Below, piece by piece: positions 1 through 53,185 of a DNA stretch of 53,185 nucleotides. Position 1 is the first letter of the stretch. The number at the start of each line of letters is the position of its first letter. The notes beneath the pieces were generated by a model. That model worked only from the letters and a program-made list of their open reading frames with translations, was not told the origin of the DNA and made no database searches. Where the stretch lies: positions 1 through 53,185 of the IMG/VR virus record IMGVR_UViG_3300046740_000679, one strand, 5' to 3'. The stretch comes from a virus. The position numbers were made by a program, and so were the translations under genes.

Positions 1-127
1 GAAGCGAGGCTATCGAGGCGGCCAGCGAGTCGCTGTTCGGCCTGAGAGAGCTCGTCCAAGGTGTCATCCGGTGTATCGGCCCCGGAGTAGTGAAGCTTCC
101 GGTCGGCCAGGGTGCGCACCCGGTCGC
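1..127. repeat. Terminal direct repeat, left copy (assembly circularisation overlap)
   Basis: Bases 1-127 are identical to bases 53059-53185. The repeat lies inside the terminase genes: the small-subunit reading frame runs off base 1 and continues without a break at 53058 and below. The exact length of 127 matches a common maximum assembler k-mer, so this most likely shows that the contig is circular, not that the virion carries a 127-bp terminal repeat. Confidence 0.95.
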
Positions 128-518
128 TCGCCTTCAGCGCGAGATCGGCGAAGGCGTCGGCTACGAGGAGCGCGGCGCGAAGGCCTTCGGGGTCCTTCCG
201 GCCGTCGGCCTTGGCGACCTTGTCGAGCGCTTCGCAGGCTTGCGTATGCAGGCGGCTCGCGAGCTTCTCGACGCGGCGCTGCTCACGCGTCAGGCGATCG
301 AGATCGTTGAGGACGGTGGCGGTGAGCTTCTCGCGGACGACGGCCTTCGCGACGTCGGCGCGCTCGACCTTGGTGCGCGAGAGCAGCCGCTGCACGGCCT
401 TGTAGCTCGCCGTTACGCCGTGCGTCTCAAACAACCATTGGGACACGTCGCGGGTCGACGCGCCCGAGGCTGCTTTTTCGAGGATCGCGGGTTCGAGGTT
501 GGGAGGGATGGCGGCCAT
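1..518 (-). CDS. Terminase small subunit (TerS), 5' part; the 3' end lies at the other end of the window
   Basis: This is the predicted DNA-recognition subunit of the packaging motor. ATG is at 518-516 (protein begins MAAIPPNLEPAILEKAASGA). The frame is open to base 1 and, after circular closure, continues from 53058 to a stop at 52992, giving roughly 190 residues. An N-terminal helix-turn-helix-like stretch (around GASTRDVSQWLFETHGVTAS) is followed by a long charged helical region, as in many TerS proteins. The function rests mainly on position directly upstream of, and overlapping, the large terminase; sequence alone is weak. It follows the Acb2-like gene by 30 bases. No clear Shine-Dalgarno is visible before the start. 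Confidence 0.65.
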   Translation of the reverse strand, partial: MAAIPPNLEPAILEKAASGASTRDVSQWLFETHGVTASYKAVQRLLSRTKVERADVAKAVVREKLTATVLNDLDRLTREQRRVEKLASRLHTQACEALDKVAKADGRKDPEGLRAALLVADAFADLALKASDRVRTLADRKLHYSGADTPDDTLDELSQAEQRLAGRLDSLA

Positions 519-548
519 TGGGACGGGGGCGGACGCCGTGGGACGGGG

Positions 549-794
549 CTATCCGATTGCCTGCCCGACGCGCATCGCGCCGAGCGTGCCGGATCGCTCG
601 GGCGCGACGGCGGCCTTGTTCGCCCACATGAGGGCCTGCTCGAGATTCGTCAGCGCGAGGGCCTTCTCGCGGCTACCGTGGAGCGCGTCGAGCGCCTCGC
701 GGAAGTCCTTCGCCTTCGACCGAAAGACGTCGATGGCGGTCAGCTGGTTCTCGGTCGGCTCGTGGTAGTCGAACGCGTCGAAGGCTTCGGTCAT
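549..794 (-). CDS. Acb2-like (DUF7681, Acb2/Tad1 hairpin) putative anti-CBASS protein
   Basis: 81 residues. The protein reads as a compact helical hairpin: an N-terminal DYHEPT segment (10-14), a charged helix with RSKAKDF (25-31), and the signature SREKALALTNLEQALMWANK (41-60), which closely fits the C-terminal helix of the Acb2 family as I recall it. Acb2 proteins of phages form small oligomers that sequester cyclic di- and trinucleotides made by CBASS cyclases, so Cap effectors are not activated. Tyr10 and Lys27/Lys29 lie where the family has conserved Tyr and Lys. The chosen start is ATG 794; an in-frame ATG at 854 would add a Cys-rich leader (CSPGCYNDDCPH) and cannot be excluded. It sits next to the terminase, at the end of the accessory arm. 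About 200 bases upstream hold no convincing separate gene. Confidence 0.75.
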   Translation of the reverse strand: MTEAFDAFDYHEPTENQLTAIDVFRSKAKDFREALDALHGSREKALALTNLEQALMWANKAAVAPERSGTLGAMRVGQAIG

Positions 795-999
795 GGTCGT
801 CTCTCGCTTCGCGTGCGGGCAGTCGTCGTTGTAGCAACCGGGCGAGCAACGCATTGGCAGCCCTCGAAGAGTGACGGTGCCGGTGTGGGGGGCCAGCGTT
901 CCCGTAATCCGTTGCGGCTCGCATCCGAGGCCCCACCGGCCGCGTTTTGGGTATTCCGTGATCGAGACGGGGCGTCCCCTCGTCTCCGTTGGCGTGACG

Positions 1000-1212
1000 T
1001 TATTCGACGCTGAAAACAGTCCGCACCGCGACGCGTCCGCCCCCGCATCCTTTGCAGGCGCCGGGGACGTCGACATTCACGACGGCTTGGTCGGAGGCGT
1101 CGGCGCGGGCCTCGTTCGCGCGGCCTCGGAGCTCCAACGGGTTCGCGACGTCTGCCCCGCAATCGCGGCAGCTTCCCGTCACGCGCAGTCCGAAGCCGAC
1201 GTCTACGCCCAC
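1000..1212 (-). CDS. Small putative zinc-ribbon protein
   Basis: About 70 residues with two Cys pairs, SCRDCG and GACKGCGGG, spaced as in a zinc ribbon; the function is unknown. The start is uncertain: GTG 1212 is used because the conserved-looking part begins there, but ATG 1299 in the same frame would add an N-terminal extension, and neither has a good ribosome binding site. It lies between a coiled-coil protein gene and the Acb2-like gene. Real coding is likely from the paired cysteines and the absence of a better frame, but this is a modest call. Confidence 0.4.
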   Translation of the reverse strand: MGVDVGFGLRVTGSCRDCGADVANPLELRGRANEARADASDQAVVNVDVPGACKGCGGGRVAVRTVFSVE

Positions 1213-1324
1213 ACCGGCACCGTAGCAGGAGGGGCCGCATCGCGCTTCTGCGCGCGGGCCCTTACGGTGACCTGTTGAGAACGCCCCAAGGTGGAACATC
1301 GTGGAACACGCAAAGCGCAGCGCC

Positions 1325-1720
1325 TCACGCGATGAGCCGCAATTGTGAGCACTTTTTCGTGAGGTACCGAACCTCGTTTCGCGTCGTCCCGATCTCGCGC
1401 GCGAGTACTTCGTCCGCCTGCGTGAGCCCGTCGAGCCGGTCCTCGAGCTTCTCGACGCGATCGCTGAGCTCTTCGAGCTTGTCGGTGAAGAGCCCCGGCC
1501 ACGCGAGCTTGAGCGCGCGGAGGCCGACGAGGAAGCGCGGCTTTGGTCCCGCGCTGACGTTCTGAAGGAGACCGCCACCGGCATCGGCGTCGAGCTTCTT
1601 GAGGCGGCGCCACATGCGCTTGCGATGCCACTTCGCGAGCCGCGCGACGTAGCCGAGCGTGACGAGCTCGTCGACGTCCGCCGCGAGTGAGCGCGCCGCG
1701 GGAGGAGTGGGCGCTTTCAT
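1325..1720 (-). CDS. Hypothetical protein with coiled coil
   Basis: 131 residues. A basic N-terminal half (WHRKRMWRRLKKL, about 40-52) is followed by a heptad-patterned coiled coil (FTDKLEELSDRVEKLEDRLD, about 86-105) and a Lys/Arg-containing tail. No family is recognised. Its ATG overlaps the stop of the preceding gene as ATGA (1720-1717), so it is translated with it. The basic surface plus coiled coil suggests a nucleic-acid- or protein-binding oligomer; that is only inference. Confidence 0.6.
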   Translation of the reverse strand: MKAPTPPAARSLAADVDELVTLGYVARLAKWHRKRMWRRLKKLDADAGGGLLQNVSAGPKPRFLVGLRALKLAWPGLFTDKLEELSDRVEKLEDRLDGLTQADEVLAREIGTTRNEVRYLTKKCSQLRLIA

Positions 1721-2487
1721 CCTGCCCCCCGCGAAAGCATCGTGAGCCGATCGAGCTGCGCTTCGAGGTTGGCGCGTCGCTGGCGTCGCTTCTCGTCGGC
1801 GAGCGGGCCGTACTGCCAATCGAGCCGCTGTTGCCGCACGTCCTCGTAGGCGCGCAGGGCTTTGACGAGACGACGATCGGCGGCGTGCGCGACGCGCGTG
1901 AACCACTTCGGGAGCCACACCATCCAGCGGGCGTCGTCGGCGTCCTTCTGCTCGCCGGACATGTTCGAGCGCTTCGCGTCCCATCGCTCGAACGCGGCTA
2001 CGGCGATCTTCTCGAGAAAGCCCAGAAGAGCGTCGGTGGTCGGTTCGGGCGCTGCCTCAACGTCGAACGCTTCGTCGGCGCGCGCAAGAGACGTGACGTA
2101 CTGATCGGCGACATCGGGGACTTCGAGCGCGAGCCCTAGCAGGCCAACATTGCTCCCTTCGCGGCGGAACGCTTGCCAAAGCCGCGATGAGCCGAAGGGC
2201 GTCTCGTATGCATAACTGCGATGCTCGAAACCGAGACCGATGGTGTAACGCGACGGCGTGTCGATCATACCGAGTGTCAGTTCGACCATGCGCACGTTCT
2301 CGATCGATTCCGAATGCGATTGCTGAAGGCGCGCGAGGTGAAGCCGTGCGACTGCCGCATCGTCCCAGCCCCCTGCGCCTCCACCGTTCCTCATGTCTTG
2401 GGCGCGCACGCCAAGCCCGCTAATGAAGTATTCCGCGAGCTCGCACTCGGCGTGCGCGAGCGGGTTCATCTCTACGACGTTCGACAT
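1717..2487 (-). CDS. Hypothetical protein, 256 residues
   Basis: No recognised family. The start at ATG 2487 (MSNVVEMNPLAHAECELAEY) is supported by a GGGAG motif just upstream; a longer in-frame start exists at 2526. The protein is soluble and mixed alpha/beta in look, with a basic C-terminal helix (QYGPLADEKRRQRRANLEAQ). It is coupled by an ATGA overlap to the coiled-coil gene downstream. Position in the accessory arm, between an AcrVA2-like gene and an Acb2-like gene, makes it a candidate counter-defence gene, but nothing in the sequence shows that directly. Confidence 0.6.
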   Translation of the reverse strand: MSNVVEMNPLAHAECELAEYFISGLGVRAQDMRNGGGAGGWDDAAVARLHLARLQQSHSESIENVRMVELTLGMIDTPSRYTIGLGFEHRSYAYETPFGSSRLWQAFRREGSNVGLLGLALEVPDVADQYVTSLARADEAFDVEAAPEPTTDALLGFLEKIAVAAFERWDAKRSNMSGEQKDADDARWMVWLPKWFTRVAHAADRRLVKALRAYEDVRQQRLDWQYGPLADEKRRQRRANLEAQLDRLTMLSRGAG

Positions 2488-2535
2488 GTTCGTTTCTCCC
2501 GAGAGCGCGGCCCGCGCGCCCTGCACGTCCGTTGG

Positions 2536-2727
2536 TCAACCCTCGAAGCTCGAACCCGATCGCCGTGCGACGACGCGTCGCCGGCCATTGTTGCACCTTG
2601 CATGTATTGGCGTGCCCGTGCACGTCTCATCCTCGCGACGCGCGTCGGGCGAGAGCGCTCCGCGCAGGCGCGCACACTCTTGCTGGTCGCGCATTACCTG
2701 AGCGCGGATGTCGGCGGGCCAGGTCAT
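2536..2727 (-). CDS. Small hypothetical protein, 63 residues
   Basis: Begins MTWPADIRAQVMRDQQECAR. Its ATG overlaps the stop of the preceding gene as ATGA (2727-2724), the same arrangement as nearly all genes in this arm, which is the main support for it. The N-terminal half looks helical; the C-terminal half is Arg-rich and may be partly out-of-frame noise. No function can be assigned. Confidence 0.4.
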   Translation of the reverse strand: MTWPADIRAQVMRDQQECARLRGALSPDARREDETCTGTPIHARCNNGRRRVVARRSGSSFEG

Positions 2728-3701
2728 TGGCTCTTCGGCCCGACGGAGTACGGCCGCGCAAGGATCGGCGCGCCTTCGGGACCGCGCCAGTACGGCTCAA
2801 TCCAGACGACCTTTCGTCCCGCCCGCCCGATGCCAACGACTTGCCGCTTTATATGTCCACGCACCAGCGTTTGCACCGATGGAGCCGATCGATCGCCGGA
2901 GCGCGCGTCCGTGCGGACCGCTTCGGTGACATCTATCGAGAGGGGCCTCCCGATTACAATCGAACGATGCGGCGGGGGCTCCTTGCGAAGTTGCTTCCCC
3001 GCTTTGCTGAATGCCGATCCGTGAGTCCAGTGGGTCGTATGCTGCATCGTGTAGAGCAGTCCAACGACAGCGCGTTTGACCAGTTCGCGTATTCGCGTGT
3101 CAGACGCACACTCGCCCTTGTCGTCGGCCGTCTTCGCCATCGATTCTAGATCTTTGGAATGATCGCGCGTGCCCGCGAAGAGCAATGCGCTCAGTCCCAT
3201 GGGCTCGTAGCTCCACAGGGCCGTCGCGTTGCTGTCGTCCGCAGGGGAGATCGCGATCCACGCGCCATTCGTCAGTGGCGGATGCCCGGGTCGACGATCT
3301 GGTACTCCGTCGAACTGGCCCAACATCGCAAAGCCGTACTCGGTGCCGTCTTCTCCAATAAGCAATCCCGGCGGAAGGCGCACCGCGAAAGCCGGCCAAG
3401 GCACGCGCAAATCATCTGAGGCGTCGGCGCTGAGTTTGGTCTGCGCCATTGCAGCGAAGTATTTTGCGTCGGCCTCGATAATCCTGCATCCGCCGTCGAC
3501 CCACTTGGCAGCCCAGAGCAAGCCCTTTTGAACGTCGGTGCGGACGATCGGCGCACCGCCATTGGTATGCGCCATCGCATCGCCTTTCGCGATCAGGTCC
3601 AACGTAATCTTCTCGAGCGCGGCGAAGTCCGACTTCGAATACCGATATGTCTCATTCCAGAGCTGGGCCCCGGAGGCATGATTCAGCGCCTCGATCTTCA
3701 T
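2724..3701 (-). CDS. AcrVA2-like phage protein (putative anti-CRISPR family)
   Basis: 325 residues, starting at ATG 3701 (MKIEALNHASGAQLWNETYR), which overlaps the RusA stop as ATGA. The central part has the pattern WPAFAVRLPPGLL, then FAMLGQFDG and GAWIAISP, followed by a helix (ELVKRAVVGLLYTMQH). The C-terminus reads VRGHIKRQVVGIGRAGRK then WIEPYWRGPEGAPILARPY. This layout, with a 'P-W-x-x-x-V' sheet region, a helical middle and a C-terminal 'RGH...R..W.P' tail, resembles AcrVA2, the phage protein that blocks Cas12a biogenesis, and its wider family. The family match is from memory and not from an alignment. Many homologues occur where no Cas12a is known, so the target here is open. Confidence 0.45.
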   Translation of the reverse strand: MKIEALNHASGAQLWNETYRYSKSDFAALEKITLDLIAKGDAMAHTNGGAPIVRTDVQKGLLWAAKWVDGGCRIIEADAKYFAAMAQTKLSADASDDLRVPWPAFAVRLPPGLLIGEDGTEYGFAMLGQFDGVPDRRPGHPPLTNGAWIAISPADDSNATALWSYEPMGLSALLFAGTRDHSKDLESMAKTADDKGECASDTRIRELVKRAVVGLLYTMQHTTHWTHGSAFSKAGKQLRKEPPPHRSIVIGRPLSIDVTEAVRTDARSGDRSAPSVQTLVRGHIKRQVVGIGRAGRKVVWIEPYWRGPEGAPILARPYSVGPKSQ

Positions 3702-4187
3702 CGCGTCCTCGTCGGCTTCACATCCCACTTCCCAGTCGCCATCAGCTTCTTCACGTCGCCCGTAACGCGCCCGATCTCGATCGGCGCAGGCAACGCAGCT
3801 TCGATCTCCCTCACCTCAACTTCGACGCGCGGCCTCTCCCGATCGACGGCGCCGTACACGAGCAGCGCGTCGATCTGCGAGTCGTCTCGAAAGACGGCGC
3901 CGTTCATGGCGTCCTCGATCGCCTTCGCGATGTTCGAGAGATCGCGCGCTCGCTTGTCGTGCCAGAAGACGTGGAGCGTCAGCGCGTAGCGCGCCGTCGG
4001 CGTCGTCTTCCATCGCTGCGCGTTCATCGCCGTATTCGCGAACCACTGCACGCGATCGCGATACGCCGAAGAGCGGCCAGGCGTCCGGCCGCGGGGTGAC
4101 CCGCTTGCCGTTCGCGAGCACGCGCGTTTCGACGCGTGCACGCTCGAGCGGGACGGGCGGCCCTTGGACGATGAAGAAGAGCCTCAT
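3698..4187 (-). pseudogene. rusA: RusA-like Holliday-junction resolvase, split by a +1 frameshift
   Basis: The N-terminus (ATG 4187; MRLFFIVQGPPVPLERARVE, to about NGKRVTP) is in one frame, and the rest (RTPGRSSAYRDRVQWFANTA, then RDLSNIAKAIEDAMNGAVF and RDDSQI) is in the frame one base later. Joined near the C4 run at 4096-4093 they give a normal RusA of about 160 residues; neither half alone is complete. RusA cuts Holliday junctions during phage replication and recombination. The usual D-x-D-N catalytic motif reads D-L-S-N here, so one acidic residue is changed as well. The shift could be a sequencing or assembly error in the C4 run, a real mutation, or less likely +1 recoding. Both ends keep the ATGA couplings to their neighbours. 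Confidence 0.75.
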
Positions 4188-4390
4188 CGCTTCACCGCTC
4201 GAATGCGGCACCGGCCGCAGGCGCACGCGCGCGGGTGAAGGCGACGGCAGATCGTGCAGAGGTGATCGTTGATACGGAATGCCGTCCACCGACACATGAA
4301 CGGGGCCATCAGGTGCACGCACGCTGGCATGCCGTCTTCGCGAATGAAGTGCGCCGCCCCTTTGGCCGGGAGCTTTGACATCCACGTCAC
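4184..4390 (-). CDS. Small Cys-rich protein
   Basis: 68 residues. GTG 4390 overlaps the upstream stop as GTGA and has GGGAG about eight bases upstream; ATG 4381 is an alternative. Cysteines occur in the second half (CTICRRLHPRACACGRC), consistent with a small zinc-binding fold. It overlaps the RusA start by ATGA. No function recognised. Confidence 0.5.
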   Translation of the reverse strand: MTWMSKLPAKGAAHFIREDGMPACVHLMAPFMCRWTAFRINDHLCTICRRLHPRACACGRCRIRAVKR

Positions 4391-4500
4391 GATCCAAACT
4401 CCCGGCGCGCCTTCAGCCGCCACGTGATGCCTTCGAGCCAAAGCGCGCGGATGACCGCCTCGTGAAGCCAGAGTGCGGCGAGCCCTCGAACGCCGGTCAC
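4387..4500 (-). CDS. Very small hypothetical protein, 37 residues
   Basis: Begins GTG 4500 (VTGVRGLAALWLHEAVIRAL) and is joined to both neighbours by GTGA overlaps (4500-4497 and 4390-4387). This coupling is the only real evidence; the peptide is a basic amphipathic helix. No function. Confidence 0.4.
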   Translation of the reverse strand: MTGVRGLAALWLHEAVIRALWLEGITWRLKARREFGS

Positions 4501-4664
4501 GCGACCCTCGCGATCATTCGAACGACGATCTTCGCGTGCACGTCGACGGGAAAGATCCCGTGCCTCGCCCAACGCTGACGCGCGATCAGGCGCGCATCGA
4601 TCTCGTCGACGGCTTCGACGAAGATCCGCTCACCGCTCGACGCGCGCACTTGGTAGCGGCTCAC
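4497..4664 (-). CDS. Small hypothetical protein, 55 residues
   Basis: GTG 4664 overlaps the stop of the DnaA-like gene (GTGA). The protein (VSRYQVRASSGERIFVEAVD, then EIDARLIARQRWARHGIFPVDV) reads as a short alpha/beta unit like many phage 'sensor' or helper proteins, but no family is recognised. Confidence 0.5.
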   Translation of the reverse strand: MSRYQVRASSGERIFVEAVDEIDARLIARQRWARHGIFPVDVHAKIVVRMIARVA

Positions 4665-4978
4665 GCGCTCTTCTCCATCGGCATCTCGGCGTTCAGCTCG
4701 ACCTGACGCAAAGCAATGCCGCGCATCACCGTCGCGTGGTCTCGTTCGAAGATGCGCCCGATCTCCGGAAAGCTGATCGGATGCATCGAGTCGTGGACGA
4801 CGTTCCAAAGCTCGTAGCGCGCGGCCGTCGCGAGCGGGCAGTGCGTGCGACTCAGGAGATCGCGAATCAGCACGCGACGGCGCGTGGCGACGCCGCTCAT
4901 CAGATCGAGCAAGCCGAGCTCGGCGACGTTCCGAAGAACACGTTCGATGGATGCGTCGTCGTAGCGGGTTCGGATCAT
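4661..4978 (-). CDS. DnaA domain-IV-like DNA-binding protein
   Basis: 105 residues, starting at ATG 4978 with an ATGA overlap to the gene before it. Residues 66-92 (HPISFPEIGRIFERDHATVM) match the C-terminal DNA-binding domain of the initiator DnaA, whose signature is '..PEIGR.F..RDH.TV'. No AAA+ ATPase part is present; the protein is only as long as domain IV plus a short N-terminal helix. A free DnaA domain IV could bind DnaA boxes, helping or blocking initiation on phage or host DNA. It lies directly downstream of the replication initiator, with one small gene between. The domain call is good; the role is inferred. Confidence 0.7.
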   Translation of the reverse strand: MIRTRYDDASIERVLRNVAELGLLDLMSGVATRRRVLIRDLLSRTHCPLATAARYELWNVVHDSMHPISFPEIGRIFERDHATVMRGIALRQVELNAEMPMEKSA

Positions 4979-5286
4979 GCTCGCCTCGCTTTCTTCGGTC
5001 GTGTGTCCGTTTGGAATTCCTGCACGCGTTGCTGCGCGCGCCGCCGTTCGTTCTCCTTGCAGCGGTCGCAGCGCGTCTCGCCGGGCTTCGCGGTCGCGTT
5101 GCAGAAGACCTTCGCGCCGGCGATGAAGAACACGCCGCCGCAGAACGACGGCCGACCCACGAACGCGGGCTTCGGGAGCGGGAGCGGCTTCGTCGTGCCG
5201 ACGTTCTCAGCCGCGCACGCGTTGCACGGGCACGTGCACTCTCCGGGGGTGAAGAGGCACACGCAGTCTTCGCGATCGCAGCTCAC
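4975..5286 (-). CDS. Cys-rich zinc-binding protein
   Basis: 103 residues with about a dozen cysteines in clusters: CDREDCVC and CTCPCNAC near the N-terminus, then CNATAKPGETRCDRC near residue 75. The C-terminus is strongly basic (RRRAQQRVQ, RPKKARRA). The layout suggests one or two treble-clef or zinc-ribbon units with a nucleic-acid-binding tail. It is coupled to the initiator gene upstream (overlap 5286-5283) and to the DnaA-like gene downstream (ATGA). Confidence 0.55.
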   Translation of the reverse strand: MSCDREDCVCLFTPGECTCPCNACAAENVGTTKPLPLPKPAFVGRPSFCGGVFFIAGAKVFCNATAKPGETRCDRCKENERRRAQQRVQEFQTDTRPKKARRA

Positions 5287-6305
5287 GACGAGACCGCCTT
5301 CGGCGCGAAGATGTTCGCGACGCTCGCGAGCGCGGCTGCGCGCTCCTCGGCGGTGAGCGGCTTCTCGCGCGGCGGAAGCTTCGCCTCGGCGTGGTACGGG
5401 CGCACCGCATCGGCGTCCGCACGCTCTTCACGCGTCGACTCGGGTGTGCGGCATCCGGAGTCGAGCCAGTCGACGAACTTGAACACGTTCCGGGTGCGCT
5501 CGCGGTGCGCGACGCCGAAGGCCTTCGCCTTGGCGCGCGTCCACGTCGCCCGAGCACGCTGCTCGTCCGGCCCGCCGCGGGGGGGGCCGTGCGTGTCGAT
5601 CGCGTCGAGCAACGTTCGGAAGGTGCCTTTGCGGGGCACGGTGGGGCGCACGCCGCAGCCTTCGAACATGCCAGCGGCCCACTGGTCCGCGAGCTCGTAG
5701 TCGCCCATGGGATCGGGCGGTGACGACGTGCGCGCGACGGGGGCGAGCTCGTGGATTCCGGACGGCTTGTCCGTCACCTCGTCGGGGCCCTCTCCCCTTT
5801 CTGATCTGATCTGATCTGATCTAGAAGTGACAGATAGCGTGACGTCGCGTGACGAAGGGTCGGGGGTCTCGTCACGCCTATTGTCACGTTTCGTGACCGA
5901 TGGCGTGACGTCGGGCGTGACAGGTAGCGTGACGGGAATCGCCTCTTCCTTCGCCTCGAGGAGCGCGCGGGCCGTCTCGCGTGACTTCCGCTGGCGCGCC
6001 GGATCGGACGCGCTCGCGCTCTGCATCTCGATGTGGTTCGGGATGAGCAGCGCCCCCTTCTCGGGGAGGAAACGCACCCGCCCGTCGTCGATGAGCTCCT
6101 GAAGGGGAGCTGCGATCTTGTCCCAATCCGCGCGCACGGCGACGGCGACGCCGCGCAGGCCGTTCTTCCCGACGCGAAGGATTCCGGCGCGATCGACGTA
6201 GCGCGCGAGGTAGACGCAGAGCGTTCGCGCTTCGTACGACAGACCGAGGAAGTCGATCGTGTCGCGCGTGTAGACCTTGATGAAGGGCTCGTCTTCGTAG
6301 CGCAT
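5283..6305 (-). CDS. Replication initiator-like protein (lambda O / RepA type, winged helix)
   Basis: 340 residues. The N-terminal ~100 residues (DEPFIKVYTRDTIDFLGLSY, LCVYLARYVDRAGIL, PLQELIDDGRVRFLPEKGAL) read as a winged helix of the kind found in phage replication initiators. A low-complexity middle rich in 'VT' and 'SV' (about 122-165) is encoded by repeated CGTGAC motifs, and a helical C-terminal part (from about 210) could contact a helicase. The gene order initiator, DnaA-like and RusA is a replication module. Lambda O likewise carries the origin in the middle of its gene. The start is ATG 6305, with TGATG coupling to the DUF5131 stop. No primase or helicase gene is recognised elsewhere, so host enzymes are probably recruited. 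Confidence 0.55.
   Translation of the reverse strand: MRYEDEPFIKVYTRDTIDFLGLSYEARTLCVYLARYVDRAGILRVGKNGLRGVAVAVRADWDKIAAPLQELIDDGRVRFLPEKGALLIPNHIEMQSASASDPARQRKSRETARALLEAKEEAIPVTLPVTPDVTPSVTKRDNRRDETPDPSSRDVTLSVTSRSDQIRSERGEGPDEVTDKPSGIHELAPVARTSSPPDPMGDYELADQWAAGMFEGCGVRPTVPRKGTFRTLLDAIDTHGPPRGGPDEQRARATWTRAKAKAFGVAHRERTRNVFKFVDWLDSGCRTPESTREERADADAVRPYHAEAKLPPREKPLTAEERAAALASVANIFAPKAVSS
5801..5935. other. Candidate replication origin: iteron-like GTGAC/GTCAC cluster with CTGAT repeats
   Basis: Within the initiator gene, CTGAT is repeated four times in tandem (5801-5820). It is followed by nine GTGAC or GTCAC motifs in about 107 bases: 5827, 5839, 5849, 5871, 5883, 5893, 5905, 5917 and 5929. 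Two 18-base copies, GTGACAGATAGCGTGACG (5827-5844) and GTGACAGGTAGCGTGACG (5917-5934), differ at one base. Spacing of about 10-12 bases puts several motifs on one face of the helix, as in iteron origins. The location in the middle of an initiator gene mirrors lambda ori in O. Confidence 0.5.
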
Positions 6306-7276
6306 CAGCGATCTCCGGGGCTCACGTCGCGGATCGCCACGACGGATTCAGGGGCGTTGCACGGTTCGAGCTGTAACTTCGGGACGACAGACGCAGGCCA
6401 CTCACGCACGCGGAGGTCGGGCGTCCACTCCGTCCAGTCGCCACCCTTGTGATCGCGAAGCTGAACGAGCCCCTTCGCGTTGCTGCCGGCGATGCCGTCG
6501 CTGTCGACGGCTCGCGCGCCGAGTTGCTTTACAAAGCAAGCGACGTTCGCAGCCTTGCACTGGTTGACGAGGGATCGTGCCCACGCGAGATCGAAAGGTC
6601 GCGCGCCGCCGCCGCTCTCGCCGCCGACAATCACCCAATCGAGGTGGCTCACGCATTGGCGGTGGTCGGCTTCGTCGTCCCGGCCCTCATAGCCCTCGTG
6701 GAAGCACGACCCGTAGTCCGACAACCTGATCTTCACCTCCTCGAGCAGCGGCTCGCACGAGAGGAATCGCACGCGCGCGGGGATCTTGAGCAGCTCTGGA
6801 ATGCGTTCGTCGGCGCGCTTCTGATCTTCGACGGTCGTTCCGAGCCACACGTTCGCGGGCCACTCGTCGTTGCCCCACGCCGATCGCCAAAGACGTAGAA
6901 CGTTCTGCGGGCGCTTCGTCAGTAGGAGCCAGTCGAGCGCCGGCGTGCCTTCGATGACGTTCATCAACCTCCGACGCGAGTCGACGAGATCGGCCCGGTC
7001 CTCGAACACGTCGGCCATCGATGCGCAGAACACGCGACGACGGACGCCTTCCTTCGCGGCCTTTGCATTCCACTTGAAGGGCTTTGCCCAAGTGTCATTG
7101 CCGACGAACTTGCGCTCGGCGTTCACGCCCCAGATCATTGGCAGTCGCTTGCCGTGCCCGACGCGCTTCGAGAACGTCTCGGCGTAGCAATGCTCGCAGC
7201 CCGGGGAGACGCGCGCGCAGCCATGCCAAGGGTTGAACGTGTGATCGGTCCACTCGATCTCGGTCGCCTCACCCAT
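6305..7276 (-). CDS. DUF5131 (phage Gp37/Gp68 family) protein
   Basis: 323 residues, starting at ATG 7276 (MGEATEIEWTDHTFNPWHGC). The N-terminus has the family hallmark IEWTDHTFNPWHGC followed by C-x6-C-x2-C (Cys20, 27, 30), a radical-SAM-like metal site. Later blocks (FCASMADVFEDR, LDWLLLTKRPQN, NVWLGTTVEDQ, RFLSCEPLLE, WVIVGGESG) are all typical of this family. Its reaction is not established. It is common on phages and mobile elements. It overlaps the MT-A70 methylase gene by eight bases, so it may act with DNA-modifying genes. Family assignment is strong. Confidence 0.85.
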   Translation of the reverse strand: MGEATEIEWTDHTFNPWHGCARVSPGCEHCYAETFSKRVGHGKRLPMIWGVNAERKFVGNDTWAKPFKWNAKAAKEGVRRRVFCASMADVFEDRADLVDSRRRLMNVIEGTPALDWLLLTKRPQNVLRLWRSAWGNDEWPANVWLGTTVEDQKRADERIPELLKIPARVRFLSCEPLLEEVKIRLSDYGSCFHEGYEGRDDEADHRQCVSHLDWVIVGGESGGGARPFDLAWARSLVNQCKAANVACFVKQLGARAVDSDGIAGSNAKGLVQLRDHKGGDWTEWTPDLRVREWPASVVPKLQLEPCNAPESVVAIRDVSPGDR

Positions 7277-7838
7277 TCGACACGACCTTTCCAACCGGCG
7301 CGGCCTCACCGCCCGGAAGCTCGTTCCCCCACTGAGACCAGTTCGATCGCGGTGCGCGCGCGAAGAGCTCCGCGTACGGCCCGCCCGCGAGGCGCTCGAC
7401 GATGCGATAGAATTCATCGGGTTTCGCCGAGTGCTCGCCACGCGGCGCGAAGAACACCGAGCGGATGCCGCGATCGCGCACCTTCGGCTTGCCGCGCGTC
7501 GCGATGATGCAGACCTCGTGCGACGCGCGCGTGTAGTGGCCCATGCCCATCGCGAGGCGCAACGGCTCCTCGGGCTTCGGCGCGGCCGTCTTCACCCAAA
7601 CGATCTCACTCTTCGGCGTGAAGCCCCACGCGCTGACGACGTCGAGCGCCGCCGCGGGCATCGAGGCCACGCGCCAGAGGAAGAGCAAGGCGTCGTCCGC
7701 GATGGGCGGCAGCGGGAAGCGCATGATCTCGTGAAGCGAGAGCGTCGCGTAGTGCTTCTCGGCGCCGCGGCCGGGACCGGGAAGCGTGTCGTCGAAGCGC
7801 CACGGCGGATCGGCGCAGAGGACGGGGAAGGGCTTCAT
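7269..7838 (-). CDS. MT-A70 family N6-adenine methyltransferase
   Basis: 189 residues. The catalytic DPPW motif is at 10-13, right after the first strand (FPVLCADPPWRF), and the later part (LFLWRVASMPAAALDVVSAW, WVKTAAPKP, GHYTRASHEVCIIATRGKP) is typical of phage MT-A70 proteins. It would methylate adenine in DNA (possibly RNA) using SAM, probably to protect phage DNA from restriction. It overlaps the genes on both sides. Length is normal for the phage type. Confidence 0.88.
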   Translation of the reverse strand: MKPFPVLCADPPWRFDDTLPGPGRGAEKHYATLSLHEIMRFPLPPIADDALLFLWRVASMPAAALDVVSAWGFTPKSEIVWVKTAAPKPEEPLRLAMGMGHYTRASHEVCIIATRGKPKVRDRGIRSVFFAPRGEHSAKPDEFYRIVERLAGGPYAELFARAPRSNWSQWGNELPGGEAAPVGKVVSNG

Positions 7839-8188
7839 GTCGACTCCGGTGCTTCAAGAACGATGAGGCCTCGTCTCTCATCGACGGTTCGCCATCCCGC
7901 TCTCAGGAAGCATCGGCCCGGGTCGCGCTTGCGGCGCACTTTCGACGGGTCGACCTCGGTCGTGAGCGGTACTTTTGGGCGACCGCTGTAGTGGCGATCC
8001 CAGAAGGCGAACGTGAGCGACGTCGCCTCGCGAATCATCTCGCTCGAGCGACGCGACCCCTCGTTGCGGAAGATGCTGCATCGCCAGCGCACGGAGTAGT
8101 GCCGGTCGGCGAGTGCGCGAGCTCGAGGATCGCTCCGGCGAACCTGCTCCCAATACCCGGACATCGGAAAGAGGCGAGCGCAGATCAT
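7835..8188 (-). CDS. Conserved phage protein of unknown function, apparently with an internal deletion
   Basis: 117 residues from ATG 8188, whose ATGA overlaps the end of the methylase remnant; ATG 8164 (MSGYWEQV) is an alternative start. The beginning (YWEQVRRSDPRARALADRHY) and end (RWRCSIFRNEGSRRSSEMIR, VPLTTEVDPSKVRRKRDPGR, CFLRAGW) match a phage protein that normally has some 40 more residues between HYS and the W-R-C-S-I-F-R-N-E motif. Here the join is HYS-V-RWRCSIF, still in frame. Function unknown. Whether the deletion is real or comes from assembly collapse cannot be judged here. Confidence 0.55.
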   Translation of the reverse strand: MICARLFPMSGYWEQVRRSDPRARALADRHYSVRWRCSIFRNEGSRRSSEMIREATSLTFAFWDRHYSGRPKVPLTTEVDPSKVRRKRDPGRCFLRAGWRTVDERRGLIVLEAPEST

Positions 8189-8497
8189 GTGCCCCCCGCG
8201 AGGTCGAAGAGCCCGCCCTGCACGTCGACGAGGGGGAGACAATGCGGCGAGAAACTCACGACGTCCTCCGATTGCGCCGAGCTACACCGCTCAAGCGTCC
8301 TGCCTCGACAGCCGCGTCGTGGTCGAAACCAACGTCGCCCGCGGCAGCGTGCTCGCGCATGTGCGCCGCCTGACTCTCACCGCGCCCGATCCGAAGAAGG
8401 GTTCTACATAATTCGGCACGTTTCCGAATGCGCGCCACACGACGTCGGCGACGCGCGACTTGCCGCCAAACCATGGGAAGGGGGCTTTGAGGGTCAT
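8185..8497 (-). pseudogene. Remnant of a D12-class (Dam-like) N6-adenine methylase
   Basis: The N-terminus is intact: ATG 8497, ATGA-coupled to the C5 methylase, reading APFPWFGGKSRVADVVWRAF then NYVEPFFGSGAV. This is the SAM-binding part of D12 methylases. The frame then decays into unrelated sequence. In another frame, 8253-8185 encodes FSPHCLPLVDVQGGLFDLAG followed by the stop, the usual C-terminus of this family, and that stop still makes an ATGA overlap with the next gene. The middle, which should include the DPPY catalytic motif, is gone: about 310 bases remain of some 750-800. Confidence 0.65.
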
Positions 8498-9966
8498 GCG
8501 GCCGCGACCTCCTCACCGGCGAGGTTCGCGGAGACGAGCGCGGCGGCGATTGCCGGCGGCACGCTGTTTCCGCAAAGACGGATCTGCGCCGTCTTCGACA
8601 GCGAGCCGCCGTCGGGTGCCCGGTCGATGACGTACGAATCGGCGAAGCCTTGCGCGCGAAAGAGCTCGCGCGGCTGGAGCATCCGCTGGCCGATATCGGC
8701 GATCGCGTAGTCGGTTCCGTGCACGGTCACGAGCCCGAAGCGGTCGCGCGTCGTCACGGTGCCCAGCGAGAGCTGCAGCGACTGCCCGAGGCCCGTCCCG
8801 TTGTAACGCGTCAGAAAGGCGCGGACGTCGTTGGCGCGCGAACCATCCGTCGTGACGGTGACGAGCGCGTGGTGGTCCTGCGTCGTGATCGTCGAGAGGG
8901 GCAGACGCAGCGACGTTCCGGTCGCCTCGTGCCCGCCGTAGTGCTTCGCGAGGTATGCGGCGACGAGTGAGTGCTTCTGTCCTTGGGCGACAATGGTGCC
9001 CAGAGGAGCGTGCAGATCGAGAATGCGCGGCGCCTGGCCCTTGCGTTCGCCGTATCCGCTCTGAATGAGCGTCGGTGCGATGAGCATCAGCTCCCCGCGC
9101 TGCGCCGCCGTGATGGTGCGCAGAGGCGCGCCCGTCGAGTGAGGGGCGGAGTCGTTCACGCGACCGTGCGTCGACGGGACGATGAACGGCTCACCGGTCC
9201 GAAGGACGAAGCGATCGATCCCGCGCGCGATCCGGCGAAGCGTCTTTTCGACGAGCGGCTTCTTCCGGCCGAAGATCGAGGGACACGCGTGCGCCCAGTC
9301 GATGCACTCCGCGGCCGGTCGGTGTGCGCGCGCGAGTCCCGGCCCGTGCGTCGGCCGCGGCCACACGATCGGCTGCCCGTCCGAGCGCGCGATGATGAAG
9401 AGTCGCTTGCGGGACGTCGGTGCGCCGTAGTCGCACGCCCGGAGCTCACGCATCTCGACGACGTAGCCCGCTGCTTTGAGCTGCCCTAGCCAGCGCCGGA
9501 ACGTGAGCCCACGCCGCGCCGGGTCCGGCTTTCCGTCGTCGTCGAGCGGTCCCCAGTCCGCGAACTCCTCGACGTTCTCGAGCATGATAACGCGCGGCTT
9601 TACGTCGCGCGCCCAGCGGACGACCACCCATGCGAGCCCGCGCCGGCCGGTCGCCGACTTCGGATCGCGGAACGGCTTTCCCCCGCGCGCCTTCGAGTGG
9701 AAGGTGCAATCGGGCGAGAACCACGCGAGGCCGATCCGGCGGCCCTTACAAAGTTCCTTCGGCCTCACGTCCCAGACGTCGCCACAAAGGTGTCGGGTCT
9801 CGGGGTGATTGACCGCGTGCATCGCGATCGCTTCGGGGTCGTGGTTGATCGCGACGTCAGGCGATCGCTTGATCGCGCGCATGATGCCGGTCGACGCACC
9901 TCCGCCGCCCGCGAAGCAGTCGACGACGAGCTCGTCGGCGCTGAGGCGAAGGACGGGAGGCCTCAC
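8494..9966 (-). CDS. C5 cytosine-specific DNA methyltransferase
   Basis: 490 residues. Motif I is VDCFAGGGGAS (15-25); motif IV is SPDC with the catalytic Cys87 in place of the usual PPC; motif VI is ENV (130-132); RKR and a C-terminal motif near RLCGNSVPPAIA complete the fold. The variable region contains four related repeats built on 'PL-x-T-I-x-x-x-(R/Q)' (PLRTITAAQRG, PLGTIVAQGQK, PLSTITTQDHH, SLGTVTTRDRF), typical of phage methylases of this length. It probably methylates phage DNA against restriction. No cognate endonuclease is nearby. It is ATGA-coupled to a 29-residue leader gene upstream and to the methylase remnant downstream. Confidence 0.92.
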   Translation of the reverse strand: MRPPVLRLSADELVVDCFAGGGGASTGIMRAIKRSPDVAINHDPEAIAMHAVNHPETRHLCGDVWDVRPKELCKGRRIGLAWFSPDCTFHSKARGGKPFRDPKSATGRRGLAWVVVRWARDVKPRVIMLENVEEFADWGPLDDDGKPDPARRGLTFRRWLGQLKAAGYVVEMRELRACDYGAPTSRKRLFIIARSDGQPIVWPRPTHGPGLARAHRPAAECIDWAHACPSIFGRKKPLVEKTLRRIARGIDRFVLRTGEPFIVPSTHGRVNDSAPHSTGAPLRTITAAQRGELMLIAPTLIQSGYGERKGQAPRILDLHAPLGTIVAQGQKHSLVAAYLAKHYGGHEATGTSLRLPLSTITTQDHHALVTVTTDGSRANDVRAFLTRYNGTGLGQSLQLSLGTVTTRDRFGLVTVHGTDYAIADIGQRMLQPRELFRAQGFADSYVIDRAPDGGSLSKTAQIRLCGNSVPPAIAAALVSANLAGEEVAAA

Positions 9967-10052
9967 CGAGCCCCCCGCTGATCCCTATCGGCTGCGCCCG
10001 TTACGGATTCGTCTTCGCCGCGTTTCAGCGGTGAATGAAGTCGTGCCGGCAT
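9963..10052 (-). CDS. Tiny coupled gene, 29 residues
   Basis: The ATG at 10052 overlaps the preceding stop (TGATG), and its own stop overlaps the start of the C5 methylase (ATGA 9966-9963). The peptide (MPARLHSPLKRGEDESVTGA and nine more residues) has no visible domain. It may simply carry ribosomes to the methylase start. Confidence 0.35.
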   Translation of the reverse strand: MPARLHSPLKRGEDESVTGAADRDQRGAR

Positions 10053-10312
10053 CACGGTTCCCCCTTGGCTTCGTTGTCGGTGCGCACGATCGCGGCATGC
10101 ACGGCGCAGAGATCCTTGCCGTCGACGATGCGCCGGCATGCGAGGCAGAGCGGGCGGTCGCACGTCTGCCCTAGCTTCCGACCGCCGAGCGCGAAGTCGC
10201 AGACGACGCGCACCTGACCGCTGCACCCGGTCGTCGAGCACGCCGAGCGGCTACGGGATCCGCCGCAGACGAAGACGCTCACGGCGTGGCCGCGTTTCGG
10301 AGCGCCGTTCAT
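10052..10312 (-). CDS. Cys-rich zinc-finger-like protein
   Basis: 86 residues from ATG 10312 (ATGA overlap with the gene before). Cysteines occur in pairs (CSTTGC, CDRPLCLACR), with C...H near LCAVHAA, compatible with a zinc-binding domain near the C-terminus. A basic patch (RSRSA, RKLGQ) suggests nucleic-acid contact. No family recognised. Confidence 0.55.
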   Translation of the reverse strand: MNGAPKRGHAVSVFVCGGSRSRSACSTTGCSGQVRVVCDFALGGRKLGQTCDRPLCLACRRIVDGKDLCAVHAAIVRTDNEAKGEP

Positions 10313-10644
10313 AGCGAGACCCTGCCGGCACGCATGGATCTTCTCGGGCCGTCGAAGATGACCCCGTCGCCGGTCGCGAGAAGGTCTCCGGGATAGACCG
10401 TGACGAGGTCACCGAGCCGCGCGATCGGCACCGTCGGCGGCACTTGATCGGTCGCACTGAGGAGATTGCGGCAGCGTGCGCATTCCCACGCGGAGCCGAC
10501 GAACGCGGGCTCGTGCATGCCGCGATCGCAATTCCACGGGGCCGTGCCGTGAATGCCGACGGAGGCGCGGAAGGCGCGGGATGCGCGGCGATCGACGAGC
10601 GACGGTGGCAGCTTCGCTTCGCGCGAGGGGACGATGGTGCTCAC
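10309..10644 (-). CDS. Hypothetical protein with one CxxC
   Basis: 111 residues from GTG 10644, which overlaps the previous stop as GTGA. One C-x2-C (ECARCRNLL, around residue 60) follows another Cys near residue 40 (WNCDRGMHEP), so a single zinc site is possible. The C-terminal part (VTVYPGDLLATGDGVIFDGP) looks like a small beta domain. Function unknown. Confidence 0.5.
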   Translation of the reverse strand: MSTIVPSREAKLPPSLVDRRASRAFRASVGIHGTAPWNCDRGMHEPAFVGSAWECARCRNLLSATDQVPPTVPIARLGDLVTVYPGDLLATGDGVIFDGPRRSMRAGRVSL

Positions 10645-11024
10645 GCCGCACCGGCCTTTTGGGCGTCCAGCAGTTCGCGTAACCGCGTGGCGTATTCGAC
10701 GGCCTTCGCGACGGTCCACGCGTGGACATAGCTGTCTCCCTTGGAGACGTCGTCATCGGTCACGCGCTCCGTCGCGCCGATGGATGTCCAGTCGATCTCT
10801 ATGACGCGCTTGCGCCAGCCGATGCGGATCAGGCCGTGCCGCGTATTGAATAGCCACCAAGGACGCCGGACGTCGTCGTAGTCGGGTGCATCGGGCCAAT
10901 ATTGGTTGGCCAGCTCCCACTTCTCGCGAAACGGCAGGCCGGCTCGGGTCATGATCGACTCGGCCTGCTCCCACGACTCTTTGCGCATCTGCCCGCGCCT
11001 GCCCTGAATGTCGTCGATGCTCAT
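10641..11024 (-). CDS. Hypothetical protein, 127 residues
   Basis: Start ATG 11024 (MSIDDIQGRRGQMRKESWEQ) with AAGGGG upstream. It carries a Trp/Tyr-rich centre (YWPDAPDYDDVRRPWWLFNT, then IRIGWRKRVIEIDW) and a helical C-terminus (HAWTVAKAVEYATRLRELLD). It is soluble and compact, but no family is recognised. It is GTGA-coupled to the next gene. Confidence 0.55.
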   Translation of the reverse strand: MSIDDIQGRRGQMRKESWEQAESIMTRAGLPFREKWELANQYWPDAPDYDDVRRPWWLFNTRHGLIRIGWRKRVIEIDWTSIGATERVTDDDVSKGDSYVHAWTVAKAVEYATRLRELLDAQKAGAA

Positions 11025-11176
11025 CGTCGCCCCTTGCGCGGCTTGCACGGCCGCCTGAACGGATCGGTCTCTTCACGCGGGAGAATCGCGGCGAGGCCGA
11101 CGACGAACGCGAGGGTCATCGCGAGCTCGAAGACCGCGCTCGCGACGCGGAACGTGGAGGCGAGGCGGCGGGTCAC
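11021..11176 (-). CDS. Small membrane protein, 51 residues
   Basis: GTG 11176 overlaps the DUF1643 stop (GTGA) and the stop overlaps the next ATG (ATGA), a typical coupled gene. One hydrophobic segment (AVFELAMTLAFVVGLAAIL) is followed by a short basic tail (PFRRPCKPRKGRR). A single-span inner-membrane peptide with a positively charged cytoplasmic tail is likely. Function unknown. Confidence 0.5.
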   Translation of the reverse strand: MTRRLASTFRVASAVFELAMTLAFVVGLAAILPREETDPFRRPCKPRKGRR

Positions 11177-11748
11177 GAGACACCTCCGAGGACGCGCGCG
11201 ACGTATTCGTCAGAGCCGGCCCACGCGTGGATCGGGAACGGCTCGCTCGTCTTCGGGAGCATGAGCGGGTGACAAGGCTCGTCGTCCTTCGTCCACTCAA
11301 GCGCGTGGACGTCGTTCGGCTTTGCGATCGCGGCCAGGAGCGCGAGGACGTCCTGCGCGCGAACGTCGAGCTTCAGCGCGGTGACGTTCGCGCCCCACGC
11401 GGCGATGATGCGATTCGCTTTGCGGGCGACGCGCGCGATCGTGGCGTCGTTCTCGGGGCCGATCGGATCGGCGACGGTGAGCAGCCCGCGCGGCTTCGTG
11501 GATCGGAACGCGAAGAGGTTGCAGACGTCGAGCGCGCCGAAGCCCCAGCCGTGCGCGAAGCGGATGCAACGCGTGATCGTCGGGTCCGGATTGTCGGCAT
11601 CCGCGGTGCTCGGGTTGAGCATCACGAAGAGGCAGCGATTCGTGACGTCGCCCCAATCGCGCGTGAGGTGGTACCGATAGAGGCCGCACGCGCTGAACTT
11701 CGCGGTGCCGACCGGGGCGGTGACGCCGGGGAGGAGGAGCGCGCTCAA
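11173..11748 (-). CDS. DUF1643 domain protein
   Basis: 191 residues. The core ACGLYRYHLTRDW, LFVMLNPSTADADNPDPTIT, RCIRFAHGWGFGALDVCNLF and AFRSTKP fits DUF1643, a family of phage and bacterial proteins of unknown biochemical role. The start is probably TTG 11748, overlapping the upstream stop as TTGA; no better in-frame start is available without losing the N-terminal strand. Family call is strong; function unknown. Confidence 0.85.
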   Translation of the reverse strand: MSALLLPGVTAPVGTAKFSACGLYRYHLTRDWGDVTNRCLFVMLNPSTADADNPDPTITRCIRFAHGWGFGALDVCNLFAFRSTKPRGLLTVADPIGPENDATIARVARKANRIIAAWGANVTALKLDVRAQDVLALLAAIAKPNDVHALEWTKDDEPCHPLMLPKTSEPFPIHAWAGSDEYVARVLGGVS

Positions 11749-11972
11749 GACGTCACCGCCTTCCGAAGGCAGAAGCCGCAGCAGACGAACTTCGTGCCGG
11801 GCTTCCACGCCGCGGCATCGAGGACGATCGTGCGGTGCTCCTTGCAAGACGGACAAAACACCGCGCGCCTGATCGGGCGACGCGTGCTCACGTCGGTCGA
11901 CATGATCGGGAGGACCTCGACGCGCTCGGCGCGAAGGTCGAAGGGGACGTGGCGGGAGTGGGCGAAGATCAC
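11745..11972 (-). CDS. Small zinc-ribbon protein
   Basis: 75 residues, ATG 11972 (ATGA overlap). Two Cys pairs, CPSC (about 40) and CCGFC (about 65), make a plausible zinc ribbon; the N-terminal part is basic. It lies between the DUF6884 and DUF1643 genes and is coupled to both. Confidence 0.6.
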   Translation of the reverse strand: MIFAHSRHVPFDLRAERVEVLPIMSTDVSTRRPIRRAVFCPSCKEHRTIVLDAAAWKPGTKFVCCGFCLRKAVTS

Positions 11973-12448
11973 GACGCCGCTCCCTCGACGCCGACGCGGC
12001 CCCGTTCACGCCACGCTTGGGCGAACCACTGGAGCCGGCGACCGAGCCCGAGACCAAGAAGCGGCTCACGAATGCGGACGCAATTGACGTCGTGCCGCGA
12101 CTCAAAGACCTCTCGGATCGGCGCGGTGTAGTCGGCGCCGGCGAGGAGCAAGAGCTCGTACGGCCCACAACCCACGAACTCGCGATAGAGCTTGTTCGCA
12201 ATGCCCACGGCCCATTGCTGCGCGTCCTTCGGCTTCAGCCGATCGTCGTACGGCTCGATCCGATATTCGGGTTTGAGGAGGCCGTAGCGCGCCGAGACGA
12301 TGCGCCATTCGTCGCACTCCTCGGCGTACGCCCGAGCCGCTCGGAAGAGCGGGCCGGTGTAGAGGTCCTTCGCCCGCGCGGGTTTGAGGAGCTTGCTCTT
12401 GCCGCATCCCACCAGGGCGATGGTGATCGGCACGGACGGGGGGCTCAC
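11969..12448 (-). CDS. DUF6884-like phage protein
   Basis: 159 residues. The N-terminus IALVGCGKSKLLKPARAKDL followed by YTGPLFRAARAYAEE, WRIVSARYGLL and IEPYDDRL is typical of the short phage and mobile-element proteins grouped as DUF6884. The 'LVGC-GKSK' loop resembles a nucleotide-binding turn but is not a Walker A. Function unknown. The start overlaps the integrase stop. Confidence 0.7.
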   Translation of the reverse strand: MSPPSVPITIALVGCGKSKLLKPARAKDLYTGPLFRAARAYAEECDEWRIVSARYGLLKPEYRIEPYDDRLKPKDAQQWAVGIANKLYREFVGCGPYELLLLAGADYTAPIREVFESRHDVNCVRIREPLLGLGLGRRLQWFAQAWRERGRVGVEGAAS

Positions 12449-13818
12449 GAGGCCGCTCCCGTCGCCAGCGTCGGAGCGAACTCCGAGGCCCAGTAGGCCA
12501 CGACCGCCGAGGCGACCCCTGGAATCCTCGGCGTTTCCGATCGCACATCGCCGTACAGAACCGGCACAACCGAGGCTTCGCGCTTACGCTGATAGGCCTT
12601 TTTATTCCCTACGGAACGCGTGTTTTCGCTCCGCTTTCCTAAAGCGAAGGTCGGTAGTTCGAATCTCCCTGGGGGCGCGTCTTTTACCGCTGCTTTTGGC
12701 TCGTTTTGGCCTTGGTTGTTCGAGGCTTCCGCAGTCGTTTGAGCTTCAGTCGGTACAGAATCGACACACTCGGGCAGCGCGGCGACCGGGCGCGGAGCGT
12801 GGGCCTCGAGCTGGGCTTCGACGAGGGCGCCCATCTCTTCGCCCGTCGCCTTCGCGTACGTGGTCTGCGCGAGCTTGTCGGTCGAGTGACGGAGCATCTT
12901 CGACACCGCGTTGATATTCACGCCGGCGAGCAGGTGCCACTTCGCGAACGTGCGCCTTAGGTCGTTCGGACCGAGGCGAGGGATGCCCGCGCGAACGCAT
13001 GCGGCGGCCATATCGCGGACCATCTTCCCCCACGGATGAAAGAGAACGTCCGCACCCGGCGCGTGCTTCAACGCCTCGTCGAGGATCGGCGCGTTGACCC
13101 GCGTGATCGGAATGTCGTCGTCCGCGAAGGCCGTCTTCGTTCCGTGAAGGTGAACGATGCCGCGCGCCTTGTTCGTGTCGCGTCGACGCGCACGGAACGA
13201 CTCCTGATATCGCGCGCCGGTCGCGACGATGTAGAGGATGTGTGCGCCGCGGCGGCGATCGAATTGCTTGAGGAGCGCAGTGAGCTCGTCGGGCGTGGCG
13301 AAGCGATCGCGCGGTTTGTGGCCCGACCCGAAGTAAGGCGGCATGACTTGCGCGACGCTGCCGTGGAACGTGCCGAGGTGAATGGCGATCTTGAGCACCA
13401 TTCGAAGGTGGCCAAGCTCCATGTAGATCGTGTGGTCGCTCGCGGTCTCGCTTTGGCGCTTGTCGATGTACTCCATCACGAGCTTCGCCGTGATCCGAAG
13501 CATCGGGAGATCGCCTCCCCAGATGCGCGCGAAGTGACCGAGCTTCCCCTTCGCCTTGCTGAGCGTGGCCGCGCTGCGTTTGCGGCGCACCATGTCGAGG
13601 CGGAGTGCTTCTACCGCGCCGGCGAAGCTCGTCGCCGCCGCGGCTGCGTAACGTGGATCGGCGGCGACGCGCTCGAGCTCGTTCGCGCGCGCGACGGCCG
13701 CAGCTTCGTCGGTGCACTTGGTGCTCTTTCGGACCTTTCGTCCGGCCGGTCCGAGGACATGGGCCCAGATGGTCTTGCCTCGCCAGAAGAGTCTTGCGTC
13801 GCGGAGCTTCGGTTGCAT
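12445..13818 (-). CDS. int: Tyrosine integrase with attP inside its 3' end
   Basis: 457 residues from ATG 13818 (GGGGAAGAGGG just upstream); GTG 13845 would add nine. Domains: N-terminal arm-binding/core-binding region (1-170), then the catalytic domain with Arg box I (TGARYQESF), box II NDLRRTFAKWHLL (Asn where many have His, common in phage integrases), MLRHSTDK and the nucleophile Tyr in QTTYAK. The natural fold ends near VEAQLEAH; the ~110-residue tail is low complexity and runs antisense through the tRNA-like attP. Integration would therefore replace the C-terminal tail with host-derived sequence. It overlaps the excisionase-like gene by about 200 bases. Confidence 0.92.
   Translation of the reverse strand: MQPKLRDARLFWRGKTIWAHVLGPAGRKVRKSTKCTDEAAAVARANELERVAADPRYAAAAATSFAGAVEALRLDMVRRKRSAATLSKAKGKLGHFARIWGGDLPMLRITAKLVMEYIDKRQSETASDHTIYMELGHLRMVLKIAIHLGTFHGSVAQVMPPYFGSGHKPRDRFATPDELTALLKQFDRRRGAHILYIVATGARYQESFRARRRDTNKARGIVHLHGTKTAFADDDIPITRVNAPILDEALKHAPGADVLFHPWGKMVRDMAAACVRAGIPRLGPNDLRRTFAKWHLLAGVNINAVSKMLRHSTDKLAQTTYAKATGEEMGALVEAQLEAHAPRPVAALPECVDSVPTEAQTTAEASNNQGQNEPKAAVKDAPPGRFELPTFALGKRSENTRSVGNKKAYQRKREASVVPVLYGDVRSETPRIPGVASAVVAYWASEFAPTLATGAAS
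12634..12677 (+). other. attP: Putative attP core: 3' half of a tRNA-Arg(CCU)
   Basis: On the plus strand the segment contains an anticodon loop TTCCTAA (anticodon CCT), the variable region AAGGTCG, the T arm with loop TTCGAAT (12658-12664) and 3' T stem CTCCC, then the acceptor 3' strand TGGGGGC and discriminator G (12677). No 5' half is present, so this is not a tRNA gene. One T-stem base (the T at 12655) does not pair with the 3' T stem, as expected if identity with the host gene begins just after it. Phage integrases that target tRNA genes carry exactly such a 3' half as attP. Confidence 0.75.
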
Positions 13819-13985
13819 CCCTCTTCCCCATTCCTTTCGAACCACGCGATCAGAGCTTGGCGGGTCACGCGCAGGTGGCGGCCGACCCAGTGATGTTTCA
13901 TCTCGTGCATGCGGAGATAGGCCGTGCTCACGGGAACGCGGAGCTCGGCGGCGACGTCGTCGACGGTGAGGAGATCGAGCGCCAC
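13611..13985 (-). CDS. Excisionase-like (MerR/Xis-type) DNA-binding protein
   Basis: Residues 1-50 (LLTVDDVAAELRVPVSTAYL, then GRHLRVTRQALIAWFERN) form the small winged helix of excisionase or AlpA-type proteins that bind attachment sites or repress promoters. The start is GTG 13985. The open frame goes on for 75 Ser/Arg/Pro-rich residues inside the integrase coding sequence, which is probably not a meaningful fold. Xis next to int is the standard arrangement. Confidence 0.65.
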   Translation of the reverse strand: MALDLLTVDDVAAELRVPVSTAYLRMHEMKHHWVGRHLRVTRQALIAWFERNGEEGCNRSSATQDSSGEARPSGPMSSDRPDERSERAPSAPTKLRPSRARTSSSASPPIHVTQPRRRRASPAR

Positions 13986-13986
13986 G

Positions 13987-14154
13987 TCAGGCCCCCGTCG
14001 TGTTCTTCGGCGACTCGCCGGGTCGCTTGGCCGCCTTGCGCACTTCTTCGATCGCCCACTCGCCGAGCTTCGTCGCGACCGCGGTCACGATCGCGGCGGC
14101 GGCCGTGATGGCGAGGTAGCGGCGGTTCTCACCGTTCGCGGAGATCATCGTCAT
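13987..14154 (-). CDS. Small single-span membrane protein, 55 residues
   Basis: ATG 14154 is preceded by GGAAGGA with a six-base spacer; ATG 14160 is in frame but too close to that site. One hydrophobic helix (YLAITAAAAIVTAVATKLGE) is followed by a basic amphipathic tail (WAIEEVRKAAKRPGESPKN). The stop lies two bases before the xis GTG. Function unknown. Confidence 0.55.
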   Translation of the reverse strand: MTMISANGENRRYLAITAAAAIVTAVATKLGEWAIEEVRKAAKRPGESPKNTTGA

Positions 14155-14212
14155 ATCCATTCCTTCCGTACGTCTTCAGCCACTGCGTTCGCTTGCGACG
14201 AGCCCGCGCCCC

Positions 14213-14464
14213 CTATCGAGTCGGGCTCGTCGCAAACGATCGAATCGCCGCGAGGCCCCCCACGCTCGAAGGAAGGACGGGGGAGCGGAGCCCTCTTCCT
14301 TCGAGCGTGGGGACGGCACCGGCGATTCTTCGGGCCACATACCGGCGATGTGGTGACCCCGACGAAGCATTGCGGCTATCGGTCAGCGCGTGGGTAATGA
14401 GCCCGTCCGCGCGAACCGCCTCACCGCTCCGCAGCGTCGATCCCGAATCTTGGACGATGATCAC
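14213..14464 (-). CDS. Doubtful small gene running through a hairpin
   Basis: 83 codons from ATG 14464, which overlaps the preceding stop (ATGA). The first ~30 residues (MIIVQDSGSTLRSGEAVRAD) look codon-like, but the rest crosses the perfect inverted repeat at 14258-14312 and has no pattern. The start coupling is the only support. If real, the product may end in the hairpin region by frameshift or be non-functional. Confidence 0.25.
   Translation of the reverse strand: MIIVQDSGSTLRSGEAVRADGLITHALTDSRNASSGSPHRRYVARRIAGAVPTLEGRGLRSPVLPSSVGGLAAIRSFATSPTR
14258..14312. terminator. Long perfect hairpin, possible bidirectional terminator or structural element
   Basis: CCCCACGCTCGAAGGAA (14258-14274) is perfectly complementary to TTCCTTCGAGCGTGGGG (14296-14312), with one more G-C and one G-U pair inside and a loop of about 19 bases. 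This is the longest perfect inverted repeat I noticed. It lies downstream of the CII-like transcript and upstream of the int/xis genes, where a terminator or attenuator would separate immediate-early and integration genes. No T-run follows on either strand, so intrinsic termination is not certain. Confidence 0.45.
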
Positions 14465-14709
14465 GCGACGCTCCGCCGCGACGTCGTCGCCTCTTCATCG
14501 TGAAAGTCGAGGTGCTGGCTGAACGACCACGCGACGAGGCGCGGCGCGAGCTCGGAACGCCACGCGACGGCGACGCCCGTCTCGAGGTCGACGAGGATTG
14601 AACCTAAAGGCGCGCGCTCGGCCTCTTCGGCGCACGTGGCAATGAAGGGCGAAACTGCGTCTATCTCGGCGAGGATGTCGCCTCCGTTCTGGATGTAATA
14701 ACGACCCAT
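14461..14709 (-). CDS. Hypothetical protein, 82 residues
   Basis: ATG 14709 (MGRYYIQNGGDILAEIDAVS) with GGGAGG upstream. The protein has an N-terminal beta strand pair and then IVDLETGVAVAWR-like strands, so it may be a small beta-rich fold. It lies between the CII-like gene and the hairpin. No family recognised. About 95 bases upstream are non-coding. Confidence 0.55.
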   Translation of the reverse strand: MGRYYIQNGGDILAEIDAVSPFIATCAEEAERAPLGSILVDLETGVAVAWRSELAPRLVAWSFSQHLDFHDEEATTSRRSVA

Positions 14710-14802
14710 GGTTCCTCCCTTCCCCACTTCACGCTTGGCCAGTCGCCGGGCCCTTCACACGCTTTCAGTCACCGCTGATCGCCACGTCATTTTTCGCGAC
14801 CG

Positions 14803-15186
14803 CTAGTCGTTGTCCGCCGACGACGTGTCGATGACTTGGAGCACCGCGCGGAGCGCATCGCGCACAAGATTGCGGCACGCCGGACCGCCATCGGCGGCGA
14901 GTGCGACGGCGACGTCGAGACGAAGGCCGTTACTCCCCTCGGGCGACGTCCACTGTTGAACGAGACGACGAGAAACCCCCGCGGCGGCGGCGACTTGGCG
15001 CTGCGAGGCGTGCTCCTCGATCGCGCAACGAAGGATGCTCGCGACAACGAGCTTCGAATACGCAAACGAGGTCGCGCGAATGGGTCCACCCACGCGTTTC
15101 GCGCGCACGTGCACTCGGTGAACAGTGGCCACTTCGGCCACCATTGCGGACGCGGCGGGAAAGCTGGAAGAAGACGCGTGGGCCAT
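14803..15186 (-). CDS. CII-like or early regulator with helix-turn-helix
   Basis: 127 residues from ATG 15186 with GGAGG upstream. Residues about 55-90 (HASQRQVAAAAGVSRRLVQQ, then WTSPEGSNGLRLDVAVALAA) form a helix-turn-helix with the 'QRQVAAAAGVS...V.QW' spacing seen in CII/Cro-type phage regulators. It is the second gene of the leftward transcript after the Cro-like gene, the place of cII in lambda. It could activate the int or repressor promoter; that is inference from place and fold. Confidence 0.55.
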   Translation of the reverse strand: MAHASSSSFPAASAMVAEVATVHRVHVRAKRVGGPIRATSFAYSKLVVASILRCAIEEHASQRQVAAAAGVSRRLVQQWTSPEGSNGLRLDVAVALAADGGPACRNLVRDALRAVLQVIDTSSADND

Positions 15187-15188
15187 GA

Positions 15189-15422
15189 TCAACCTCCGTC
15201 CGTTCCGGTGCGCGCGGGCTCGGTCAGGGCGGCTGGCTCCTCGATGGCCGGCTCCGCCCACGCTTCGAGAGGCACACCTGCTTCGCGGCGGATCGCGACG
15301 ATGTGCCTCGCCGTAGGAGTCGTGCCGTTGCACCAGTTGCTGACCGTCGCCTGGCGCACCTTCAGCCGCTTTGCCAGCGCCTCTTGCGTGGTCTGCGTGA
15401 GCCGCATCCACTCGCGCAGCAT
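15189..15422 (-). CDS. Cro-like repressor (XRE/HTH)
   Basis: 77 residues from ATG 15422, with AAGGG eight bases upstream; ATG 15446 is also in frame but would be almost leaderless. The HTH is clear: LTQTTQEALAKRLKVRQATV then SNWCNGTTPTARHIVAIRRE. It is the first leftward gene, divergent from the CI-like gene, so it fits Cro: repressor of the CI promoter and director of lytic growth. The acidic C-terminus is short. Confidence 0.75.
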   Translation of the reverse strand: MLREWMRLTQTTQEALAKRLKVRQATVSNWCNGTTPTARHIVAIRREAGVPLEAWAEPAIEEPAALTEPARTGTDGG

Positions 15423-15451
15423 CAGCGTGCCCTTCGTGATCACCATGCAAC

Positions 15452-15482
15452 GACTGATAACAGTCGTCTGTTCGACAGTCAA
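15452..15482 (-). promoter_or_regulatory. Leftward early promoter with overlapping operators
   Basis: On the minus strand TTGACT (15482-15477) is followed after 17 bases by TATCAG (15459-15454), a good sigma70-type promoter for the Cro-like operon. GACTGATAACAGTC (15452-15465), a perfect 5-bp inverted repeat, covers the -10 box, and CTGT-TCG-ACAG (15468-15478) lies in the spacer. These are likely operators of the CI- and Cro-like proteins. A near copy of the second operator (CTGTTGACAG) lies at the rightward promoter near 16370. Confidence 0.65.
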
Positions 15483-15530
15483 GCGTGTACTAGTAATTCC
15501 CCATCAATTGACGCGAGACCGTATATTCCA

Positions 15531-16037
15531 ATGACACTCATGTCGCCGACGCCAAAGAAGCCAGGCGCATCAACCTTCTCTCCTGAAGAGGTCGCGAAGC
15601 TTCGCGACGTGGCGAAACGCGTCCACGCGGAAAAGTTCGGCGGCAACCAAAGCGCGATGGCCCGCGCGTTTGGCGTTCGTCAATCCGCGGTTCGGCGTTG
15701 GGTCACGAAGGATTCCGAGGATGCGGGCGGGATGAGCTACGGCATCGCGCGCAAGCTTTGTGAGATGGACGGGACTACACTAGAGTCCGCTCTCGGCTGG
15801 CCCGCGTCCAGGGGGGACGACATGACGCAACGTGGCGATGCGATCGGTCGCGAATCGGTGACCGACCCTGAGCTCGCGCTCGCATTGGGTCACAATTACG
15901 GCCGCTGGCACGAGGCTGTCGTCGCGGCGGCGGTAGTGCTTGCGCGGAGAGGAGAGCGGCATTCCAAAGTTGAATGGCAGGCCCTTCTCGACGAATTGCA
16001 AAGCCGTATCGCGGACATGCTCGATCGTAAGAGCTAG
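15531..16037 (+). CDS. CI-like phage repressor (HTH)
   Basis: 168 residues, divergent from the Cro-like gene. The HTH lies at about 30-70 (FGGNQSAMARAFGVRQSAVR, RWVTKDSEDAGGMSYGIARK). The C-terminal part is helical and lacks the S24 Ser-Lys peptidase motifs of lambda CI, so RecA-mediated self-cleavage is not expected. The start is ATG 15531; ATG 15540 is possible. A TATATT box at 15522-15527 lies so close that the mRNA may be nearly leaderless, like lambda cI from PRM. It likely maintains lysogeny from the operators at 15452-15478 and 16370-16380. Confidence 0.65.
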   Translation: MTLMSPTPKKPGASTFSPEEVAKLRDVAKRVHAEKFGGNQSAMARAFGVRQSAVRRWVTKDSEDAGGMSYGIARKLCEMDGTTLESALGWPASRGDDMTQRGDAIGRESVTDPELALALGHNYGRWHEAVVAAAVVLARRGERHSKVEWQALLDELQSRIADMLDRKS

Positions 16038-16337
16038 GTGCAACAAAAAGTTGGGCCGTTCCGCGTTGCAGAGCTGAAACATCTGGGCATACAGTTGCGC
16101 GTTATGGCTGCAGCTCAAGCTCTCCAACTTCCGCCGCTTACGTTTGATGACAAGCGTTCCCGGTTCGCGCAGGCCCTCGGTCTTTGCCGTGCATTTTGGC
16201 CGGCGCGCTGGTCGGAGACGACGCTCGCTGCTGCAGGGGAAATGCACGAGTGCCTTGCGCCCGAGACGCTCCCGGAGGGGCTCGACGAGATCGAGGCGCG
16301 GTGGGCGCCGCTATTAGTGTCGGCTAAGCGTCTGTAG
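16038..16337 (+). CDS. Hypothetical protein downstream of the repressor
   Basis: 99 residues from GTG 16038, directly after the CI stop; ATG 16104 is an alternative start. Helical and mildly basic in the middle (TFDDKRSRFAQALGLCRAFW). No family recognised. It could be part of the lysogeny operon, such as an immunity or exclusion gene, from position only. Confidence 0.4.
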   Translation: MQQKVGPFRVAELKHLGIQLRVMAAAQALQLPPLTFDDKRSRFAQALGLCRAFWPARWSETTLAAAGEMHECLAPETLPEGLDEIEARWAPLLVSAKRL

Positions 16338-16371
16338 ATACGTGCACTTATTGCTTTCTATCAGAGTACTG

Positions 16372-16400
16372 TTGACAGTCTATTAGTTAGGTAATAGATT
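16372..16400 (+). promoter_or_regulatory. Rightward early promoter with operator
   Basis: TTGACA (16372-16377), a 17-base spacer and TAGATT (16395-16400) make a near-consensus sigma70 promoter for the plus-strand recombination operon. The operator-like CTGTTGACAGTC (16369-16380) covers the -35 box and differs from the site at 15468-15480 (CTGTTCGACAGTC) by one inserted base, so the same repressor probably controls both promoters. The local sequence is more AT-rich than its surroundings. Confidence 0.7.
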
Positions 16401-16422
16401 CTTCTCCGTGGAGGGAAGGATC

Positions 16423-16563
16423 TTGAACCACGACGACAACGACCACGGCACGCCCTGCCGCGATTGCGGCGGTCTCGATCACACCGACGACTGCCTCGAC
16501 ATTCGCGACCGTCGCGAGGCCCGCGAGGACAAGGCCGCCGACTTCTATCGAGGTGCGCGATGA
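16423..16563 (+). CDS. Small zinc-binding protein, first early gene
   Basis: 46 residues from TTG 16423, preceded by GAGGGAAGGA. CRDCGGLDHTDDCLD has Cys, Cys, His and Cys in order, consistent with one zinc site; the C-terminus is charged (RDRREAREDKAADFYRGAR). It is coupled by ATGA to the next gene. It is the first gene after the rightward promoter. Confidence 0.5.
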   Translation: MNHDDNDHGTPCRDCGGLDHTDDCLDIRDRREAREDKAADFYRGAR

Positions 16564-16898
16564 CCCTCTTCGCCTTCCGCTCCCTCGTGGGCGAGCTCGG
16601 GCAGCGCGAGGACGGCGACCCGATCGTCGTCGACGCCCCGACGCGTGAAGAGGCTGCGGCGCGCCTTCCGCGTGTCGGCTTCTACGCGATGCTCGAGGCG
16701 CGCTGCGCCGGGTGCTGCACGCCGCTCCTCGTCCGCGAGCGCCACGAGTGCGCCGCGTGCGCGAGCCTCGAAGACGACGAGCCTACGCAGCCGATGAAGC
16801 GGCCGTCGTTCGTCGACGGGCTCGTCGAGTCCGTGAGCGAGACGCGCATCGCGGTCGACGCGCGGTGTGAATCGATTCGCCGGAGGGCTGCGCGATGA
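16560..16898 (+). CDS. Hypothetical early protein with CxxC motifs
   Basis: 112 residues, ATG 16560. Central cysteines CAGCC (about 50) and CAACAS (about 65) suggest a zinc-binding loop; it ends in a basic stretch. It is coupled to the genes on both sides (ATGA at 16895-16898). Function unknown. Confidence 0.5.
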   Translation: MTLFAFRSLVGELGQREDGDPIVVDAPTREEAAARLPRVGFYAMLEARCAGCCTPLLVRERHECAACASLEDDEPTQPMKRPSFVDGLVESVSETRIAVDARCESIRRRAAR

Positions 16899-17161
16899 AC
16901 ATGCTTGAGCGACAACTCGCGGGGTCGATCTCGCTCGGGCGTCAGAACCGCGCGGCGAAGGGGCTGCGCGACGCGTGGGCGCGGTATCAGCACGCGCTCT
17001 CCGTCAAGGCGAAGTATCGGCACGGTGCGTCGCCGATGGCCGACCTCGAGGTGAGTCGTTCGGCGGAGGCCTTCGCGGAGATCGCCGCCGCGGCGCTCGG
17101 GCTCGAGACGAACAAGATCGTCGTCCTGCGCACGACCATCTCGGACGAGGACACCGAGTGA
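16895..17161 (+). CDS. Hypothetical early protein, 88 residues
   Basis: Begins MNMLERQLAGSISLGRQNRA. It has a basic N-terminal helix followed by an acidic C-terminus (LETNKIVVLRTTISDEDTE). It is coupled to neighbours. No family recognised. Confidence 0.5.
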   Translation: MNMLERQLAGSISLGRQNRAAKGLRDAWARYQHALSVKAKYRHGASPMADLEVSRSAEAFAEIAAAALGLETNKIVVLRTTISDEDTE

Positions 17162-17331
17162 GCGCCGTCGTGAAGACGTGCGGATGCGGCTCCGAGCTCA
17201 CCGCCGAGGCGTGGAGCGCTCTCCCGTTCGTCGGCATTCAGGACCTCGGGGAGGGTGAGCGCGCCGAGCTTCGAAACCATGACTGCGGCTCGACGATCGC
17301 GATCGAGCTTTCACCGGGAGACGGCGAATGA
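17158..17331 (+). CDS. Small hypothetical protein with CGCG
   Basis: 57 residues from GTG 17158 (GTGA overlap). One CGCG near the start and one Cys near residue 42 (HDCGSTIAI) may bind zinc. No further clue. Confidence 0.4.
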   Translation: MSAVVKTCGCGSELTAEAWSALPFVGIQDLGEGERAELRNHDCGSTIAIELSPGDGE

Positions 17332-17462
17332 AGTTCAGCGTTCGTTCAAGGCTGGTGTGGCTCGCGATGATGCACGGCGTCTGTCCGCTGGCCGCGTTCG
17401 AGATGACGGCGCTCGAGTTTGCGGCGCGGCTTCGGGCTGCGCGCCAAGGGAGAATGTCATGA
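17328..17462 (+). CDS. Tiny early gene, 44 residues
   Basis: ATG 17328 overlaps the previous stop, and the stop overlaps the Bet start (ATGA 17459-17462). The peptide (MKFSVRSRLVWLAMMHGVCP) is hydrophobic and basic, possibly a small helix. Coupling is the main evidence for it. Confidence 0.4.
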   Translation: MKFSVRSRLVWLAMMHGVCPLAAFEMTALEFAARLRAARQGRMS

Positions 17463-18367
17463 CGACGACGAACGGCGCCGCGACCACGCTCGCGCGCAAA
17501 GACGACAACTTTTTCGACGACGAGACGATCGGCCTTATCCGCCGAACGATCGTGCCGGGCGCGACGGACGACGAATTCATGTCGCTGATGGCGGTCGCGC
17601 GCCTCCGTCGCCTGAACCCGCTCTTGAAGCAGATCCACTTCGTGAAGCGGCAGACGTACGACGACACCGCGAAGGAATACGTCATGCGCTGGGCGTTCCA
17701 GGTCGCGATTGACGGCTTTCGCCTGATCGCCGAGCGCACGGGCGCGTACGACGGCCAGGACGAGCCGGAGTACGAGCTCGCACCCGACGGCTCGATCATC
17801 CGCTGCCGCGTGAAGATCTACCGCAACGACAAGACGCGTCCCTTTGTGGGCATCGCCGACTGGACCGAATTCGTGCAGAAGAAGCGCGACGGCGGCGTCA
17901 CCGCCATGTGGCGAGACAAGCCGCGCCTTATGCTCGCGAAGTGCGCCGAAGCGATGGGGTTCCGCAAGGCGTTCCCGGAAGAGACGTCGGGCTTCTACAT
18001 CGAAGAGGAGATGAAGCGCGACGAGATGGAGGGCGAGGTCGTCCCGACGCTCGGTGGCACCGTGAACGGCAAGCGCGCGACGACGACGGCCGCTCCTACG
18101 ACGCCGAAGCAACTCGCGAGCGCCGAGGCATCGAAGGCCGCGGCCGCGGAGCTCCTCAAGGCGCTCGAGACGTGCGACGAGCGCGCGGGCGTGCTCCGCA
18201 TCGGCGCACAGATCGACGAGCGGGCGACGCGCGGCGAGCTCCTCATCCAAGATCGCGCGACGTGCCTCGGCGGCTACACGGATGCGCTGAAGCGGGTCGC
18301 CAAGCCAAGGTCGCCGCCGGCCACGCCTCCTGCGAATGCGCCGCCCGCGCAAGGAGGTGTCGCGTGA
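17459..18367 (+). CDS. bet: Bet/RecT-type single-strand annealing protein
   Basis: 302 residues. The N-terminal half is typical of phage recombination protein Bet: IGLIRRTIVPGATDDEFMSL, LNPLLKQIHFVKRQ, RWAFQVAIDGFRLIAERTGA, and later MWRDKPRLMLAKCAEAMGFR with KAFPEETSGFYIEEEM. Bet anneals complementary single strands exposed by a partner exonuclease for recombination and replication. The variable Ala/Pro-rich C-terminus is usual. The exonuclease is the next gene, GTGA-coupled, so the pair is a lambda Red-like module. Confidence 0.93.
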   Translation: MTTTNGAATTLARKDDNFFDDETIGLIRRTIVPGATDDEFMSLMAVARLRRLNPLLKQIHFVKRQTYDDTAKEYVMRWAFQVAIDGFRLIAERTGAYDGQDEPEYELAPDGSIIRCRVKIYRNDKTRPFVGIADWTEFVQKKRDGGVTAMWRDKPRLMLAKCAEAMGFRKAFPEETSGFYIEEEMKRDEMEGEVVPTLGGTVNGKRATTTAAPTTPKQLASAEASKAAAAELLKALETCDERAGVLRIGAQIDERATRGELLIQDRATCLGGYTDALKRVAKPRSPPATPPANAPPAQGGVA

Positions 18368-19521
18368 ACCTCTCTGGCTCGAAGCTCGCGCTTCTTCCCT
18401 CCTGCCAATACTTCGCCCGCGACGACGTCGAGCGCCGCGATCTCGAGACGCGCGACGCCGTCATGGGCCGCGCGGGCCACACCGTCAGTGAACGCATCAT
18501 CGACGGCGTCGTGATCGACCTTCCCAGTGTCATCGCGATGCACGGTCTGACGGAAGCGGAGGGGCTCACGATCGAGCGAAAGATCCCCGCCGTTCGCGAC
18601 TTCATCGAGAAGAACCGGAACTGGTCGTGGCGCTCCGAGATCGCCTTTGGCTACAACTTCGAGACCGGCGAAGGCGTCGAGCTTCCGAAGGGCGAATATC
18701 ACCGCGACTATCGCCAGTGCCCGCCCGGCTTCGTGCCGATGACACTCGACGTCGTCGGCGTTACGCAGGTCGAGGTCGACGGCATCAGGACGCCGTGCGC
18801 GTTCGTCCTCGATTGGAAGTGGGGCTACGGCGAATCGGTCGACGCCCCCCGCAATAACGGCCAACTCTGCGGGCAAGCGCTCGCCGTCGCGGCGGCGTAC
18901 GCGTGCGATCTCGTGCTCGTCGTCGTCGCGCACGTCCGTGACGACATCGTCGAGCTGAAGGAATCGCTCTTCGATCCCGTGACGCTCGCCAAGGTGCACA
19001 CGGAAGGCGCCGAGCGTATCGCGAAGATCCCGACGTCGCAGCCGCAACCGGGATCCCATTGCACGCGGAAGTTCTGCAACGCGATCCATGCATGCCCCGA
19101 AACGGTGCGTGCCATGGCGAGCGTCGAAGAGACCGCGCTCGCGGCGCCGGCGCCCTTCAAGCTGACGCCGAACATCGTGTCACCCGAGCATGCGGCGTGG
19201 ATGATCGACGCGCGCGCGGCGTGCCGGAAGGCACTCGACATCATCGACGACGCGCTCGAGCATTACGCCGACGAGATCGGCGGCATTCCGCACGACGGCG
19301 GCACCTGGCAGAAGGTGCTCGTTCCGACGGAGACGCCCGATCTCACCGTGCCGGGCGCGATCGCAACCCTCGAGGCGATGGGTCTCGGCCACGCGGTCAA
19401 GCCGTCGACGAACTGGAAGGCGCTCGGCAAGCAAGCGGCCGACGCGCGCGAAGCGCTCCGCGTGCTCGGGGCGCTGAAGAAGAACACGCAGGCTCGCTAC
19501 GAAGACCGAAAGGCTGGATGA
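18364..19521 (+). CDS. PD-(D/E)XK exonuclease, partner of Bet
   Basis: 385 residues from GTG 18364. The nuclease core includes RAGHTVSERIIDG near the start, a Glu-containing strand (EIAFGYNFETGEGVEL), and the D-x-K motif in AFVLDWKWGYGES (Asp-Trp-Lys). A Cys cluster HCTRKFCNAIHAC (C-x4-C-x5-C) near residue 240 may carry an Fe-S or zinc site as in Cas4/AddB-type nucleases. It would resect double-strand ends to 3' single strands for Bet. A helical C-terminus completes it. Family broadly DUF2800/PDDEXK_1. Confidence 0.85.
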   Translation: MNLSGSKLALLPSCQYFARDDVERRDLETRDAVMGRAGHTVSERIIDGVVIDLPSVIAMHGLTEAEGLTIERKIPAVRDFIEKNRNWSWRSEIAFGYNFETGEGVELPKGEYHRDYRQCPPGFVPMTLDVVGVTQVEVDGIRTPCAFVLDWKWGYGESVDAPRNNGQLCGQALAVAAAYACDLVLVVVAHVRDDIVELKESLFDPVTLAKVHTEGAERIAKIPTSQPQPGSHCTRKFCNAIHACPETVRAMASVEETALAAPAPFKLTPNIVSPEHAAWMIDARAACRKALDIIDDALEHYADEIGGIPHDGGTWQKVLVPTETPDLTVPGAIATLEAMGLGHAVKPSTNWKALGKQAADAREALRVLGALKKNTQARYEDRKAG

Positions 19522-19841
19522 CGATGACGCAGAAGCTGATCGAAGCCGCGCTCGCGTACGGGCGGGCGCACGCCGAATTCATCAAGCGATGGAACGCGTG
19601 GCGCGAATCAACGCCGGAAGAGTACACGCCGTCGACGGGATCGTTCGCACCGAGGCCGATCTACGTTCGTGACGTGGATCCTGCGATCGACGCTTCGAAC
19701 GCCGCAAAGGACCTCCTCTGCGTCGCCGCCGATGAGCTCTACGCCGGTTCGGCCGGCATCCTCGCCCTCGCCGACGAGGCCACAGCGCGCGAGCCGACGG
19801 CGCCGGATAGTGATCAACCCGCGACGGCGGGGGTCGTCTGA
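19518..19841 (+). CDS. Hypothetical early protein, 107 residues
   Basis: ATG 19518 (MTMTQKLIEAALAYGRAHAE) overlaps the exonuclease stop. An N-terminal helical segment and a Pro/Thr-rich middle (TPEEYTPSTGSFAPRPIYV) precede a second helix (AIDASNAAKDLLCVAADELY). No family recognised. Confidence 0.5.
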   Translation: MTMTQKLIEAALAYGRAHAEFIKRWNAWRESTPEEYTPSTGSFAPRPIYVRDVDPAIDASNAAKDLLCVAADELYAGSAGILALADEATAREPTAPDSDQPATAGVV

Positions 19842-20047
19842 TGGGCTCCCCCGCCCAGAACCCCACGCGCCGGCAAGTGCGTGAAGCAAAGCACGACGCG
19901 ATGCTCCTTCGCGCGCGCGAATACGTTGCCCGGCTCGAGACCGGGCTCGATCCGACGGTGGCCTTGCGCGCGCTCGGCGCGGCGGCCGTCGAGTGGCATC
20001 AGGCTGAGAAGCGGGCCGTCGACGGCAGAAGCACGAGGGACCAATGA
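19841..20047 (+). CDS. Small basic protein, 68 residues
   Basis: ATG 19841 overlaps the preceding stop by one base. Helical and basic (RRQVREAKHDAMLLRAREYV), with a second helix (ALRALGAAAVEWHQAEKRAV). Possibly a nucleic-acid-binding accessory of the recombination operon; no family recognised. Confidence 0.5.
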   Translation: MGSPAQNPTRRQVREAKHDAMLLRAREYVARLETGLDPTVALRALGAAAVEWHQAEKRAVDGRSTRDQ

Positions 20048-20265
20048 CCGATGCGAGAATGACGCCCGGCGATCTTCGTGCGGAAGCCGATCGCTTGGCC
20101 GCCGCGAGAGGGCCGGCTTACACCGAGGGCTACGCGGCCGGGCTCGCCGCGGCGATCGGCGCCGTCAAAGATTGGCGGTTCGAGCTGCACCCGGTCCACG
20201 AATCCTCGACGCGCGAGGTCGCCGATCTCATCATCGAGGCGATCGAAGCACTGAGGACGCGATGA
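20044..20265 (+). CDS. Small hypothetical protein, 73 residues
   Basis: ATG 20044 (ATGA). The sequence GPAYTEGYAAGLAAAIGAVK is a helix-rich unit, followed by a charged C-terminal helix. No family recognised. Confidence 0.45.
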   Translation: MTDARMTPGDLRAEADRLAAARGPAYTEGYAAGLAAAIGAVKDWRFELHPVHESSTREVADLIIEAIEALRTR

Positions 20266-20603
20266 GCGAGCGACCGACGTGTGACACCCCGGGATGCGGA
20301 GCAACTATTCCGGTTGGTGGAGAGGGGCACCCCGAGATCTGCCCTCGATGCCTGGACAGCATGAAGGAGAGCGACGCCCTCAAGGCGTCGACAATGGTCG
20401 GTTGCAAGAACGGATGCGGCGCTCAGGTGTTCGGCGGCATCTGCTCCGCCTGCGACATCAAGCTGCTCGCCGCGATCGGGCAGGCGGCGGTCGACTACGC
20501 GGACGACGTCGATTGCCTGTTCTGCGACCTAATGAGCGAGAGCAATCATTCCGAGGGTTGCCCCGTTGGCCACTACCTTGGGTTGACGGCGGTGTCGTCG
20601 TGA
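20262..20603 (+). CDS. Multi-zinc-knuckle protein
   Basis: 113 residues with four Cys pairs: CDTPGC, CPRC, CKNGC and CSAC, then CLFC near the C-terminus. The pattern suggests two or three small zinc sites. Start ATG 20262 overlaps the previous stop. It may be a nucleic-acid-binding or RNA-polymerase-interacting early protein. Confidence 0.55.
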   Translation: MSERPTCDTPGCGATIPVGGEGHPEICPRCLDSMKESDALKASTMVGCKNGCGAQVFGGICSACDIKLLAAIGQAAVDYADDVDCLFCDLMSESNHSEGCPVGHYLGLTAVSS

Positions 20604-20722
20604 CCGGCGGCTGGCACCCGGTCTCTCTCGTCGAAGTGCTCCGCGAGATCCGGCTCGCGATTCGTCGCAGCGCGCGGCGGCTCTTCGGGCCTGGCAAGAA
20701 GCGTCGGAAAGGGGGCCGCTGA
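20600..20722 (+). CDS. Small basic protein, 40 residues
   Basis: GTG 20600 overlaps the previous stop (GTGA). One helix (HPVSLVEVLREIRLAIRRSA) is followed by a strongly basic tail (RRLFGPGKKRRKGGR), suggesting nucleic-acid or membrane binding. The stop overlaps the next ATG. Confidence 0.4.
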   Translation: MTGGWHPVSLVEVLREIRLAIRRSARRLFGPGKKRRKGGR

Positions 20723-21210
20723 TGTGCCCCGGGACCTGCGCAGACTTCCTCTGCAACGATTGCCGGAAGGCCGCGCGCGACGACAAGCAGGGCGCGGCGA
20801 ACTACGCGACGCTCTGCGATGCGGTCTGCGCCACGAGCATGGGCGTGCACGACGCGTGCGCTCAGGCGCGGGGGACGCGGGCGCAGCTCGCCAAGGCCGA
20901 GGGCGACGCCGAGGCGCATCGGCTTCGTTGCGTCTCGCTCGGCGAGCAGCTCGAGAAAGTAAAGCGCGACGAGCTCGAGAGCGACCGGCGATTGCGCGAG
21001 GCGCTCGACGAGATCGAGGCGCTGCGGGCGCTGGTGGACGCGGCGGTAAAGTTTGAATTCGGCGAGGGGGAGACCAGGGTGGCGGTCATTCGGATCGCCG
21101 GCCCAGCATCGGCGTGGTGGGTCTGTCCACGCGACAAGGATACGGAGAGGGCGGACACGCGTGACGAGGCCGTTGCCCGCGCCCGCGTCCTCGCGAAGGG
21201 GGCGACGTGA
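20722..21210 (+). CDS. Coiled-coil protein with N-terminal Cys cluster
   Basis: 162 residues. The N-terminus has CPGTCADFLCNDC (four cysteines, likely one zinc), followed by a long coiled coil (LAKAEGDAEAHRLRCVSLGE to about EIEALRALVDAA) and a small C-terminal beta domain (VAVIRIAGPASAWWVCP). It may dimerise. No family recognised. Confidence 0.55.
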   Translation: MCPGTCADFLCNDCRKAARDDKQGAANYATLCDAVCATSMGVHDACAQARGTRAQLAKAEGDAEAHRLRCVSLGEQLEKVKRDELESDRRLREALDEIEALRALVDAAVKFEFGEGETRVAVIRIAGPASAWWVCPRDKDTERADTRDEAVARARVLAKGAT

Positions 21211-21383
21211 GCACCAAGACAGAGAGCGGTCCCCAGATGACTGACCTTCGCCAGCGCGTGGCGACGCTTGAAGCCGCCCTGCGCGAAGCGTCGATCATGC
21301 CCATGCATTGGAGCTCGCGCGGCAAACAGAAGAAGTTCCGCGAGATCCTCGGCGACGTCGTCGAAGGCAAGGTGAAGACGTGA
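21207..21383 (+). CDS. Small hypothetical protein, 58 residues
   Basis: GTG 21207 (GTGA overlap). One helix (MTDLRQRVATLEAALREASI) is followed by a basic end (SRGKQKKFREILGDV). No family recognised. Confidence 0.45.
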   Translation: MSTKTESGPQMTDLRQRVATLEAALREASIMPMHWSSRGKQKKFREILGDVVEGKVKT

Positions 21384-21562
21384 GCGCCGACGACGAGAAG
21401 AAGCACGCGGAGCTTTCCGAACTGCTCGGGCTCCTGAAGACGCACCGAGACGCGCTCGCCGAAGCGTCGGGATGGAACAGCGCTCACGTCGACGAGGTGC
21501 TCATCGCCGCGCGGAAGGCGCGCGATAAGCTCGCGACGAAACCGGCCGAGGCCGACCACTGA
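21380..21562 (+). CDS. Small acidic-helical protein, last gene of the early operon
   Basis: 60 residues from GTG 21380. A helix (DEKKHAELSELLGLLKTHRD) and a second one. After it, 21563-21689 (127 bases) holds no gene; it contains the palindrome TGCGCGCGCGCA (21602-21613) and no clear terminator or strong promoter. Confidence 0.45.
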   Translation: MSADDEKKHAELSELLGLLKTHRDALAEASGWNSAHVDEVLIAARKARDKLATKPAEADH

Positions 21563-21689
21563 TCCCCCACCGACTCCGCCACTTGCTTACTGCAACAATT
21601 GGATGCGCGCGCGCATGCTCGCGGCCCGCATAGTCTCGGTGTAGAGGTCGGCTCGACGCGTGCAGCGTTCAGGACGACGGAGGGGCTGC

Positions 21690-22415
21690 ATGCGACGATG
21701 GCTGGCGCTTGGGTTCGTGGCGATGACGGGGTGCTCGACGACGAACGTCACGAACGTCACCGTGGTGGGCGGCGACGCGGGCGCGGATAGCGCGCCGCCG
21801 GCGACGACCAACGATGCCGCGATCGCCGACGGCGCGACGGCGGGCGATGCGGGTGCGGATGACGCGAGCTTCCCGGACGACGCGACGGCCGTCGACGCCG
21901 GTCCCGCGAACGCTACGGTTTCAGGCACCTTCCAAGGGGCGACGTTCGCAGCCGCGGGCGGCGTCGCCGAGCTCACCTACGTCGCGACGGGACCGCACTA
22001 TCAGGACGTGAACCTCGTTATCGCCGACACGCTCCCGACGTGCCCGATGCTCGGCTCGTACCTTCCGAACGGCGGGCGGAGTATCGAGATCACGATGCTC
22101 GTTCCCGGCGTCGATGGAGGCGCGCCGCAAGTCGCGCCCGGGACATTCTTGGTCGGCGGGACGAGCGGCACGGCGCAGATCAGTCTCAGAGAGGCGGTCG
22201 TCGGGTGCAAACCGGAAGCGCAGCAAACCGCCGATGGGACGAACGGCAGCAGCGGATCCGTCACGTTCACCGCGGCCGACGAGGTCCACGTCGCGGGCTC
22301 GTTCACCGTGACCTGGCCGAACGCGGCCGGCGCGATGTCGGGCACGTTCGACGTGCCGGTGTGCGCGGCGGACGCGATCGCCGATGCGGGTGCGGATGGC
22401 GGGGCGTGCAATTAG
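21690..22415 (+). CDS. Secreted lipoprotein, candidate moron / superinfection-exclusion protein
   Basis: 241 residues. ATG 21690 is preceded by GGAGG. Signal peptide MRRWLALGFVAMTGCSTTNV ends in a lipobox with the lipidated Cys15. A long linker rich in Asp, Ala and Gly (GDAGADSAPPATTNDAAIAD and further repeats to about residue 80) is followed by a beta-rich domain (ATVSGTFQGATFAAAGGVAE to the end). Such linkers are common on lipoproteins of Myxococcota, which supports the host guess. It lies between the early operon and the lysis block with its own ribosome site; a role in cell-surface change of lysogens is inference. Confidence 0.7.
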   Translation: MRRWLALGFVAMTGCSTTNVTNVTVVGGDAGADSAPPATTNDAAIADGATAGDAGADDASFPDDATAVDAGPANATVSGTFQGATFAAAGGVAELTYVATGPHYQDVNLVIADTLPTCPMLGSYLPNGGRSIEITMLVPGVDGGAPQVAPGTFLVGGTSGTAQISLREAVVGCKPEAQQTADGTNGSSGSVTFTAADEVHVAGSFTVTWPNAAGAMSGTFDVPVCAADAIADAGADGGACN

Positions 22416-22433
22416 CGAAGGAGGGGCTCGACG

Positions 22434-22727
22434 ATGGCTAATTATGGGGGACCTCCGCAAGGCTACGGCCCGCCGCCGGGATACGGCGCTCCGCAACAGC
22501 CGCAGGCCTATGGGTACGGCCCGCCGCAGGGCTACCCGATGCAGCCGCCGATCTGGCAATGCCGCGCGTGCGGGTTTCAGGGGCAAGCGATGGTGCGCGA
22601 GAAGGTGTCGGTCGCGGGCTGGGTCGTCTTCGGCCTGCTCCTGCTCGTCTGCCTGCCCCTCTGCTTTCTCGGCCTCTTCATGAAGGACAAGACGGCGGTC
22701 TGCCCGCGCTGCGGCGTGAACGCATAG
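22434..22727 (+). CDS. LITAF-like zinc-ribbon membrane protein
   Basis: 97 residues. The N-terminus is Gly/Tyr/Pro/Gln-rich and disordered (GGPPQGYGPPPGYGAPQQPQ). Then comes WQCRACGFQG, a single hydrophobic stretch (WVVFGLLLLVCLPLCFLGLF), and CPRCG. The order C-x2-C, in-plane hydrophobic helix, C-x2-C is that of the LITAF domain, a membrane-associated zinc fold also found in bacteria. AGGAGG precedes ATG 22434. Next to a surface lipoprotein it may form a moron module of envelope proteins. Confidence 0.7.
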   Translation: MANYGGPPQGYGPPPGYGAPQQPQAYGYGPPQGYPMQPPIWQCRACGFQGQAMVREKVSVAGWVVFGLLLLVCLPLCFLGLFMKDKTAVCPRCGVNA

Positions 22728-22747
22728 CCGGTGGTAAGGTCGACCAA

Positions 22748-23221
22748 GTGAAAGCGACCCCCGATGTACCGCCGGTGCTGCGTGCGTTGGTGACCGAGCT
22801 TCTCGCCGAGTCCGAAGAGGCGAAGCGTGTCCCCGAGGCTCCCCACGCGGCCGGCGACTGGAGCCTTGACGTCGAGATGCAATGGCGCGCCGAGCGACTG
22901 CGAGGTATCGCGGGGCGCCTCAATGAGATCGCCGGCACGCTCGAGGACGGGTGGAAAGTGAAAGCGGTGGAAGCGCTACCCAAGCCCACCGTGCCTGAAG
23001 TGCTTCCTCTCGTCCGCGATCTCTATGCGCGGCCGAACGGCGGCGCCGGCTGCTGTCTCCATATCGTGATCGACGACGGCAACGTGGATGACGACAGCGT
23101 GGCGCACTGCCTTTCGCTCGCGCGCCTCGACGGGCATGCGGACTGCGAGCGCCTCGCGAAGCTACTCGCGCTCATGTCGAAGACGCAGCGGCAGAAGCTG
23201 TATTCTATTCGAACCACCTGA
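22748..23221 (+). CDS. Hypothetical protein, 157 residues
   Basis: GTG 22748 is the likely start (AAGG nearby). Helical first half (VKATPDVPPVLRALVTELLA), with a second domain near PTVPEVLPLVRDLYARPNGG that resembles small phage helper proteins. It ends 17 bases inside the convergent transglycosylase gene. Role unknown. Confidence 0.55.
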   Translation: MKATPDVPPVLRALVTELLAESEEAKRVPEAPHAAGDWSLDVEMQWRAERLRGIAGRLNEIAGTLEDGWKVKAVEALPKPTVPEVLPLVRDLYARPNGGAGCCLHIVIDDGNVDDDSVAHCLSLARLDGHADCERLAKLLALMSKTQRQKLYSIRTT

Positions 23222-23684
23222 CCGGATGCGCGCGCAATAGCTCGCCCGCGAGCTTCGTCCGGTGGCGGCTCGCCTCGCCGCCGCGTCCGCACGATCCGCT
23301 CGCGTACTCCGCGAGCCTAAATTCCTTCGGCCGCACGCGACACGTTCGCAGCGACGAGCGCAACATCGCGATCGCGGCGCGCGCGGCGACGTCGGGATCG
23401 AAGAGATCGTCGATCGCGACGTCAAGCCGGCGAACGTTCGATACGCCGACCTGGAAGAGCCCGAGCGAGCGACCGTGGTCGCCGACGGCGCGTGGATCGA
23501 AACGCGACTCGAACCACGCGATCGCGACGAGCTGCGCCGCCGTCCGCTCGGGGCCATCCTCGCCCGCATAGAGCGGCGCCTCGTGGCTCGCGCGATCGAT
23601 CGCGGCGGCGGTCTGCGGGAACGTGTCGGCGTACGGGGCGCGCGGCACGAGGGCGAGCATCATCATCAAGATCCAATGCGTCAT
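23205..23684 (-). CDS. Exported SLT-type lytic transglycosylase
   Basis: 159 residues from ATG 23684. Signal peptide about 1-19 (MTHWILMMMLALVPRAPYAD) with a plausible cleavage before Asp20. The catalytic Glu59 is in VAIAWFESRFDPRAV, followed by GDHGRSLGLFQVG, the Gly-x-x-Gln loop of SLT domains. It would cleave peptidoglycan in the periplasm. It is separated from the muramidase block by a hairpin and may act in late lysis or as a secreted accessory. It ends convergent to 22748-23221. Confidence 0.8.
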   Translation of the reverse strand: MTHWILMMMLALVPRAPYADTFPQTAAAIDRASHEAPLYAGEDGPERTAAQLVAIAWFESRFDPRAVGDHGRSLGLFQVGVSNVRRLDVAIDDLFDPDVAARAAIAMLRSSLRTCRVRPKEFRLAEYASGSCGRGGEASRHRTKLAGELLRAHPVRWFE

Positions 23685-23698
23685 ACAAAATGGCGAAA

Positions 23699-23728
23699 CG
23701 CCCGCCGGCCGGTGAAGGCAGGCGGGCG
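23699..23728. terminator. GC-rich hairpin, likely terminator
   Basis: CGCCCGCC (23699-23706) pairs with GGCGGGCG (23721-23728), with an inner GCC/GGC and a GGTGAA loop. On the minus strand it follows the 23851-24465 gene and is followed by a short T-rich patch (TTTCGCCATTTTG). It could terminate the leftward structural/lysis transcript before the transglycosylase gene. Confidence 0.5.
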
Positions 23729-23850
23729 TTCGGTGCGAACTTTCTAAATTGCGAAAGTCGTCGCGCCCCCGAATCGAGACCGGGGCGGGCGCGAGTGGCT
23801 GCTGACACGCCATAAGGCCCCGATCTCGAGGCGGAGGCGCGAGGTCGTCG

Positions 23851-24465
23851 CTACGTCCAGAACTCCATAGGAGGAGGCGTGGGTGAGCCTTTGTGAAAGA
23901 CCGGTTCGCCGTCGTCGCCGATATGGCCGAAGGTCTGCCAGCCGTAGAACCCCGTCCCTTGCGGGTACTGGCACCGAATGTCGCCGTCGGGCCGATCAAA
24001 CGAGAGCCCGAAGATCTTGCGAGCGAGCACGTTGAACTCGGCGAGCTCGGCGTCCGACGATGCGCGCAGGTGCCGGAAGTAGAACTTTTGGTGGTCGCCG
24101 ATGTACGCCTTGTAACCGGTCTTATCGGTGCCCGAGAACTGGCTGCCCGGCGTCTTTAGAAGGCGGATCGCCTCCGGCACGCTCAGGCTGCCGCAGTACG
24201 AGCAGCCGCCGTCGGAATGCCATCCGAGCGCACCAAGACCCGGGTACATCGGCTCGCCGGCGTGAACGCGAGGATCGACCTCACCGGTGACCTTGATGCG
24301 CAGCTTTGAGTAGCCGACCCCGGCTTCGCAGCACGACTTCGGGACCTGCCCGTCGACCAGGCTGAAGCGCTCGGGCTTGGGAGGAGACGAGCCGTCGGGA
24401 TTCCTCACATACGAGCGTTCCCATTCGCAGCCACACGTCTTGCACACGAATACGAGGTCCTTCAT
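23851..24465 (-). CDS. Hypothetical protein with N-terminal zinc ribbon
   Basis: 204 residues from ATG 24465 (MKDLVFVCKTCGCEWERSYV). The first C-x2-C-x-C and a later Cys pair (CSYCG) suggest a zinc site; the rest contains aromatic-rich strands (YKAYIGDHQKFYFRHL, PQGTGFYGWQTFGH). No family recognised. About 120 bases downstream hold the hairpin terminator. Confidence 0.55.
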   Translation of the reverse strand: MKDLVFVCKTCGCEWERSYVRNPDGSSPPKPERFSLVDGQVPKSCCEAGVGYSKLRIKVTGEVDPRVHAGEPMYPGLGALGWHSDGGCSYCGSLSVPEAIRLLKTPGSQFSGTDKTGYKAYIGDHQKFYFRHLRASSDAELAEFNVLARKIFGLSFDRPDGDIRCQYPQGTGFYGWQTFGHIGDDGEPVFHKGSPTPPPMEFWT

Positions 24466-24469
24466 GAAT

Positions 24470-25150
24470 TCATGACTGCTCCTCCGGGTCGCGCGAACTC
24501 GGCGGCGGCCCCACGAAGACGGGAGCGTCGTCGCCCCCATCGGTGACATCGATCGGCGCGGCCGGCTGCGCGGCGTGGATGCTCGCGACGTAGCCGGTCC
24601 ACGTGTCACCCATCGCGGCGCACGATCGCGCGATCGCCTCGGTGAGCTGGTGCACCCGGATCTCGCCGGTCCGGTGCGGATCGAAGCTGAGGTTGCCGGC
24701 GTACCAGCCGATCACGTCCTCACGCTTGAACGTGTACGGCGAGTCGGTGCGCCCGTCCTGCGAGCAAAGGAGCGCATCGGGGTTGCCGGCGAGATCGAGC
24801 AGCGCCGGAAGATACGTGCAGACGTAGGCCGCCGCGGCGTTGACGAGCTTGCCCTTGTGCGGCGCGAAGTAGCGTTCCCAATAGGGGAGCTGCATCTCGG
24901 CCGAGAGCGCGGCGAAGCCTTCGAGGTTCGCCGCGATCCATCGGACCCCCGGGGCAGCGACGGCGGTGAGCTGCCAAAGCCCGGCCGCGACGACGACGAT
25001 GACGCCGTCCTTTCGCTTGTATCGATTCCTCGCAGCCGGGTCGCAGCGACTCTCGTTCGCCGCGACGGAGAGAAGATCGACGGGATCGACGTCGATGCGT
25101 CCGCACATCGCGACGTAGGGGCGGAAGAAGGGCGTCGGCAGCATGGTCAC
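24470..25150 (-). CDS. Muramidase / transglycosylase-like endolysin candidate
   Basis: 226 residues. The catalytic Glu33 sits in LLSVAANESRCDPAARN, followed by AAGLWQLTAVA, a lysozyme-like Gly-x-x-Gln loop, and AAAAYVCTYLPALL (helix after the active site). It lacks a signal peptide, so if it is the endolysin, release needs the holin-like proteins encoded upstream. A Pro/Asp-rich tail closes it. It is the first of two peptidoglycan enzymes in the lysis region. Confidence 0.65.
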   Translation of the reverse strand: MTMLPTPFFRPYVAMCGRIDVDPVDLLSVAANESRCDPAARNRYKRKDGVIVVVAAGLWQLTAVAAPGVRWIAANLEGFAALSAEMQLPYWERYFAPHKGKLVNAAAAYVCTYLPALLDLAGNPDALLCSQDGRTDSPYTFKREDVIGWYAGNLSFDPHRTGEIRVHQLTEAIARSCAAMGDTWTGYVASIHAAQPAAPIDVTDGGDDAPVFVGPPPSSRDPEEQS

Positions 25151-25605
25151 GATCCCTTCGGGGCATTGCGCGTGCGCCAGTCGACGGCGTCACGAATGGA
25201 GACGAGGCGCCGGTCGCCGCAGAGAATGCATCCTGCGCAGGCCGGGCAACGTGCCATCGTGTCGGCGACTGGCCCTTCATGGGCCTCGTGCGCGCGCGCG
25301 ATGTCGTCGTCAGAGAGCACCGGATCGCTCGGAAGCCGAACGGCGACTCGCTCGACGCGCTCGCGGCCGAGGAGATAGTCGTTGACGCGTTCGTTGAGCT
25401 CGGCGGACGCGTTTGCGATCTCGAGGAGCTCGTCCCCCTCGGGCACGTCGCGCTCGGCGTCCTCGAGAACGAGAAGCAGATTGCGAACATCGTGAACGAG
25501 CTTCGCCCCCGTCGCATCCGACGTCGCGCGCGTGCCCAGCTTCACCTCGGCATGTCGCATCGTCACGAGCATCGAGGCGACCGTCTTGTGCTTCGGCACG
25601 GTCAC
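25147..25605 (-). CDS. Helical protein with C-terminal zinc motif
   Basis: 152 residues from GTG 25605 (GTGA overlap). The long N-terminal part is helical (VRNLLLVLEDAERDVPEGDE). The C-terminus has CPACAGCILCG, three close Cys pairs, probably one zinc site. It is ATGA-coupled to the endolysin gene. No family recognised. Confidence 0.55.
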   Translation of the reverse strand: MTVPKHKTVASMLVTMRHAEVKLGTRATSDATGAKLVHDVRNLLLVLEDAERDVPEGDELLEIANASAELNERVNDYLLGRERVERVAVRLPSDPVLSDDDIARAHEAHEGPVADTMARCPACAGCILCGDRRLVSIRDAVDWRTRNAPKGS

Positions 25606-25769
25606 TCCATCGGGGGCGGGGGCGAGCTCGAGAGGATGGCGCGTTGCACTTCCTCGGCGGCCCACTCTTCGAACGCGTCGTCGCTGCGCGTCGCTTCCTG
25701 CGCGCGCTCGAGCACGGCGCGATCGATCACGAGGGTTTCGGTGCTGTCGTAGCGGCGAGGCGCGCTCAC
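25602..25769 (-). CDS. Small acidic protein, 55 residues
   Basis: GTG 25769 overlaps the preceding stop (GTGA). Helical (DRAVLERAQEATRSDDAFEE) with a Ser/Pro-rich end. No family recognised. It belongs to the chain of overlapping genes in the lysis region. Confidence 0.45.
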   Translation of the reverse strand: MSAPRRYDSTETLVIDRAVLERAQEATRSDDAFEEWAAEEVQRAILSSSPPPPME

Positions 25770-25936
25770 GGTGCGGCCTCGCGCGCGCCGGCGTCGGCGA
25801 TCGGGCCGCCCACGCTGAGCGGCGGGCATTCGGTCGACCCATAGCCCGGCTCCCACTCTTCGGGGTGAGGCACCGGTAGCGGCGTCACGTGGCAGGCGAC
25901 GAGCGCGAGCAGCACGAAGGCGACGCGGGCCCTCAC
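25766..25936 (-). CDS. Small lipoprotein, possible outer-membrane spanin (Rz1-like)
   Basis: 56 residues from GTG 25936, with AGGAG upstream and a GTGA overlap to the gene before. MRARVAFVLLALVACHVTPL has a lipobox with Cys15 and then a short Pro-rich mature part (PLPVPHPEEWEPGYGSTECP). Short Pro-rich lipoproteins in lysis regions are typical outer-membrane spanins. No i-spanin with the standard architecture is obvious, so this is tentative. Confidence 0.5.
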   Translation of the reverse strand: MRARVAFVLLALVACHVTPLPVPHPEEWEPGYGSTECPPLSVGGPIADAGAREAAP

Positions 25937-26286
25937 GGCGAGCTCCTTGGCCCGCGGCAGCCGTTCTTCCAAGCGGGCGCGCACGCGCGGATCCCCTCGG
26001 GACTCTTCTGCGTAGCCACGCACGACGGCGCATAATTGGCGAGCCGCGCGGCCTGCGCGGTCCGCATCGTGTCGGCGCAGTTCGGCGCGTCGCCTTCGGG
26101 GCAACCGACAGCCCGGAGATTGAGGCAGGCGATCGCAAACGCATCGTCGGGGGCCGCGTCGAGCCAATAAGGCGATGCGTCGGTTGGCCAAAGCGAGGCA
26201 TCGCTCGCATCGATCGGTGTGATCGGCGCGGGCGCTGGGGTGCAGGCGATGAAGAGGACGAACAGCAGAGCGAGGAGGAACTTCAC
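25933..26286 (-). CDS. Lipoprotein with Cys-rich mature domain
   Basis: 117 residues. MKFLLALLFVLFIACTPAPA gives a clear lipobox with lipidated Cys15; the mature region has a Pro/Thr-Asp/Ala linker and later cysteines (CLNLRAVGCPEGDAPNC, SCVATQ, ACAPAWKNGC) that could form disulfides in the periplasm. ATG 26286 overlaps the protease stop. It may be part of the spanin/lysis set or a surface protein. Confidence 0.6.
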   Translation of the reverse strand: MKFLLALLFVLFIACTPAPAPITPIDASDASLWPTDASPYWLDAAPDDAFAIACLNLRAVGCPEGDAPNCADTMRTAQAARLANYAPSCVATQKSPEGIRACAPAWKNGCRGPRSSP

Positions 26287-27065
26287 AGCGTCACCTCACG
26301 AACGACGGGCGCCCACTTCAGGGCCGTTGCATCCCAGATCCCGCCCGTGGCGACGAAGCTCGTGTCGATCCACGCGTAGCCCGAGTCGGCGAATCCGTCG
26401 CCCCACGAACCGGTCACCTTGAACTGACCGGGCCGGTAGCCCGAGATGCGCTGCGCGTGCCCGCCTCGCATCTTCCCCGTCGGCCCGGTGTAAACCTGTC
26501 CCGGACGGAGGTTGATGTACCCGTCGTCGACGTCCATCCCAAAAGGGACGTGAATGTCGCCGGCAACGCATTGTTTGATCGCAAGCACGAGGTCGTTGCC
26601 CGCCTGGGTAAGCCAGGAGAAACCGGTGACCTTCGCAATCGCGCAGCGCTCCATCTCGAGCAGCCCGAGGCGATCGTTCAGATGCGGCGCCTCGTCAGTG
26701 TATGGGTAGTCGGCTTCGGCCATCACGCCGAAGTCGGCGAGCGCCTCGACGCCGATCGCCGGATCGGTCCCCGAGTCCGTGAGCTCGACGTCGGGGTCGG
26801 CCACCATGAGCGAGCGCGCGAGCGCGTAGGCCGCAAGGGCGCTGATGGGGACGATGACGTCACCCTCACGCGCGTGTGCGCGCTGGAAGGCTTCGGCGGC
26901 CTTGCCATAGCCGAAGGACCAGCATGAGCCCGCGATTCCCTGGTCGTAGATCGTGTCGGGGAGCTCGTAGGTGTCGGGGATTGCCGTCACCGCTCCGAGC
27001 GCTAGGTGGTGCACGGACCCGCGCGGGACACGCGTCGCGCGCGAGTGGAGATACTTTCGATTCAT
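26283..27065 (-). CDS. Papain-family (C1A-like) cysteine peptidase
   Basis: 260 residues. The active-site block YDQGIAGSCWSFGYGKAAEA gives Gln42 and Cys48 in the papain context Q-G-x-x-G-S-C-W-(A/S)-F; His203 lies in RGGHAQRISGY. The 'NSWG' segment that carries the active-site Asn reads GSWG (219-222), so that Asn is replaced by Gly. There is no signal peptide. Location between a holin-like gene and lipoproteins suggests a lysis, exported or host-takeover role; papain-like enzymes are uncommon in phages. Start ATG 27065 overlaps the previous stop. Confidence 0.8.
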   Translation of the reverse strand: MNRKYLHSRATRVPRGSVHHLALGAVTAIPDTYELPDTIYDQGIAGSCWSFGYGKAAEAFQRAHAREGDVIVPISALAAYALARSLMVADPDVELTDSGTDPAIGVEALADFGVMAEADYPYTDEAPHLNDRLGLLEMERCAIAKVTGFSWLTQAGNDLVLAIKQCVAGDIHVPFGMDVDDGYINLRPGQVYTGPTGKMRGGHAQRISGYRPGQFKVTGSWGDGFADSGYAWIDTSFVATGGIWDATALKWAPVVREVTL

Positions 27066-27709
27066 CGGCCGCCGTCCACGTTCAACGGGACCACGCCGGC
27101 GCGCTGAAGGCCCTCGACGACGCCCGCACGGTGGGCGGCTGCGAGGCGTGCACGCTCTGGCTCCGCGACCGCGTCGACAATCTTGATGATGTCGGAGACG
27201 TCGCCTTCGATGCCGCAGATCGTCGCGATCGTCTGACTTGGGAACGCCGCATTCGCGATGATGCAGAGCTTATCGGCGTCGCTCACGGCGCTTTTGACAC
27301 CGTTCGGAAAGAGCAGCTTGCATCCGCCGACGAGCGGCAACGACGCGCTGCCCAGCACGCCAAGCACGCTGACGATTAGGAGCGCGCGTACGCGGACGAA
27401 GCCACGCCTATCGCTGACGTCGCTGACCTTGGGAACAGGCGTTCCGTCGTCGGGCACGTGCGGCGCACCGTGCGCGAGGAAAGCCGTGATCACACTCGCC
27501 GTCGCCGTGCCGAGCGCGGTCAGCCACGGCACGCCGCTCACGATCGCCATCAGGCAGGTTTGCGTCGCACCCAAGGCGAGCGCGACACTCGCGCGCATGC
27601 CCGTCGATAGCGTGAACGGCAGCGACGTATTGTCGGGTCGAAGCGATGAGACGACGGCGCCGATGACGACGGCCGCGAACGTGAACCAAACAGCCACTTT
27701 CGGATCCAT
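27062..27709 (-). CDS. Holin-like multi-span protein with lipobox-like middle
   Basis: 215 residues. Three hydrophobic segments in the N-terminal half (about 5-22, 38-58 and 62-80) resemble a holin. A fourth, about 108-126, ends in LPLVGGCKLLF, which looks like a lipobox in the middle of the chain. The C-terminal part is helical. No internal ATG/GTG start for a separate lipoprotein is visible, so this reads as a fusion of a holin-like part with a spanin- or lipoprotein-like part. No holin family is recognised by name. Confidence 0.5.
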   Translation of the reverse strand: MDPKVAVWFTFAAVVIGAVVSSLRPDNTSLPFTLSTGMRASVALALGATQTCLMAIVSGVPWLTALGTATASVITAFLAHGAPHVPDDGTPVPKVSDVSDRRGFVRVRALLIVSVLGVLGSASLPLVGGCKLLFPNGVKSAVSDADKLCIIANAAFPSQTIATICGIEGDVSDIIKIVDAVAEPERARLAAAHRAGVVEGLQRAGVVPLNVDGGR

Positions 27710-27769
27710 GGACGTATCCCTTCACCGCGTGCGAGACGCGGCGCAGTCGCGCGAACGAGCGCGCGTGTT

Positions 27770-28096
27770 TCAGTGATGCGATCGATAAATCTCGAGCGTG
27801 AGGACGATGATCGTAATGACGATGGACACGAAGCGTTTGTATTCGCGCCACCGCTTGTCGCTGGCGCGCTTCTCCGCTTCCTTCACGACCCGTTTTTCGC
27901 GTTCGGACTCGGACCGCTTCGCGATGGCGAGTTGCTCCTCGTTCATCGGAATGAGACTGTCGAACCGATCCTTCACGGCCTTTTCGACCGCCTTCACGAC
28001 GGCTTGATCGACGGCCTCCTCCACGATCTCGACGAGCGAGGCGTGCTTCGGGCGATGCGGTGAGCCGCTCGGCGGCGGTAGATCGCTATCGTTCAT
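27770..28096 (-). CDS. Small membrane protein with coiled coil, lysis region
   Basis: 108 residues from ATG 28096 (ATGA overlap). The centre is a charged coiled coil (EEQLAIAKRSESEREKRVVK), and the C-terminus is one transmembrane helix (FVSIVITIIVLTLEIYRSHH). This C-tail-anchored shape could be an antiholin, an inner-membrane spanin-like protein or a pinholin partner. No family name is assigned. Confidence 0.55.
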   Translation of the reverse strand: MNDSDLPPPSGSPHRPKHASLVEIVEEAVDQAVVKAVEKAVKDRFDSLIPMNEEQLAIAKRSESEREKRVVKEAEKRASDKRWREYKRFVSIVITIIVLTLEIYRSHH

Positions 28097-28278
28097 GGGT
28101 CGACCGGTGCCCCCTCGGCCTCGCGAATGACGGTTGCGACGTCTTCCTCGGTGAGGTGGTCGACCGCTTTGAGCCATTCGATCGCCGCATCGCGTCCGCG
28201 ATGAGCGACGAGATCCCGAAACAGGCTGACGTACTGGGGTATGTGGCTCACGAGCCGCGAGCTATCGGTTCTGTTCAT
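28093..28278 (-). CDS. Small hypothetical protein, 61 residues
   Basis: MNRTDSSRLVSHIPQYVSLF continues as a short helical protein (RDAAIEWLKAVDHLTEEDVA). Its stop overlaps the next gene (ATGA). Role in lysis or fibre assembly is unknown. Confidence 0.5.
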   Translation of the reverse strand: MNRTDSSRLVSHIPQYVSLFRDLVAHRGRDAAIEWLKAVDHLTEEDVATVIREAEGAPVDP

Positions 28279-28309
28279 GGTCCTGCCCCTGCCTCGCTCT
28301 CACGGAATG

Positions 28310-31300
28310 TTAGATCCCGTACTTCGTGTGGATATAGGCATTCACGACGGCGCGATCGCCCGTCGACAGCTTCGAGGGCCACGCGAAGAGGAATGCGATC
28401 ATCCCGATGTAATCGGAGATGACGCCTTTGCCGACGCGATGCGTGCCGTAACCGACCGTGTTGCTGGCCTGCGTATAGATCTGTGTGCCGTTGAACGAGG
28501 CCGTCCACTCCGAGGCCGTCGCGATCGAGTTGTAGCTCCAAGGCAGAGCCCATTTGCCGGACGCCGGTGCAAAACCCGTCGTCTGTCGCGTCGTTGAACC
28601 GCTGCCGTCGTACAGCTGACGATTCGATGCGAGCGGGAACAAGTTCGCCTGCGTGTCGTCGGTGAAGCAGAACGGCGATACTTGCGTGGTGTCGTCCGCG
28701 TTTTGGCAGACGGCGAACAGGTCGAGGCCCGTCAGCGTGGGGAACGATGCGAAGGTGAGGGTGTCGCCGCCACCGACGAATCGCACGGACTTCTGGCCAT
28801 TGATGCCTGAGCTAACAAGCGCAGGTAGGAAGCTTGGAGGGCTGAGCGTGCGTCCATTGCCGCTCTGGTCGGCCCACGCCGTGATGTTCGACCCCGATAG
28901 CGTCATACCGACGTCGCCGCTGAATCCGAACGCGAAGCCCGCGGGCAGGTAAGCGAATGCGTTCGCCTTGGTACCGGTGCCGCCCGGAGTCGTGACGGAG
29001 AGCGTGTTGTTTGCGCTGGCTGCCACCGCAGCCGTGGTGCCCGTGATCGTCGTCGAGTTGACGACGGTGAACGATGTGACGTTGACGCCGCCAATCGATA
29101 CGACCGTGGCGCCCGTGAGATTGGTGCCGGTAAGCGTGAACGACGTGCCGCCAGATGCTGTTCCGAAGTCGGGTAGTATCGACGTGACAGTGGGAACCGA
29201 CGTTGCTCCAGAAACGGTGGATGTGCACGTTCCGACGATGTGACCATTCAGATCGGTCACGGTGATCGTGTCGACCCCGTTTCCGGGCCCCGCGGTGATG
29301 ATTCCAGAACTGGAGACGCTGCCGCCACTGTTGTTCGTCGTGACTGCGTATGTGTAATCGCCGGCGCCCATTACCGTGAGCTGCTGCGTGGTGTTGATCG
29401 TGAGCGAGACGGTGGTGGGGGTGACCGTGCCCGGCATTGCCTGAGGCGTCACGATCATCCACTCCGACAACTGCAAGGCGGCGACATTGAGCACGATGCC
29501 CGTGGTCGTCCGCGCTGCTACGAGGCACATGTTGCCCGGTGTCGCCTCGTAAAGTCCGCCGTAGTAGAAACCGCCGAAAACCGGCTCGAATTCGAGAATC
29601 GACGAGCTCCACGCCGTGTTCCACGCGGAACCCGGATCCTGATAGAAGATCCCACCCTTCACGGATGATCCGATGCGACGGATCAGAACAACGCGACGCC
29701 CAGATGCGAGTTTTCGCACCTGTTGGCCCGAGGAGTGTCCCGGCAGATTGACGGTCACCGGTGCGGCCCAAGTCACGCCGTGATCGGTCGAGTGCGACGC
29801 GAGCATCGGAAGTGAACCGGACGTGTCGTCACGAATGAGCGTGCGTAGCTCGGAGCCCTCGAAGTCAAAACCGGGCTCGACGTACTTTTTCGAGTCGGTC
29901 ATCCCGTTCGCGATGCGATTGCGTGTCCACGTCGCGCCCGCGTTCGTGGTGATGTAATCCCATACCGAATAGAAGGTGTCGCTCGACCCCTCTTTCGTCC
30001 ACACCGCCATATGCAAGGTGCCTGGCGTCGTGGGGTCCTCAACCGGCGCGCATTGCGTCGCAGACCACGTCGGCGTGCCTGTCGTGATCGCGTTCCAGGT
30101 CCCGGGCCAGATGGGGGATCCGTCAACGTTGAACGTCGTCGCTCTGCGCCACACGACGTTCACGAACGCCAGCGAGACGTCGTAGGTCATCGTGACCTGA
30201 ATCAAGCTGCCATCGGCGAGCGGCTCGCTCGTCTTGAGGTCGCTGTAGAGCGTCGTCGCGCTCGTATTGATGACGGTTGGACCCGACCACGTCAGCCCTC
30301 CATCCGAGGACAAGAACGCGTCGCTATGGTCGCTATGCTGCGGCCCGATCGACTCCGATGTATTGGTTACGGTCGCATAGAGCTTTCCGCCCGGAAGCTT
30401 TGAGACCCAGGGGAACCCTGCCGACTGAGTGGGGTCGGCATAGAGCGGGTCGCCTTCGAGGAGAACGCTGGGCTTCGTCCCGAAGCGTGCGGACAGCCTC
30501 GTATTGAGCGCCGCGACGTCGGAGTCGGAGAGATAGCTGTCGTAAAGTTCGACCGCCTTGTAGTCGCCGGCGGCGCCACCAATCTGAAGTTTGCCCGTGG
30601 TACCGGCCGCATACGAACGCGCGGGTGAGATGGTCCAGCCGCCGACCTTGGCCGACTGGCCGTCGACCATTACGTCGCAATGCGTATCCGAAAGACGAAC
30701 GACGATCGTCTGATTCTTGAACGGGATAAAGACCCCGCTCATGATCGCGCCCGCGATGCTGAGCGAGTCGAACACCCACGAAGAGCCGTCCCATTGGCGA
30801 ACGCTGATCGATCGGCCGTAGAAGATATTGTTCCCCTCGTCGCCGATCTGGACCTGGATGCCGGCCTTCGTGCCGCCCTCGGTGGTGTCGAGCAACGTGA
30901 CGAGCGTGCTGGTCGTGATCGACCGATAGCGCCAGACGAACGCCATCGTGCACGGGCCGCTATTCAGGAACGCGGCGGCTCCGCCCGGCGTGAGTAGCTT
31001 GTTCGCGGTCGTCGTACGAATGACGTTGCCGCCATCGACCGAATCGGTGACCACGCGCGGCGTTCCCGCAATGCTGGTGGCCACACTCCATACCGTGATG
31101 AGCTCGCCCGTCGCGGTGATCGATGCGGGCACATCCCCGTAGAAGCTAAGTGCCGGCGTGGGTCCGCCGCCGCCCGAAGGAGTGACTGCGATGACGAGAG
31201 GCAAAAGCGCGACGCGGAAGTTGAGTGTGCGGCCGCCGACCGATCCTGAGCCCCGCGCAATCAGATCGTTTCCGCTCACTGCGAGCGACGCGGATGCGCC

Positions 31301-31912
31301 CGTGAGCGTGCCCGCGGCGGTTCCACCGGCGTCGCCCACGTCCGTGACCGGAGCTCCGCCGCCCGTGCGTGCGAGCGTGATCGTGCGCGTCTGACGCCAC
31401 GTCTTCGTGGGCTGCGCCGGATCGCCCGCGACGAACGACGCCGAGACATCGATCACCGAGTCGTCGGGGACGGGATAGGTAAGAAGCGTGGAGGTCTGCG
31501 CGCCCGTGGTCGTGCCGGTGCCCGTAAGCGTGTCGCTCGATCCCCCGCCGGCGCCCGGAGCGGCTGCGACGATGACGAGCGCGCCCGAGGCGACGGTGTC
31601 TCCAGGTTGAGCGCTGCCCGTCGGGATCGACTTCAGCGAGAGCTGCACCTGCGTGCTGCTGAGGATGTTGTAGACGATATAGAAGCCGCCGCCGTTGACG
31701 GCATAAGGCAAGAGCGCCGCCATCGTCGCGGTGCTGACAACATGGACGGTGATCAGCGCGTCGATCGCGGGCTGCACGAAGCTCGCGGTTGTCGACGTAT
31801 ACGCGGTGAGCCCGGGGCCACCGGGATCGCCGGTGTCGCCCTTCGGGCCCGTGGGACCCGGCGGCCCTTGAACCTGCTCGGTGACGAGCACGATCGAATC
31901 AGAATCGCTCAT
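28310..31912 (-). CDS. Receptor-binding tail spike: collagen-like, lectin-like, sialidase-type propeller and Ig-like domains
   Basis: 1200 residues from ATG 31912 (MSDSDSIVLVTEQVQ), ATGA-coupled to the gene before. Order: short collagen-like Gly-x-y stretch (16-34, GPPGPTGPKGDTGDPGGPG); a beta-rich segment; a LamG/lectin-like region (about 260-480); a sialidase-type region (about 490-830) with three Asp boxes (SSDGGLTW, TTNAGATW, STDHGVTW); an Ig-like Big_2-type region; an IPT/TIG domain (ILPDFGTASGGTSFTLTGTN); and a C-terminal LamG-like domain (SGDVGMTLSGSNITAW). It would bind and possibly trim sialic-acid-type or other cell-surface glycans. Catalytic Arg triad and Tyr were not verified. Confidence 0.75.
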   Translation of the reverse strand: MSDSDSIVLVTEQVQGPPGPTGPKGDTGDPGGPGLTAYTSTTASFVQPAIDALITVHVVSTATMAALLPYAVNGGGFYIVYNILSSTQVQLSLKSIPTGSAQPGDTVASGALVIVAAAPGAGGGSSDTLTGTGTTTGAQTSTLLTYPVPDDSVIDVSASFVAGDPAQPTKTWRQTRTITLARTGGGAPVTDVGDAGGTAAGTLTGASASLAVSGNDLIARGSGSVGGRTLNFRVALLPLVIAVTPSGGGGPTPALSFYGDVPASITATGELITVWSVATSIAGTPRVVTDSVDGGNVIRTTTANKLLTPGGAAAFLNSGPCTMAFVWRYRSITTSTLVTLLDTTEGGTKAGIQVQIGDEGNNIFYGRSISVRQWDGSSWVFDSLSIAGAIMSGVFIPFKNQTIVVRLSDTHCDVMVDGQSAKVGGWTISPARSYAAGTTGKLQIGGAAGDYKAVELYDSYLSDSDVAALNTRLSARFGTKPSVLLEGDPLYADPTQSAGFPWVSKLPGGKLYATVTNTSESIGPQHSDHSDAFLSSDGGLTWSGPTVINTSATTLYSDLKTSEPLADGSLIQVTMTYDVSLAFVNVVWRRATTFNVDGSPIWPGTWNAITTGTPTWSATQCAPVEDPTTPGTLHMAVWTKEGSSDTFYSVWDYITTNAGATWTRNRIANGMTDSKKYVEPGFDFEGSELRTLIRDDTSGSLPMLASHSTDHGVTWAAPVTVNLPGHSSGQQVRKLASGRRVVLIRRIGSSVKGGIFYQDPGSAWNTAWSSSILEFEPVFGGFYYGGLYEATPGNMCLVAARTTTGIVLNVAALQLSEWMIVTPQAMPGTVTPTTVSLTINTTQQLTVMGAGDYTYAVTTNNSGGSVSSSGIITAGPGNGVDTITVTDLNGHIVGTCTSTVSGATSVPTVTSILPDFGTASGGTSFTLTGTNLTGATVVSIGGVNVTSFTVVNSTTITGTTAAVAASANNTLSVTTPGGTGTKANAFAYLPAGFAFGFSGDVGMTLSGSNITAWADQSGNGRTLSPPSFLPALVSSGINGQKSVRFVGGGDTLTFASFPTLTGLDLFAVCQNADDTTQVSPFCFTDDTQANLFPLASNRQLYDGSGSTTRQTTGFAPASGKWALPWSYNSIATASEWTASFNGTQIYTQASNTVGYGTHRVGKGVISDYIGMIAFLFAWPSKLSTGDRAVVNAYIHTKYGI

Positions 31913-32322
31913 CGGGTCACCGGGAGGTCGATGGTTACGGGGCCCGCGAGGACGGGGAATGAGGTCCCATCGGGTGTGCCCGACGGGTCGAGCCAGCAGT
32001 CCCAAACGCCGGAGAAGAGGGTCCGCTGCGGTTGGGCGCGCGCGTCGCCGGTATAGAGCGCGCGGAGCGAGAGGCTTTGTGCGGCAGTGATCACGACGAG
32101 GATCGATCCGTCGCTCGCGCCGAGCGTGATGCCGTTGCCCGCAGTCAGCGAGAGGAGCGGCGACGGATCCGTCTTCTTCTGGCGGATCATCGCGCGCGCG
32201 CCGTAGCCCGCGAACGCGAACGGCTGGAGATCGCCGCCGCTGACGACGAAGCGGAGCGAGGACGCAGCTCCGGGTCGCAGAACCAAGAGGCGTTCCGCAG
32301 GTAGCTTGATGAGGGCCGGCAT
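31909..32322 (-). CDS. Hypothetical structural protein, 137 residues
   Basis: MPALIKLPAERLLVLRPGAA begins a beta-rich small protein that ends where the spike gene starts. Located between the spike and the two paralogous fibre proteins, it may be a fibre-associated or baseplate adaptor protein. No family recognised. Confidence 0.55.
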   Translation of the reverse strand: MPALIKLPAERLLVLRPGAASSLRFVVSGGDLQPFAFAGYGARAMIRQKKTDPSPLLSLTAGNGITLGASDGSILVVITAAQSLSLRALYTGDARAQPQRTLFSGVWDCWLDPSGTPDGTSFPVLAGPVTIDLPVTR

Positions 32323-33167
32323 TACGGCCGGATCACGATCACGTGCAGACTCGGCACGAGGAGACTGACCGCCGAGCCGTCTCCGCTCGACCCCTGCAAC
32401 TTGACCGTATGCGTTCCGTTCTCGACGACGACGAAGGACGCGAGCGCGCCGCCGGGAATCGATCCGACGGAGGCGGTGTTATTGGCCCACCCTGCTTGGC
32501 CCAGGACGACGGTGCCGAGGGTCGGCTGCACGATCACGGTCTGCGAGTTGACGGTCTTTCCGGTGTTCGCGAAGAGCGTCGTGGAGTGCCCGACCTTCAC
32601 GACATCGCCGGTCTTCAAGCCGGTGAGCGTGACGAAGCACGCCGTCACGTCGACGAACACCGCCGAGCTCGTCGGGAAGTCGGGGGTCATCACGTCGCCG
32701 AACGCGACGATCGCGTTGCGCACGGAGGCCGCCGGGACACGCCCCGCGCTATCGCACTGGGCGATCCCGTTCGGAGCCCCGACGGTCCCGAGCCCGAAGG
32801 CGATCAGGATCCATCGGCCGGCACCGCCGCCGACGAAGGTCGGAGTGCGGACCGTCGGCGCAAGGGGCGTCGCGGTGCTCGCGGCGACGAACTGATATTT
32901 ACCGACACCATCGACGATGCACGTCTCGCCGTCGACAGCGTCGGGCGCGGCGATCGCGAGAAGCGCGCCGTCGCTTGCCACGTGCCTCTCGAAGCGCACA
33001 CCATCGGTCGATGGCGCGATGAGATCGATCCGGTTCTTGTTTTGGCGCGTGCGATTCGACAGCCCTTGGAAGGGCGTGCGCACGGACACGTAGCCGCGTG
33101 CGTCGGTCGCGTTGGGGACTGCGATCGCCGGAAAGACGGTCGCGTCGTCCGTGAGTGTATCGGGCAT
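32322..33167 (-). CDS. Tail fibre protein, paralogue of the upstream gene
   Basis: 281 residues. Its layout matches that of 33188-34039: an N-terminal D-D-x-T-x-F region, then V-D-G-V-G-K-Y-Q-F with a GAGRWILIAFG turn, and a C-terminal beta-rich domain ending VIVIRP (the other ends AMMIRP). The pair is a tandem duplication of a fibre or fibre-tip gene. No catalytic motif is visible. Confidence 0.65.
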   Translation of the reverse strand: MPDTLTDDATVFPAIAVPNATDARGYVSVRTPFQGLSNRTRQNKNRIDLIAPSTDGVRFERHVASDGALLAIAAPDAVDGETCIVDGVGKYQFVAASTATPLAPTVRTPTFVGGGAGRWILIAFGLGTVGAPNGIAQCDSAGRVPAASVRNAIVAFGDVMTPDFPTSSAVFVDVTACFVTLTGLKTGDVVKVGHSTTLFANTGKTVNSQTVIVQPTLGTVVLGQAGWANNTASVGSIPGGALASFVVVENGTHTVKLQGSSGDGSAVSLLVPSLHVIVIRP

Positions 33168-33187
33168 GGGTCGATTCCCTCAGCCGG

Positions 33188-34039
33188 TCAGGGCCGGATC
33201 ATCATGGCGTCGAGCGAGAGGACGCCGTTCGCGGTCTGCGTCGCGGCGCCGGAGAGCGAGAGGTAGCGAGCCTTTACGGTCTGCGTTCCCGAATGCGTGA
33301 CGACGTAACGTCCGAGGAGCGTCTGCGTCGCGGTCTCGTTCACGGGGATGGAGACTTCTTGGACGATGTTGGTGCCCGCGCTGTCCGTCACGGTGAGCGC
33401 GAGCTTGCCGCCCGCACTCGAGGGAGCGAGGAACGGCACCGAGGCGCGCACCATGAGTACGTCGCCGACGGCCGCACTCGAGAGGACGACTTGCGCCGGC
33501 CCCGCGCCGATATCGACGTAGGTCGTCGACGTCGTCGTTCCGTAGGCGGACCCCACGGTGCCGAACACCGCGCCCGCCGTTGCGATGATGCCGTTGACGA
33601 CCTTCGCCGCATCGACGCGCGCCGAGCCGTTGAGCCTCGGAACGCCGTTCGCGATGTCGAGCGCTCCGAACGCCGAGAGCTCCCAACCGCCAGTCCCGTC
33701 GGTCGCCGCGATCTGAAAGGGCGGATCGTTCGTGTCAGTCGCGGCGAAGTATTGATAGAGACCGACATTGTCGACGTAGCAGAAGCCGCCCTCGATCTTG
33801 GCCGCCCCCGTGAGTGCTTCGAGCGCGGCGATCGTTGCCACATGGCGCAGGACGCTCACGCCGCCGGGAGAGGCACCCGAGCCCGGAGCCACCGCATCAA
33901 GGCGCGCCTTGTTCCCCGCCGTGCGATCCGCGAGCTTCTGCGCCGTAGTCTGAATGTCCGCGACGTTGATGAGGTCACTCGCGGACGGCGCCGTGACGGC
34001 CGCGAACGAAGTCGGGTCGTCGGTAATTGTTACGGGCAT
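33188..34039 (-). CDS. Tail fibre protein
   Basis: 283 residues. MPVTITDDPTSFAAVTAPSA, then VDNVGLYQYFAA and GGWELSAFGAL, form the same layout as the neighbouring fibre gene; the C-terminus is a beta-sandwich-like region. It lies right after the baseplate gene gpI, the standard place for a fibre. Confidence 0.65.
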   Translation of the reverse strand: MPVTITDDPTSFAAVTAPSASDLINVADIQTTAQKLADRTAGNKARLDAVAPGSGASPGGVSVLRHVATIAALEALTGAAKIEGGFCYVDNVGLYQYFAATDTNDPPFQIAATDGTGGWELSAFGALDIANGVPRLNGSARVDAAKVVNGIIATAGAVFGTVGSAYGTTTSTTYVDIGAGPAQVVLSSAAVGDVLMVRASVPFLAPSSAGGKLALTVTDSAGTNIVQEVSIPVNETATQTLLGRYVVTHSGTQTVKARYLSLSGAATQTANGVLSLDAMMIRP

Positions 34040-34042
34040 CGC

Positions 34043-34723
34043 TCAAACCTCCAAGTAAACGGCGGTGCCGAGCAGCGACGACCACGTCACCGCCCCGTGA
34101 CTGGCCCACGTGCCGCCGAGCGTTCCCCAGAGCTCGTCGCTGAGGAGCAAGATCACGTTCGCGCACTGCGTATGCGGCGGCTTCAGCTTGCGAACGAGCG
34201 CGCGCAAACGTTGCCAGTCGCCGAGCGGGATCTCCTCGGCCCAGTTGCCGGGATCACCCCACGTGCCGTCGGCGTTGCCCCAAAGCCCGGCCGCGAGCGG
34301 GCTACATGTCCACGGGAACGTGGGACGAATGATGACCCAAAACTTCCACCAGGCCGCAGGCCAGCCCTCGGCCCACTGGAAGCTCTCCCAAAGCTCGACG
34401 TTCGGAATGCCGGCGCGCTTGAGTGAGGCGACGATGCCCGTCGGTGTGCCCGACGCGAGCCACTGTTCCCACGCGTAATTGAGCTGCGCGATGAAGGTCG
34501 CATCGTCCTTCGCGAACGCGCGATCGATCTGAAAGTTCGACCCGATGTAGTCGAGCGCATCGCTCGGCGCCGAGGCGGGGAAGCGTGCCAGCGTGGCCGC
34601 CTTCGCGCGCGCGACGTAGTCGTCTTTCGTCTGCCCGAGCGAGACATTCCAGGCGACGGCGCCGTCATCGCGGAGCCAGGGCGGCGCGTTCTCGACTTGA
34701 TACTCCTCGTACGTCGGGCTCAT
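34043..34723 (-). CDS. Baseplate protein, gpI / Mu gp48-like
   Basis: 226 residues. MSPTYEEYQVENAPPWLRDD followed by RFPASAPSDALDYIGSNFQI matches the start of the tail proteins that follow baseplate J in Mu- and P2-like phages. The C-terminal half is Trp-rich (GLWGNADGTWGDPGNWAEEI), which may form a beta rich tip. It overlaps the J gene by ATGA. Confidence 0.6.
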   Translation of the reverse strand: MSPTYEEYQVENAPPWLRDDGAVAWNVSLGQTKDDYVARAKAATLARFPASAPSDALDYIGSNFQIDRAFAKDDATFIAQLNYAWEQWLASGTPTGIVASLKRAGIPNVELWESFQWAEGWPAAWWKFWVIIRPTFPWTCSPLAAGLWGNADGTWGDPGNWAEEIPLGDWQRLRALVRKLKPPHTQCANVILLLSDELWGTLGGTWASHGAVTWSSLLGTAVYLEV

Positions 34724-35847
34724 CGGCTCGCCGTGAGGAGGAAGTTCGGCGTGAAGACCTGCGTGCCGAGCAGCGTGAGGTCGGAGGTGGGGCCCGTGAG
34801 CGCGAGGTTCGTGACGCCGGGGGTGTCGACGATCGCGGCGATCAGCTTGTCCAGGATCATCGTCCCCGCGATCGCCGTCGATCGCGCGTAGGCGAGGACG
34901 TTCGCTTGGACAGCGGCGAGCGTCGCCGTTAGGTCATACGCGCCGTCGACGATGACGTTGCCCGCGATGTTCGTGTTCGTGCCGGTCGCATTGGTGGCGA
35001 CGACCTTCACGCAGAGCACGCGCTTCACTTGAAGGAGCGCGTTCACGGCATTGTAGCCGTCGGTCGTGAGCGGCCCCGAGGGGCCTGCGACGACGACGGT
35101 GACGGTGCCCGTGTCGGGGTCCTCGAGTAGCCGCGTGCGCGTGACCTCCGAAGACGCGAACGTCGCCCAATAGAGATAGGCGCTCGAGGTCGAGCCGCTC
35201 CCGAGCGTGCCCCACTTGTTTTTGCAGCGCGCCACGTAGAGCGCGTTCGACTCGACGTCGGTGCCCTGCTGCGTGATCCAGGACGTCGTACCCGAGATCG
35301 CCGGGTTGCTGACCGTGACTCCGGGCAGCGACGACTGGAGAACCGTGAGTGCGCCGTTCGAGAGGTTGTAGGCCGCGCCCGGCGAGCTCGCCTGAAGGGT
35401 GAGCGGAAGGCTCCCGCTCAAGGGCAGTGTGCCGCCTCCGAGGTTCTGGAAGAGAAACCGACGCGTAGGGTCTGAGATGAAGAGCTGCCCGGGCTGAATC
35501 GTCGTCGGGCCGTTCGCGCCTGCGTCGACGAGGGTCACCTGCCCGCGCGTGGTCGTCGCCGGCTTGCGCGTCTCCTGAAAGACGCCTTGGCAGAGCAGGT
35601 CGAGCCAACCGGGCCCGCCTTCGGGCGTCACGAGCGCGGCGAGATCGAGGAAGCCGCCCGCCGCAATGCGCGCGATGGTCGCGTCGAGATCGGCGAGGTA
35701 GCTCGACTCGCCCTGAAGGAGCGCCGTCGGAAGGCTGAAGGGTGCCCACGACGTCTCTTGGATGCCGTTCGCCTGGAGCTTCGAGAGCATAAACGCGAGC
35801 GCGTCCGCCTCGGTCTTCGTGGCGAGGAGATCGGAGAGAAGCGTCAT
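34720..35847 (-). CDS. Baseplate J protein (gpJ family)
   Basis: 375 residues. LLSDLLATKTEADALAFMLS, RGQVTLVDAGANGPTTIQPG, RRFLFQNLGGGTLPLSGSLP and PGVTVSNPAISGTTSW, then the long C-terminal domain, fit the baseplate wedge protein J of Mu/P2-type myoviruses. It connects wedge to fibres during contraction. ATG 35847 overlaps the stop of the next gene upstream. Confidence 0.85.
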   Translation of the reverse strand: MTLLSDLLATKTEADALAFMLSKLQANGIQETSWAPFSLPTALLQGESSYLADLDATIARIAAGGFLDLAALVTPEGGPGWLDLLCQGVFQETRKPATTTRGQVTLVDAGANGPTTIQPGQLFISDPTRRFLFQNLGGGTLPLSGSLPLTLQASSPGAAYNLSNGALTVLQSSLPGVTVSNPAISGTTSWITQQGTDVESNALYVARCKNKWGTLGSGSTSSAYLYWATFASSEVTRTRLLEDPDTGTVTVVVAGPSGPLTTDGYNAVNALLQVKRVLCVKVVATNATGTNTNIAGNVIVDGAYDLTATLAAVQANVLAYARSTAIAGTMILDKLIAAIVDTPGVTNLALTGPTSDLTLLGTQVFTPNFLLTASR

Positions 35848-36239
35848 GCGGCCTCTTGGAAGTCGAGAAGCGAGACCGTGACCTTGTCGACCCCGAGGAC
35901 GAGCGCGAAGGGCCCATCGGCCGTCGTGACCGTGATCGTGATGACCGCGGAGAGAAAGTCGACGGCGGGCGTGATCGTCACGTCGGCCGAGCGGACGCGC
36001 TCATCCTTCTCGCACTCGCCGACGATCTGGCTCCGCCACTTGTAGAGCATCGACGCCGTGAACTTCGCGCTCAGCATGCCGCGGAGATCGAGCCCGTCGT
36101 TCGGAGCCCACGGAAGTGATCCGCGCGGCGTCATCAAGCGGCGCGCGAGCTGCTCGCCGACGACGCGCTGCCCGCTCGTGAGCGAGAACGTCACATCGAG
36201 CACAGGGAACGTGCTGACGTCGGTGCCGAAGTCGACCAT
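35844..36239 (-). CDS. Baseplate wedge protein, gpW / gp25-like
   Basis: 131 residues. FPVLDVTFSLTSGQRVVGEQ, then LARRLMTPRGSLPWAPNDGL and IVGECEKDERVRSADVTITP, show the lysozyme-like fold family of gp25/W proteins (small wedge component). It overlaps both neighbours by coupled codons and sits in the conserved order spike-wedge-J. Confidence 0.8.
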   Translation of the reverse strand: MVDFGTDVSTFPVLDVTFSLTSGQRVVGEQLARRLMTPRGSLPWAPNDGLDLRGMLSAKFTASMLYKWRSQIVGECEKDERVRSADVTITPAVDFLSAVITITVTTADGPFALVLGVDKVTVSLLDFQEAA

Positions 36240-36781
36240 CAGGCGGCCGTCTGAAAGAACTTCGAGATCGCGGCCATCGATTCAGGCGTCGACGCCGCAA
36301 GGATGACGGCAGTGCAGCCGTCGGTCGGTGCGGCACCTCCGGGCAAGCCGCCCGCGACGCCGTTCGCGAGCTCCGTTCCCATGCGGTTCACCGTCCCGTT
36401 GAAGACATAAAGATCGATACCAATCGCGCCGAGCACCGCGGCAAACTCGGCGCCGAAGCTGACCGACGCGCCAAGCGCCCCGATGTCGGCTTGCAGCTTT
36501 GCGAGCGCGGAGGCGATCGCCAAAACCTGGAAGTCGATGCCGGGCAGGCCGAGCGCGATCGCGGCCTCGAGGTTGACGAGGAGCGCCTGCACGGTCGTCA
36601 GCGATCCCGCGAGCGACGGCGGCGTCAGTGCCATCGCCGCCTGCATCTCGATGAGGCCCGCGATCTGCGCGGTGAGCTGCGGGAGCACGGCGCCGATGGA
36701 GGCGTTGAGCGCGGCGTTCGCGGCGAGGGCGAGCGGCACGCACGCGCCGAGCGACAGCGTGCCGACATGCACGAGGCTCAA
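36239..36781 (-). CDS. Hypothetical baseplate-region protein
   Basis: 180 residues, Ala/Leu-rich (LALAANAALNASIGAVLPQL, ALAKLQADIGALGASVSF). It is strongly amphipathic and helical. Placed between the spike protein V and wedge W, it is probably a baseplate or chaperone component, but no family is recognised. Confidence 0.5.
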   Translation of the reverse strand: MSLVHVGTLSLGACVPLALAANAALNASIGAVLPQLTAQIAGLIEMQAAMALTPPSLAGSLTTVQALLVNLEAAIALGLPGIDFQVLAIASALAKLQADIGALGASVSFGAEFAAVLGAIGIDLYVFNGTVNRMGTELANGVAGGLPGGAAPTDGCTAVILAASTPESMAAISKFFQTAA

Positions 36782-37254
36782 AGGGTCACCTTCGGATTGC
36801 CTGAGGTGATCAAACCGGGCGCGGGGCTCGTGATCGTGAGGACGCCGACCGCAGGCAAACCGCCGACCGTTCCCGAGAACGGAATGAGGGGCGGGAAGAA
36901 CACGGTGACGGATCCGCCCATGTATGCGGCGGGCCGGTTGCCGTCGAAGAGAGCGAGCGACTCGATCGTCGCGTCGTCGATGATCTGCGCGAACGGCTTC
37001 TTCGGATCCTGGTTCGCGAAACCGACGAGCGCGAGCCCGCCCTTCTTGATCTTCGCTTTGACGCCCGGCACGCCATACCGAATGGCGACGCGGCTGAGGG
37101 GCGCGAGCTTCTTGACGAGCGGCTTCAACTCGAGCGAGCCGTCCTCGTTTTGCATGACGACCTCGGCCTCGTAGAACGCCGAGTAGTCGACGCGGCGTTC
37201 GAGCGCGTCGAGGACGCCCGCGAACGACTTCTTCAGGCGATCGAGGTTAATCAT
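36778..37254 (-). CDS. Baseplate spike / gpV-like protein
   Basis: 158 residues. An OB-fold-like first part (MINLDRLKKSFAGVLDALER, VMQNEDGSLELKPLVKKL, GVPGVKAKIKKGGLALVGFA) is typical of the central spike V/gp45 of Mu-like phages, which punctures the outer membrane. The C-terminal half is a short beta stem. It overlaps the hub gene. Confidence 0.65.
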   Translation of the reverse strand: MINLDRLKKSFAGVLDALERRVDYSAFYEAEVVMQNEDGSLELKPLVKKLAPLSRVAIRYGVPGVKAKIKKGGLALVGFANQDPKKPFAQIIDDATIESLALFDGNRPAAYMGGSVTVFFPPLIPFSGTVGGLPAVGVLTITSPAPGLITSGNPKVTL

Positions 37255-37909
37255 CGAAGGTCACGTCGGTGCGCGTGTTCGCTTGCCCGAGGCGATGCAC
37301 GACGCGGCCGACCTTGCCCCCCTCGAACATCGTGCCCGGGAGAAGCGTCGGTGCGTCGGCGCCGATCAGCATGATCGCGTCCTCGATGTTGCGATCGAGG
37401 ATCGTGTAGTCGCTGGGCGCCGCGTCGGGCCACGTCTCGGCGCCAAGCCAGATGGATCCGTCGGGGAGGACGCGCCACACGGCGCCGAGCTCGGCGGCGA
37501 TCGACGTCAGCGCCGCGCCGGCGGACGACTCGAGCCGCACCCATGAATCGAGGTGCGTTCCGAGGAGCGCGGGATCGATCGTATCGGAGAGGCGCTCGCC
37601 TGCCCCGCTCACGATGTCGAGCAGGATCGCGCGGGCTGTCGTCTTCGTGAACGCGCCCGCGTCGAGTCGCGTGCGGAGCTTTGCCGCGCCGCCGACGATC
37701 CGCACGTGCGTGTGATCGCGCCACACGGCCGGGGGTCGCCACGGTGCGCCGACGAGAAAGAGCGCGCCGTCGGCGAGCGAGAGCGTGACGGTGCCCGTGA
37801 ACGGTGTGGCGTCGGCCGAGTCGATGACGAGATCGGCCTGCCACACCATGACCCGCGGAAGCATGACGACGGCCTCGAGGACCGTGTGCCCGTTCGCCGT
37901 CGACGTCAC
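37247..37909 (-). CDS. Baseplate hub protein (gpD / XkdQ-like)
   Basis: 220 residues. TVLEAVVMLPRVMVWQADLV and DGALFLVGAPWRPPAVWRDH start a double beta domain; later EDAIMLIGADAPTLLPGTMF. The arrangement matches hub proteins that connect tube and spike. Size and order support the call more than motifs. Confidence 0.6.
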   Translation of the reverse strand: MTSTANGHTVLEAVVMLPRVMVWQADLVIDSADATPFTGTVTLSLADGALFLVGAPWRPPAVWRDHTHVRIVGGAAKLRTRLDAGAFTKTTARAILLDIVSGAGERLSDTIDPALLGTHLDSWVRLESSAGAALTSIAAELGAVWRVLPDGSIWLGAETWPDAAPSDYTILDRNIEDAIMLIGADAPTLLPGTMFEGGKVGRVVHRLGQANTRTDVTFDD

Positions 37910-38568
37910 GGATCACCCTGCGACGTGGACGGCTTCTTGAGCTTCCCGCCCGACTTGGCAGGCGAGTCAAAGATGGTCGGGTGGTTTGCGACGCCCGCCG
38001 TCTCCTTCGCCGCGTGCTTCTTCGGCTGCGCGAAGTACTCGATGCACGTAAACGTCGCGGTCTTCATCTGCGGGCCGGCGTCGCGGAGGAGCGGCGTGCC
38101 TTCGATGACGAAGCGGCGCAGGCCATAGAGCTCGAGATGTGGATGCAGGATGTCGATCGGCACCGAGCGGGTCTTCCCCGGCTTCACTTTCGCGACCTTG
38201 ATCAGGTCCTGAAGGCTGAGGAAGAGGGAACGATTCCAGATCAGGACGGAGATCGAGACGTGCGCGGGCACGTATCCCTGATCGTGCATCGACGCGCCGT
38301 CGGTCGCGGGCGTCGGCTTGACGTCCCACTTGACGGTGGGGGTGCCGCTGATCTCGATCTTGGTGTTCTCGAAGGGGACACCCCCCATGTCGATGGCGTT
38401 CCACGTGGCCATCTCGCTGGGCGAGCCGCCGAAGAACGGGATCGACGAGGCGGGGAGATTCGCGCCAAGCGTGGCCGGCTTCTTCGGGCCGCGCGTCGCG
38501 CCGGAGAGCGTGTCCGGCTCGGTCTTCTGCTCACGCTTGAAGACGGTGTTCGCGAGGGTATTCGGCAT
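37906..38568 (-). CDS. Tail protein downstream of tape measure (XkdP-like, no LysM seen)
   Basis: 220 residues. WNAIDMGGVPFENTKIEISG, then KWDVKPTPATDGASMHDQGY and FLSLQDLIKVAKVKPGKTRS, resemble the tail protein after the tape measure in contractile phages of the XkdP or gp53 type, which may attach the baseplate. No LysM motif is found in the C-terminus, which ends in a Lys/Pro-rich tail. Confidence 0.6.
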   Translation of the reverse strand: MPNTLANTVFKREQKTEPDTLSGATRGPKKPATLGANLPASSIPFFGGSPSEMATWNAIDMGGVPFENTKIEISGTPTVKWDVKPTPATDGASMHDQGYVPAHVSISVLIWNRSLFLSLQDLIKVAKVKPGKTRSVPIDILHPHLELYGLRRFVIEGTPLLRDAGPQMKTATFTCIEYFAQPKKHAAKETAGVANHPTIFDSPAKSGGKLKKPSTSQGDP

Positions 38569-38571
38569 CGC

Positions 38572-40392
38572 TTACCCGCCCGACTCTGCGTTCAGCTGCT
38601 CGAGCGCGCGGACTAGCGACGGGAGCGCATGCTGTTGGACCTGCTCGGCGATCTGCTTCGCCATGTCCTCATCGTCGGCGCGGGTCACGTGGATGTGGAG
38701 CTCGATGACCGTGCCGCGCCCGCCTGCGCCCGCGTAGCCGCCCGCTTGTGTGAAGCTCGCGAGGCTCGGGCTACGCGGTGGCGCGATCGCGGCGTTGATG
38801 CTGCTCGGAACGTCGCTCGCGTCGAGGCCGACGGAGAAGCCGGCGCCGGTCTGCATCCCGAGCTCGGCGAACACCTTTGACGGTGAGGCGATGCCGAGGA
38901 TCTTTTTTGCCGCCGCGGGGAGAAGCTCCACGAGCGCGTGGAACTTGTCGAGCATCGCGTCCCACCCCGACGTGATGCCCTCCCAGAGACCGCCGACGAT
39001 GTCGGCGCCGACCTGGACCATCTTCTGAGGCAGCTCCGCAATCTCGGCGTAGAGCTCGATCGTGCCGATTCCCCACGCTGCGAGCAGCTTGAGGTTGAAG
39101 AGGAACGCGTCCCAGGCGACCTGATTCTCGGGCGCCTTTACGATTCGATCGACCGAGTCCCAAAGCTGCCCGAGCGGCCCCTTGATCTCGTCCCACGTCT
39201 TGCCTACCGACGTGCCGAAGTCGATCGCCCAGTCAACGACCTTCGAAAATCCGTCGGCGATCTTGTTGATCGTCGCGTCGAGGTCGTCGCCGCTGACGCC
39301 GAAGAGCTTTGAGACCGCATCGAAGGCTTTATTGATCGCGGCGGTGAACTTCGCGCCTGCGGGCCCCTGAAGCGCGGTGACGATGTTGTGAATGAAGTCG
39401 ACGAGCGGCTTCGTGTTCACGTTCTCGAAGAGATCGCCCCACGCGTCTTTGAGGTGCTGGACCTGCGCGGTAAGGCTACCCGCCTCGAACTCGAGTCCCT
39501 TCGTGCCGAGCTTGTTCCCGCCGTCGAAGTTGGTCTGAATCGACTTGAGGATCGCGTTGAGCGCGTCCTGACTCTTCAGATCGCCGCTGTCGAAGAGTGC
39601 CTTCGCCTGCTGGAGCGTGACGCCCTTCGCTTCGGCGAGGGCCGCGTAAATCTTGTCGCTCGAGATGCCGAGCCCGCCGAAGGCGACGAGCTCGCGACTC
39701 GAGACCTTGTCGAGGCTCTTGATGCGCTCGAACTGCGCCATCAGCTCCTGCGCCTTCGCGACGTCGCCGCCGTTCGCGGCTTGCGTGTCGGAGATGGCGG
39801 CGAGGAGCGGCTTCAGCTCGTCCCGGTTGAAGCCCGCGCCGAGGAGCGAGCGCGCGAACCCGGTGAACGCGTCCTTCTGAAGGCCCGTCGACTTGGCGTA
39901 GCCTTCGAGCGTGTCGAGCGTATCGCGCGCGTCGGCGCCGGCGCCGAGCATCGTCTGAAGCCCGATGATCGTGTTGCGCTTGAAGTCGGCGCTCTCGGCC
40001 GCGAACTTGAAGCCCGCGAAGACGAGGCCCGCCGCCGCGATCGCGACGACGCCGGCGACCTCGGCGAGCTTGGCTACGACCGAGAGGAGCTCGCCCGCCG
40101 CCGCCGTAGCGAACCCGCCGATGGCCTTGAGCGCGTCGAGCGGGATGATCTTGTCGACCTTCGAGAGCATACCGGCGATGCCGCTCGCTCCCTTGTAGAA
40201 CGCCCCTTCGGCATCCGCGCCGAACGCTTGTCGGATCGCCGCACCGATCTTGACGAGGCCGCCGCCGTTCGTCGCCTTGTCGACCGACTTCAGAGAGTCG
40301 TTGACGGACGAGAGCGAGCGCGTCGCGTCCTTCGCCGGCCCGGAGATGCGGTCGACGAGTTGGAAGTACCAGGACATGCCGTCAGCGGCCAT
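38572..40392 (-). CDS. Tail tape-measure protein
   Basis: 606 residues. A long helical protein with a hydrophobic segment (LAEVAGVVAIAAAGLVFAGF, about 105-125) and repeated helical units (TMLGAGADARDTLDTLEGYA). GAGGRGTVIELHIHVT near the C-terminus is typical of TMPs. ATG 40392 has AGGTGAG upstream. Tail length of a TMP of this size is of the order of 90 nm if the usual ratio holds. It lies right after the frameshifted chaperone. Confidence 0.9.
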   Translation of the reverse strand: MAADGMSWYFQLVDRISGPAKDATRSLSSVNDSLKSVDKATNGGGLVKIGAAIRQAFGADAEGAFYKGASGIAGMLSKVDKIIPLDALKAIGGFATAAAGELLSVVAKLAEVAGVVAIAAAGLVFAGFKFAAESADFKRNTIIGLQTMLGAGADARDTLDTLEGYAKSTGLQKDAFTGFARSLLGAGFNRDELKPLLAAISDTQAANGGDVAKAQELMAQFERIKSLDKVSSRELVAFGGLGISSDKIYAALAEAKGVTLQQAKALFDSGDLKSQDALNAILKSIQTNFDGGNKLGTKGLEFEAGSLTAQVQHLKDAWGDLFENVNTKPLVDFIHNIVTALQGPAGAKFTAAINKAFDAVSKLFGVSGDDLDATINKIADGFSKVVDWAIDFGTSVGKTWDEIKGPLGQLWDSVDRIVKAPENQVAWDAFLFNLKLLAAWGIGTIELYAEIAELPQKMVQVGADIVGGLWEGITSGWDAMLDKFHALVELLPAAAKKILGIASPSKVFAELGMQTGAGFSVGLDASDVPSSINAAIAPPRSPSLASFTQAGGYAGAGGRGTVIELHIHVTRADDEDMAKQIAEQVQQHALPSLVRALEQLNAESGG

Positions 40393-40396
40393 AAGC

Positions 40397-40561
40397 TCAC
40401 CTCGGCGTGAGGGTCGCGATCACGCGGCCCATGAATTCGGCGATGAAGAGCGCCCCCGCACGTGCCTCCTCGCTGTCTTCGCCGCTGCGAAACGCGATGA
40501 GTTGATCGGCCGCCGCGAGTAGATCGCGCCGGCTCACGTCGCGGAGGTCGATTATTTTTTT
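40397..40561 (-). CDS. Frameshift extension of the tail chaperone (T part of G-T)
   Basis: After -1 slippage on A7 at 40561-40555 the protein continues K-I-I-D-L-R-D-V-S-R-R-D-L-L and ends at 40397 (VIATLTPR-stop), adding about 53 residues. The extension has helical and charged character and ends just before the tape-measure start. This is the same architecture as the lambda gpG-GT pair, with T recruited for tape-measure binding. Translation of both G and GT is expected. Confidence 0.75.
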   Translation of the reverse strand, partial: KKIIDLRDVSRRDLLAAADQLIAFRSGEDSEEARAGALFIAEFMGRVIATLTPR

Positions 40562-41199
40562 ACGGTGAACGCCGCCGACGCGCCGGCGAACGTCGCCGCC
40601 GCACTGCCGAACGTGTCGACGAGGCCTGGCATGCGCTCGACCATCTCTTTCCACGACTCGGCGAACGGGGGGATGACGCAGTCGACGAGGAGTTGCTCGT
40701 ACGCGGTGATCCCTTTTGCCTTGCCGGCGCGCATCGCGTTGAACGACTTCCATGCGCCGCGGGATGGCCGCTTGATGACGATCTCGCAATCGCGGTACTC
40801 GGGATGCCGCAGGTGCTGAAGCTCCCCCTTGCCGTACTTCTCCTCGAGCGGGCCGAGCACGGCTAGATCGTTGCACACGGCGGAACGCTCCGTCGCGCCG
40901 ACGAGGCGAGGGATGTCGCCGCCGAACGTGTCTGCGAGCGCGGCACGCCGATCGAGCATCGCGTCCCACTCGGGGAGCGTCGGGTAGACGACGCACATCT
41001 CCATGAGGCGCTCGACCGACTCGCCGCGCTGCACGAGGTCGGCGAGCTCGCGCTTCCACGCACGGAAGGCGTCGAGGCGCGGCGTCTTTACGACGATCTC
41101 GAACTGAGGCTCGTCGGGGTGCACAAGGTGCTCGAGTCGATCGTTGGGGTACTGCGCGCGAAGCTCGTCGAGCGTCTTCGCGGTAATCGGTTCCGGCAT
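40552..41199 (-). CDS. Tail assembly chaperone (G), internally duplicated
   Basis: 215 residues. Two similar halves: HLVHPDEPQFEIVVKTPRLD, AFRAWKRELADLVQRGESVE, and later HLRHPEYRDCEIVIKRPSRG, AWKSFNAMRAGKAKGITAYE; both then have LAD/LVDTFG near the end. This suggests duplication of an ancestral chaperone. The reading frame ends with GTA AAA AAA TAA, the slippery site. Confidence 0.8.
   Translation of the reverse strand: MPEPITAKTLDELRAQYPNDRLEHLVHPDEPQFEIVVKTPRLDAFRAWKRELADLVQRGESVERLMEMCVVYPTLPEWDAMLDRRAALADTFGGDIPRLVGATERSAVCNDLAVLGPLEEKYGKGELQHLRHPEYRDCEIVIKRPSRGAWKSFNAMRAGKAKGITAYEQLLVDCVIPPFAESWKEMVERMPGLVDTFGSAAATFAGASAAFTVKK
40555..40561 (-). promoter_or_regulatory. Slippery heptamer A AAA AAA for -1 frameshifting
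   Basis: On the coding strand the last sense codons are GTA-AAA-AAA, directly before TAA. Seven A residues allow tandem -1 slippage, joining the G frame to the downstream frame without a second start codon. No other A-run of this length was noticed among the structural genes. A downstream stimulatory structure was not identified. Confidence 0.8.
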
Positions 41200-41213
41200 T
41201 GCGGGTTACTCCA

Positions 41214-41235
41214 CGCGCCCCGCCACCAGGGCGCG
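41214..41235. terminator. GC hairpin between tail tube and chaperone genes
   Basis: CGCGCCC (41214-41220) pairs with GGGCGCG (41229-41235), loop eight bases. On the plus strand a T-rich tract (GGTTTTTAGGGTGTTTTT) follows. On the minus strand, where the genes lie, it could instead act as a weak attenuator that lowers chaperone and tape-measure expression compared with the tube. Confidence 0.35.
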
Positions 41236-41261
41236 CATGGATGGTTTTTAGGGTGTTTTTA

Positions 41262-41714
41262 TTACTGCTCGGTCGGGACCGGGCTCACGCCGTTGCGAAG
41301 GACGACCTGCACGTAGAGATCGAACTTCACCGTCGGCGGTTCGTTGCCGACCTTGGGCGAGTCGCGATCCTTCTTGATGCGCACGCCGACGAGTTCGTCG
41401 GTGATCGTGGGCATCCCGTTCTCGCGGTACGTGCTCGTGATGTTGAAGGTCACGCCCATGTAGCCGTCGCCGAGCGCCTCGATGAGCGCCTGCGCCGAGG
41501 CCTTGTGCATCTCGAGCGAACCGTCGGGCTTCAATTGACCGAGGCTCGTGCCCATGGCGACGGGGCTGTTGCCGCGCGCTTCCCCGGGATCGAGCGCGTT
41601 GCCGTAGTCGATCGCAGTGACCCCCTTGTAGAAGTCACCGGCGACGTTGAAGCGCGTCGACGCGAAGTCGTAGACGCGCCCGTTCACTACCGGGAAGATC
41701 GCTTCGTCACCCAT
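41262..41714 (-). CDS. Tail tube protein
   Basis: 150 residues. VVNGRVYDFASTRFNVAGDF, YKGVTAIDYGNALDPGEARG and NSPVAMGTSLGQLKPDGSLE are of the kind found in tubes of contractile phages; the C-terminal beta domain includes VKFDLYVQVVLRNGVS. Position after the sheath agrees with the standard order. Confidence 0.8.
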   Translation of the reverse strand: MGDEAIFPVVNGRVYDFASTRFNVAGDFYKGVTAIDYGNALDPGEARGNSPVAMGTSLGQLKPDGSLEMHKASAQALIEALGDGYMGVTFNITSTYRENGMPTITDELVGVRIKKDRDSPKVGNEPPTVKFDLYVQVVLRNGVSPVPTEQ

Positions 41715-41799
41715 GATCGTTCTCTCTCTTTCGGACGAGGGTCGGCGTCCCGGCGCGCGTCACGCGCCGGTGCCTCTCAATGCGTGCGCGCGATCGGCG

Positions 41800-43272
41800 T
41801 CAGGCCAGCGCGGGGTTCTGGAAGCCGATGTTGATCGGGAGCGACTTGAGGTAGCCGTCCTTCACGAGACGGATGGTGATCGGGTCTACGCCCCCGTTCG
41901 AGATGAGGTTCGCCGTTCGACTGAGCGCGACGCTGCACGCGCTTGCATGGCCGGGCGTCACGATCTCGTCGCGAAGAAGAGCGTTGATGTTCTTCTCGAT
42001 GGCGATCGCGTCCTCCTCGGCGATGCCGCCCGGAATGGCCGGGAGCTTCACCGCCTTGCCGTTCACACGGACCTTCTTGCTCAGATAGAAGATCGCGGCC
42101 GTGTGCGCGACCTCGCACGCGCGGTCCATCACGCGACGGTACTGCACGAGGTCGTAGTCCCCGCCGCTCTGTTCCATCATGAGGCCGTTGGTGACCCAGA
42201 TGCCGATGAGGCCGACGAAGGTGCGGTGCGTCGTGTAGCGAACCGCGTTCAGAGCCGGCGTCACGGCTTCGTCGCGGCCGATGAGCCCCGTGCTTGGGCC
42301 GGTGCTGCCGAGCGGCCCGTCTTCGACCGCGGCGGGGTCCTGGCTGATCGGGATCGAGACGATCCGCGCCGCCGTCTTCCACGCCGTGCTTCGAAGCTTC
42401 TGCGTGCCGGTGAGCGGCGAGGTGACGTGCTCGACGTCCGCGCAGATCATGACGCGGTTGCCGACGAACGCCGCTTGCGCCGAGATGAGGTTCGCGTCGG
42501 TGTCCGGAGCGGCCTCCATCATGGCGAAGGCATACCGAACGCGCGCTTCGGCGCTCGACATGAGCGTTTGGAGAACGCCCGCCATCGTGATCGTGGCCGT
42601 GCCGGATGCGGCGCGCCCGACGAGGTGCAGGAAATTCCACCCGCGCGGATCGGCGAGGAGCGCGTTCACCGCGGCGAGCACGTCCGTCGAGGTGTAGGCC
42701 GGGCCGACGGACGACCAGGTGTAGTAGTCACCCGCGACGACGGTGGCGACCGGGCTGCTCACGGCATCGGCGATCGTGAACGTGAGCCCCGTGCCGGGGA
42801 TCGCGAACACCCCGCTCGTCGACAGCGCGAAGACCGGCGAGAACGTCTGCCCGTTGTCGAGGCTGTATTGGAACGTGGCCGTTCCGCCTGCGAGGAGCGT
42901 CGTGCCCGTCAGGAACTTGACGATCGCGTCGTAGCTCTCGAGCGGGTTGCCTGAGAGCACAAAGGTCGAGTTGACGGTGCCGTCGACGTGCCGGGTCACC
43001 GATCCGCGCGTGCCGGCGACGCTCGCGTTGATCGGGACGAGAATGACCGAGCCCGTGCCCGGCGTCGCCAGCGACACCGCGGCCGCTTCGACGGCTTCGC
43101 CCGAGAGGTGGGCCGCCTGCATCGTGGTCGGGTCGGTGTATTGGTAGAGCGTGTTCGCGGTGCCCGCGGTGCACACGCCGATCACGGCGTGCACGTCGGC
43201 GGTCGATACGGGGATGACGGCGCCCCCGCCGTTTTGGACGGTGAGCGGTGCGTTCGGGATTCCGGGCGGCAT
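41800..43272 (-). CDS. Contractile tail sheath protein
   Basis: 490 residues. The N-terminus is variable; the conserved C-terminal domain includes RTFVGLIGIWVTNGLMMEQS, YDLVQYRRVMDRACEVAHTA, IEKNINALLRDEIVTPG and VDPITIRLVKDGYLKSLPIN, typical of myophage sheaths (DUF2586-like). This makes the phage a myovirus. ATG 43272 overlaps the preceding gene. Confidence 0.85.
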   Translation of the reverse strand: MPPGIPNAPLTVQNGGGAVIPVSTADVHAVIGVCTAGTANTLYQYTDPTTMQAAHLSGEAVEAAAVSLATPGTGSVILVPINASVAGTRGSVTRHVDGTVNSTFVLSGNPLESYDAIVKFLTGTTLLAGGTATFQYSLDNGQTFSPVFALSTSGVFAIPGTGLTFTIADAVSSPVATVVAGDYYTWSSVGPAYTSTDVLAAVNALLADPRGWNFLHLVGRAASGTATITMAGVLQTLMSSAEARVRYAFAMMEAAPDTDANLISAQAAFVGNRVMICADVEHVTSPLTGTQKLRSTAWKTAARIVSIPISQDPAAVEDGPLGSTGPSTGLIGRDEAVTPALNAVRYTTHRTFVGLIGIWVTNGLMMEQSGGDYDLVQYRRVMDRACEVAHTAAIFYLSKKVRVNGKAVKLPAIPGGIAEEDAIAIEKNINALLRDEIVTPGHASACSVALSRTANLISNGGVDPITIRLVKDGYLKSLPINIGFQNPALA

Positions 43273-43601
43273 CAGCGCATCTCCACGTTCTGCGCAGCGT
43301 TGATCGCCGCGTCGTAGGCCTGTTCGGTGAGCTCACGTCCGATCGCCCAAGCGCCCGCGGCGCGCGCCGCGTTCACCCAAACGAGGGGGGTCTTCTTCGC
43401 CTTCGCCCACGCCTCAAACGGCTGGTGTCCGTCGGCGACTTGGGGGGAGACCTTCGGCGCGATCGCGCTCGGCGTCGCGGGCGCGGTCGGCGCTTCATCG
43501 GGTGCATGCTCCGCGGGCGCGACCTCGGCGGGGGGATCGTGATGGACGGACGTCTCCGTCGACGCCGTCTCCGGCGCCTCTGCGTTCGTGTCGGTCATGG
43601 T
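43272..43601 (-). CDS. Hypothetical structural-region protein, 109 residues
   Basis: ATG 43601 overlaps the previous stop (TGATG). The first half is a low-complexity Glu/Ala/Pro/Thr linker (NAEAPETASTETSVHHDPPA), and the second half is helical (FEAWAKAKKTPLVWVNAARA). The role is unknown; it may be a connector or accessory of the tail terminator. Confidence 0.55.
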   Translation of the reverse strand, partial: TMTDTNAEAPETASTETSVHHDPPAEVAPAEHAPDEAPTAPATPSAIAPKVSPQVADGHQPFEAWAKAKKTPLVWVNAARAAGAWAIGRELTEQAYDAAINAAQNVEMR

Positions 43602-44110
43602 CAGTCGTCTCCGGGGGCTTGCATCTCGCCCGGGTCGGGCGGGGAGGACGTGTCGAACGGAAGGGCCGTGAGCGTGGCGGTGTCCTGCTCGTCGTCGGTG
43701 ATCGCGAGCTTGAACGTGACGACGAAGATGTATGTCCAGCCGCGCGAGGCGGTGTCGCCCTCGTCGCGCGTGTTCTGGTGCAACTCGAACTGGCGCCCAC
43801 TGGATCGATAGATGGCGGCGATGACGAGATGACCGAGCGCTTCGGCGATCGAGTCGCGGCCGATCTCGTCGCCCTCGGCCCAGCAATGCACCTCAAAGCC
43901 GGCGACGTCGGTGCGGAGCGGGCGCGGGTTGTCGCCGTCAATGCACTCGGCGGGCCCGAACGATCCCGTCGACGGCACCCACGTCACGCGCGGCGGCTTG
44001 CCGTGCTTCGCGAGCTCGTGCTTGCCGTAGCCGAAGGTCACCTCGGGGAGGTGCCGCCGAATGTCGTCCTCGACGCACGCGAGCAGGGCTTGAGCGCCGG
44101 TGAGAGCCAC
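43601..44110 (-). CDS. Tail terminator / connector-like protein
   Basis: 169 residues. MALTGAQALLACVEDDIRRH, WVPSTGSFGPAECIDGDNPR, FEVHCWAEGDEIGRDSIAEA and LGHLVIAAIYRSSGRQFELH follow the pattern of small head-tail terminators that cap tube assembly. Order supports it; sequence similarity is moderate. The C-terminus is acidic. Confidence 0.55.
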   Translation of the reverse strand: MALTGAQALLACVEDDIRRHLPEVTFGYGKHELAKHGKPPRVTWVPSTGSFGPAECIDGDNPRPLRTDVAGFEVHCWAEGDEIGRDSIAEALGHLVIAAIYRSSGRQFELHQNTRDEGDTASRGWTYIFVVTFKLAITDDEQDTATLTALPFDTSSPPDPGEMQAPGDD

Positions 44111-44111
44111 G

Positions 44112-44834
44112 TTAGCGCTTCAGGATGCGAAGGAGCGTCGCGCTCCCCGCGGCAACGAAGGCCTTCGACCAGATCGGGCCGAGCGTCCCCTTCGGCAAGA
44201 AGGGGCGCGGCGGGATCTCCATGTGGATGCCCCGCGCGGTGAAGTTTAGACGGCGAAAACCGATCGCGGCGATCGGCTTCGTGGCTTGGCGGATGGTGCT
44301 CGCCGAGACCGCGCGCCGGTGGATGTCGCCGATGTGCTCGGAGATCTTCTTCGCGGACCAGCCTTGCTCCGAGCGCGCGAAGATGAGGTCGATGACGTGC
44401 TGCTCGACGCCCGCCTTGCGAAGTTTCGCGGCGGGATCGACGACGACCGATGCCTTCTTGCGCGAGAGGAACCGGCCTTTCTTGCCGATCGCCATGTTCG
44501 TGCTGCGCGCCTTGCGGTGGTACGTGCCGTCGTAGCCGTTCTGATGCACGGACGCGTAGCGCACGTTCGAGCCGATGCGGAACGACGTGGGCGTGACGTC
44601 CTGGATCGCGATGCTCGAGCGGAGGCGGCCGGTGTCGAGGAGCGGCTTGCCGCTGCGATGTTTGAGCGGCAGCCACGTGTTGCCGTAGGGATCTCGGCTC
44701 TCGCGGAAGCACATGAGCGACTGCGCGACGGCCTCGTTCGCGATCGCTCTGCCGAGCCGCAATTGCGCATTGCCGCGCGCGAACTCGTTCACGGTCGCGA
44801 TCATCTTTTCGAATTCCGGAAAGTCGCCGGGCAT
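44112..44834 (-). CDS. Mu gpG-like virion morphogenesis protein with HTH-like insertion
   Basis: 240 residues from ATG 44834 (TGATG with the upstream stop). The core (FRESRDPYGNTWLPLKHRSG, KPLLDTGRLRSSI, RYASVHQNGY) and the end (IPPRPFLPKGTLGPIWSKA) are typical of the Mu-like virion morphogenesis family (PF05069). Between them about 80 residues are inserted, containing a helix-turn-helix-like region (KLRKAGVEQHVIDLIFARSE, QGWSAKKISEHIGDIHRRAV, SASTIRQATK) as seen in resolvase-type DNA-binding proteins. The normal protein has about 150 residues. Confidence 0.8.
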   Translation of the reverse strand: MPGDFPEFEKMIATVNEFARGNAQLRLGRAIANEAVAQSLMCFRESRDPYGNTWLPLKHRSGKPLLDTGRLRSSIAIQDVTPTSFRIGSNVRYASVHQNGYDGTYHRKARSTNMAIGKKGRFLSRKKASVVVDPAAKLRKAGVEQHVIDLIFARSEQGWSAKKISEHIGDIHRRAVSASTIRQATKPIAAIGFRRLNFTARGIHMEIPPRPFLPKGTLGPIWSKAFVAAGSATLLRILKR

Positions 44835-45568
44835 CAGCGATTCCACCCGCGAGGAGCATCCGAATAGATCTGGGCACCGCCGTCGTCTTCGTCGGGGGTC
44901 GAATCGATGGCGCCGAAGTACTCCGCGTCGCCGTCGGCGACCGCGCGCGCGTTCTTCCGCGCGTCGTTGTGGTTATCGCGAATGGCCTTGTCGCCGTCGC
45001 TCTCGGGGTTCACGCCGATCGTCTTGGAGAGGATCATCCACGCCGCGATCGAGCACGTGTCGTTACGGAGGTCGTCGCCCCACGACGCGAGCGGCAGCCC
45101 ATAGTGGTTCTGGATGATGCCGCTGATGACGTCCGTTGCGAGGCGGAGGAAGCGATCCTGCACTTCGCGGCTCGCAACATCGAGCACGGCGTTCGGAATA
45201 CCGAAGCGTCCGAGATCGTCCGGCGTCGCGTAGACGAGGACCGCGGTGCCGGTGACCGCGAAGGTGACCGACGGCGTGCCCGTTCCGGTGATCGTCCAGC
45301 GCACGCGCAGGTAGCGATCGGCGCCTGGGAATACGCCCTTGATGACGCCGATCGCGGAGCTCGGCAGGAACCCCTGCTCGAGTGGCCGCCACACGACTTG
45401 GTCGGCGGAGGTCTCGACGTCGATCGCGAGCGACGCGCCCGAGGAGATCGCCGTGACAACGACGGAGAGATCCGCCGTCGTCATCTGCACCAGGTCGACC
45501 GACGCCCCGACGTCCGTGCCCGTGCGGGCAGCGGATGCGAGCGGGGCGATCGGCGACGTGGTCGGCAT
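44834..45568 (-). CDS. DUF1320 (Mu gp36-like) connector fused to an N-terminal beta module
   Basis: 244 residues. The C-terminal part (YATPDDLGRFGIPNAVLDVA, DRFLRLATDVISGIIQNHYG, LPLASWGDDLRNDTCSIAAW, DNHNDARKNARAVADGD) is DUF1320, a head-tail connector of the Mu class. The N-terminal ~110 residues resemble the separate 116-residue protein at 46248-46598 (IDVETSADQVVWRPLEQGFL versus VAIQTSADNSTWRAVAAFTQ, and ADRYLRVRWTITGTGTPSV), so a domain was duplicated and fused. Confidence 0.8.
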   Translation of the reverse strand: MPTTSPIAPLASAARTGTDVGASVDLVQMTTADLSVVVTAISSGASLAIDVETSADQVVWRPLEQGFLPSSAIGVIKGVFPGADRYLRVRWTITGTGTPSVTFAVTGTAVLVYATPDDLGRFGIPNAVLDVASREVQDRFLRLATDVISGIIQNHYGLPLASWGDDLRNDTCSIAAWMILSKTIGVNPESDGDKAIRDNHNDARKNARAVADGDAEYFGAIDSTPDEDDGGAQIYSDAPRGWNR

Positions 45569-45571
45569 CGG

Positions 45572-46210
45572 TCAGACGCCCGGGTTCGTGAGGACGTCGG
45601 CGATGAGGTGCGCGAAGCCCGCGCCGGCGGTGAACGCCGACGTGATCCGGTCGAAGCGCACCGTGTTGCCGGCGACGAGGATGACGCCCGCGGCCGTCTT
45701 CGCGCCGATGGTGCCGGGGATGATGCCGGCCACGAGCGTGGCCGCGACGTCGCCGCCCGCGCCGCCGAGGAGGTCGCCTTTGGTGTTGTAGGCGGCGTTC
45801 GAGCTCGAGAGGCCGATGGCGCTCGACGAGCCGCCGGTGAAGCCGGTCGCGACCTCCCAGTAGCCGCGGCGCACATGGAGTCGGCACCCGGTCGGAACCG
45901 TGTAGAGCACGGCGGCATCGGCCGTCCCGAATGCGATCGGGAACGTGAGGTCGACGCCATCGTCGATGTTGAGCCACTGGCCAGGCCCGGTGCCGGGCGT
46001 GACAATGAGCTGCGAGGCGGCATCGGTGGCCGTCGCCGCCGTGCTGAAGATCCACTTCGAGCCGTCGACGAGAACGACAATGTCGCCGTCGACGCGCTCC
46101 GTCGGATCGATCGCCGCGAGCGCGGTCTTTGAGGCGAGTGTGTCGGAGGTCGGCGTCCAAACGCCATTGACCATCGTGCCTTGGCGGTGCCCAAACGGAG
46201 TGCGTCGCAT
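45572..46210 (-). CDS. Head-region protein with fibre-type module
   Basis: 212 residues. ATG 46210 has AGGAG upstream. VDGDIVVLVDGSKWIFSTAA and TPGTGPGQWLNIDDGVDLTF form a segment like the one in the two fibre proteins (VDGETCIVDG, Y-Q-F, GAGRWIL). The second half is Gly/Ala-rich and beta-rich. It could be a head decoration or a head fibre. No family name. Confidence 0.6.
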   Translation of the reverse strand: MRRTPFGHRQGTMVNGVWTPTSDTLASKTALAAIDPTERVDGDIVVLVDGSKWIFSTAATATDAASQLIVTPGTGPGQWLNIDDGVDLTFPIAFGTADAAVLYTVPTGCRLHVRRGYWEVATGFTGGSSSAIGLSSSNAAYNTKGDLLGGAGGDVAATLVAGIIPGTIGAKTAAGVILVAGNTVRFDRITSAFTAGAGFAHLIADVLTNPGV

Positions 46211-46247
46211 AGTCGTGTCTCCTATCGAATGGTGAGAGAGGTCCCGA

Positions 46248-46598
46248 TCAGACGGCCTCGCCGTCGACGGAGAACGTGAACGGCCCGGTGCCGATGGTGC
46301 AGACCGCCCGAATGAAGCGGTCGATGCCGGTGAACGACTTGCGCTCGCTGGTCACGCCGGTCGCCTGGGTGAAGGCCGCGACGGCGCGCCACGTCGAGTT
46401 GTCGGCCGACGTCTGAATCGCGACGTCGAGCGTGCCGGTGCCCGCCGTGACGGCGAGTGTCAGACGCGCCGTGCCGCGATCGCCGAGCTCGATCGCGGCC
46501 GTGGTGAAGGTGGCCGCTTTCGCCGCCGGCGGGACCAGCCCGCAGGCGAGGGTGTTTGCGAAGCGCCCATTCGCGGTGTTGTAGCCGTTCCCTTGCAT
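46248..46598 (-). CDS. Small beta-sandwich head protein, possible decoration
   Basis: 116 residues. ATG 46598 has AAGGA upstream. LDVAIQTSADNSTWRAVAAF, IDRFIRAVCTIGTGPFTFSV are shared with the N-terminus of the DUF1320 fusion. As a free-standing beta-sandwich near the capsid gene, a decoration or cement role is plausible. Confidence 0.6.
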   Translation of the reverse strand: MQGNGYNTANGRFANTLACGLVPPAAKAATFTTAAIELGDRGTARLTLAVTAGTGTLDVAIQTSADNSTWRAVAAFTQATGVTSERKSFTGIDRFIRAVCTIGTGPFTFSVDGEAV

Positions 46599-46611
46599 GA
46601 TCGTGATCCTT

Positions 46612-46890
46612 CTATGGGAGTGCGGCGAGTGCCTTCAGCACCGTCGTCGCTTCTTTGATGTTCAGGCTCGCGAAGTTCATGAGCTCCGCGACGTCGGCGC
46701 CGTCGAGGTCTTCGCGCGTCGTGTAGCGGGCCGCCGCGAGCTTCGCGAGGAAGGGGAACGCCACGGGGAGAGGGGTGCCGGCGACGCCGTCCTGCTTGGA
46801 CCGGTACGCCGCCGCGAGCCCCTCGTACTGCATCAGGTAAAGCTGCTGCGACTTGCGGAGGTAGTAGCGGCGGACGGTTTTGACCGGCAT
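46612..46890 (-). CDS. Hypothetical head-region protein, 92 residues
   Basis: MPVKTVRRYYLRKSQQLYLM, basic and helical. It has GGGGCGG upstream of ATG 46890. It is between the capsid and decoration-like genes. No family recognised. Confidence 0.55.
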   Translation of the reverse strand: MPVKTVRRYYLRKSQQLYLMQYEGLAAAYRSKQDGVAGTPLPVAFPFLAKLAAARYTTREDLDGADVAELMNFASLNIKEATTVLKALAALP

Positions 46891-46894
46891 GCGG

Positions 46895-47059
46895 TCACCG
46901 CCCCTTCCGCTTCTCCTGCGCTTGCGGCGACGCCGGCGCCGTCGGCGCGGCCTTGTCGTCCTCGACGAGGAGCGCCGCGGCGGCCTTCTCGGCAGCCGCA
47001 GCCTCGACCGCCTTCTTCGCCTTGAGGCGCCGGCGGTTCTCGTTGAATGCGCCGAGCAT
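46895..47059 (-). CDS. Small Ala/Lys-rich protein, 54 residues
   Basis: ATG 47059 overlaps the capsid stop (TGATG). MLGAFNENRRRLKAKKAVEA continues with an Ala-rich helix and a Lys/Gln tail. The charged helix suggests a DNA- or capsid-binding minor protein. Confidence 0.5.
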   Translation of the reverse strand: MLGAFNENRRRLKAKKAVEAAAAEKAAAALLVEDDKAAPTAPASPQAQEKRKGR

Positions 47060-47940
47060 CAGCCGTCCGTCACGATGTCAACGACACCGGGCCGGGTCGC
47101 GCCGGGCGTGCGTGCGTAGCGGTGGGCCACCCAATACAGGTGGAGCGCCATCACTTCGCTGTCGGTGAGGATGTCCTTGTCGGTGTCGACGGTGGGCTCC
47201 TTCGAGTACCAGAACGCGAGGGCGCCCTTTTTGACGACCTTCGAGTGGAACTTCCCGTTCCCGTCGATCGTGTTCCGATCGGAGACGCTCACCGGGATGC
47301 CGTTGAAGCGCGCGAGCGCACCGATGTCGTCCTGCGGCAGAATGAGAAGCGGACGCCCCGTGGTGTCCTTCAGCTTCAGCATGTTCTTGAAGACGGTCGA
47401 GTGCACCGAGAGCAGCGCGATGTCTTGCTGCTCATCGGCCCACTTCATCCGCGAGTCGACGAGGACGTCGTAGGTCAGGTTGTTCGTGCCGCCGGAGACG
47501 TCGTTGATCTGCGACGAGGGCAGGCTCGCCGTCGCCGCGTCGATCAGCGCCTGGTCTGCGCGGCGCATCACGGCGATCATGAGCTGACGCGCGAACTCCT
47601 TGTACGGATCGGCGTACTGGGCCGCGAGCTGCGCCCAGTCGCTGATCTCGACGGCCTTGCCCGAGTGCTTGACCGTATTGGTCTCGGACGTCATCGAGAG
47701 CGTCGCCGGCGTGAGCGCGTCGGTTTCGCCGCCGACGTCGTCGAGCTCGCCGATGGTCCCGAAGTACGGGATCTTGATGGTGTCGCCGCCCTTGATCTTC
47801 CCTCCAGCGGGGCCGGAGTTGGGCATCGTCGGGCTGACGATGGCCGCGCCCGTGCCCCAAAGGCAGATCTGCCCGGCGTACTGGCCTTGGATCGCTTCGG
47901 TCAGGATCTCGGGAATGACGAGGTTTGAACGCGTGAGCAT
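47059..47940 (-). CDS. Major capsid protein
   Basis: 293 residues. MLTRSNLVIPEILTEAIQGQ, PYFGTIGELDDVGGETDALT, TNTVKHSGKAVEISDWAQLA, DPYKEFARQLMIAVMRRADQ and MKWADEQQDIALLSVHSTVF are typical of an HK97-fold coat protein. Following the protease-scaffold is the standard order. ATG 47940 has a GGGA site. Confidence 0.88.
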   Translation of the reverse strand: MLTRSNLVIPEILTEAIQGQYAGQICLWGTGAAIVSPTMPNSGPAGGKIKGGDTIKIPYFGTIGELDDVGGETDALTPATLSMTSETNTVKHSGKAVEISDWAQLAAQYADPYKEFARQLMIAVMRRADQALIDAATASLPSSQINDVSGGTNNLTYDVLVDSRMKWADEQQDIALLSVHSTVFKNMLKLKDTTGRPLLILPQDDIGALARFNGIPVSVSDRNTIDGNGKFHSKVVKKGALAFWYSKEPTVDTDKDILTDSEVMALHLYWVAHRYARTPGATRPGVVDIVTDG

Positions 47941-48020
47941 GGACGTGTCCCTTTCGGCCGGTCTCTCTCAGGCCATCGACGTTGCGGTTGTGGGCGCGGG
48001 AGCCGCGGCCCTGTTTCTGC

Positions 48021-49181
48021 TCAGCGTTTCGGCTGCGCGTATTTCATGGCGGGCTTGCCGCGTTTTTCCCAGTCGGCCTTGAGCGTCGCGTACATCGCGG
48101 GGTTCTCGACGTTCAGGTTGTGCTTCTCGGCCGGCTCCATCTCCTCCCAAGCCTTCGTGCCTTCGGGGCGCTGCTCGAGGGGCTTGTTCGGCCCGGCCTC
48201 GAATGCGGAGACTGTCGGTGCGCTCTCGATCCAGCTTGCGAGCGTGTCCAACGACTCCTTGAAGGTCTCGGTACCGTCAGCGCTCTTCGTCGTCGCGCGC
48301 GCCCACGCCTCGAGCGCGGGGGTCATCTTGTTGAGCTTGTAGCCCTTTGCGATCAGTGCATCACGATCGCGCTTCTCGCCTTCGATCTTCACGGCCGCGA
48401 GACTCTTCTGCGCGATGCCGAGTTGCTTGAGTGCTTCGACGCCCGACTTGATGAGGCCGAACGCTTCGTCGGCGCTCTTCGCGCCCGTGGCTTCGAGCAC
48501 GCGGAGCTCGAGAGCTTTCGAGCCGCTTTGAATGGCAGTGATCGCGGCGAGGATATCGGCCTCCGACGCATCCGCTTTGAGACCGAGCAAAAGAGCGAGA
48601 GCCTTCATCACATTCTCCAGGTCAGCCGCCGTCGTCGACAGCGGGGATTTCACGAACGCCTTCAGCGCATCGAGCGCCTTGGCCCGGTCCTCGACGGTGA
48701 CCGCGTTGGGATTGCAGGGGACGGGACACACGCTGATCTCGAGCAGCTCGTTCCCGCGGAGCACGTAGACGTCTTGGCCGTTCCGCGTTTCGACGCTGCC
48801 CTGCTTCGGGCGGAAGCCGACCGACACGGCGCGCAGGCTCCCCTGGCTGAAGCCCTGGAAGCACATCTCGGCCATCGGGTTCGCCTTCTCGTCGACGAAG
48901 TTGATCGTCGCGACGAGCTTGCCCTCTTCGATCGCCACGTTCGTGGCGAAGCCGACGGGCAGCGTGTCCTCGGGCTCGCCGCCGAACATGCCGACGATGT
49001 TGTGGAAGTAGAGAACGACGGGGTTCTTCGTGAACCGCCGCAGATCCCAATCTTGGACGAGCACCTCGCCTTCGAGGTCGACGTCGTCGGTGCTCGCGAT
49101 CACGTCGAACGAGCGCGTGCCGCCACCTACGGCAGCCTTCACGCTCGAGAGGCCGAAGAGCCGGCGAATGGTTTCGTTCAC
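48021..49181 (-). CDS. Prohead protease (S78) fused to Mu gpI-like scaffold
   Basis: 386 residues from GTG 49181, chosen for its AAGGAG site and the GTGA overlap with the upstream gene. The N-terminal ~165 residues are an HK97-type protease: His60 (PVVLYFHNIVG), Ser120 in LRAVSVGF and a Glu in LLEISVCPVPCNP as likely active-site residues. The C-terminal ~200 residues are helical and end with LNKMTPALEAWARATTKSAD, similar to the Mu gpI scaffold. The protease probably frees the scaffold and matures capsid subunits. Confidence 0.82.
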   Translation of the reverse strand: MNETIRRLFGLSSVKAAVGGGTRSFDVIASTDDVDLEGEVLVQDWDLRRFTKNPVVLYFHNIVGMFGGEPEDTLPVGFATNVAIEEGKLVATINFVDEKANPMAEMCFQGFSQGSLRAVSVGFRPKQGSVETRNGQDVYVLRGNELLEISVCPVPCNPNAVTVEDRAKALDALKAFVKSPLSTTAADLENVMKALALLLGLKADASEADILAAITAIQSGSKALELRVLEATGAKSADEAFGLIKSGVEALKQLGIAQKSLAAVKIEGEKRDRDALIAKGYKLNKMTPALEAWARATTKSADGTETFKESLDTLASWIESAPTVSAFEAGPNKPLEQRPEGTKAWEEMEPAEKHNLNVENPAMYATLKADWEKRGKPAMKYAQPKR

Positions 49182-49861
49182 GGTTGCTTCTCCTTGAAGG
49201 ACGACCAAAGCGGCGCCGGATAGTCGGAGCGCGGGGCCTTCCAATCGTCCTCACCCGGCGGCGCGCCGAAGCCGTCGTCGGCCTCGATCGTCGGGGGCTT
49301 CTTCGCGACGCCGTGCTTGTCGGCTTGCTCGCCGGTCAGCGTGATGAAGTGACTGCGGCAGTTGAAGTGCAGCGGCGGAAGGTGCGACTTCCACCAGGCA
49401 TCGTCGGCGGGGCGCACCGTGCCGTCGCACTTCTCGCAGATCTCGCTCGTGCGGTCGTCCTCGATCGCGTCGAACATCCAGTAAGGGCGATCGGCGATCG
49501 TGTCCTCGTCGGTCGCCTGCTTGTAGCGGCCGGCGGTGTATGCACTCTGCACGTTCGTGCGGAAGATCGTCTCGATGCGCGCAGCGGGATTCTCGACGGT
49601 GCCCTCCCACGCGCTCGTGAGTGACTCGGTGACGCGCGCCTTGAAGTCTTCGAGGTCCTCGCCGTCTTTGAGGGCCGTGCCGATCGCATCCCAAACCTGC
49701 GTGACAAGATCGAGCTGCGCGACGGCGGAGACGTAGAACGCGCGATCGGCAAGGGCCGCGGTGAGCTCTTCGACTTGCGCGCGGGTGAGCACAAGCCGAT
49801 CGGCGAACCACGTAATCGCGTCCTCGGCGTCGACGGGATCGAAGCTGACGTCCCAAGCCAT
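49178..49861 (-). CDS. Head morphogenesis protein (Mu gpF / SPP1 gp7-like)
   Basis: 227 residues. RIETIFRTNVQSAYTAGRYK, then DDRTSEICEKCDGTVRPADD and LPPLHFNCRSHFITLTGEQA are the family hallmarks; the Cys-containing part (C-x2-C, HFNCRS) may hold zinc. It is a minor head protein that binds portal and DNA. ATG 49861 follows the small gene before it. Confidence 0.9.
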   Translation of the reverse strand: MAWDVSFDPVDAEDAITWFADRLVLTRAQVEELTAALADRAFYVSAVAQLDLVTQVWDAIGTALKDGEDLEDFKARVTESLTSAWEGTVENPAARIETIFRTNVQSAYTAGRYKQATDEDTIADRPYWMFDAIEDDRTSEICEKCDGTVRPADDAWWKSHLPPLHFNCRSHFITLTGEQADKHGVAKKPPTIEADDGFGAPPGEDDWKAPRSDYPAPLWSSFKEKQP

Positions 49862-49864
49862 CGG

Positions 49865-50095
49865 TCAGCGTGCGCCAGCGGCGAGCCTCGACAGCTTACG
49901 CTCCATGCCGATCGCGAGTTGGTGGCGCGCCCATCCCTCTTCGCACTCTGCCCGCAGCTCGATCGCGACGGTGCATGAGTGCCCGCGCACCGTCGCGTTC
50001 GCGACGAGACACGGATGTCCGCCGACCTCTTGCTGCGCGATCGTCAGGTCGGGAGCTATCGCGCGGCAACGCGCTTCTGCGGTGTCGTCGGACAT
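49865..50095 (-). CDS. Small hypothetical protein between portal and gpF
   Basis: 76 residues. MSDDTAEARCRAIAPDLTIA, EVGGHPCLVANATVRGHSCT, with three spaced Cys/His residues and one beta-rich half. It may be an accessory of the portal. No family recognised. Confidence 0.5.
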   Translation of the reverse strand: MSDDTAEARCRAIAPDLTIAQQEVGGHPCLVANATVRGHSCTVAIELRAECEEGWARHQLAIGMERKLSRLAAGAR

Positions 50096-50112
50096 GCTTC
50101 ACCCCGTTCTGC

Positions 50113-51708
50113 TCAAGTGTCTTGCGCGAGCGCTGTCCGTCCCGCGAGCTCGCCCATCGTCATCGTCGCCGTGACGACCTTCGCGAGCTTCGCCGGGCTC
50201 ATGGCCTGGTAGGCCTTCGCGAGGCGATCGCGGATGTCGCCGAAGTCTTCGCCGTCCTCGACGGCCTTGAGGATCGCTTTGAGGTCGGGCGCGATCGCGG
50301 TGACCGCCCGCTCGCGCGCGGTGTCGGCGAGGTTGTCTGCGTACGTCTGTCCTGCTTTGAGGCCGGTACGCTTCGGAGCCGCGGCCTTGGCGCGACGTCC
50401 GCGGGCCGCCTTGCCGCCGCCCCCTTGATCGCCTCCGCCGTCGGCATTGTCTCCGCCGCCGTTCCCCCCGTTGCCACCGTCACCGGGCCCGCCGAACGGG
50501 TTCGGCGGAGGCGGGGGCGCCTCGAGGAGCGGGATCGCCGCGCCGGCGAGAAGGGGAACCTTGAACGTCGCGCAGAACTCCGCGAGATCGATCGGGAGCT
50601 TGAACGCCGCGAACTGCGCGAGCGCGGTGCCGCCGGCGACCCAAAGATCGGCGAGGGCTTTGAGGTCCTCGGGCGGGTCGATCGCCCACTGCGGCCAGGG
50701 CGCGAGATCGCGGCTGCCGTAGTTGAACTCGGCCCACCAGGTGAGCGCCTGCTCGTGCGTGCACGTCGACGCGGTCTCGGCGGTGAAGCGAAGGACGCTC
50801 GCCTCGGCGACCTTGTGCACGTCGGCCGCGGCGAAGCTGCCTCCGGTCACTTCCGTCGAGAGGTTGTTCCCGAGGACCGTGATCGCGAACGCGGCGTTGG
50901 CGCCGTCGTTCTGCGCCTTGAACGTCATCCACGTGTTGGCGATGTCCGAGACGACTTTGAAATCCCATCCGGGCGGCATCGCGAGGGTCGCCCCGCGCGC
51001 CATGGCTTTCATGTCGGCCGCGAGCTCTTTGCGATCGTTCTTTCCGGGGTTCGCGGCGGCGGTCGACGTCGCGACGCGCGTCGTTTGGCCGTGGCCTTCG
51101 GAGTACTGCCCCCAGTCGGTGATCGCGTACTGCTTCAGCAGCCACCAGCGCGCGAGCCCGCGCCAAAGCCCCTTGGCCCACGGACGCTTCCGGCCGTACG
51201 GCGTGTAGAGGATCCAATTGCCGTCGCCCGGCGCGATCGGGACCCACGTCCCGCCGTCGATGCGCGCTTCCCATGTGCGCGTCTGCCAGTTCCACCGCAG
51301 GTTCCGAGGGTGCCATGCATCGAGGACACCGACGACGCGGTCGCCCTTCGTCACCCACGTCATGCGGCCGACGCCGATGCCGAGGAGCGTGCCCCACTTG
51401 AGGACCTCGCCGAGCTCCTCCTCGGCGAACATCGCCCACCAGTCCTCCCCGACGTCGAGCGCTTTGACCGGGCGGCGCTTGCCGCGCGACGCTTCGAACG
51501 TGAGGTCGAGACCGAGGACGCCGTGAATACGTTTGTTGATGACCGCGAGGAGGCGGTCGTCGGCCATCATCTGATCGCAGAGGTCGGCCGCTTGGAGAAG
51601 CGTGCCGCTGTCCGCAAGGAGCTCGGCGCTCCGGATGAGCAGCGGCGTCCAGTCTTGGAACGCGCGGACCGACGGCTCCTGAACGATGGCGAGGTTGGGT
51701 GTGCTCAT
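50113..51708 (-). CDS. Portal protein (DUF935, Mu-like)
   Basis: 531 residues. ADDRLLAVINKRIHGVLGLD, GVLKWGTLLGIGVGRMTWV-like, NWILYTPYGRKRPWAKGLWR, RWWLLKQYAITDWGQYSEGH, and FNYGSRDLAPWPQWAIDPPE define DUF935 portals. A Gly/Pro-rich linker (about 400-450, GGPGDGGNGGNGGGDNADGG) precedes a helical C-terminus. It forms the dodecameric vertex for packaging and tail joining. Confidence 0.92.
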   Translation of the reverse strand: MSTPNLAIVQEPSVRAFQDWTPLLIRSAELLADSGTLLQAADLCDQMMADDRLLAVINKRIHGVLGLDLTFEASRGKRRPVKALDVGEDWWAMFAEEELGEVLKWGTLLGIGVGRMTWVTKGDRVVGVLDAWHPRNLRWNWQTRTWEARIDGGTWVPIAPGDGNWILYTPYGRKRPWAKGLWRGLARWWLLKQYAITDWGQYSEGHGQTTRVATSTAAANPGKNDRKELAADMKAMARGATLAMPPGWDFKVVSDIANTWMTFKAQNDGANAAFAITVLGNNLSTEVTGGSFAAADVHKVAEASVLRFTAETASTCTHEQALTWWAEFNYGSRDLAPWPQWAIDPPEDLKALADLWVAGGTALAQFAAFKLPIDLAEFCATFKVPLLAGAAIPLLEAPPPPPNPFGGPGDGGNGGNGGGDNADGGGDQGGGGKAARGRRAKAAAPKRTGLKAGQTYADNLADTARERAVTAIAPDLKAILKAVEDGEDFGDIRDRLAKAYQAMSPAKLAKVVTATMTMGELAGRTALAQDT

Positions 51709-51718
51709 CGTCGTTCTT

Positions 51719-53125
51719 TCAGCGCCGTGAGCTTCCGATCACGATCAAGCCTTCGCCGCCATGCGCGCCGTCGAGCATCAGATCGGTGATTCCGTAGACC
51801 ATCGCGTCGACGCGATCGGGGCTCTTCTTGGAGACGCCCGGCACCCATGTGCACATCTGATCTTCGAGCTCGGGGAACGAGCCGGCGTGGTGCACGCGCT
51901 TCTGTTCGTAGAGGGCCGCAACAGGTTCAGCGCGGAGCGCCTTGCCCTTCTTCGCGTGAATCGCCCGATAGCTGACGTTCTGGTCGACGGTGCGGATCGT
52001 CGACTCGACGAGGTCCCCGCCGTTATTGACCTCGGCGATGATGCGGTCGGCGTCGCGGTCGTTGTATGCTTTGACCGACGTGGTCGCCCACTCATGGGGC
52101 GAAAACAGGCCGCTCAGATCGTCGAGAATGTAGCCGTCACCGTCGACGCCAAGCCCCGACGAGATGATTCCGGTTTCGTCGCTGCCCTCTTCCGCGCTGA
52201 CGGCGGGATCGATCGAGACGACGATGCGCTCCATCGCCGGGAGCAGCTTCGGGTTCGCAAGCTGAAGGAGCTCGAGCTGCGCCCGCTTCCAAAGCGCACC
52301 CGGCGTGTCGTCGAGGACCTCGGCGTAGAGCTCCTGGCGACCGAGCCGCGTGCCCTCGTACTTCGCGATGATCGTTTCGAGGAAGGTCGGGGCGAGGTTG
52401 CCCTTGTTCTCGAACGTCGATCCCTTCGTGACAGCGACGGACCGGCGAAGCTTCCTGCCGCGCGGCGTGACCGTCGGGTAGCTGCCCGCGAGGAGCTCGC
52501 GGATGATCTTCGTCGGCCGCGGCGTCGTCGTGATGACGGCTTGCGGATTGTTCCCGAGGCGGAGACCGAACTTGAACTGATCCCAGGCGTCGACGAAGCG
52601 CCACGCGGCGAGCTCGTCGGCCCATCCCCCCGTGTGCTGCGGTCCGCGAAGCTGGTCCGGCTTGTCGGCCGAATACGTCGTCGCGATCGCGCCGTTCTTC
52701 CACGTCAGACGCCGCTTCGACGGCTCGTACTTCGGAGTGTTCCAAGGGGGGGCGGTGGCGAGGATGCCGCTCTCGCCCTCCACCATGACGTCGCGAACGT
52801 CAGCGGCGGTGCGGCCGACCAGGGCGAGCCGTTCGTTCGAGGGGACGTGCCGCGGGCCTACGCGTTCGCGGCACCATTCGGCGCCGGTGCGCGACTTGCC
52901 GAAACCGCGACCCGCGAGAATGAGCCAGAATTGCCACTTCCACGCGGGCGCGACCTGCTTCGGCCGCGCCCAGAAACCACGCCAGATGTACTCAAGGGCC
53001 GCCCGATCCTGGGGGGTCGGCGCTATCTCCCGGAGCGCTTTCGCCCTCTCCGAGGCGGGAAGCGAGGCTATCGAGGCGGCCAGCGAGTCGCTGTTCGGCC
53101 TGAGAGAGCTCGTCCAAGGTGTCAT
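51719..53125 (-). CDS. Terminase large subunit (TerL)
   Basis: 468 residues. Walker A AGRGFGKSRTGAEW begins at residue 71; residues 305-330 (RIVVSIDPAVSAEEGSDETG) hold the first RNase-H-like Asp, and IIAEVNNGGDLVE and SPDRVDAMVYG the later acidic residues. The N-terminus (LAASIASLPASERAKALREI, FWARPKQ) is typical of the Mu/lambda-type Terminase_6 family. The start overlaps the TerS end by about 134 bases. It drives ATP-dependent packaging and cuts concatemers. Confidence 0.95.
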   Translation of the reverse strand: MTPWTSSLRPNSDSLAASIASLPASERAKALREIAPTPQDRAALEYIWRGFWARPKQVAPAWKWQFWLILAGRGFGKSRTGAEWCRERVGPRHVPSNERLALVGRTAADVRDVMVEGESGILATAPPWNTPKYEPSKRRLTWKNGAIATTYSADKPDQLRGPQHTGGWADELAAWRFVDAWDQFKFGLRLGNNPQAVITTTPRPTKIIRELLAGSYPTVTPRGRKLRRSVAVTKGSTFENKGNLAPTFLETIIAKYEGTRLGRQELYAEVLDDTPGALWKRAQLELLQLANPKLLPAMERIVVSIDPAVSAEEGSDETGIISSGLGVDGDGYILDDLSGLFSPHEWATTSVKAYNDRDADRIIAEVNNGGDLVESTIRTVDQNVSYRAIHAKKGKALRAEPVAALYEQKRVHHAGSFPELEDQMCTWVPGVSKKSPDRVDAMVYGITDLMLDGAHGGEGLIVIGSSRR

Positions 53126-53185
53126 CCGGTGTATCGGCCCCGGAGTAGTGAAGCTTCCGGTCGGCCAGGGTGCGCACCCGGTCGC
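52992..53185 (-). CDS. TerS C-terminal portion (right copy, completes the gene starting at 518)
   Basis: The frame reads RTLADRKLHYSGADTPDDTL and goes on to end GDSADPPGSGGP at a stop at 52992. It contains the second copy of the 127-base repeat (53059-53185) and is the end of the small terminase that begins at 518. The acidic, Gly/Pro-rich tail is common in TerS. In the circular genome the gene overlaps TerL in another frame. Confidence 0.65.
   Translation of the reverse strand, partial: DRVRTLADRKLHYSGADTPDDTLDELSQAEQRLAGRLDSLASRLGEGESAPGDSADPPGSGGP
53059..53185. repeat. Terminal direct repeat, right copy
   Basis: Identical to bases 1-127. One copy should be removed to obtain the unique circular genome of 53058 bases. 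See the left copy for the reason it is probably an assembly overlap. Confidence 0.95.

Follow-up and report, generated by a model that had tools for sequence, protein, structure and literature searches.

The gene considered here lies on the minus strand of a 53-kb virus record (G+C 66.6%), the whole of which is called the window below. Its product is most probably the receptor-binding spike of a temperate Mx4/MMP7-type phage with a contractile tail, bearing glycan-binding modules and a reduced sialidase-like pocket that would not be expected to cleave Neu5Ac; we put the probability of this reading at about 0.7. Sialidases hold sialic acid by a triad of arginines; since only one of the three is kept, the spike would probably grip, and perhaps trim, a glycan of the host surface that is not sialic acid. 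The features are collected in Table 1. The reading frame is uninterrupted from the ATG at 31912 to the stop at 28310, so that the 1200-residue product first predicted for this gene holds over its full length. The ATG overlaps the stop codon of the upstream gene as ATGA (4 bases), an arrangement that suggests coupled translation of the two genes. A longer form starting from a TTG at 32005 would run into the upstream gene, and the ATG was taken instead.

Table 1. Features of the spike gene and of its neighbours, with positions in the window
Feature	Position	Strand	Remarks
Spike gene, 1200 aa	28310..31912	-	Open reading frame
Collagen-like neck, residues 16-36	31805..31867	-	Seven G-x-y triplets
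N-terminal beta-rich region, residues 37-250	31163..31804	-	No database match
LamG-like domain 1, residues 262-479	30476..31129	-	Directly before propeller; profile match
Sialidase-fold Asp-box propeller, about residues 484-826	29435..30463	-	Pfam, model, Foldseek, profile
Gly499, at the place of sialidase Arg R1 (FRIP motif)	30416..30418	-	Triad residue absent
Asp box 1, SSDGGLTW, residues 535-542	30287..30310	-
Asp box 2, TTNAGATW, residues 655-662	29927..29950	-
Glu679, partner of catalytic Tyr	29876..29878	-	Glu in 16/16 aligned propellers
Arg694, sialidase Arg R2	29831..29833	-	Present; Arg in 14/16
Asp box 3, STDHGVTW, residues 708-715	29768..29791	-
Ser749, at the place of sialidase Arg R3	29666..29668	-	Triad residue absent
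Tyr784, aligned with catalytic Tyr nucleophile	29561..29563	-	Tyr in 15/16
Putative Ig-like stretch, residues 830-905	29198..29425	-	Pattern; weak matches in Myxococcota genomes
IPT/TIG domain, residues 907-988	28949..29194	-	Pfam
LamG-like domain 2, residues 999-1200	28313..28918	-	C-terminal; profile match
Small protein, PHROG 1084 (function unknown)	31909..32322	-	Directly upstream; 4-base overlap with spike start
Likely fibre-base protein, paralogue A	32322..33167	-	33% identity to adjoining paralogue B
Likely fibre-base protein, paralogue B	33188..34039	-	33% identity to adjoining paralogue A
Conserved tail protein bordering the fibre slot	34043..34723	-
Baseplate wedge (J-like) protein	34720..35847	-

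The order portal, major capsid, sheath, tape measure and baseplate is that of Meiothermus phage MMP7 and, for the most part, that of Myxococcus phage Mx4, a Mu-like phage with a contractile tail according to PMC8530038 and PMC10720576; Thermus phage Riverbug shares the sheath, the baseplate and the next tail gene. Among the tail modules found, one on a contig of a Myxococcota genome comes closest (43-45% for the sheath, 53% over 191 aa for baseplate J); this contig stops short of the spike position. Neither the sheath alone in IMG/VR nor an alignment of baseplate J against genome contigs recovered relatives. TIG domains similar to that of the spike are common in Myxococcota genomes. A host among the Myxococcota appears likely from these genome-assembly contigs, some of which come from metagenomes.

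Other genes of the window fit a temperate phage that carries DNA modification genes of its own: an integrase (12445-13818), a C5 cytosine methylase (8494-9966), an MT-A70 methylase (7269-7838) and RecT (17459-18367). The early region also contains a DUF5131 gene (6305-7276, minus strand, E 2.7e-76) and a DUF6884 gene (11969-12448, minus strand, E 1.5e-31). A papain-family enzyme (Peptidase_C1, E 8e-6), unusual in a phage, is encoded at 26283-27065 on the minus strand, near lysis-type genes for SLT-like proteins (24470-25144 and 23205-23684); it has the motifs GSCWSF and GGHA. Searches for RNA families and tRNAs found none.

The spike gene follows the baseplate genes in a fibre slot whose content varies, where MMP7 and Riverbug have their tail fibre genes; from this location its product is very probably a receptor-binding spike. 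No homologue of it was found at the matching tail modules of Mx4, MMP7, Riverbug and Myxococcota genomes; other relatives fill the slot that follows the conserved tail gene with fibre proteins non-homologous to the spike. Two paralogous genes, whose products both end in IRP and are likely fibre-base proteins, sit between the baseplate genes and the spike. These paralogues and the non-homologous contents of the slot in relatives make the spike a likely host-range determinant, in keeping with the original prediction. A weak relative of the paralogues occurs in a Thermus/Meiothermus-type viral locus (L010). Nothing suggestive of diversity-generating repeats was seen, only repeats of 30-40 bases less than 80% alike. 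The product might instead be a virion-surface protein of another kind or be secreted, serving for instance as a decoration with non-specific affinity for mucus or matrix, since the comparable propeller gene of halovirus HCTV-5 adjoins HNH and integrase genes and is not evidently in a tail module; this is improbable, however, for a gene that directly follows baseplate and fibre-base genes at the MMP7/Riverbug tail-fibre position and whose product bears a collagen-like neck.

That neck, a run of G-x-y triplets as had been proposed (GPPGPTGPKGDTGDPGGPGLT), is followed by a beta-rich region that is probably a shaft or attachment part; the N-terminal 250 residues gave no match in phage records. Of the Ig-like domains predicted in the plural, one is solid: the TIG domain is matched by Pfam with E 4.6e-10, above the curated cut-off and over 84/84 profile positions. 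The stretch that precedes it may be Ig-like, as pattern similarity and weak matches in Myxococcota genomes suggest.

The center of the protein is a propeller of the sialidase fold. All three Asp boxes announced for it are present in strict form, against a mean of 0.008 boxes in 20,000 shuffles of the protein, one of which held two or more. Pfam BNR_2 matches with E 1.4e-11, above the curated cut-off, and a propeller profile built with the window left out finds the region at 3.7e-12 (in 1000 sequences). The AlphaFold2 model has a beta-rich core with pLDDT of about 70-87 over much of the propeller; its mean pLDDT is 52.5, because LamG-like domain 1 is not resolved in it. Foldseek searches of this model against solved structures returned 486 chains at E up to 0.001: the best match is a protein of unknown function (5hx0, E 5e-13) and sialidases come next (E 1e-9 to 3e-12, probability 1.00), including PA2794 (2w38, 3h6j), so that the predicted propeller is borne out by its fold. 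The highest-ranking viral model is R4T9V8, equal in length (645) to the HCTV-5 'sialidase'; the K1E and phiA41 tail spikes rank lower. The alignment given to AlphaFold2 comprised 14 propellers, three of them canonical sialidases by their arginine motif; thus, fold and family are not wholly independent here, whereas the BNR_2 match and the window-free profile stand independent of the model.

The active site was read in two alignments, one of them an L-INS-i alignment of 16 propellers. The check on the arginine triad and the tyrosine gives a divided answer: Tyr784, Glu679 and the second arginine (Arg694) are kept, while R1 is replaced by Gly499 and R3 by Ser749. In both alignments, these two positions hold Arg in three canonical-motif sequences (L052, L053, L054) and in no phage relative. 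The placement of R3 depends on the alignment around a loop, and R745 or R746, which lie nearby, could substitute for it. The region of the acid/base Asp, near the first blade, includes H526, D528 and D531 in a loop that the methods align differently; His526 is common to all phage relatives but one in the L-INS-i alignment. With R1 and R3 lost, membership of GH33 fails on the triad, and the canonical sialidase implied by the original term 'sialidase-type' is unsupported. A true GH33 exo-sialidase removing Neu5Ac-type sialic acid is accordingly a very remote prospect, despite the BNR_2 match, the fold match to sialidases and the conserved Tyr, Glu and R2. GH33 exo-sialidases, for example those of M. 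viridifaciens and P. gingivalis and NanH, share with the spike the Asp-box propeller, the Tyr, the Glu and the second Arg, and differ from it in having the full triad. Several GH33 exo-sialidases also carry LamG-like lectin domains.

The residues that are kept leave Tyr/Glu chemistry possible in the spike propeller. The pocket could also be purely that of a lectin, which binds glycan with no enzyme activity and in which the Glu and Tyr are structural or binding residues, the protein still being a spike. Two of the three triad arginines are gone, the propeller of an environmental relative (L026) has drifted to Trp for the Tyr and His for R2, and Asp-box propellers without enzyme activity exist, as in Vps10 receptors (PMC2716378); on the other hand, the persistence of Glu (16/16) and Tyr (15/16) across very divergent sequences suggests a working pair. 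The chances of a pure lectin fall somewhat short of even, and a glycosidase of some other kind would be about equally probable.

No full-length relative of the spike was found in phage records, in IMG/VR or by DNA, and there is thus no studied protein from which its virion location and function could be read. The nearest annotated phage protein is a hypothetical protein of Microcystis phage Mwe-JY05 (WWT39762.1), in which a collagen-like neck is followed by the same propeller (27% identity) with Glu, R2 and Tyr kept and R1 and R3 absent. Unlike the spike, it has 572 aa and lacks LamG-like domain 1 and TIG; its C-terminal part weakly matches a 3-keto-disaccharide hydrolase family. The same residues are kept and lost in Pseudomonas phage PP21 BFG81828.1 and in a PA2794-like phage protein (L031), and the HCTV-5 propeller protein has the same reduced site; the PP21 and HCTV-5 propellers sit behind other N-terminal parts.

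PA2794 of Pseudomonas aeruginosa (PDB 2w38/3h6j) is a fold match of the spike propeller and the top PDB match of a propeller profile that contained PP21. It is listed as a pseudaminidase with three Asp boxes (PMC2716378) and, according to a review, seems to act on pseudaminic acids (PMC3658417). Specific kinship with PA2794 had been considered from the strength of this PDB match and was toned down, the profile having contained PP21; a profile from the window and Mwe-JY05 alone matches general sialidases in the PDB. PP21 has the PA2794-like C-terminal domain PF22432, also found by others in prophage tail proteins (PMC12579547), whereas Pfam does not find it in the spike, and PP21 and PA2794 lack LamG and TIG. 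The K1-type endosialidase tail spikes (GH58) are likewise phage tail spikes with an Asp-box propeller (PMC2716378); the spike, however, has no Pfam match to the endosialidase propeller model or to the C-terminal chaperone domain.

In three environmental viral proteins (L026, L028, L034) the propeller comes immediately after a LamG-like part and has a reduced pocket like that of the spike, with the drift noted in L026; no collagen neck was found in them and their C-terminal parts differ. LamG combined with a reduced sialidase-like propeller thus appears, from these sequences, as a recurring recipe in phage proteins, to which the spike adds the collagen neck, the Ig-like stretch, TIG and a second LamG. 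It is a tentative and rather doubtful suggestion that a single family of phage-tail glycosidases, with Tyr/Glu chemistry and a reduced arginine set, unites the propellers of the spike, Mwe-JY05, PP21, HCTV-5 and the environmental LamG-plus-propeller proteins; its putative target would be a glycan still to be assigned, for example a nonulosonic acid of microbes or a neutral sugar of the matrix.

Neither LamG-like part reaches Pfam on its own, and a separate test was therefore needed. A LamG profile built from other viral proteins, with the window left out, finds residues 260-478 (i-E 1.2e-6) and 998-1200 (i-E 2.4e-28) of the spike and matched 0/999 shuffled copies. An alignment of LamG-like domain 2 recovered 20 further viral loci, and 11 of the 23 rows of its family alignment (A10) match Pfam Laminin_G_3. 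The domain also shares 38% over about 72 residues with a Pseudanabaena phage protein, whose own Laminin_G_3 match stays below the cut-off; in phage records, LamG-like domain 1 gave no match. The model of residues 825-1200 is moderate (mean pLDDT 55) and its best fold matches are weak, near E 1e-3 (best 6.8e-4); they include the tail spike of cyanophage Pan3 as well as trypanosomal sialidases, enzymes with a lectin-like jelly roll. Both parts flanking the propeller are thus LamG-like, as had been proposed, by a classification that sequence supports well and structure weakly. The domain type recurs in other viral contexts: three ORFs of a single contig each contain it (L111:1-3900), a 752-residue frame has it in tandem with identical scores on three separate contigs (L108, L109, L110), and an environmental protein of about 1110 aa (L028:2961-6302) combines a sialidase-like propeller with two such domains and a weak third LamG-like part.

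In the mechanism that we propose for the receptor-binding spike, the N-terminal part and the collagen-like neck would anchor the protein and trimerise it, three chains being held by the neck. LamG-like lectin 1 and the propeller would form the head, and the Ig/TIG spacer would carry the second LamG-like lectin at the C-terminal tip, so that head and tip may both engage glycans in the envelope or extracellular matrix of the host. The pocket, with the Tyr784-Glu679 pair and Arg694, might cleave another glycan or only bind it; cleavage of Neu5Ac is not expected, since two carboxylate-binding arginines are missing, and a possible substrate would be a nonulosonic acid of another kind, in line with the proposal for PA2794.

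Modular glycan-targeting spikes with propellers are already known, and this one is a newly seen receptor-binding protein, probably an ordinary one. To our knowledge, the receptors of Mx4-like contractile phages have been little studied, and the spike offers a concrete candidate for their host-recognition protein. More generally, phage tail proteins with a sialidase-fold propeller are often without the defining arginines of sialidases, and 'sialidase' labels on such proteins should therefore not imply sialic acid cleavage; if the pocket is active, propellers of this kind may yield enzymes that act on unusual microbial glycans.
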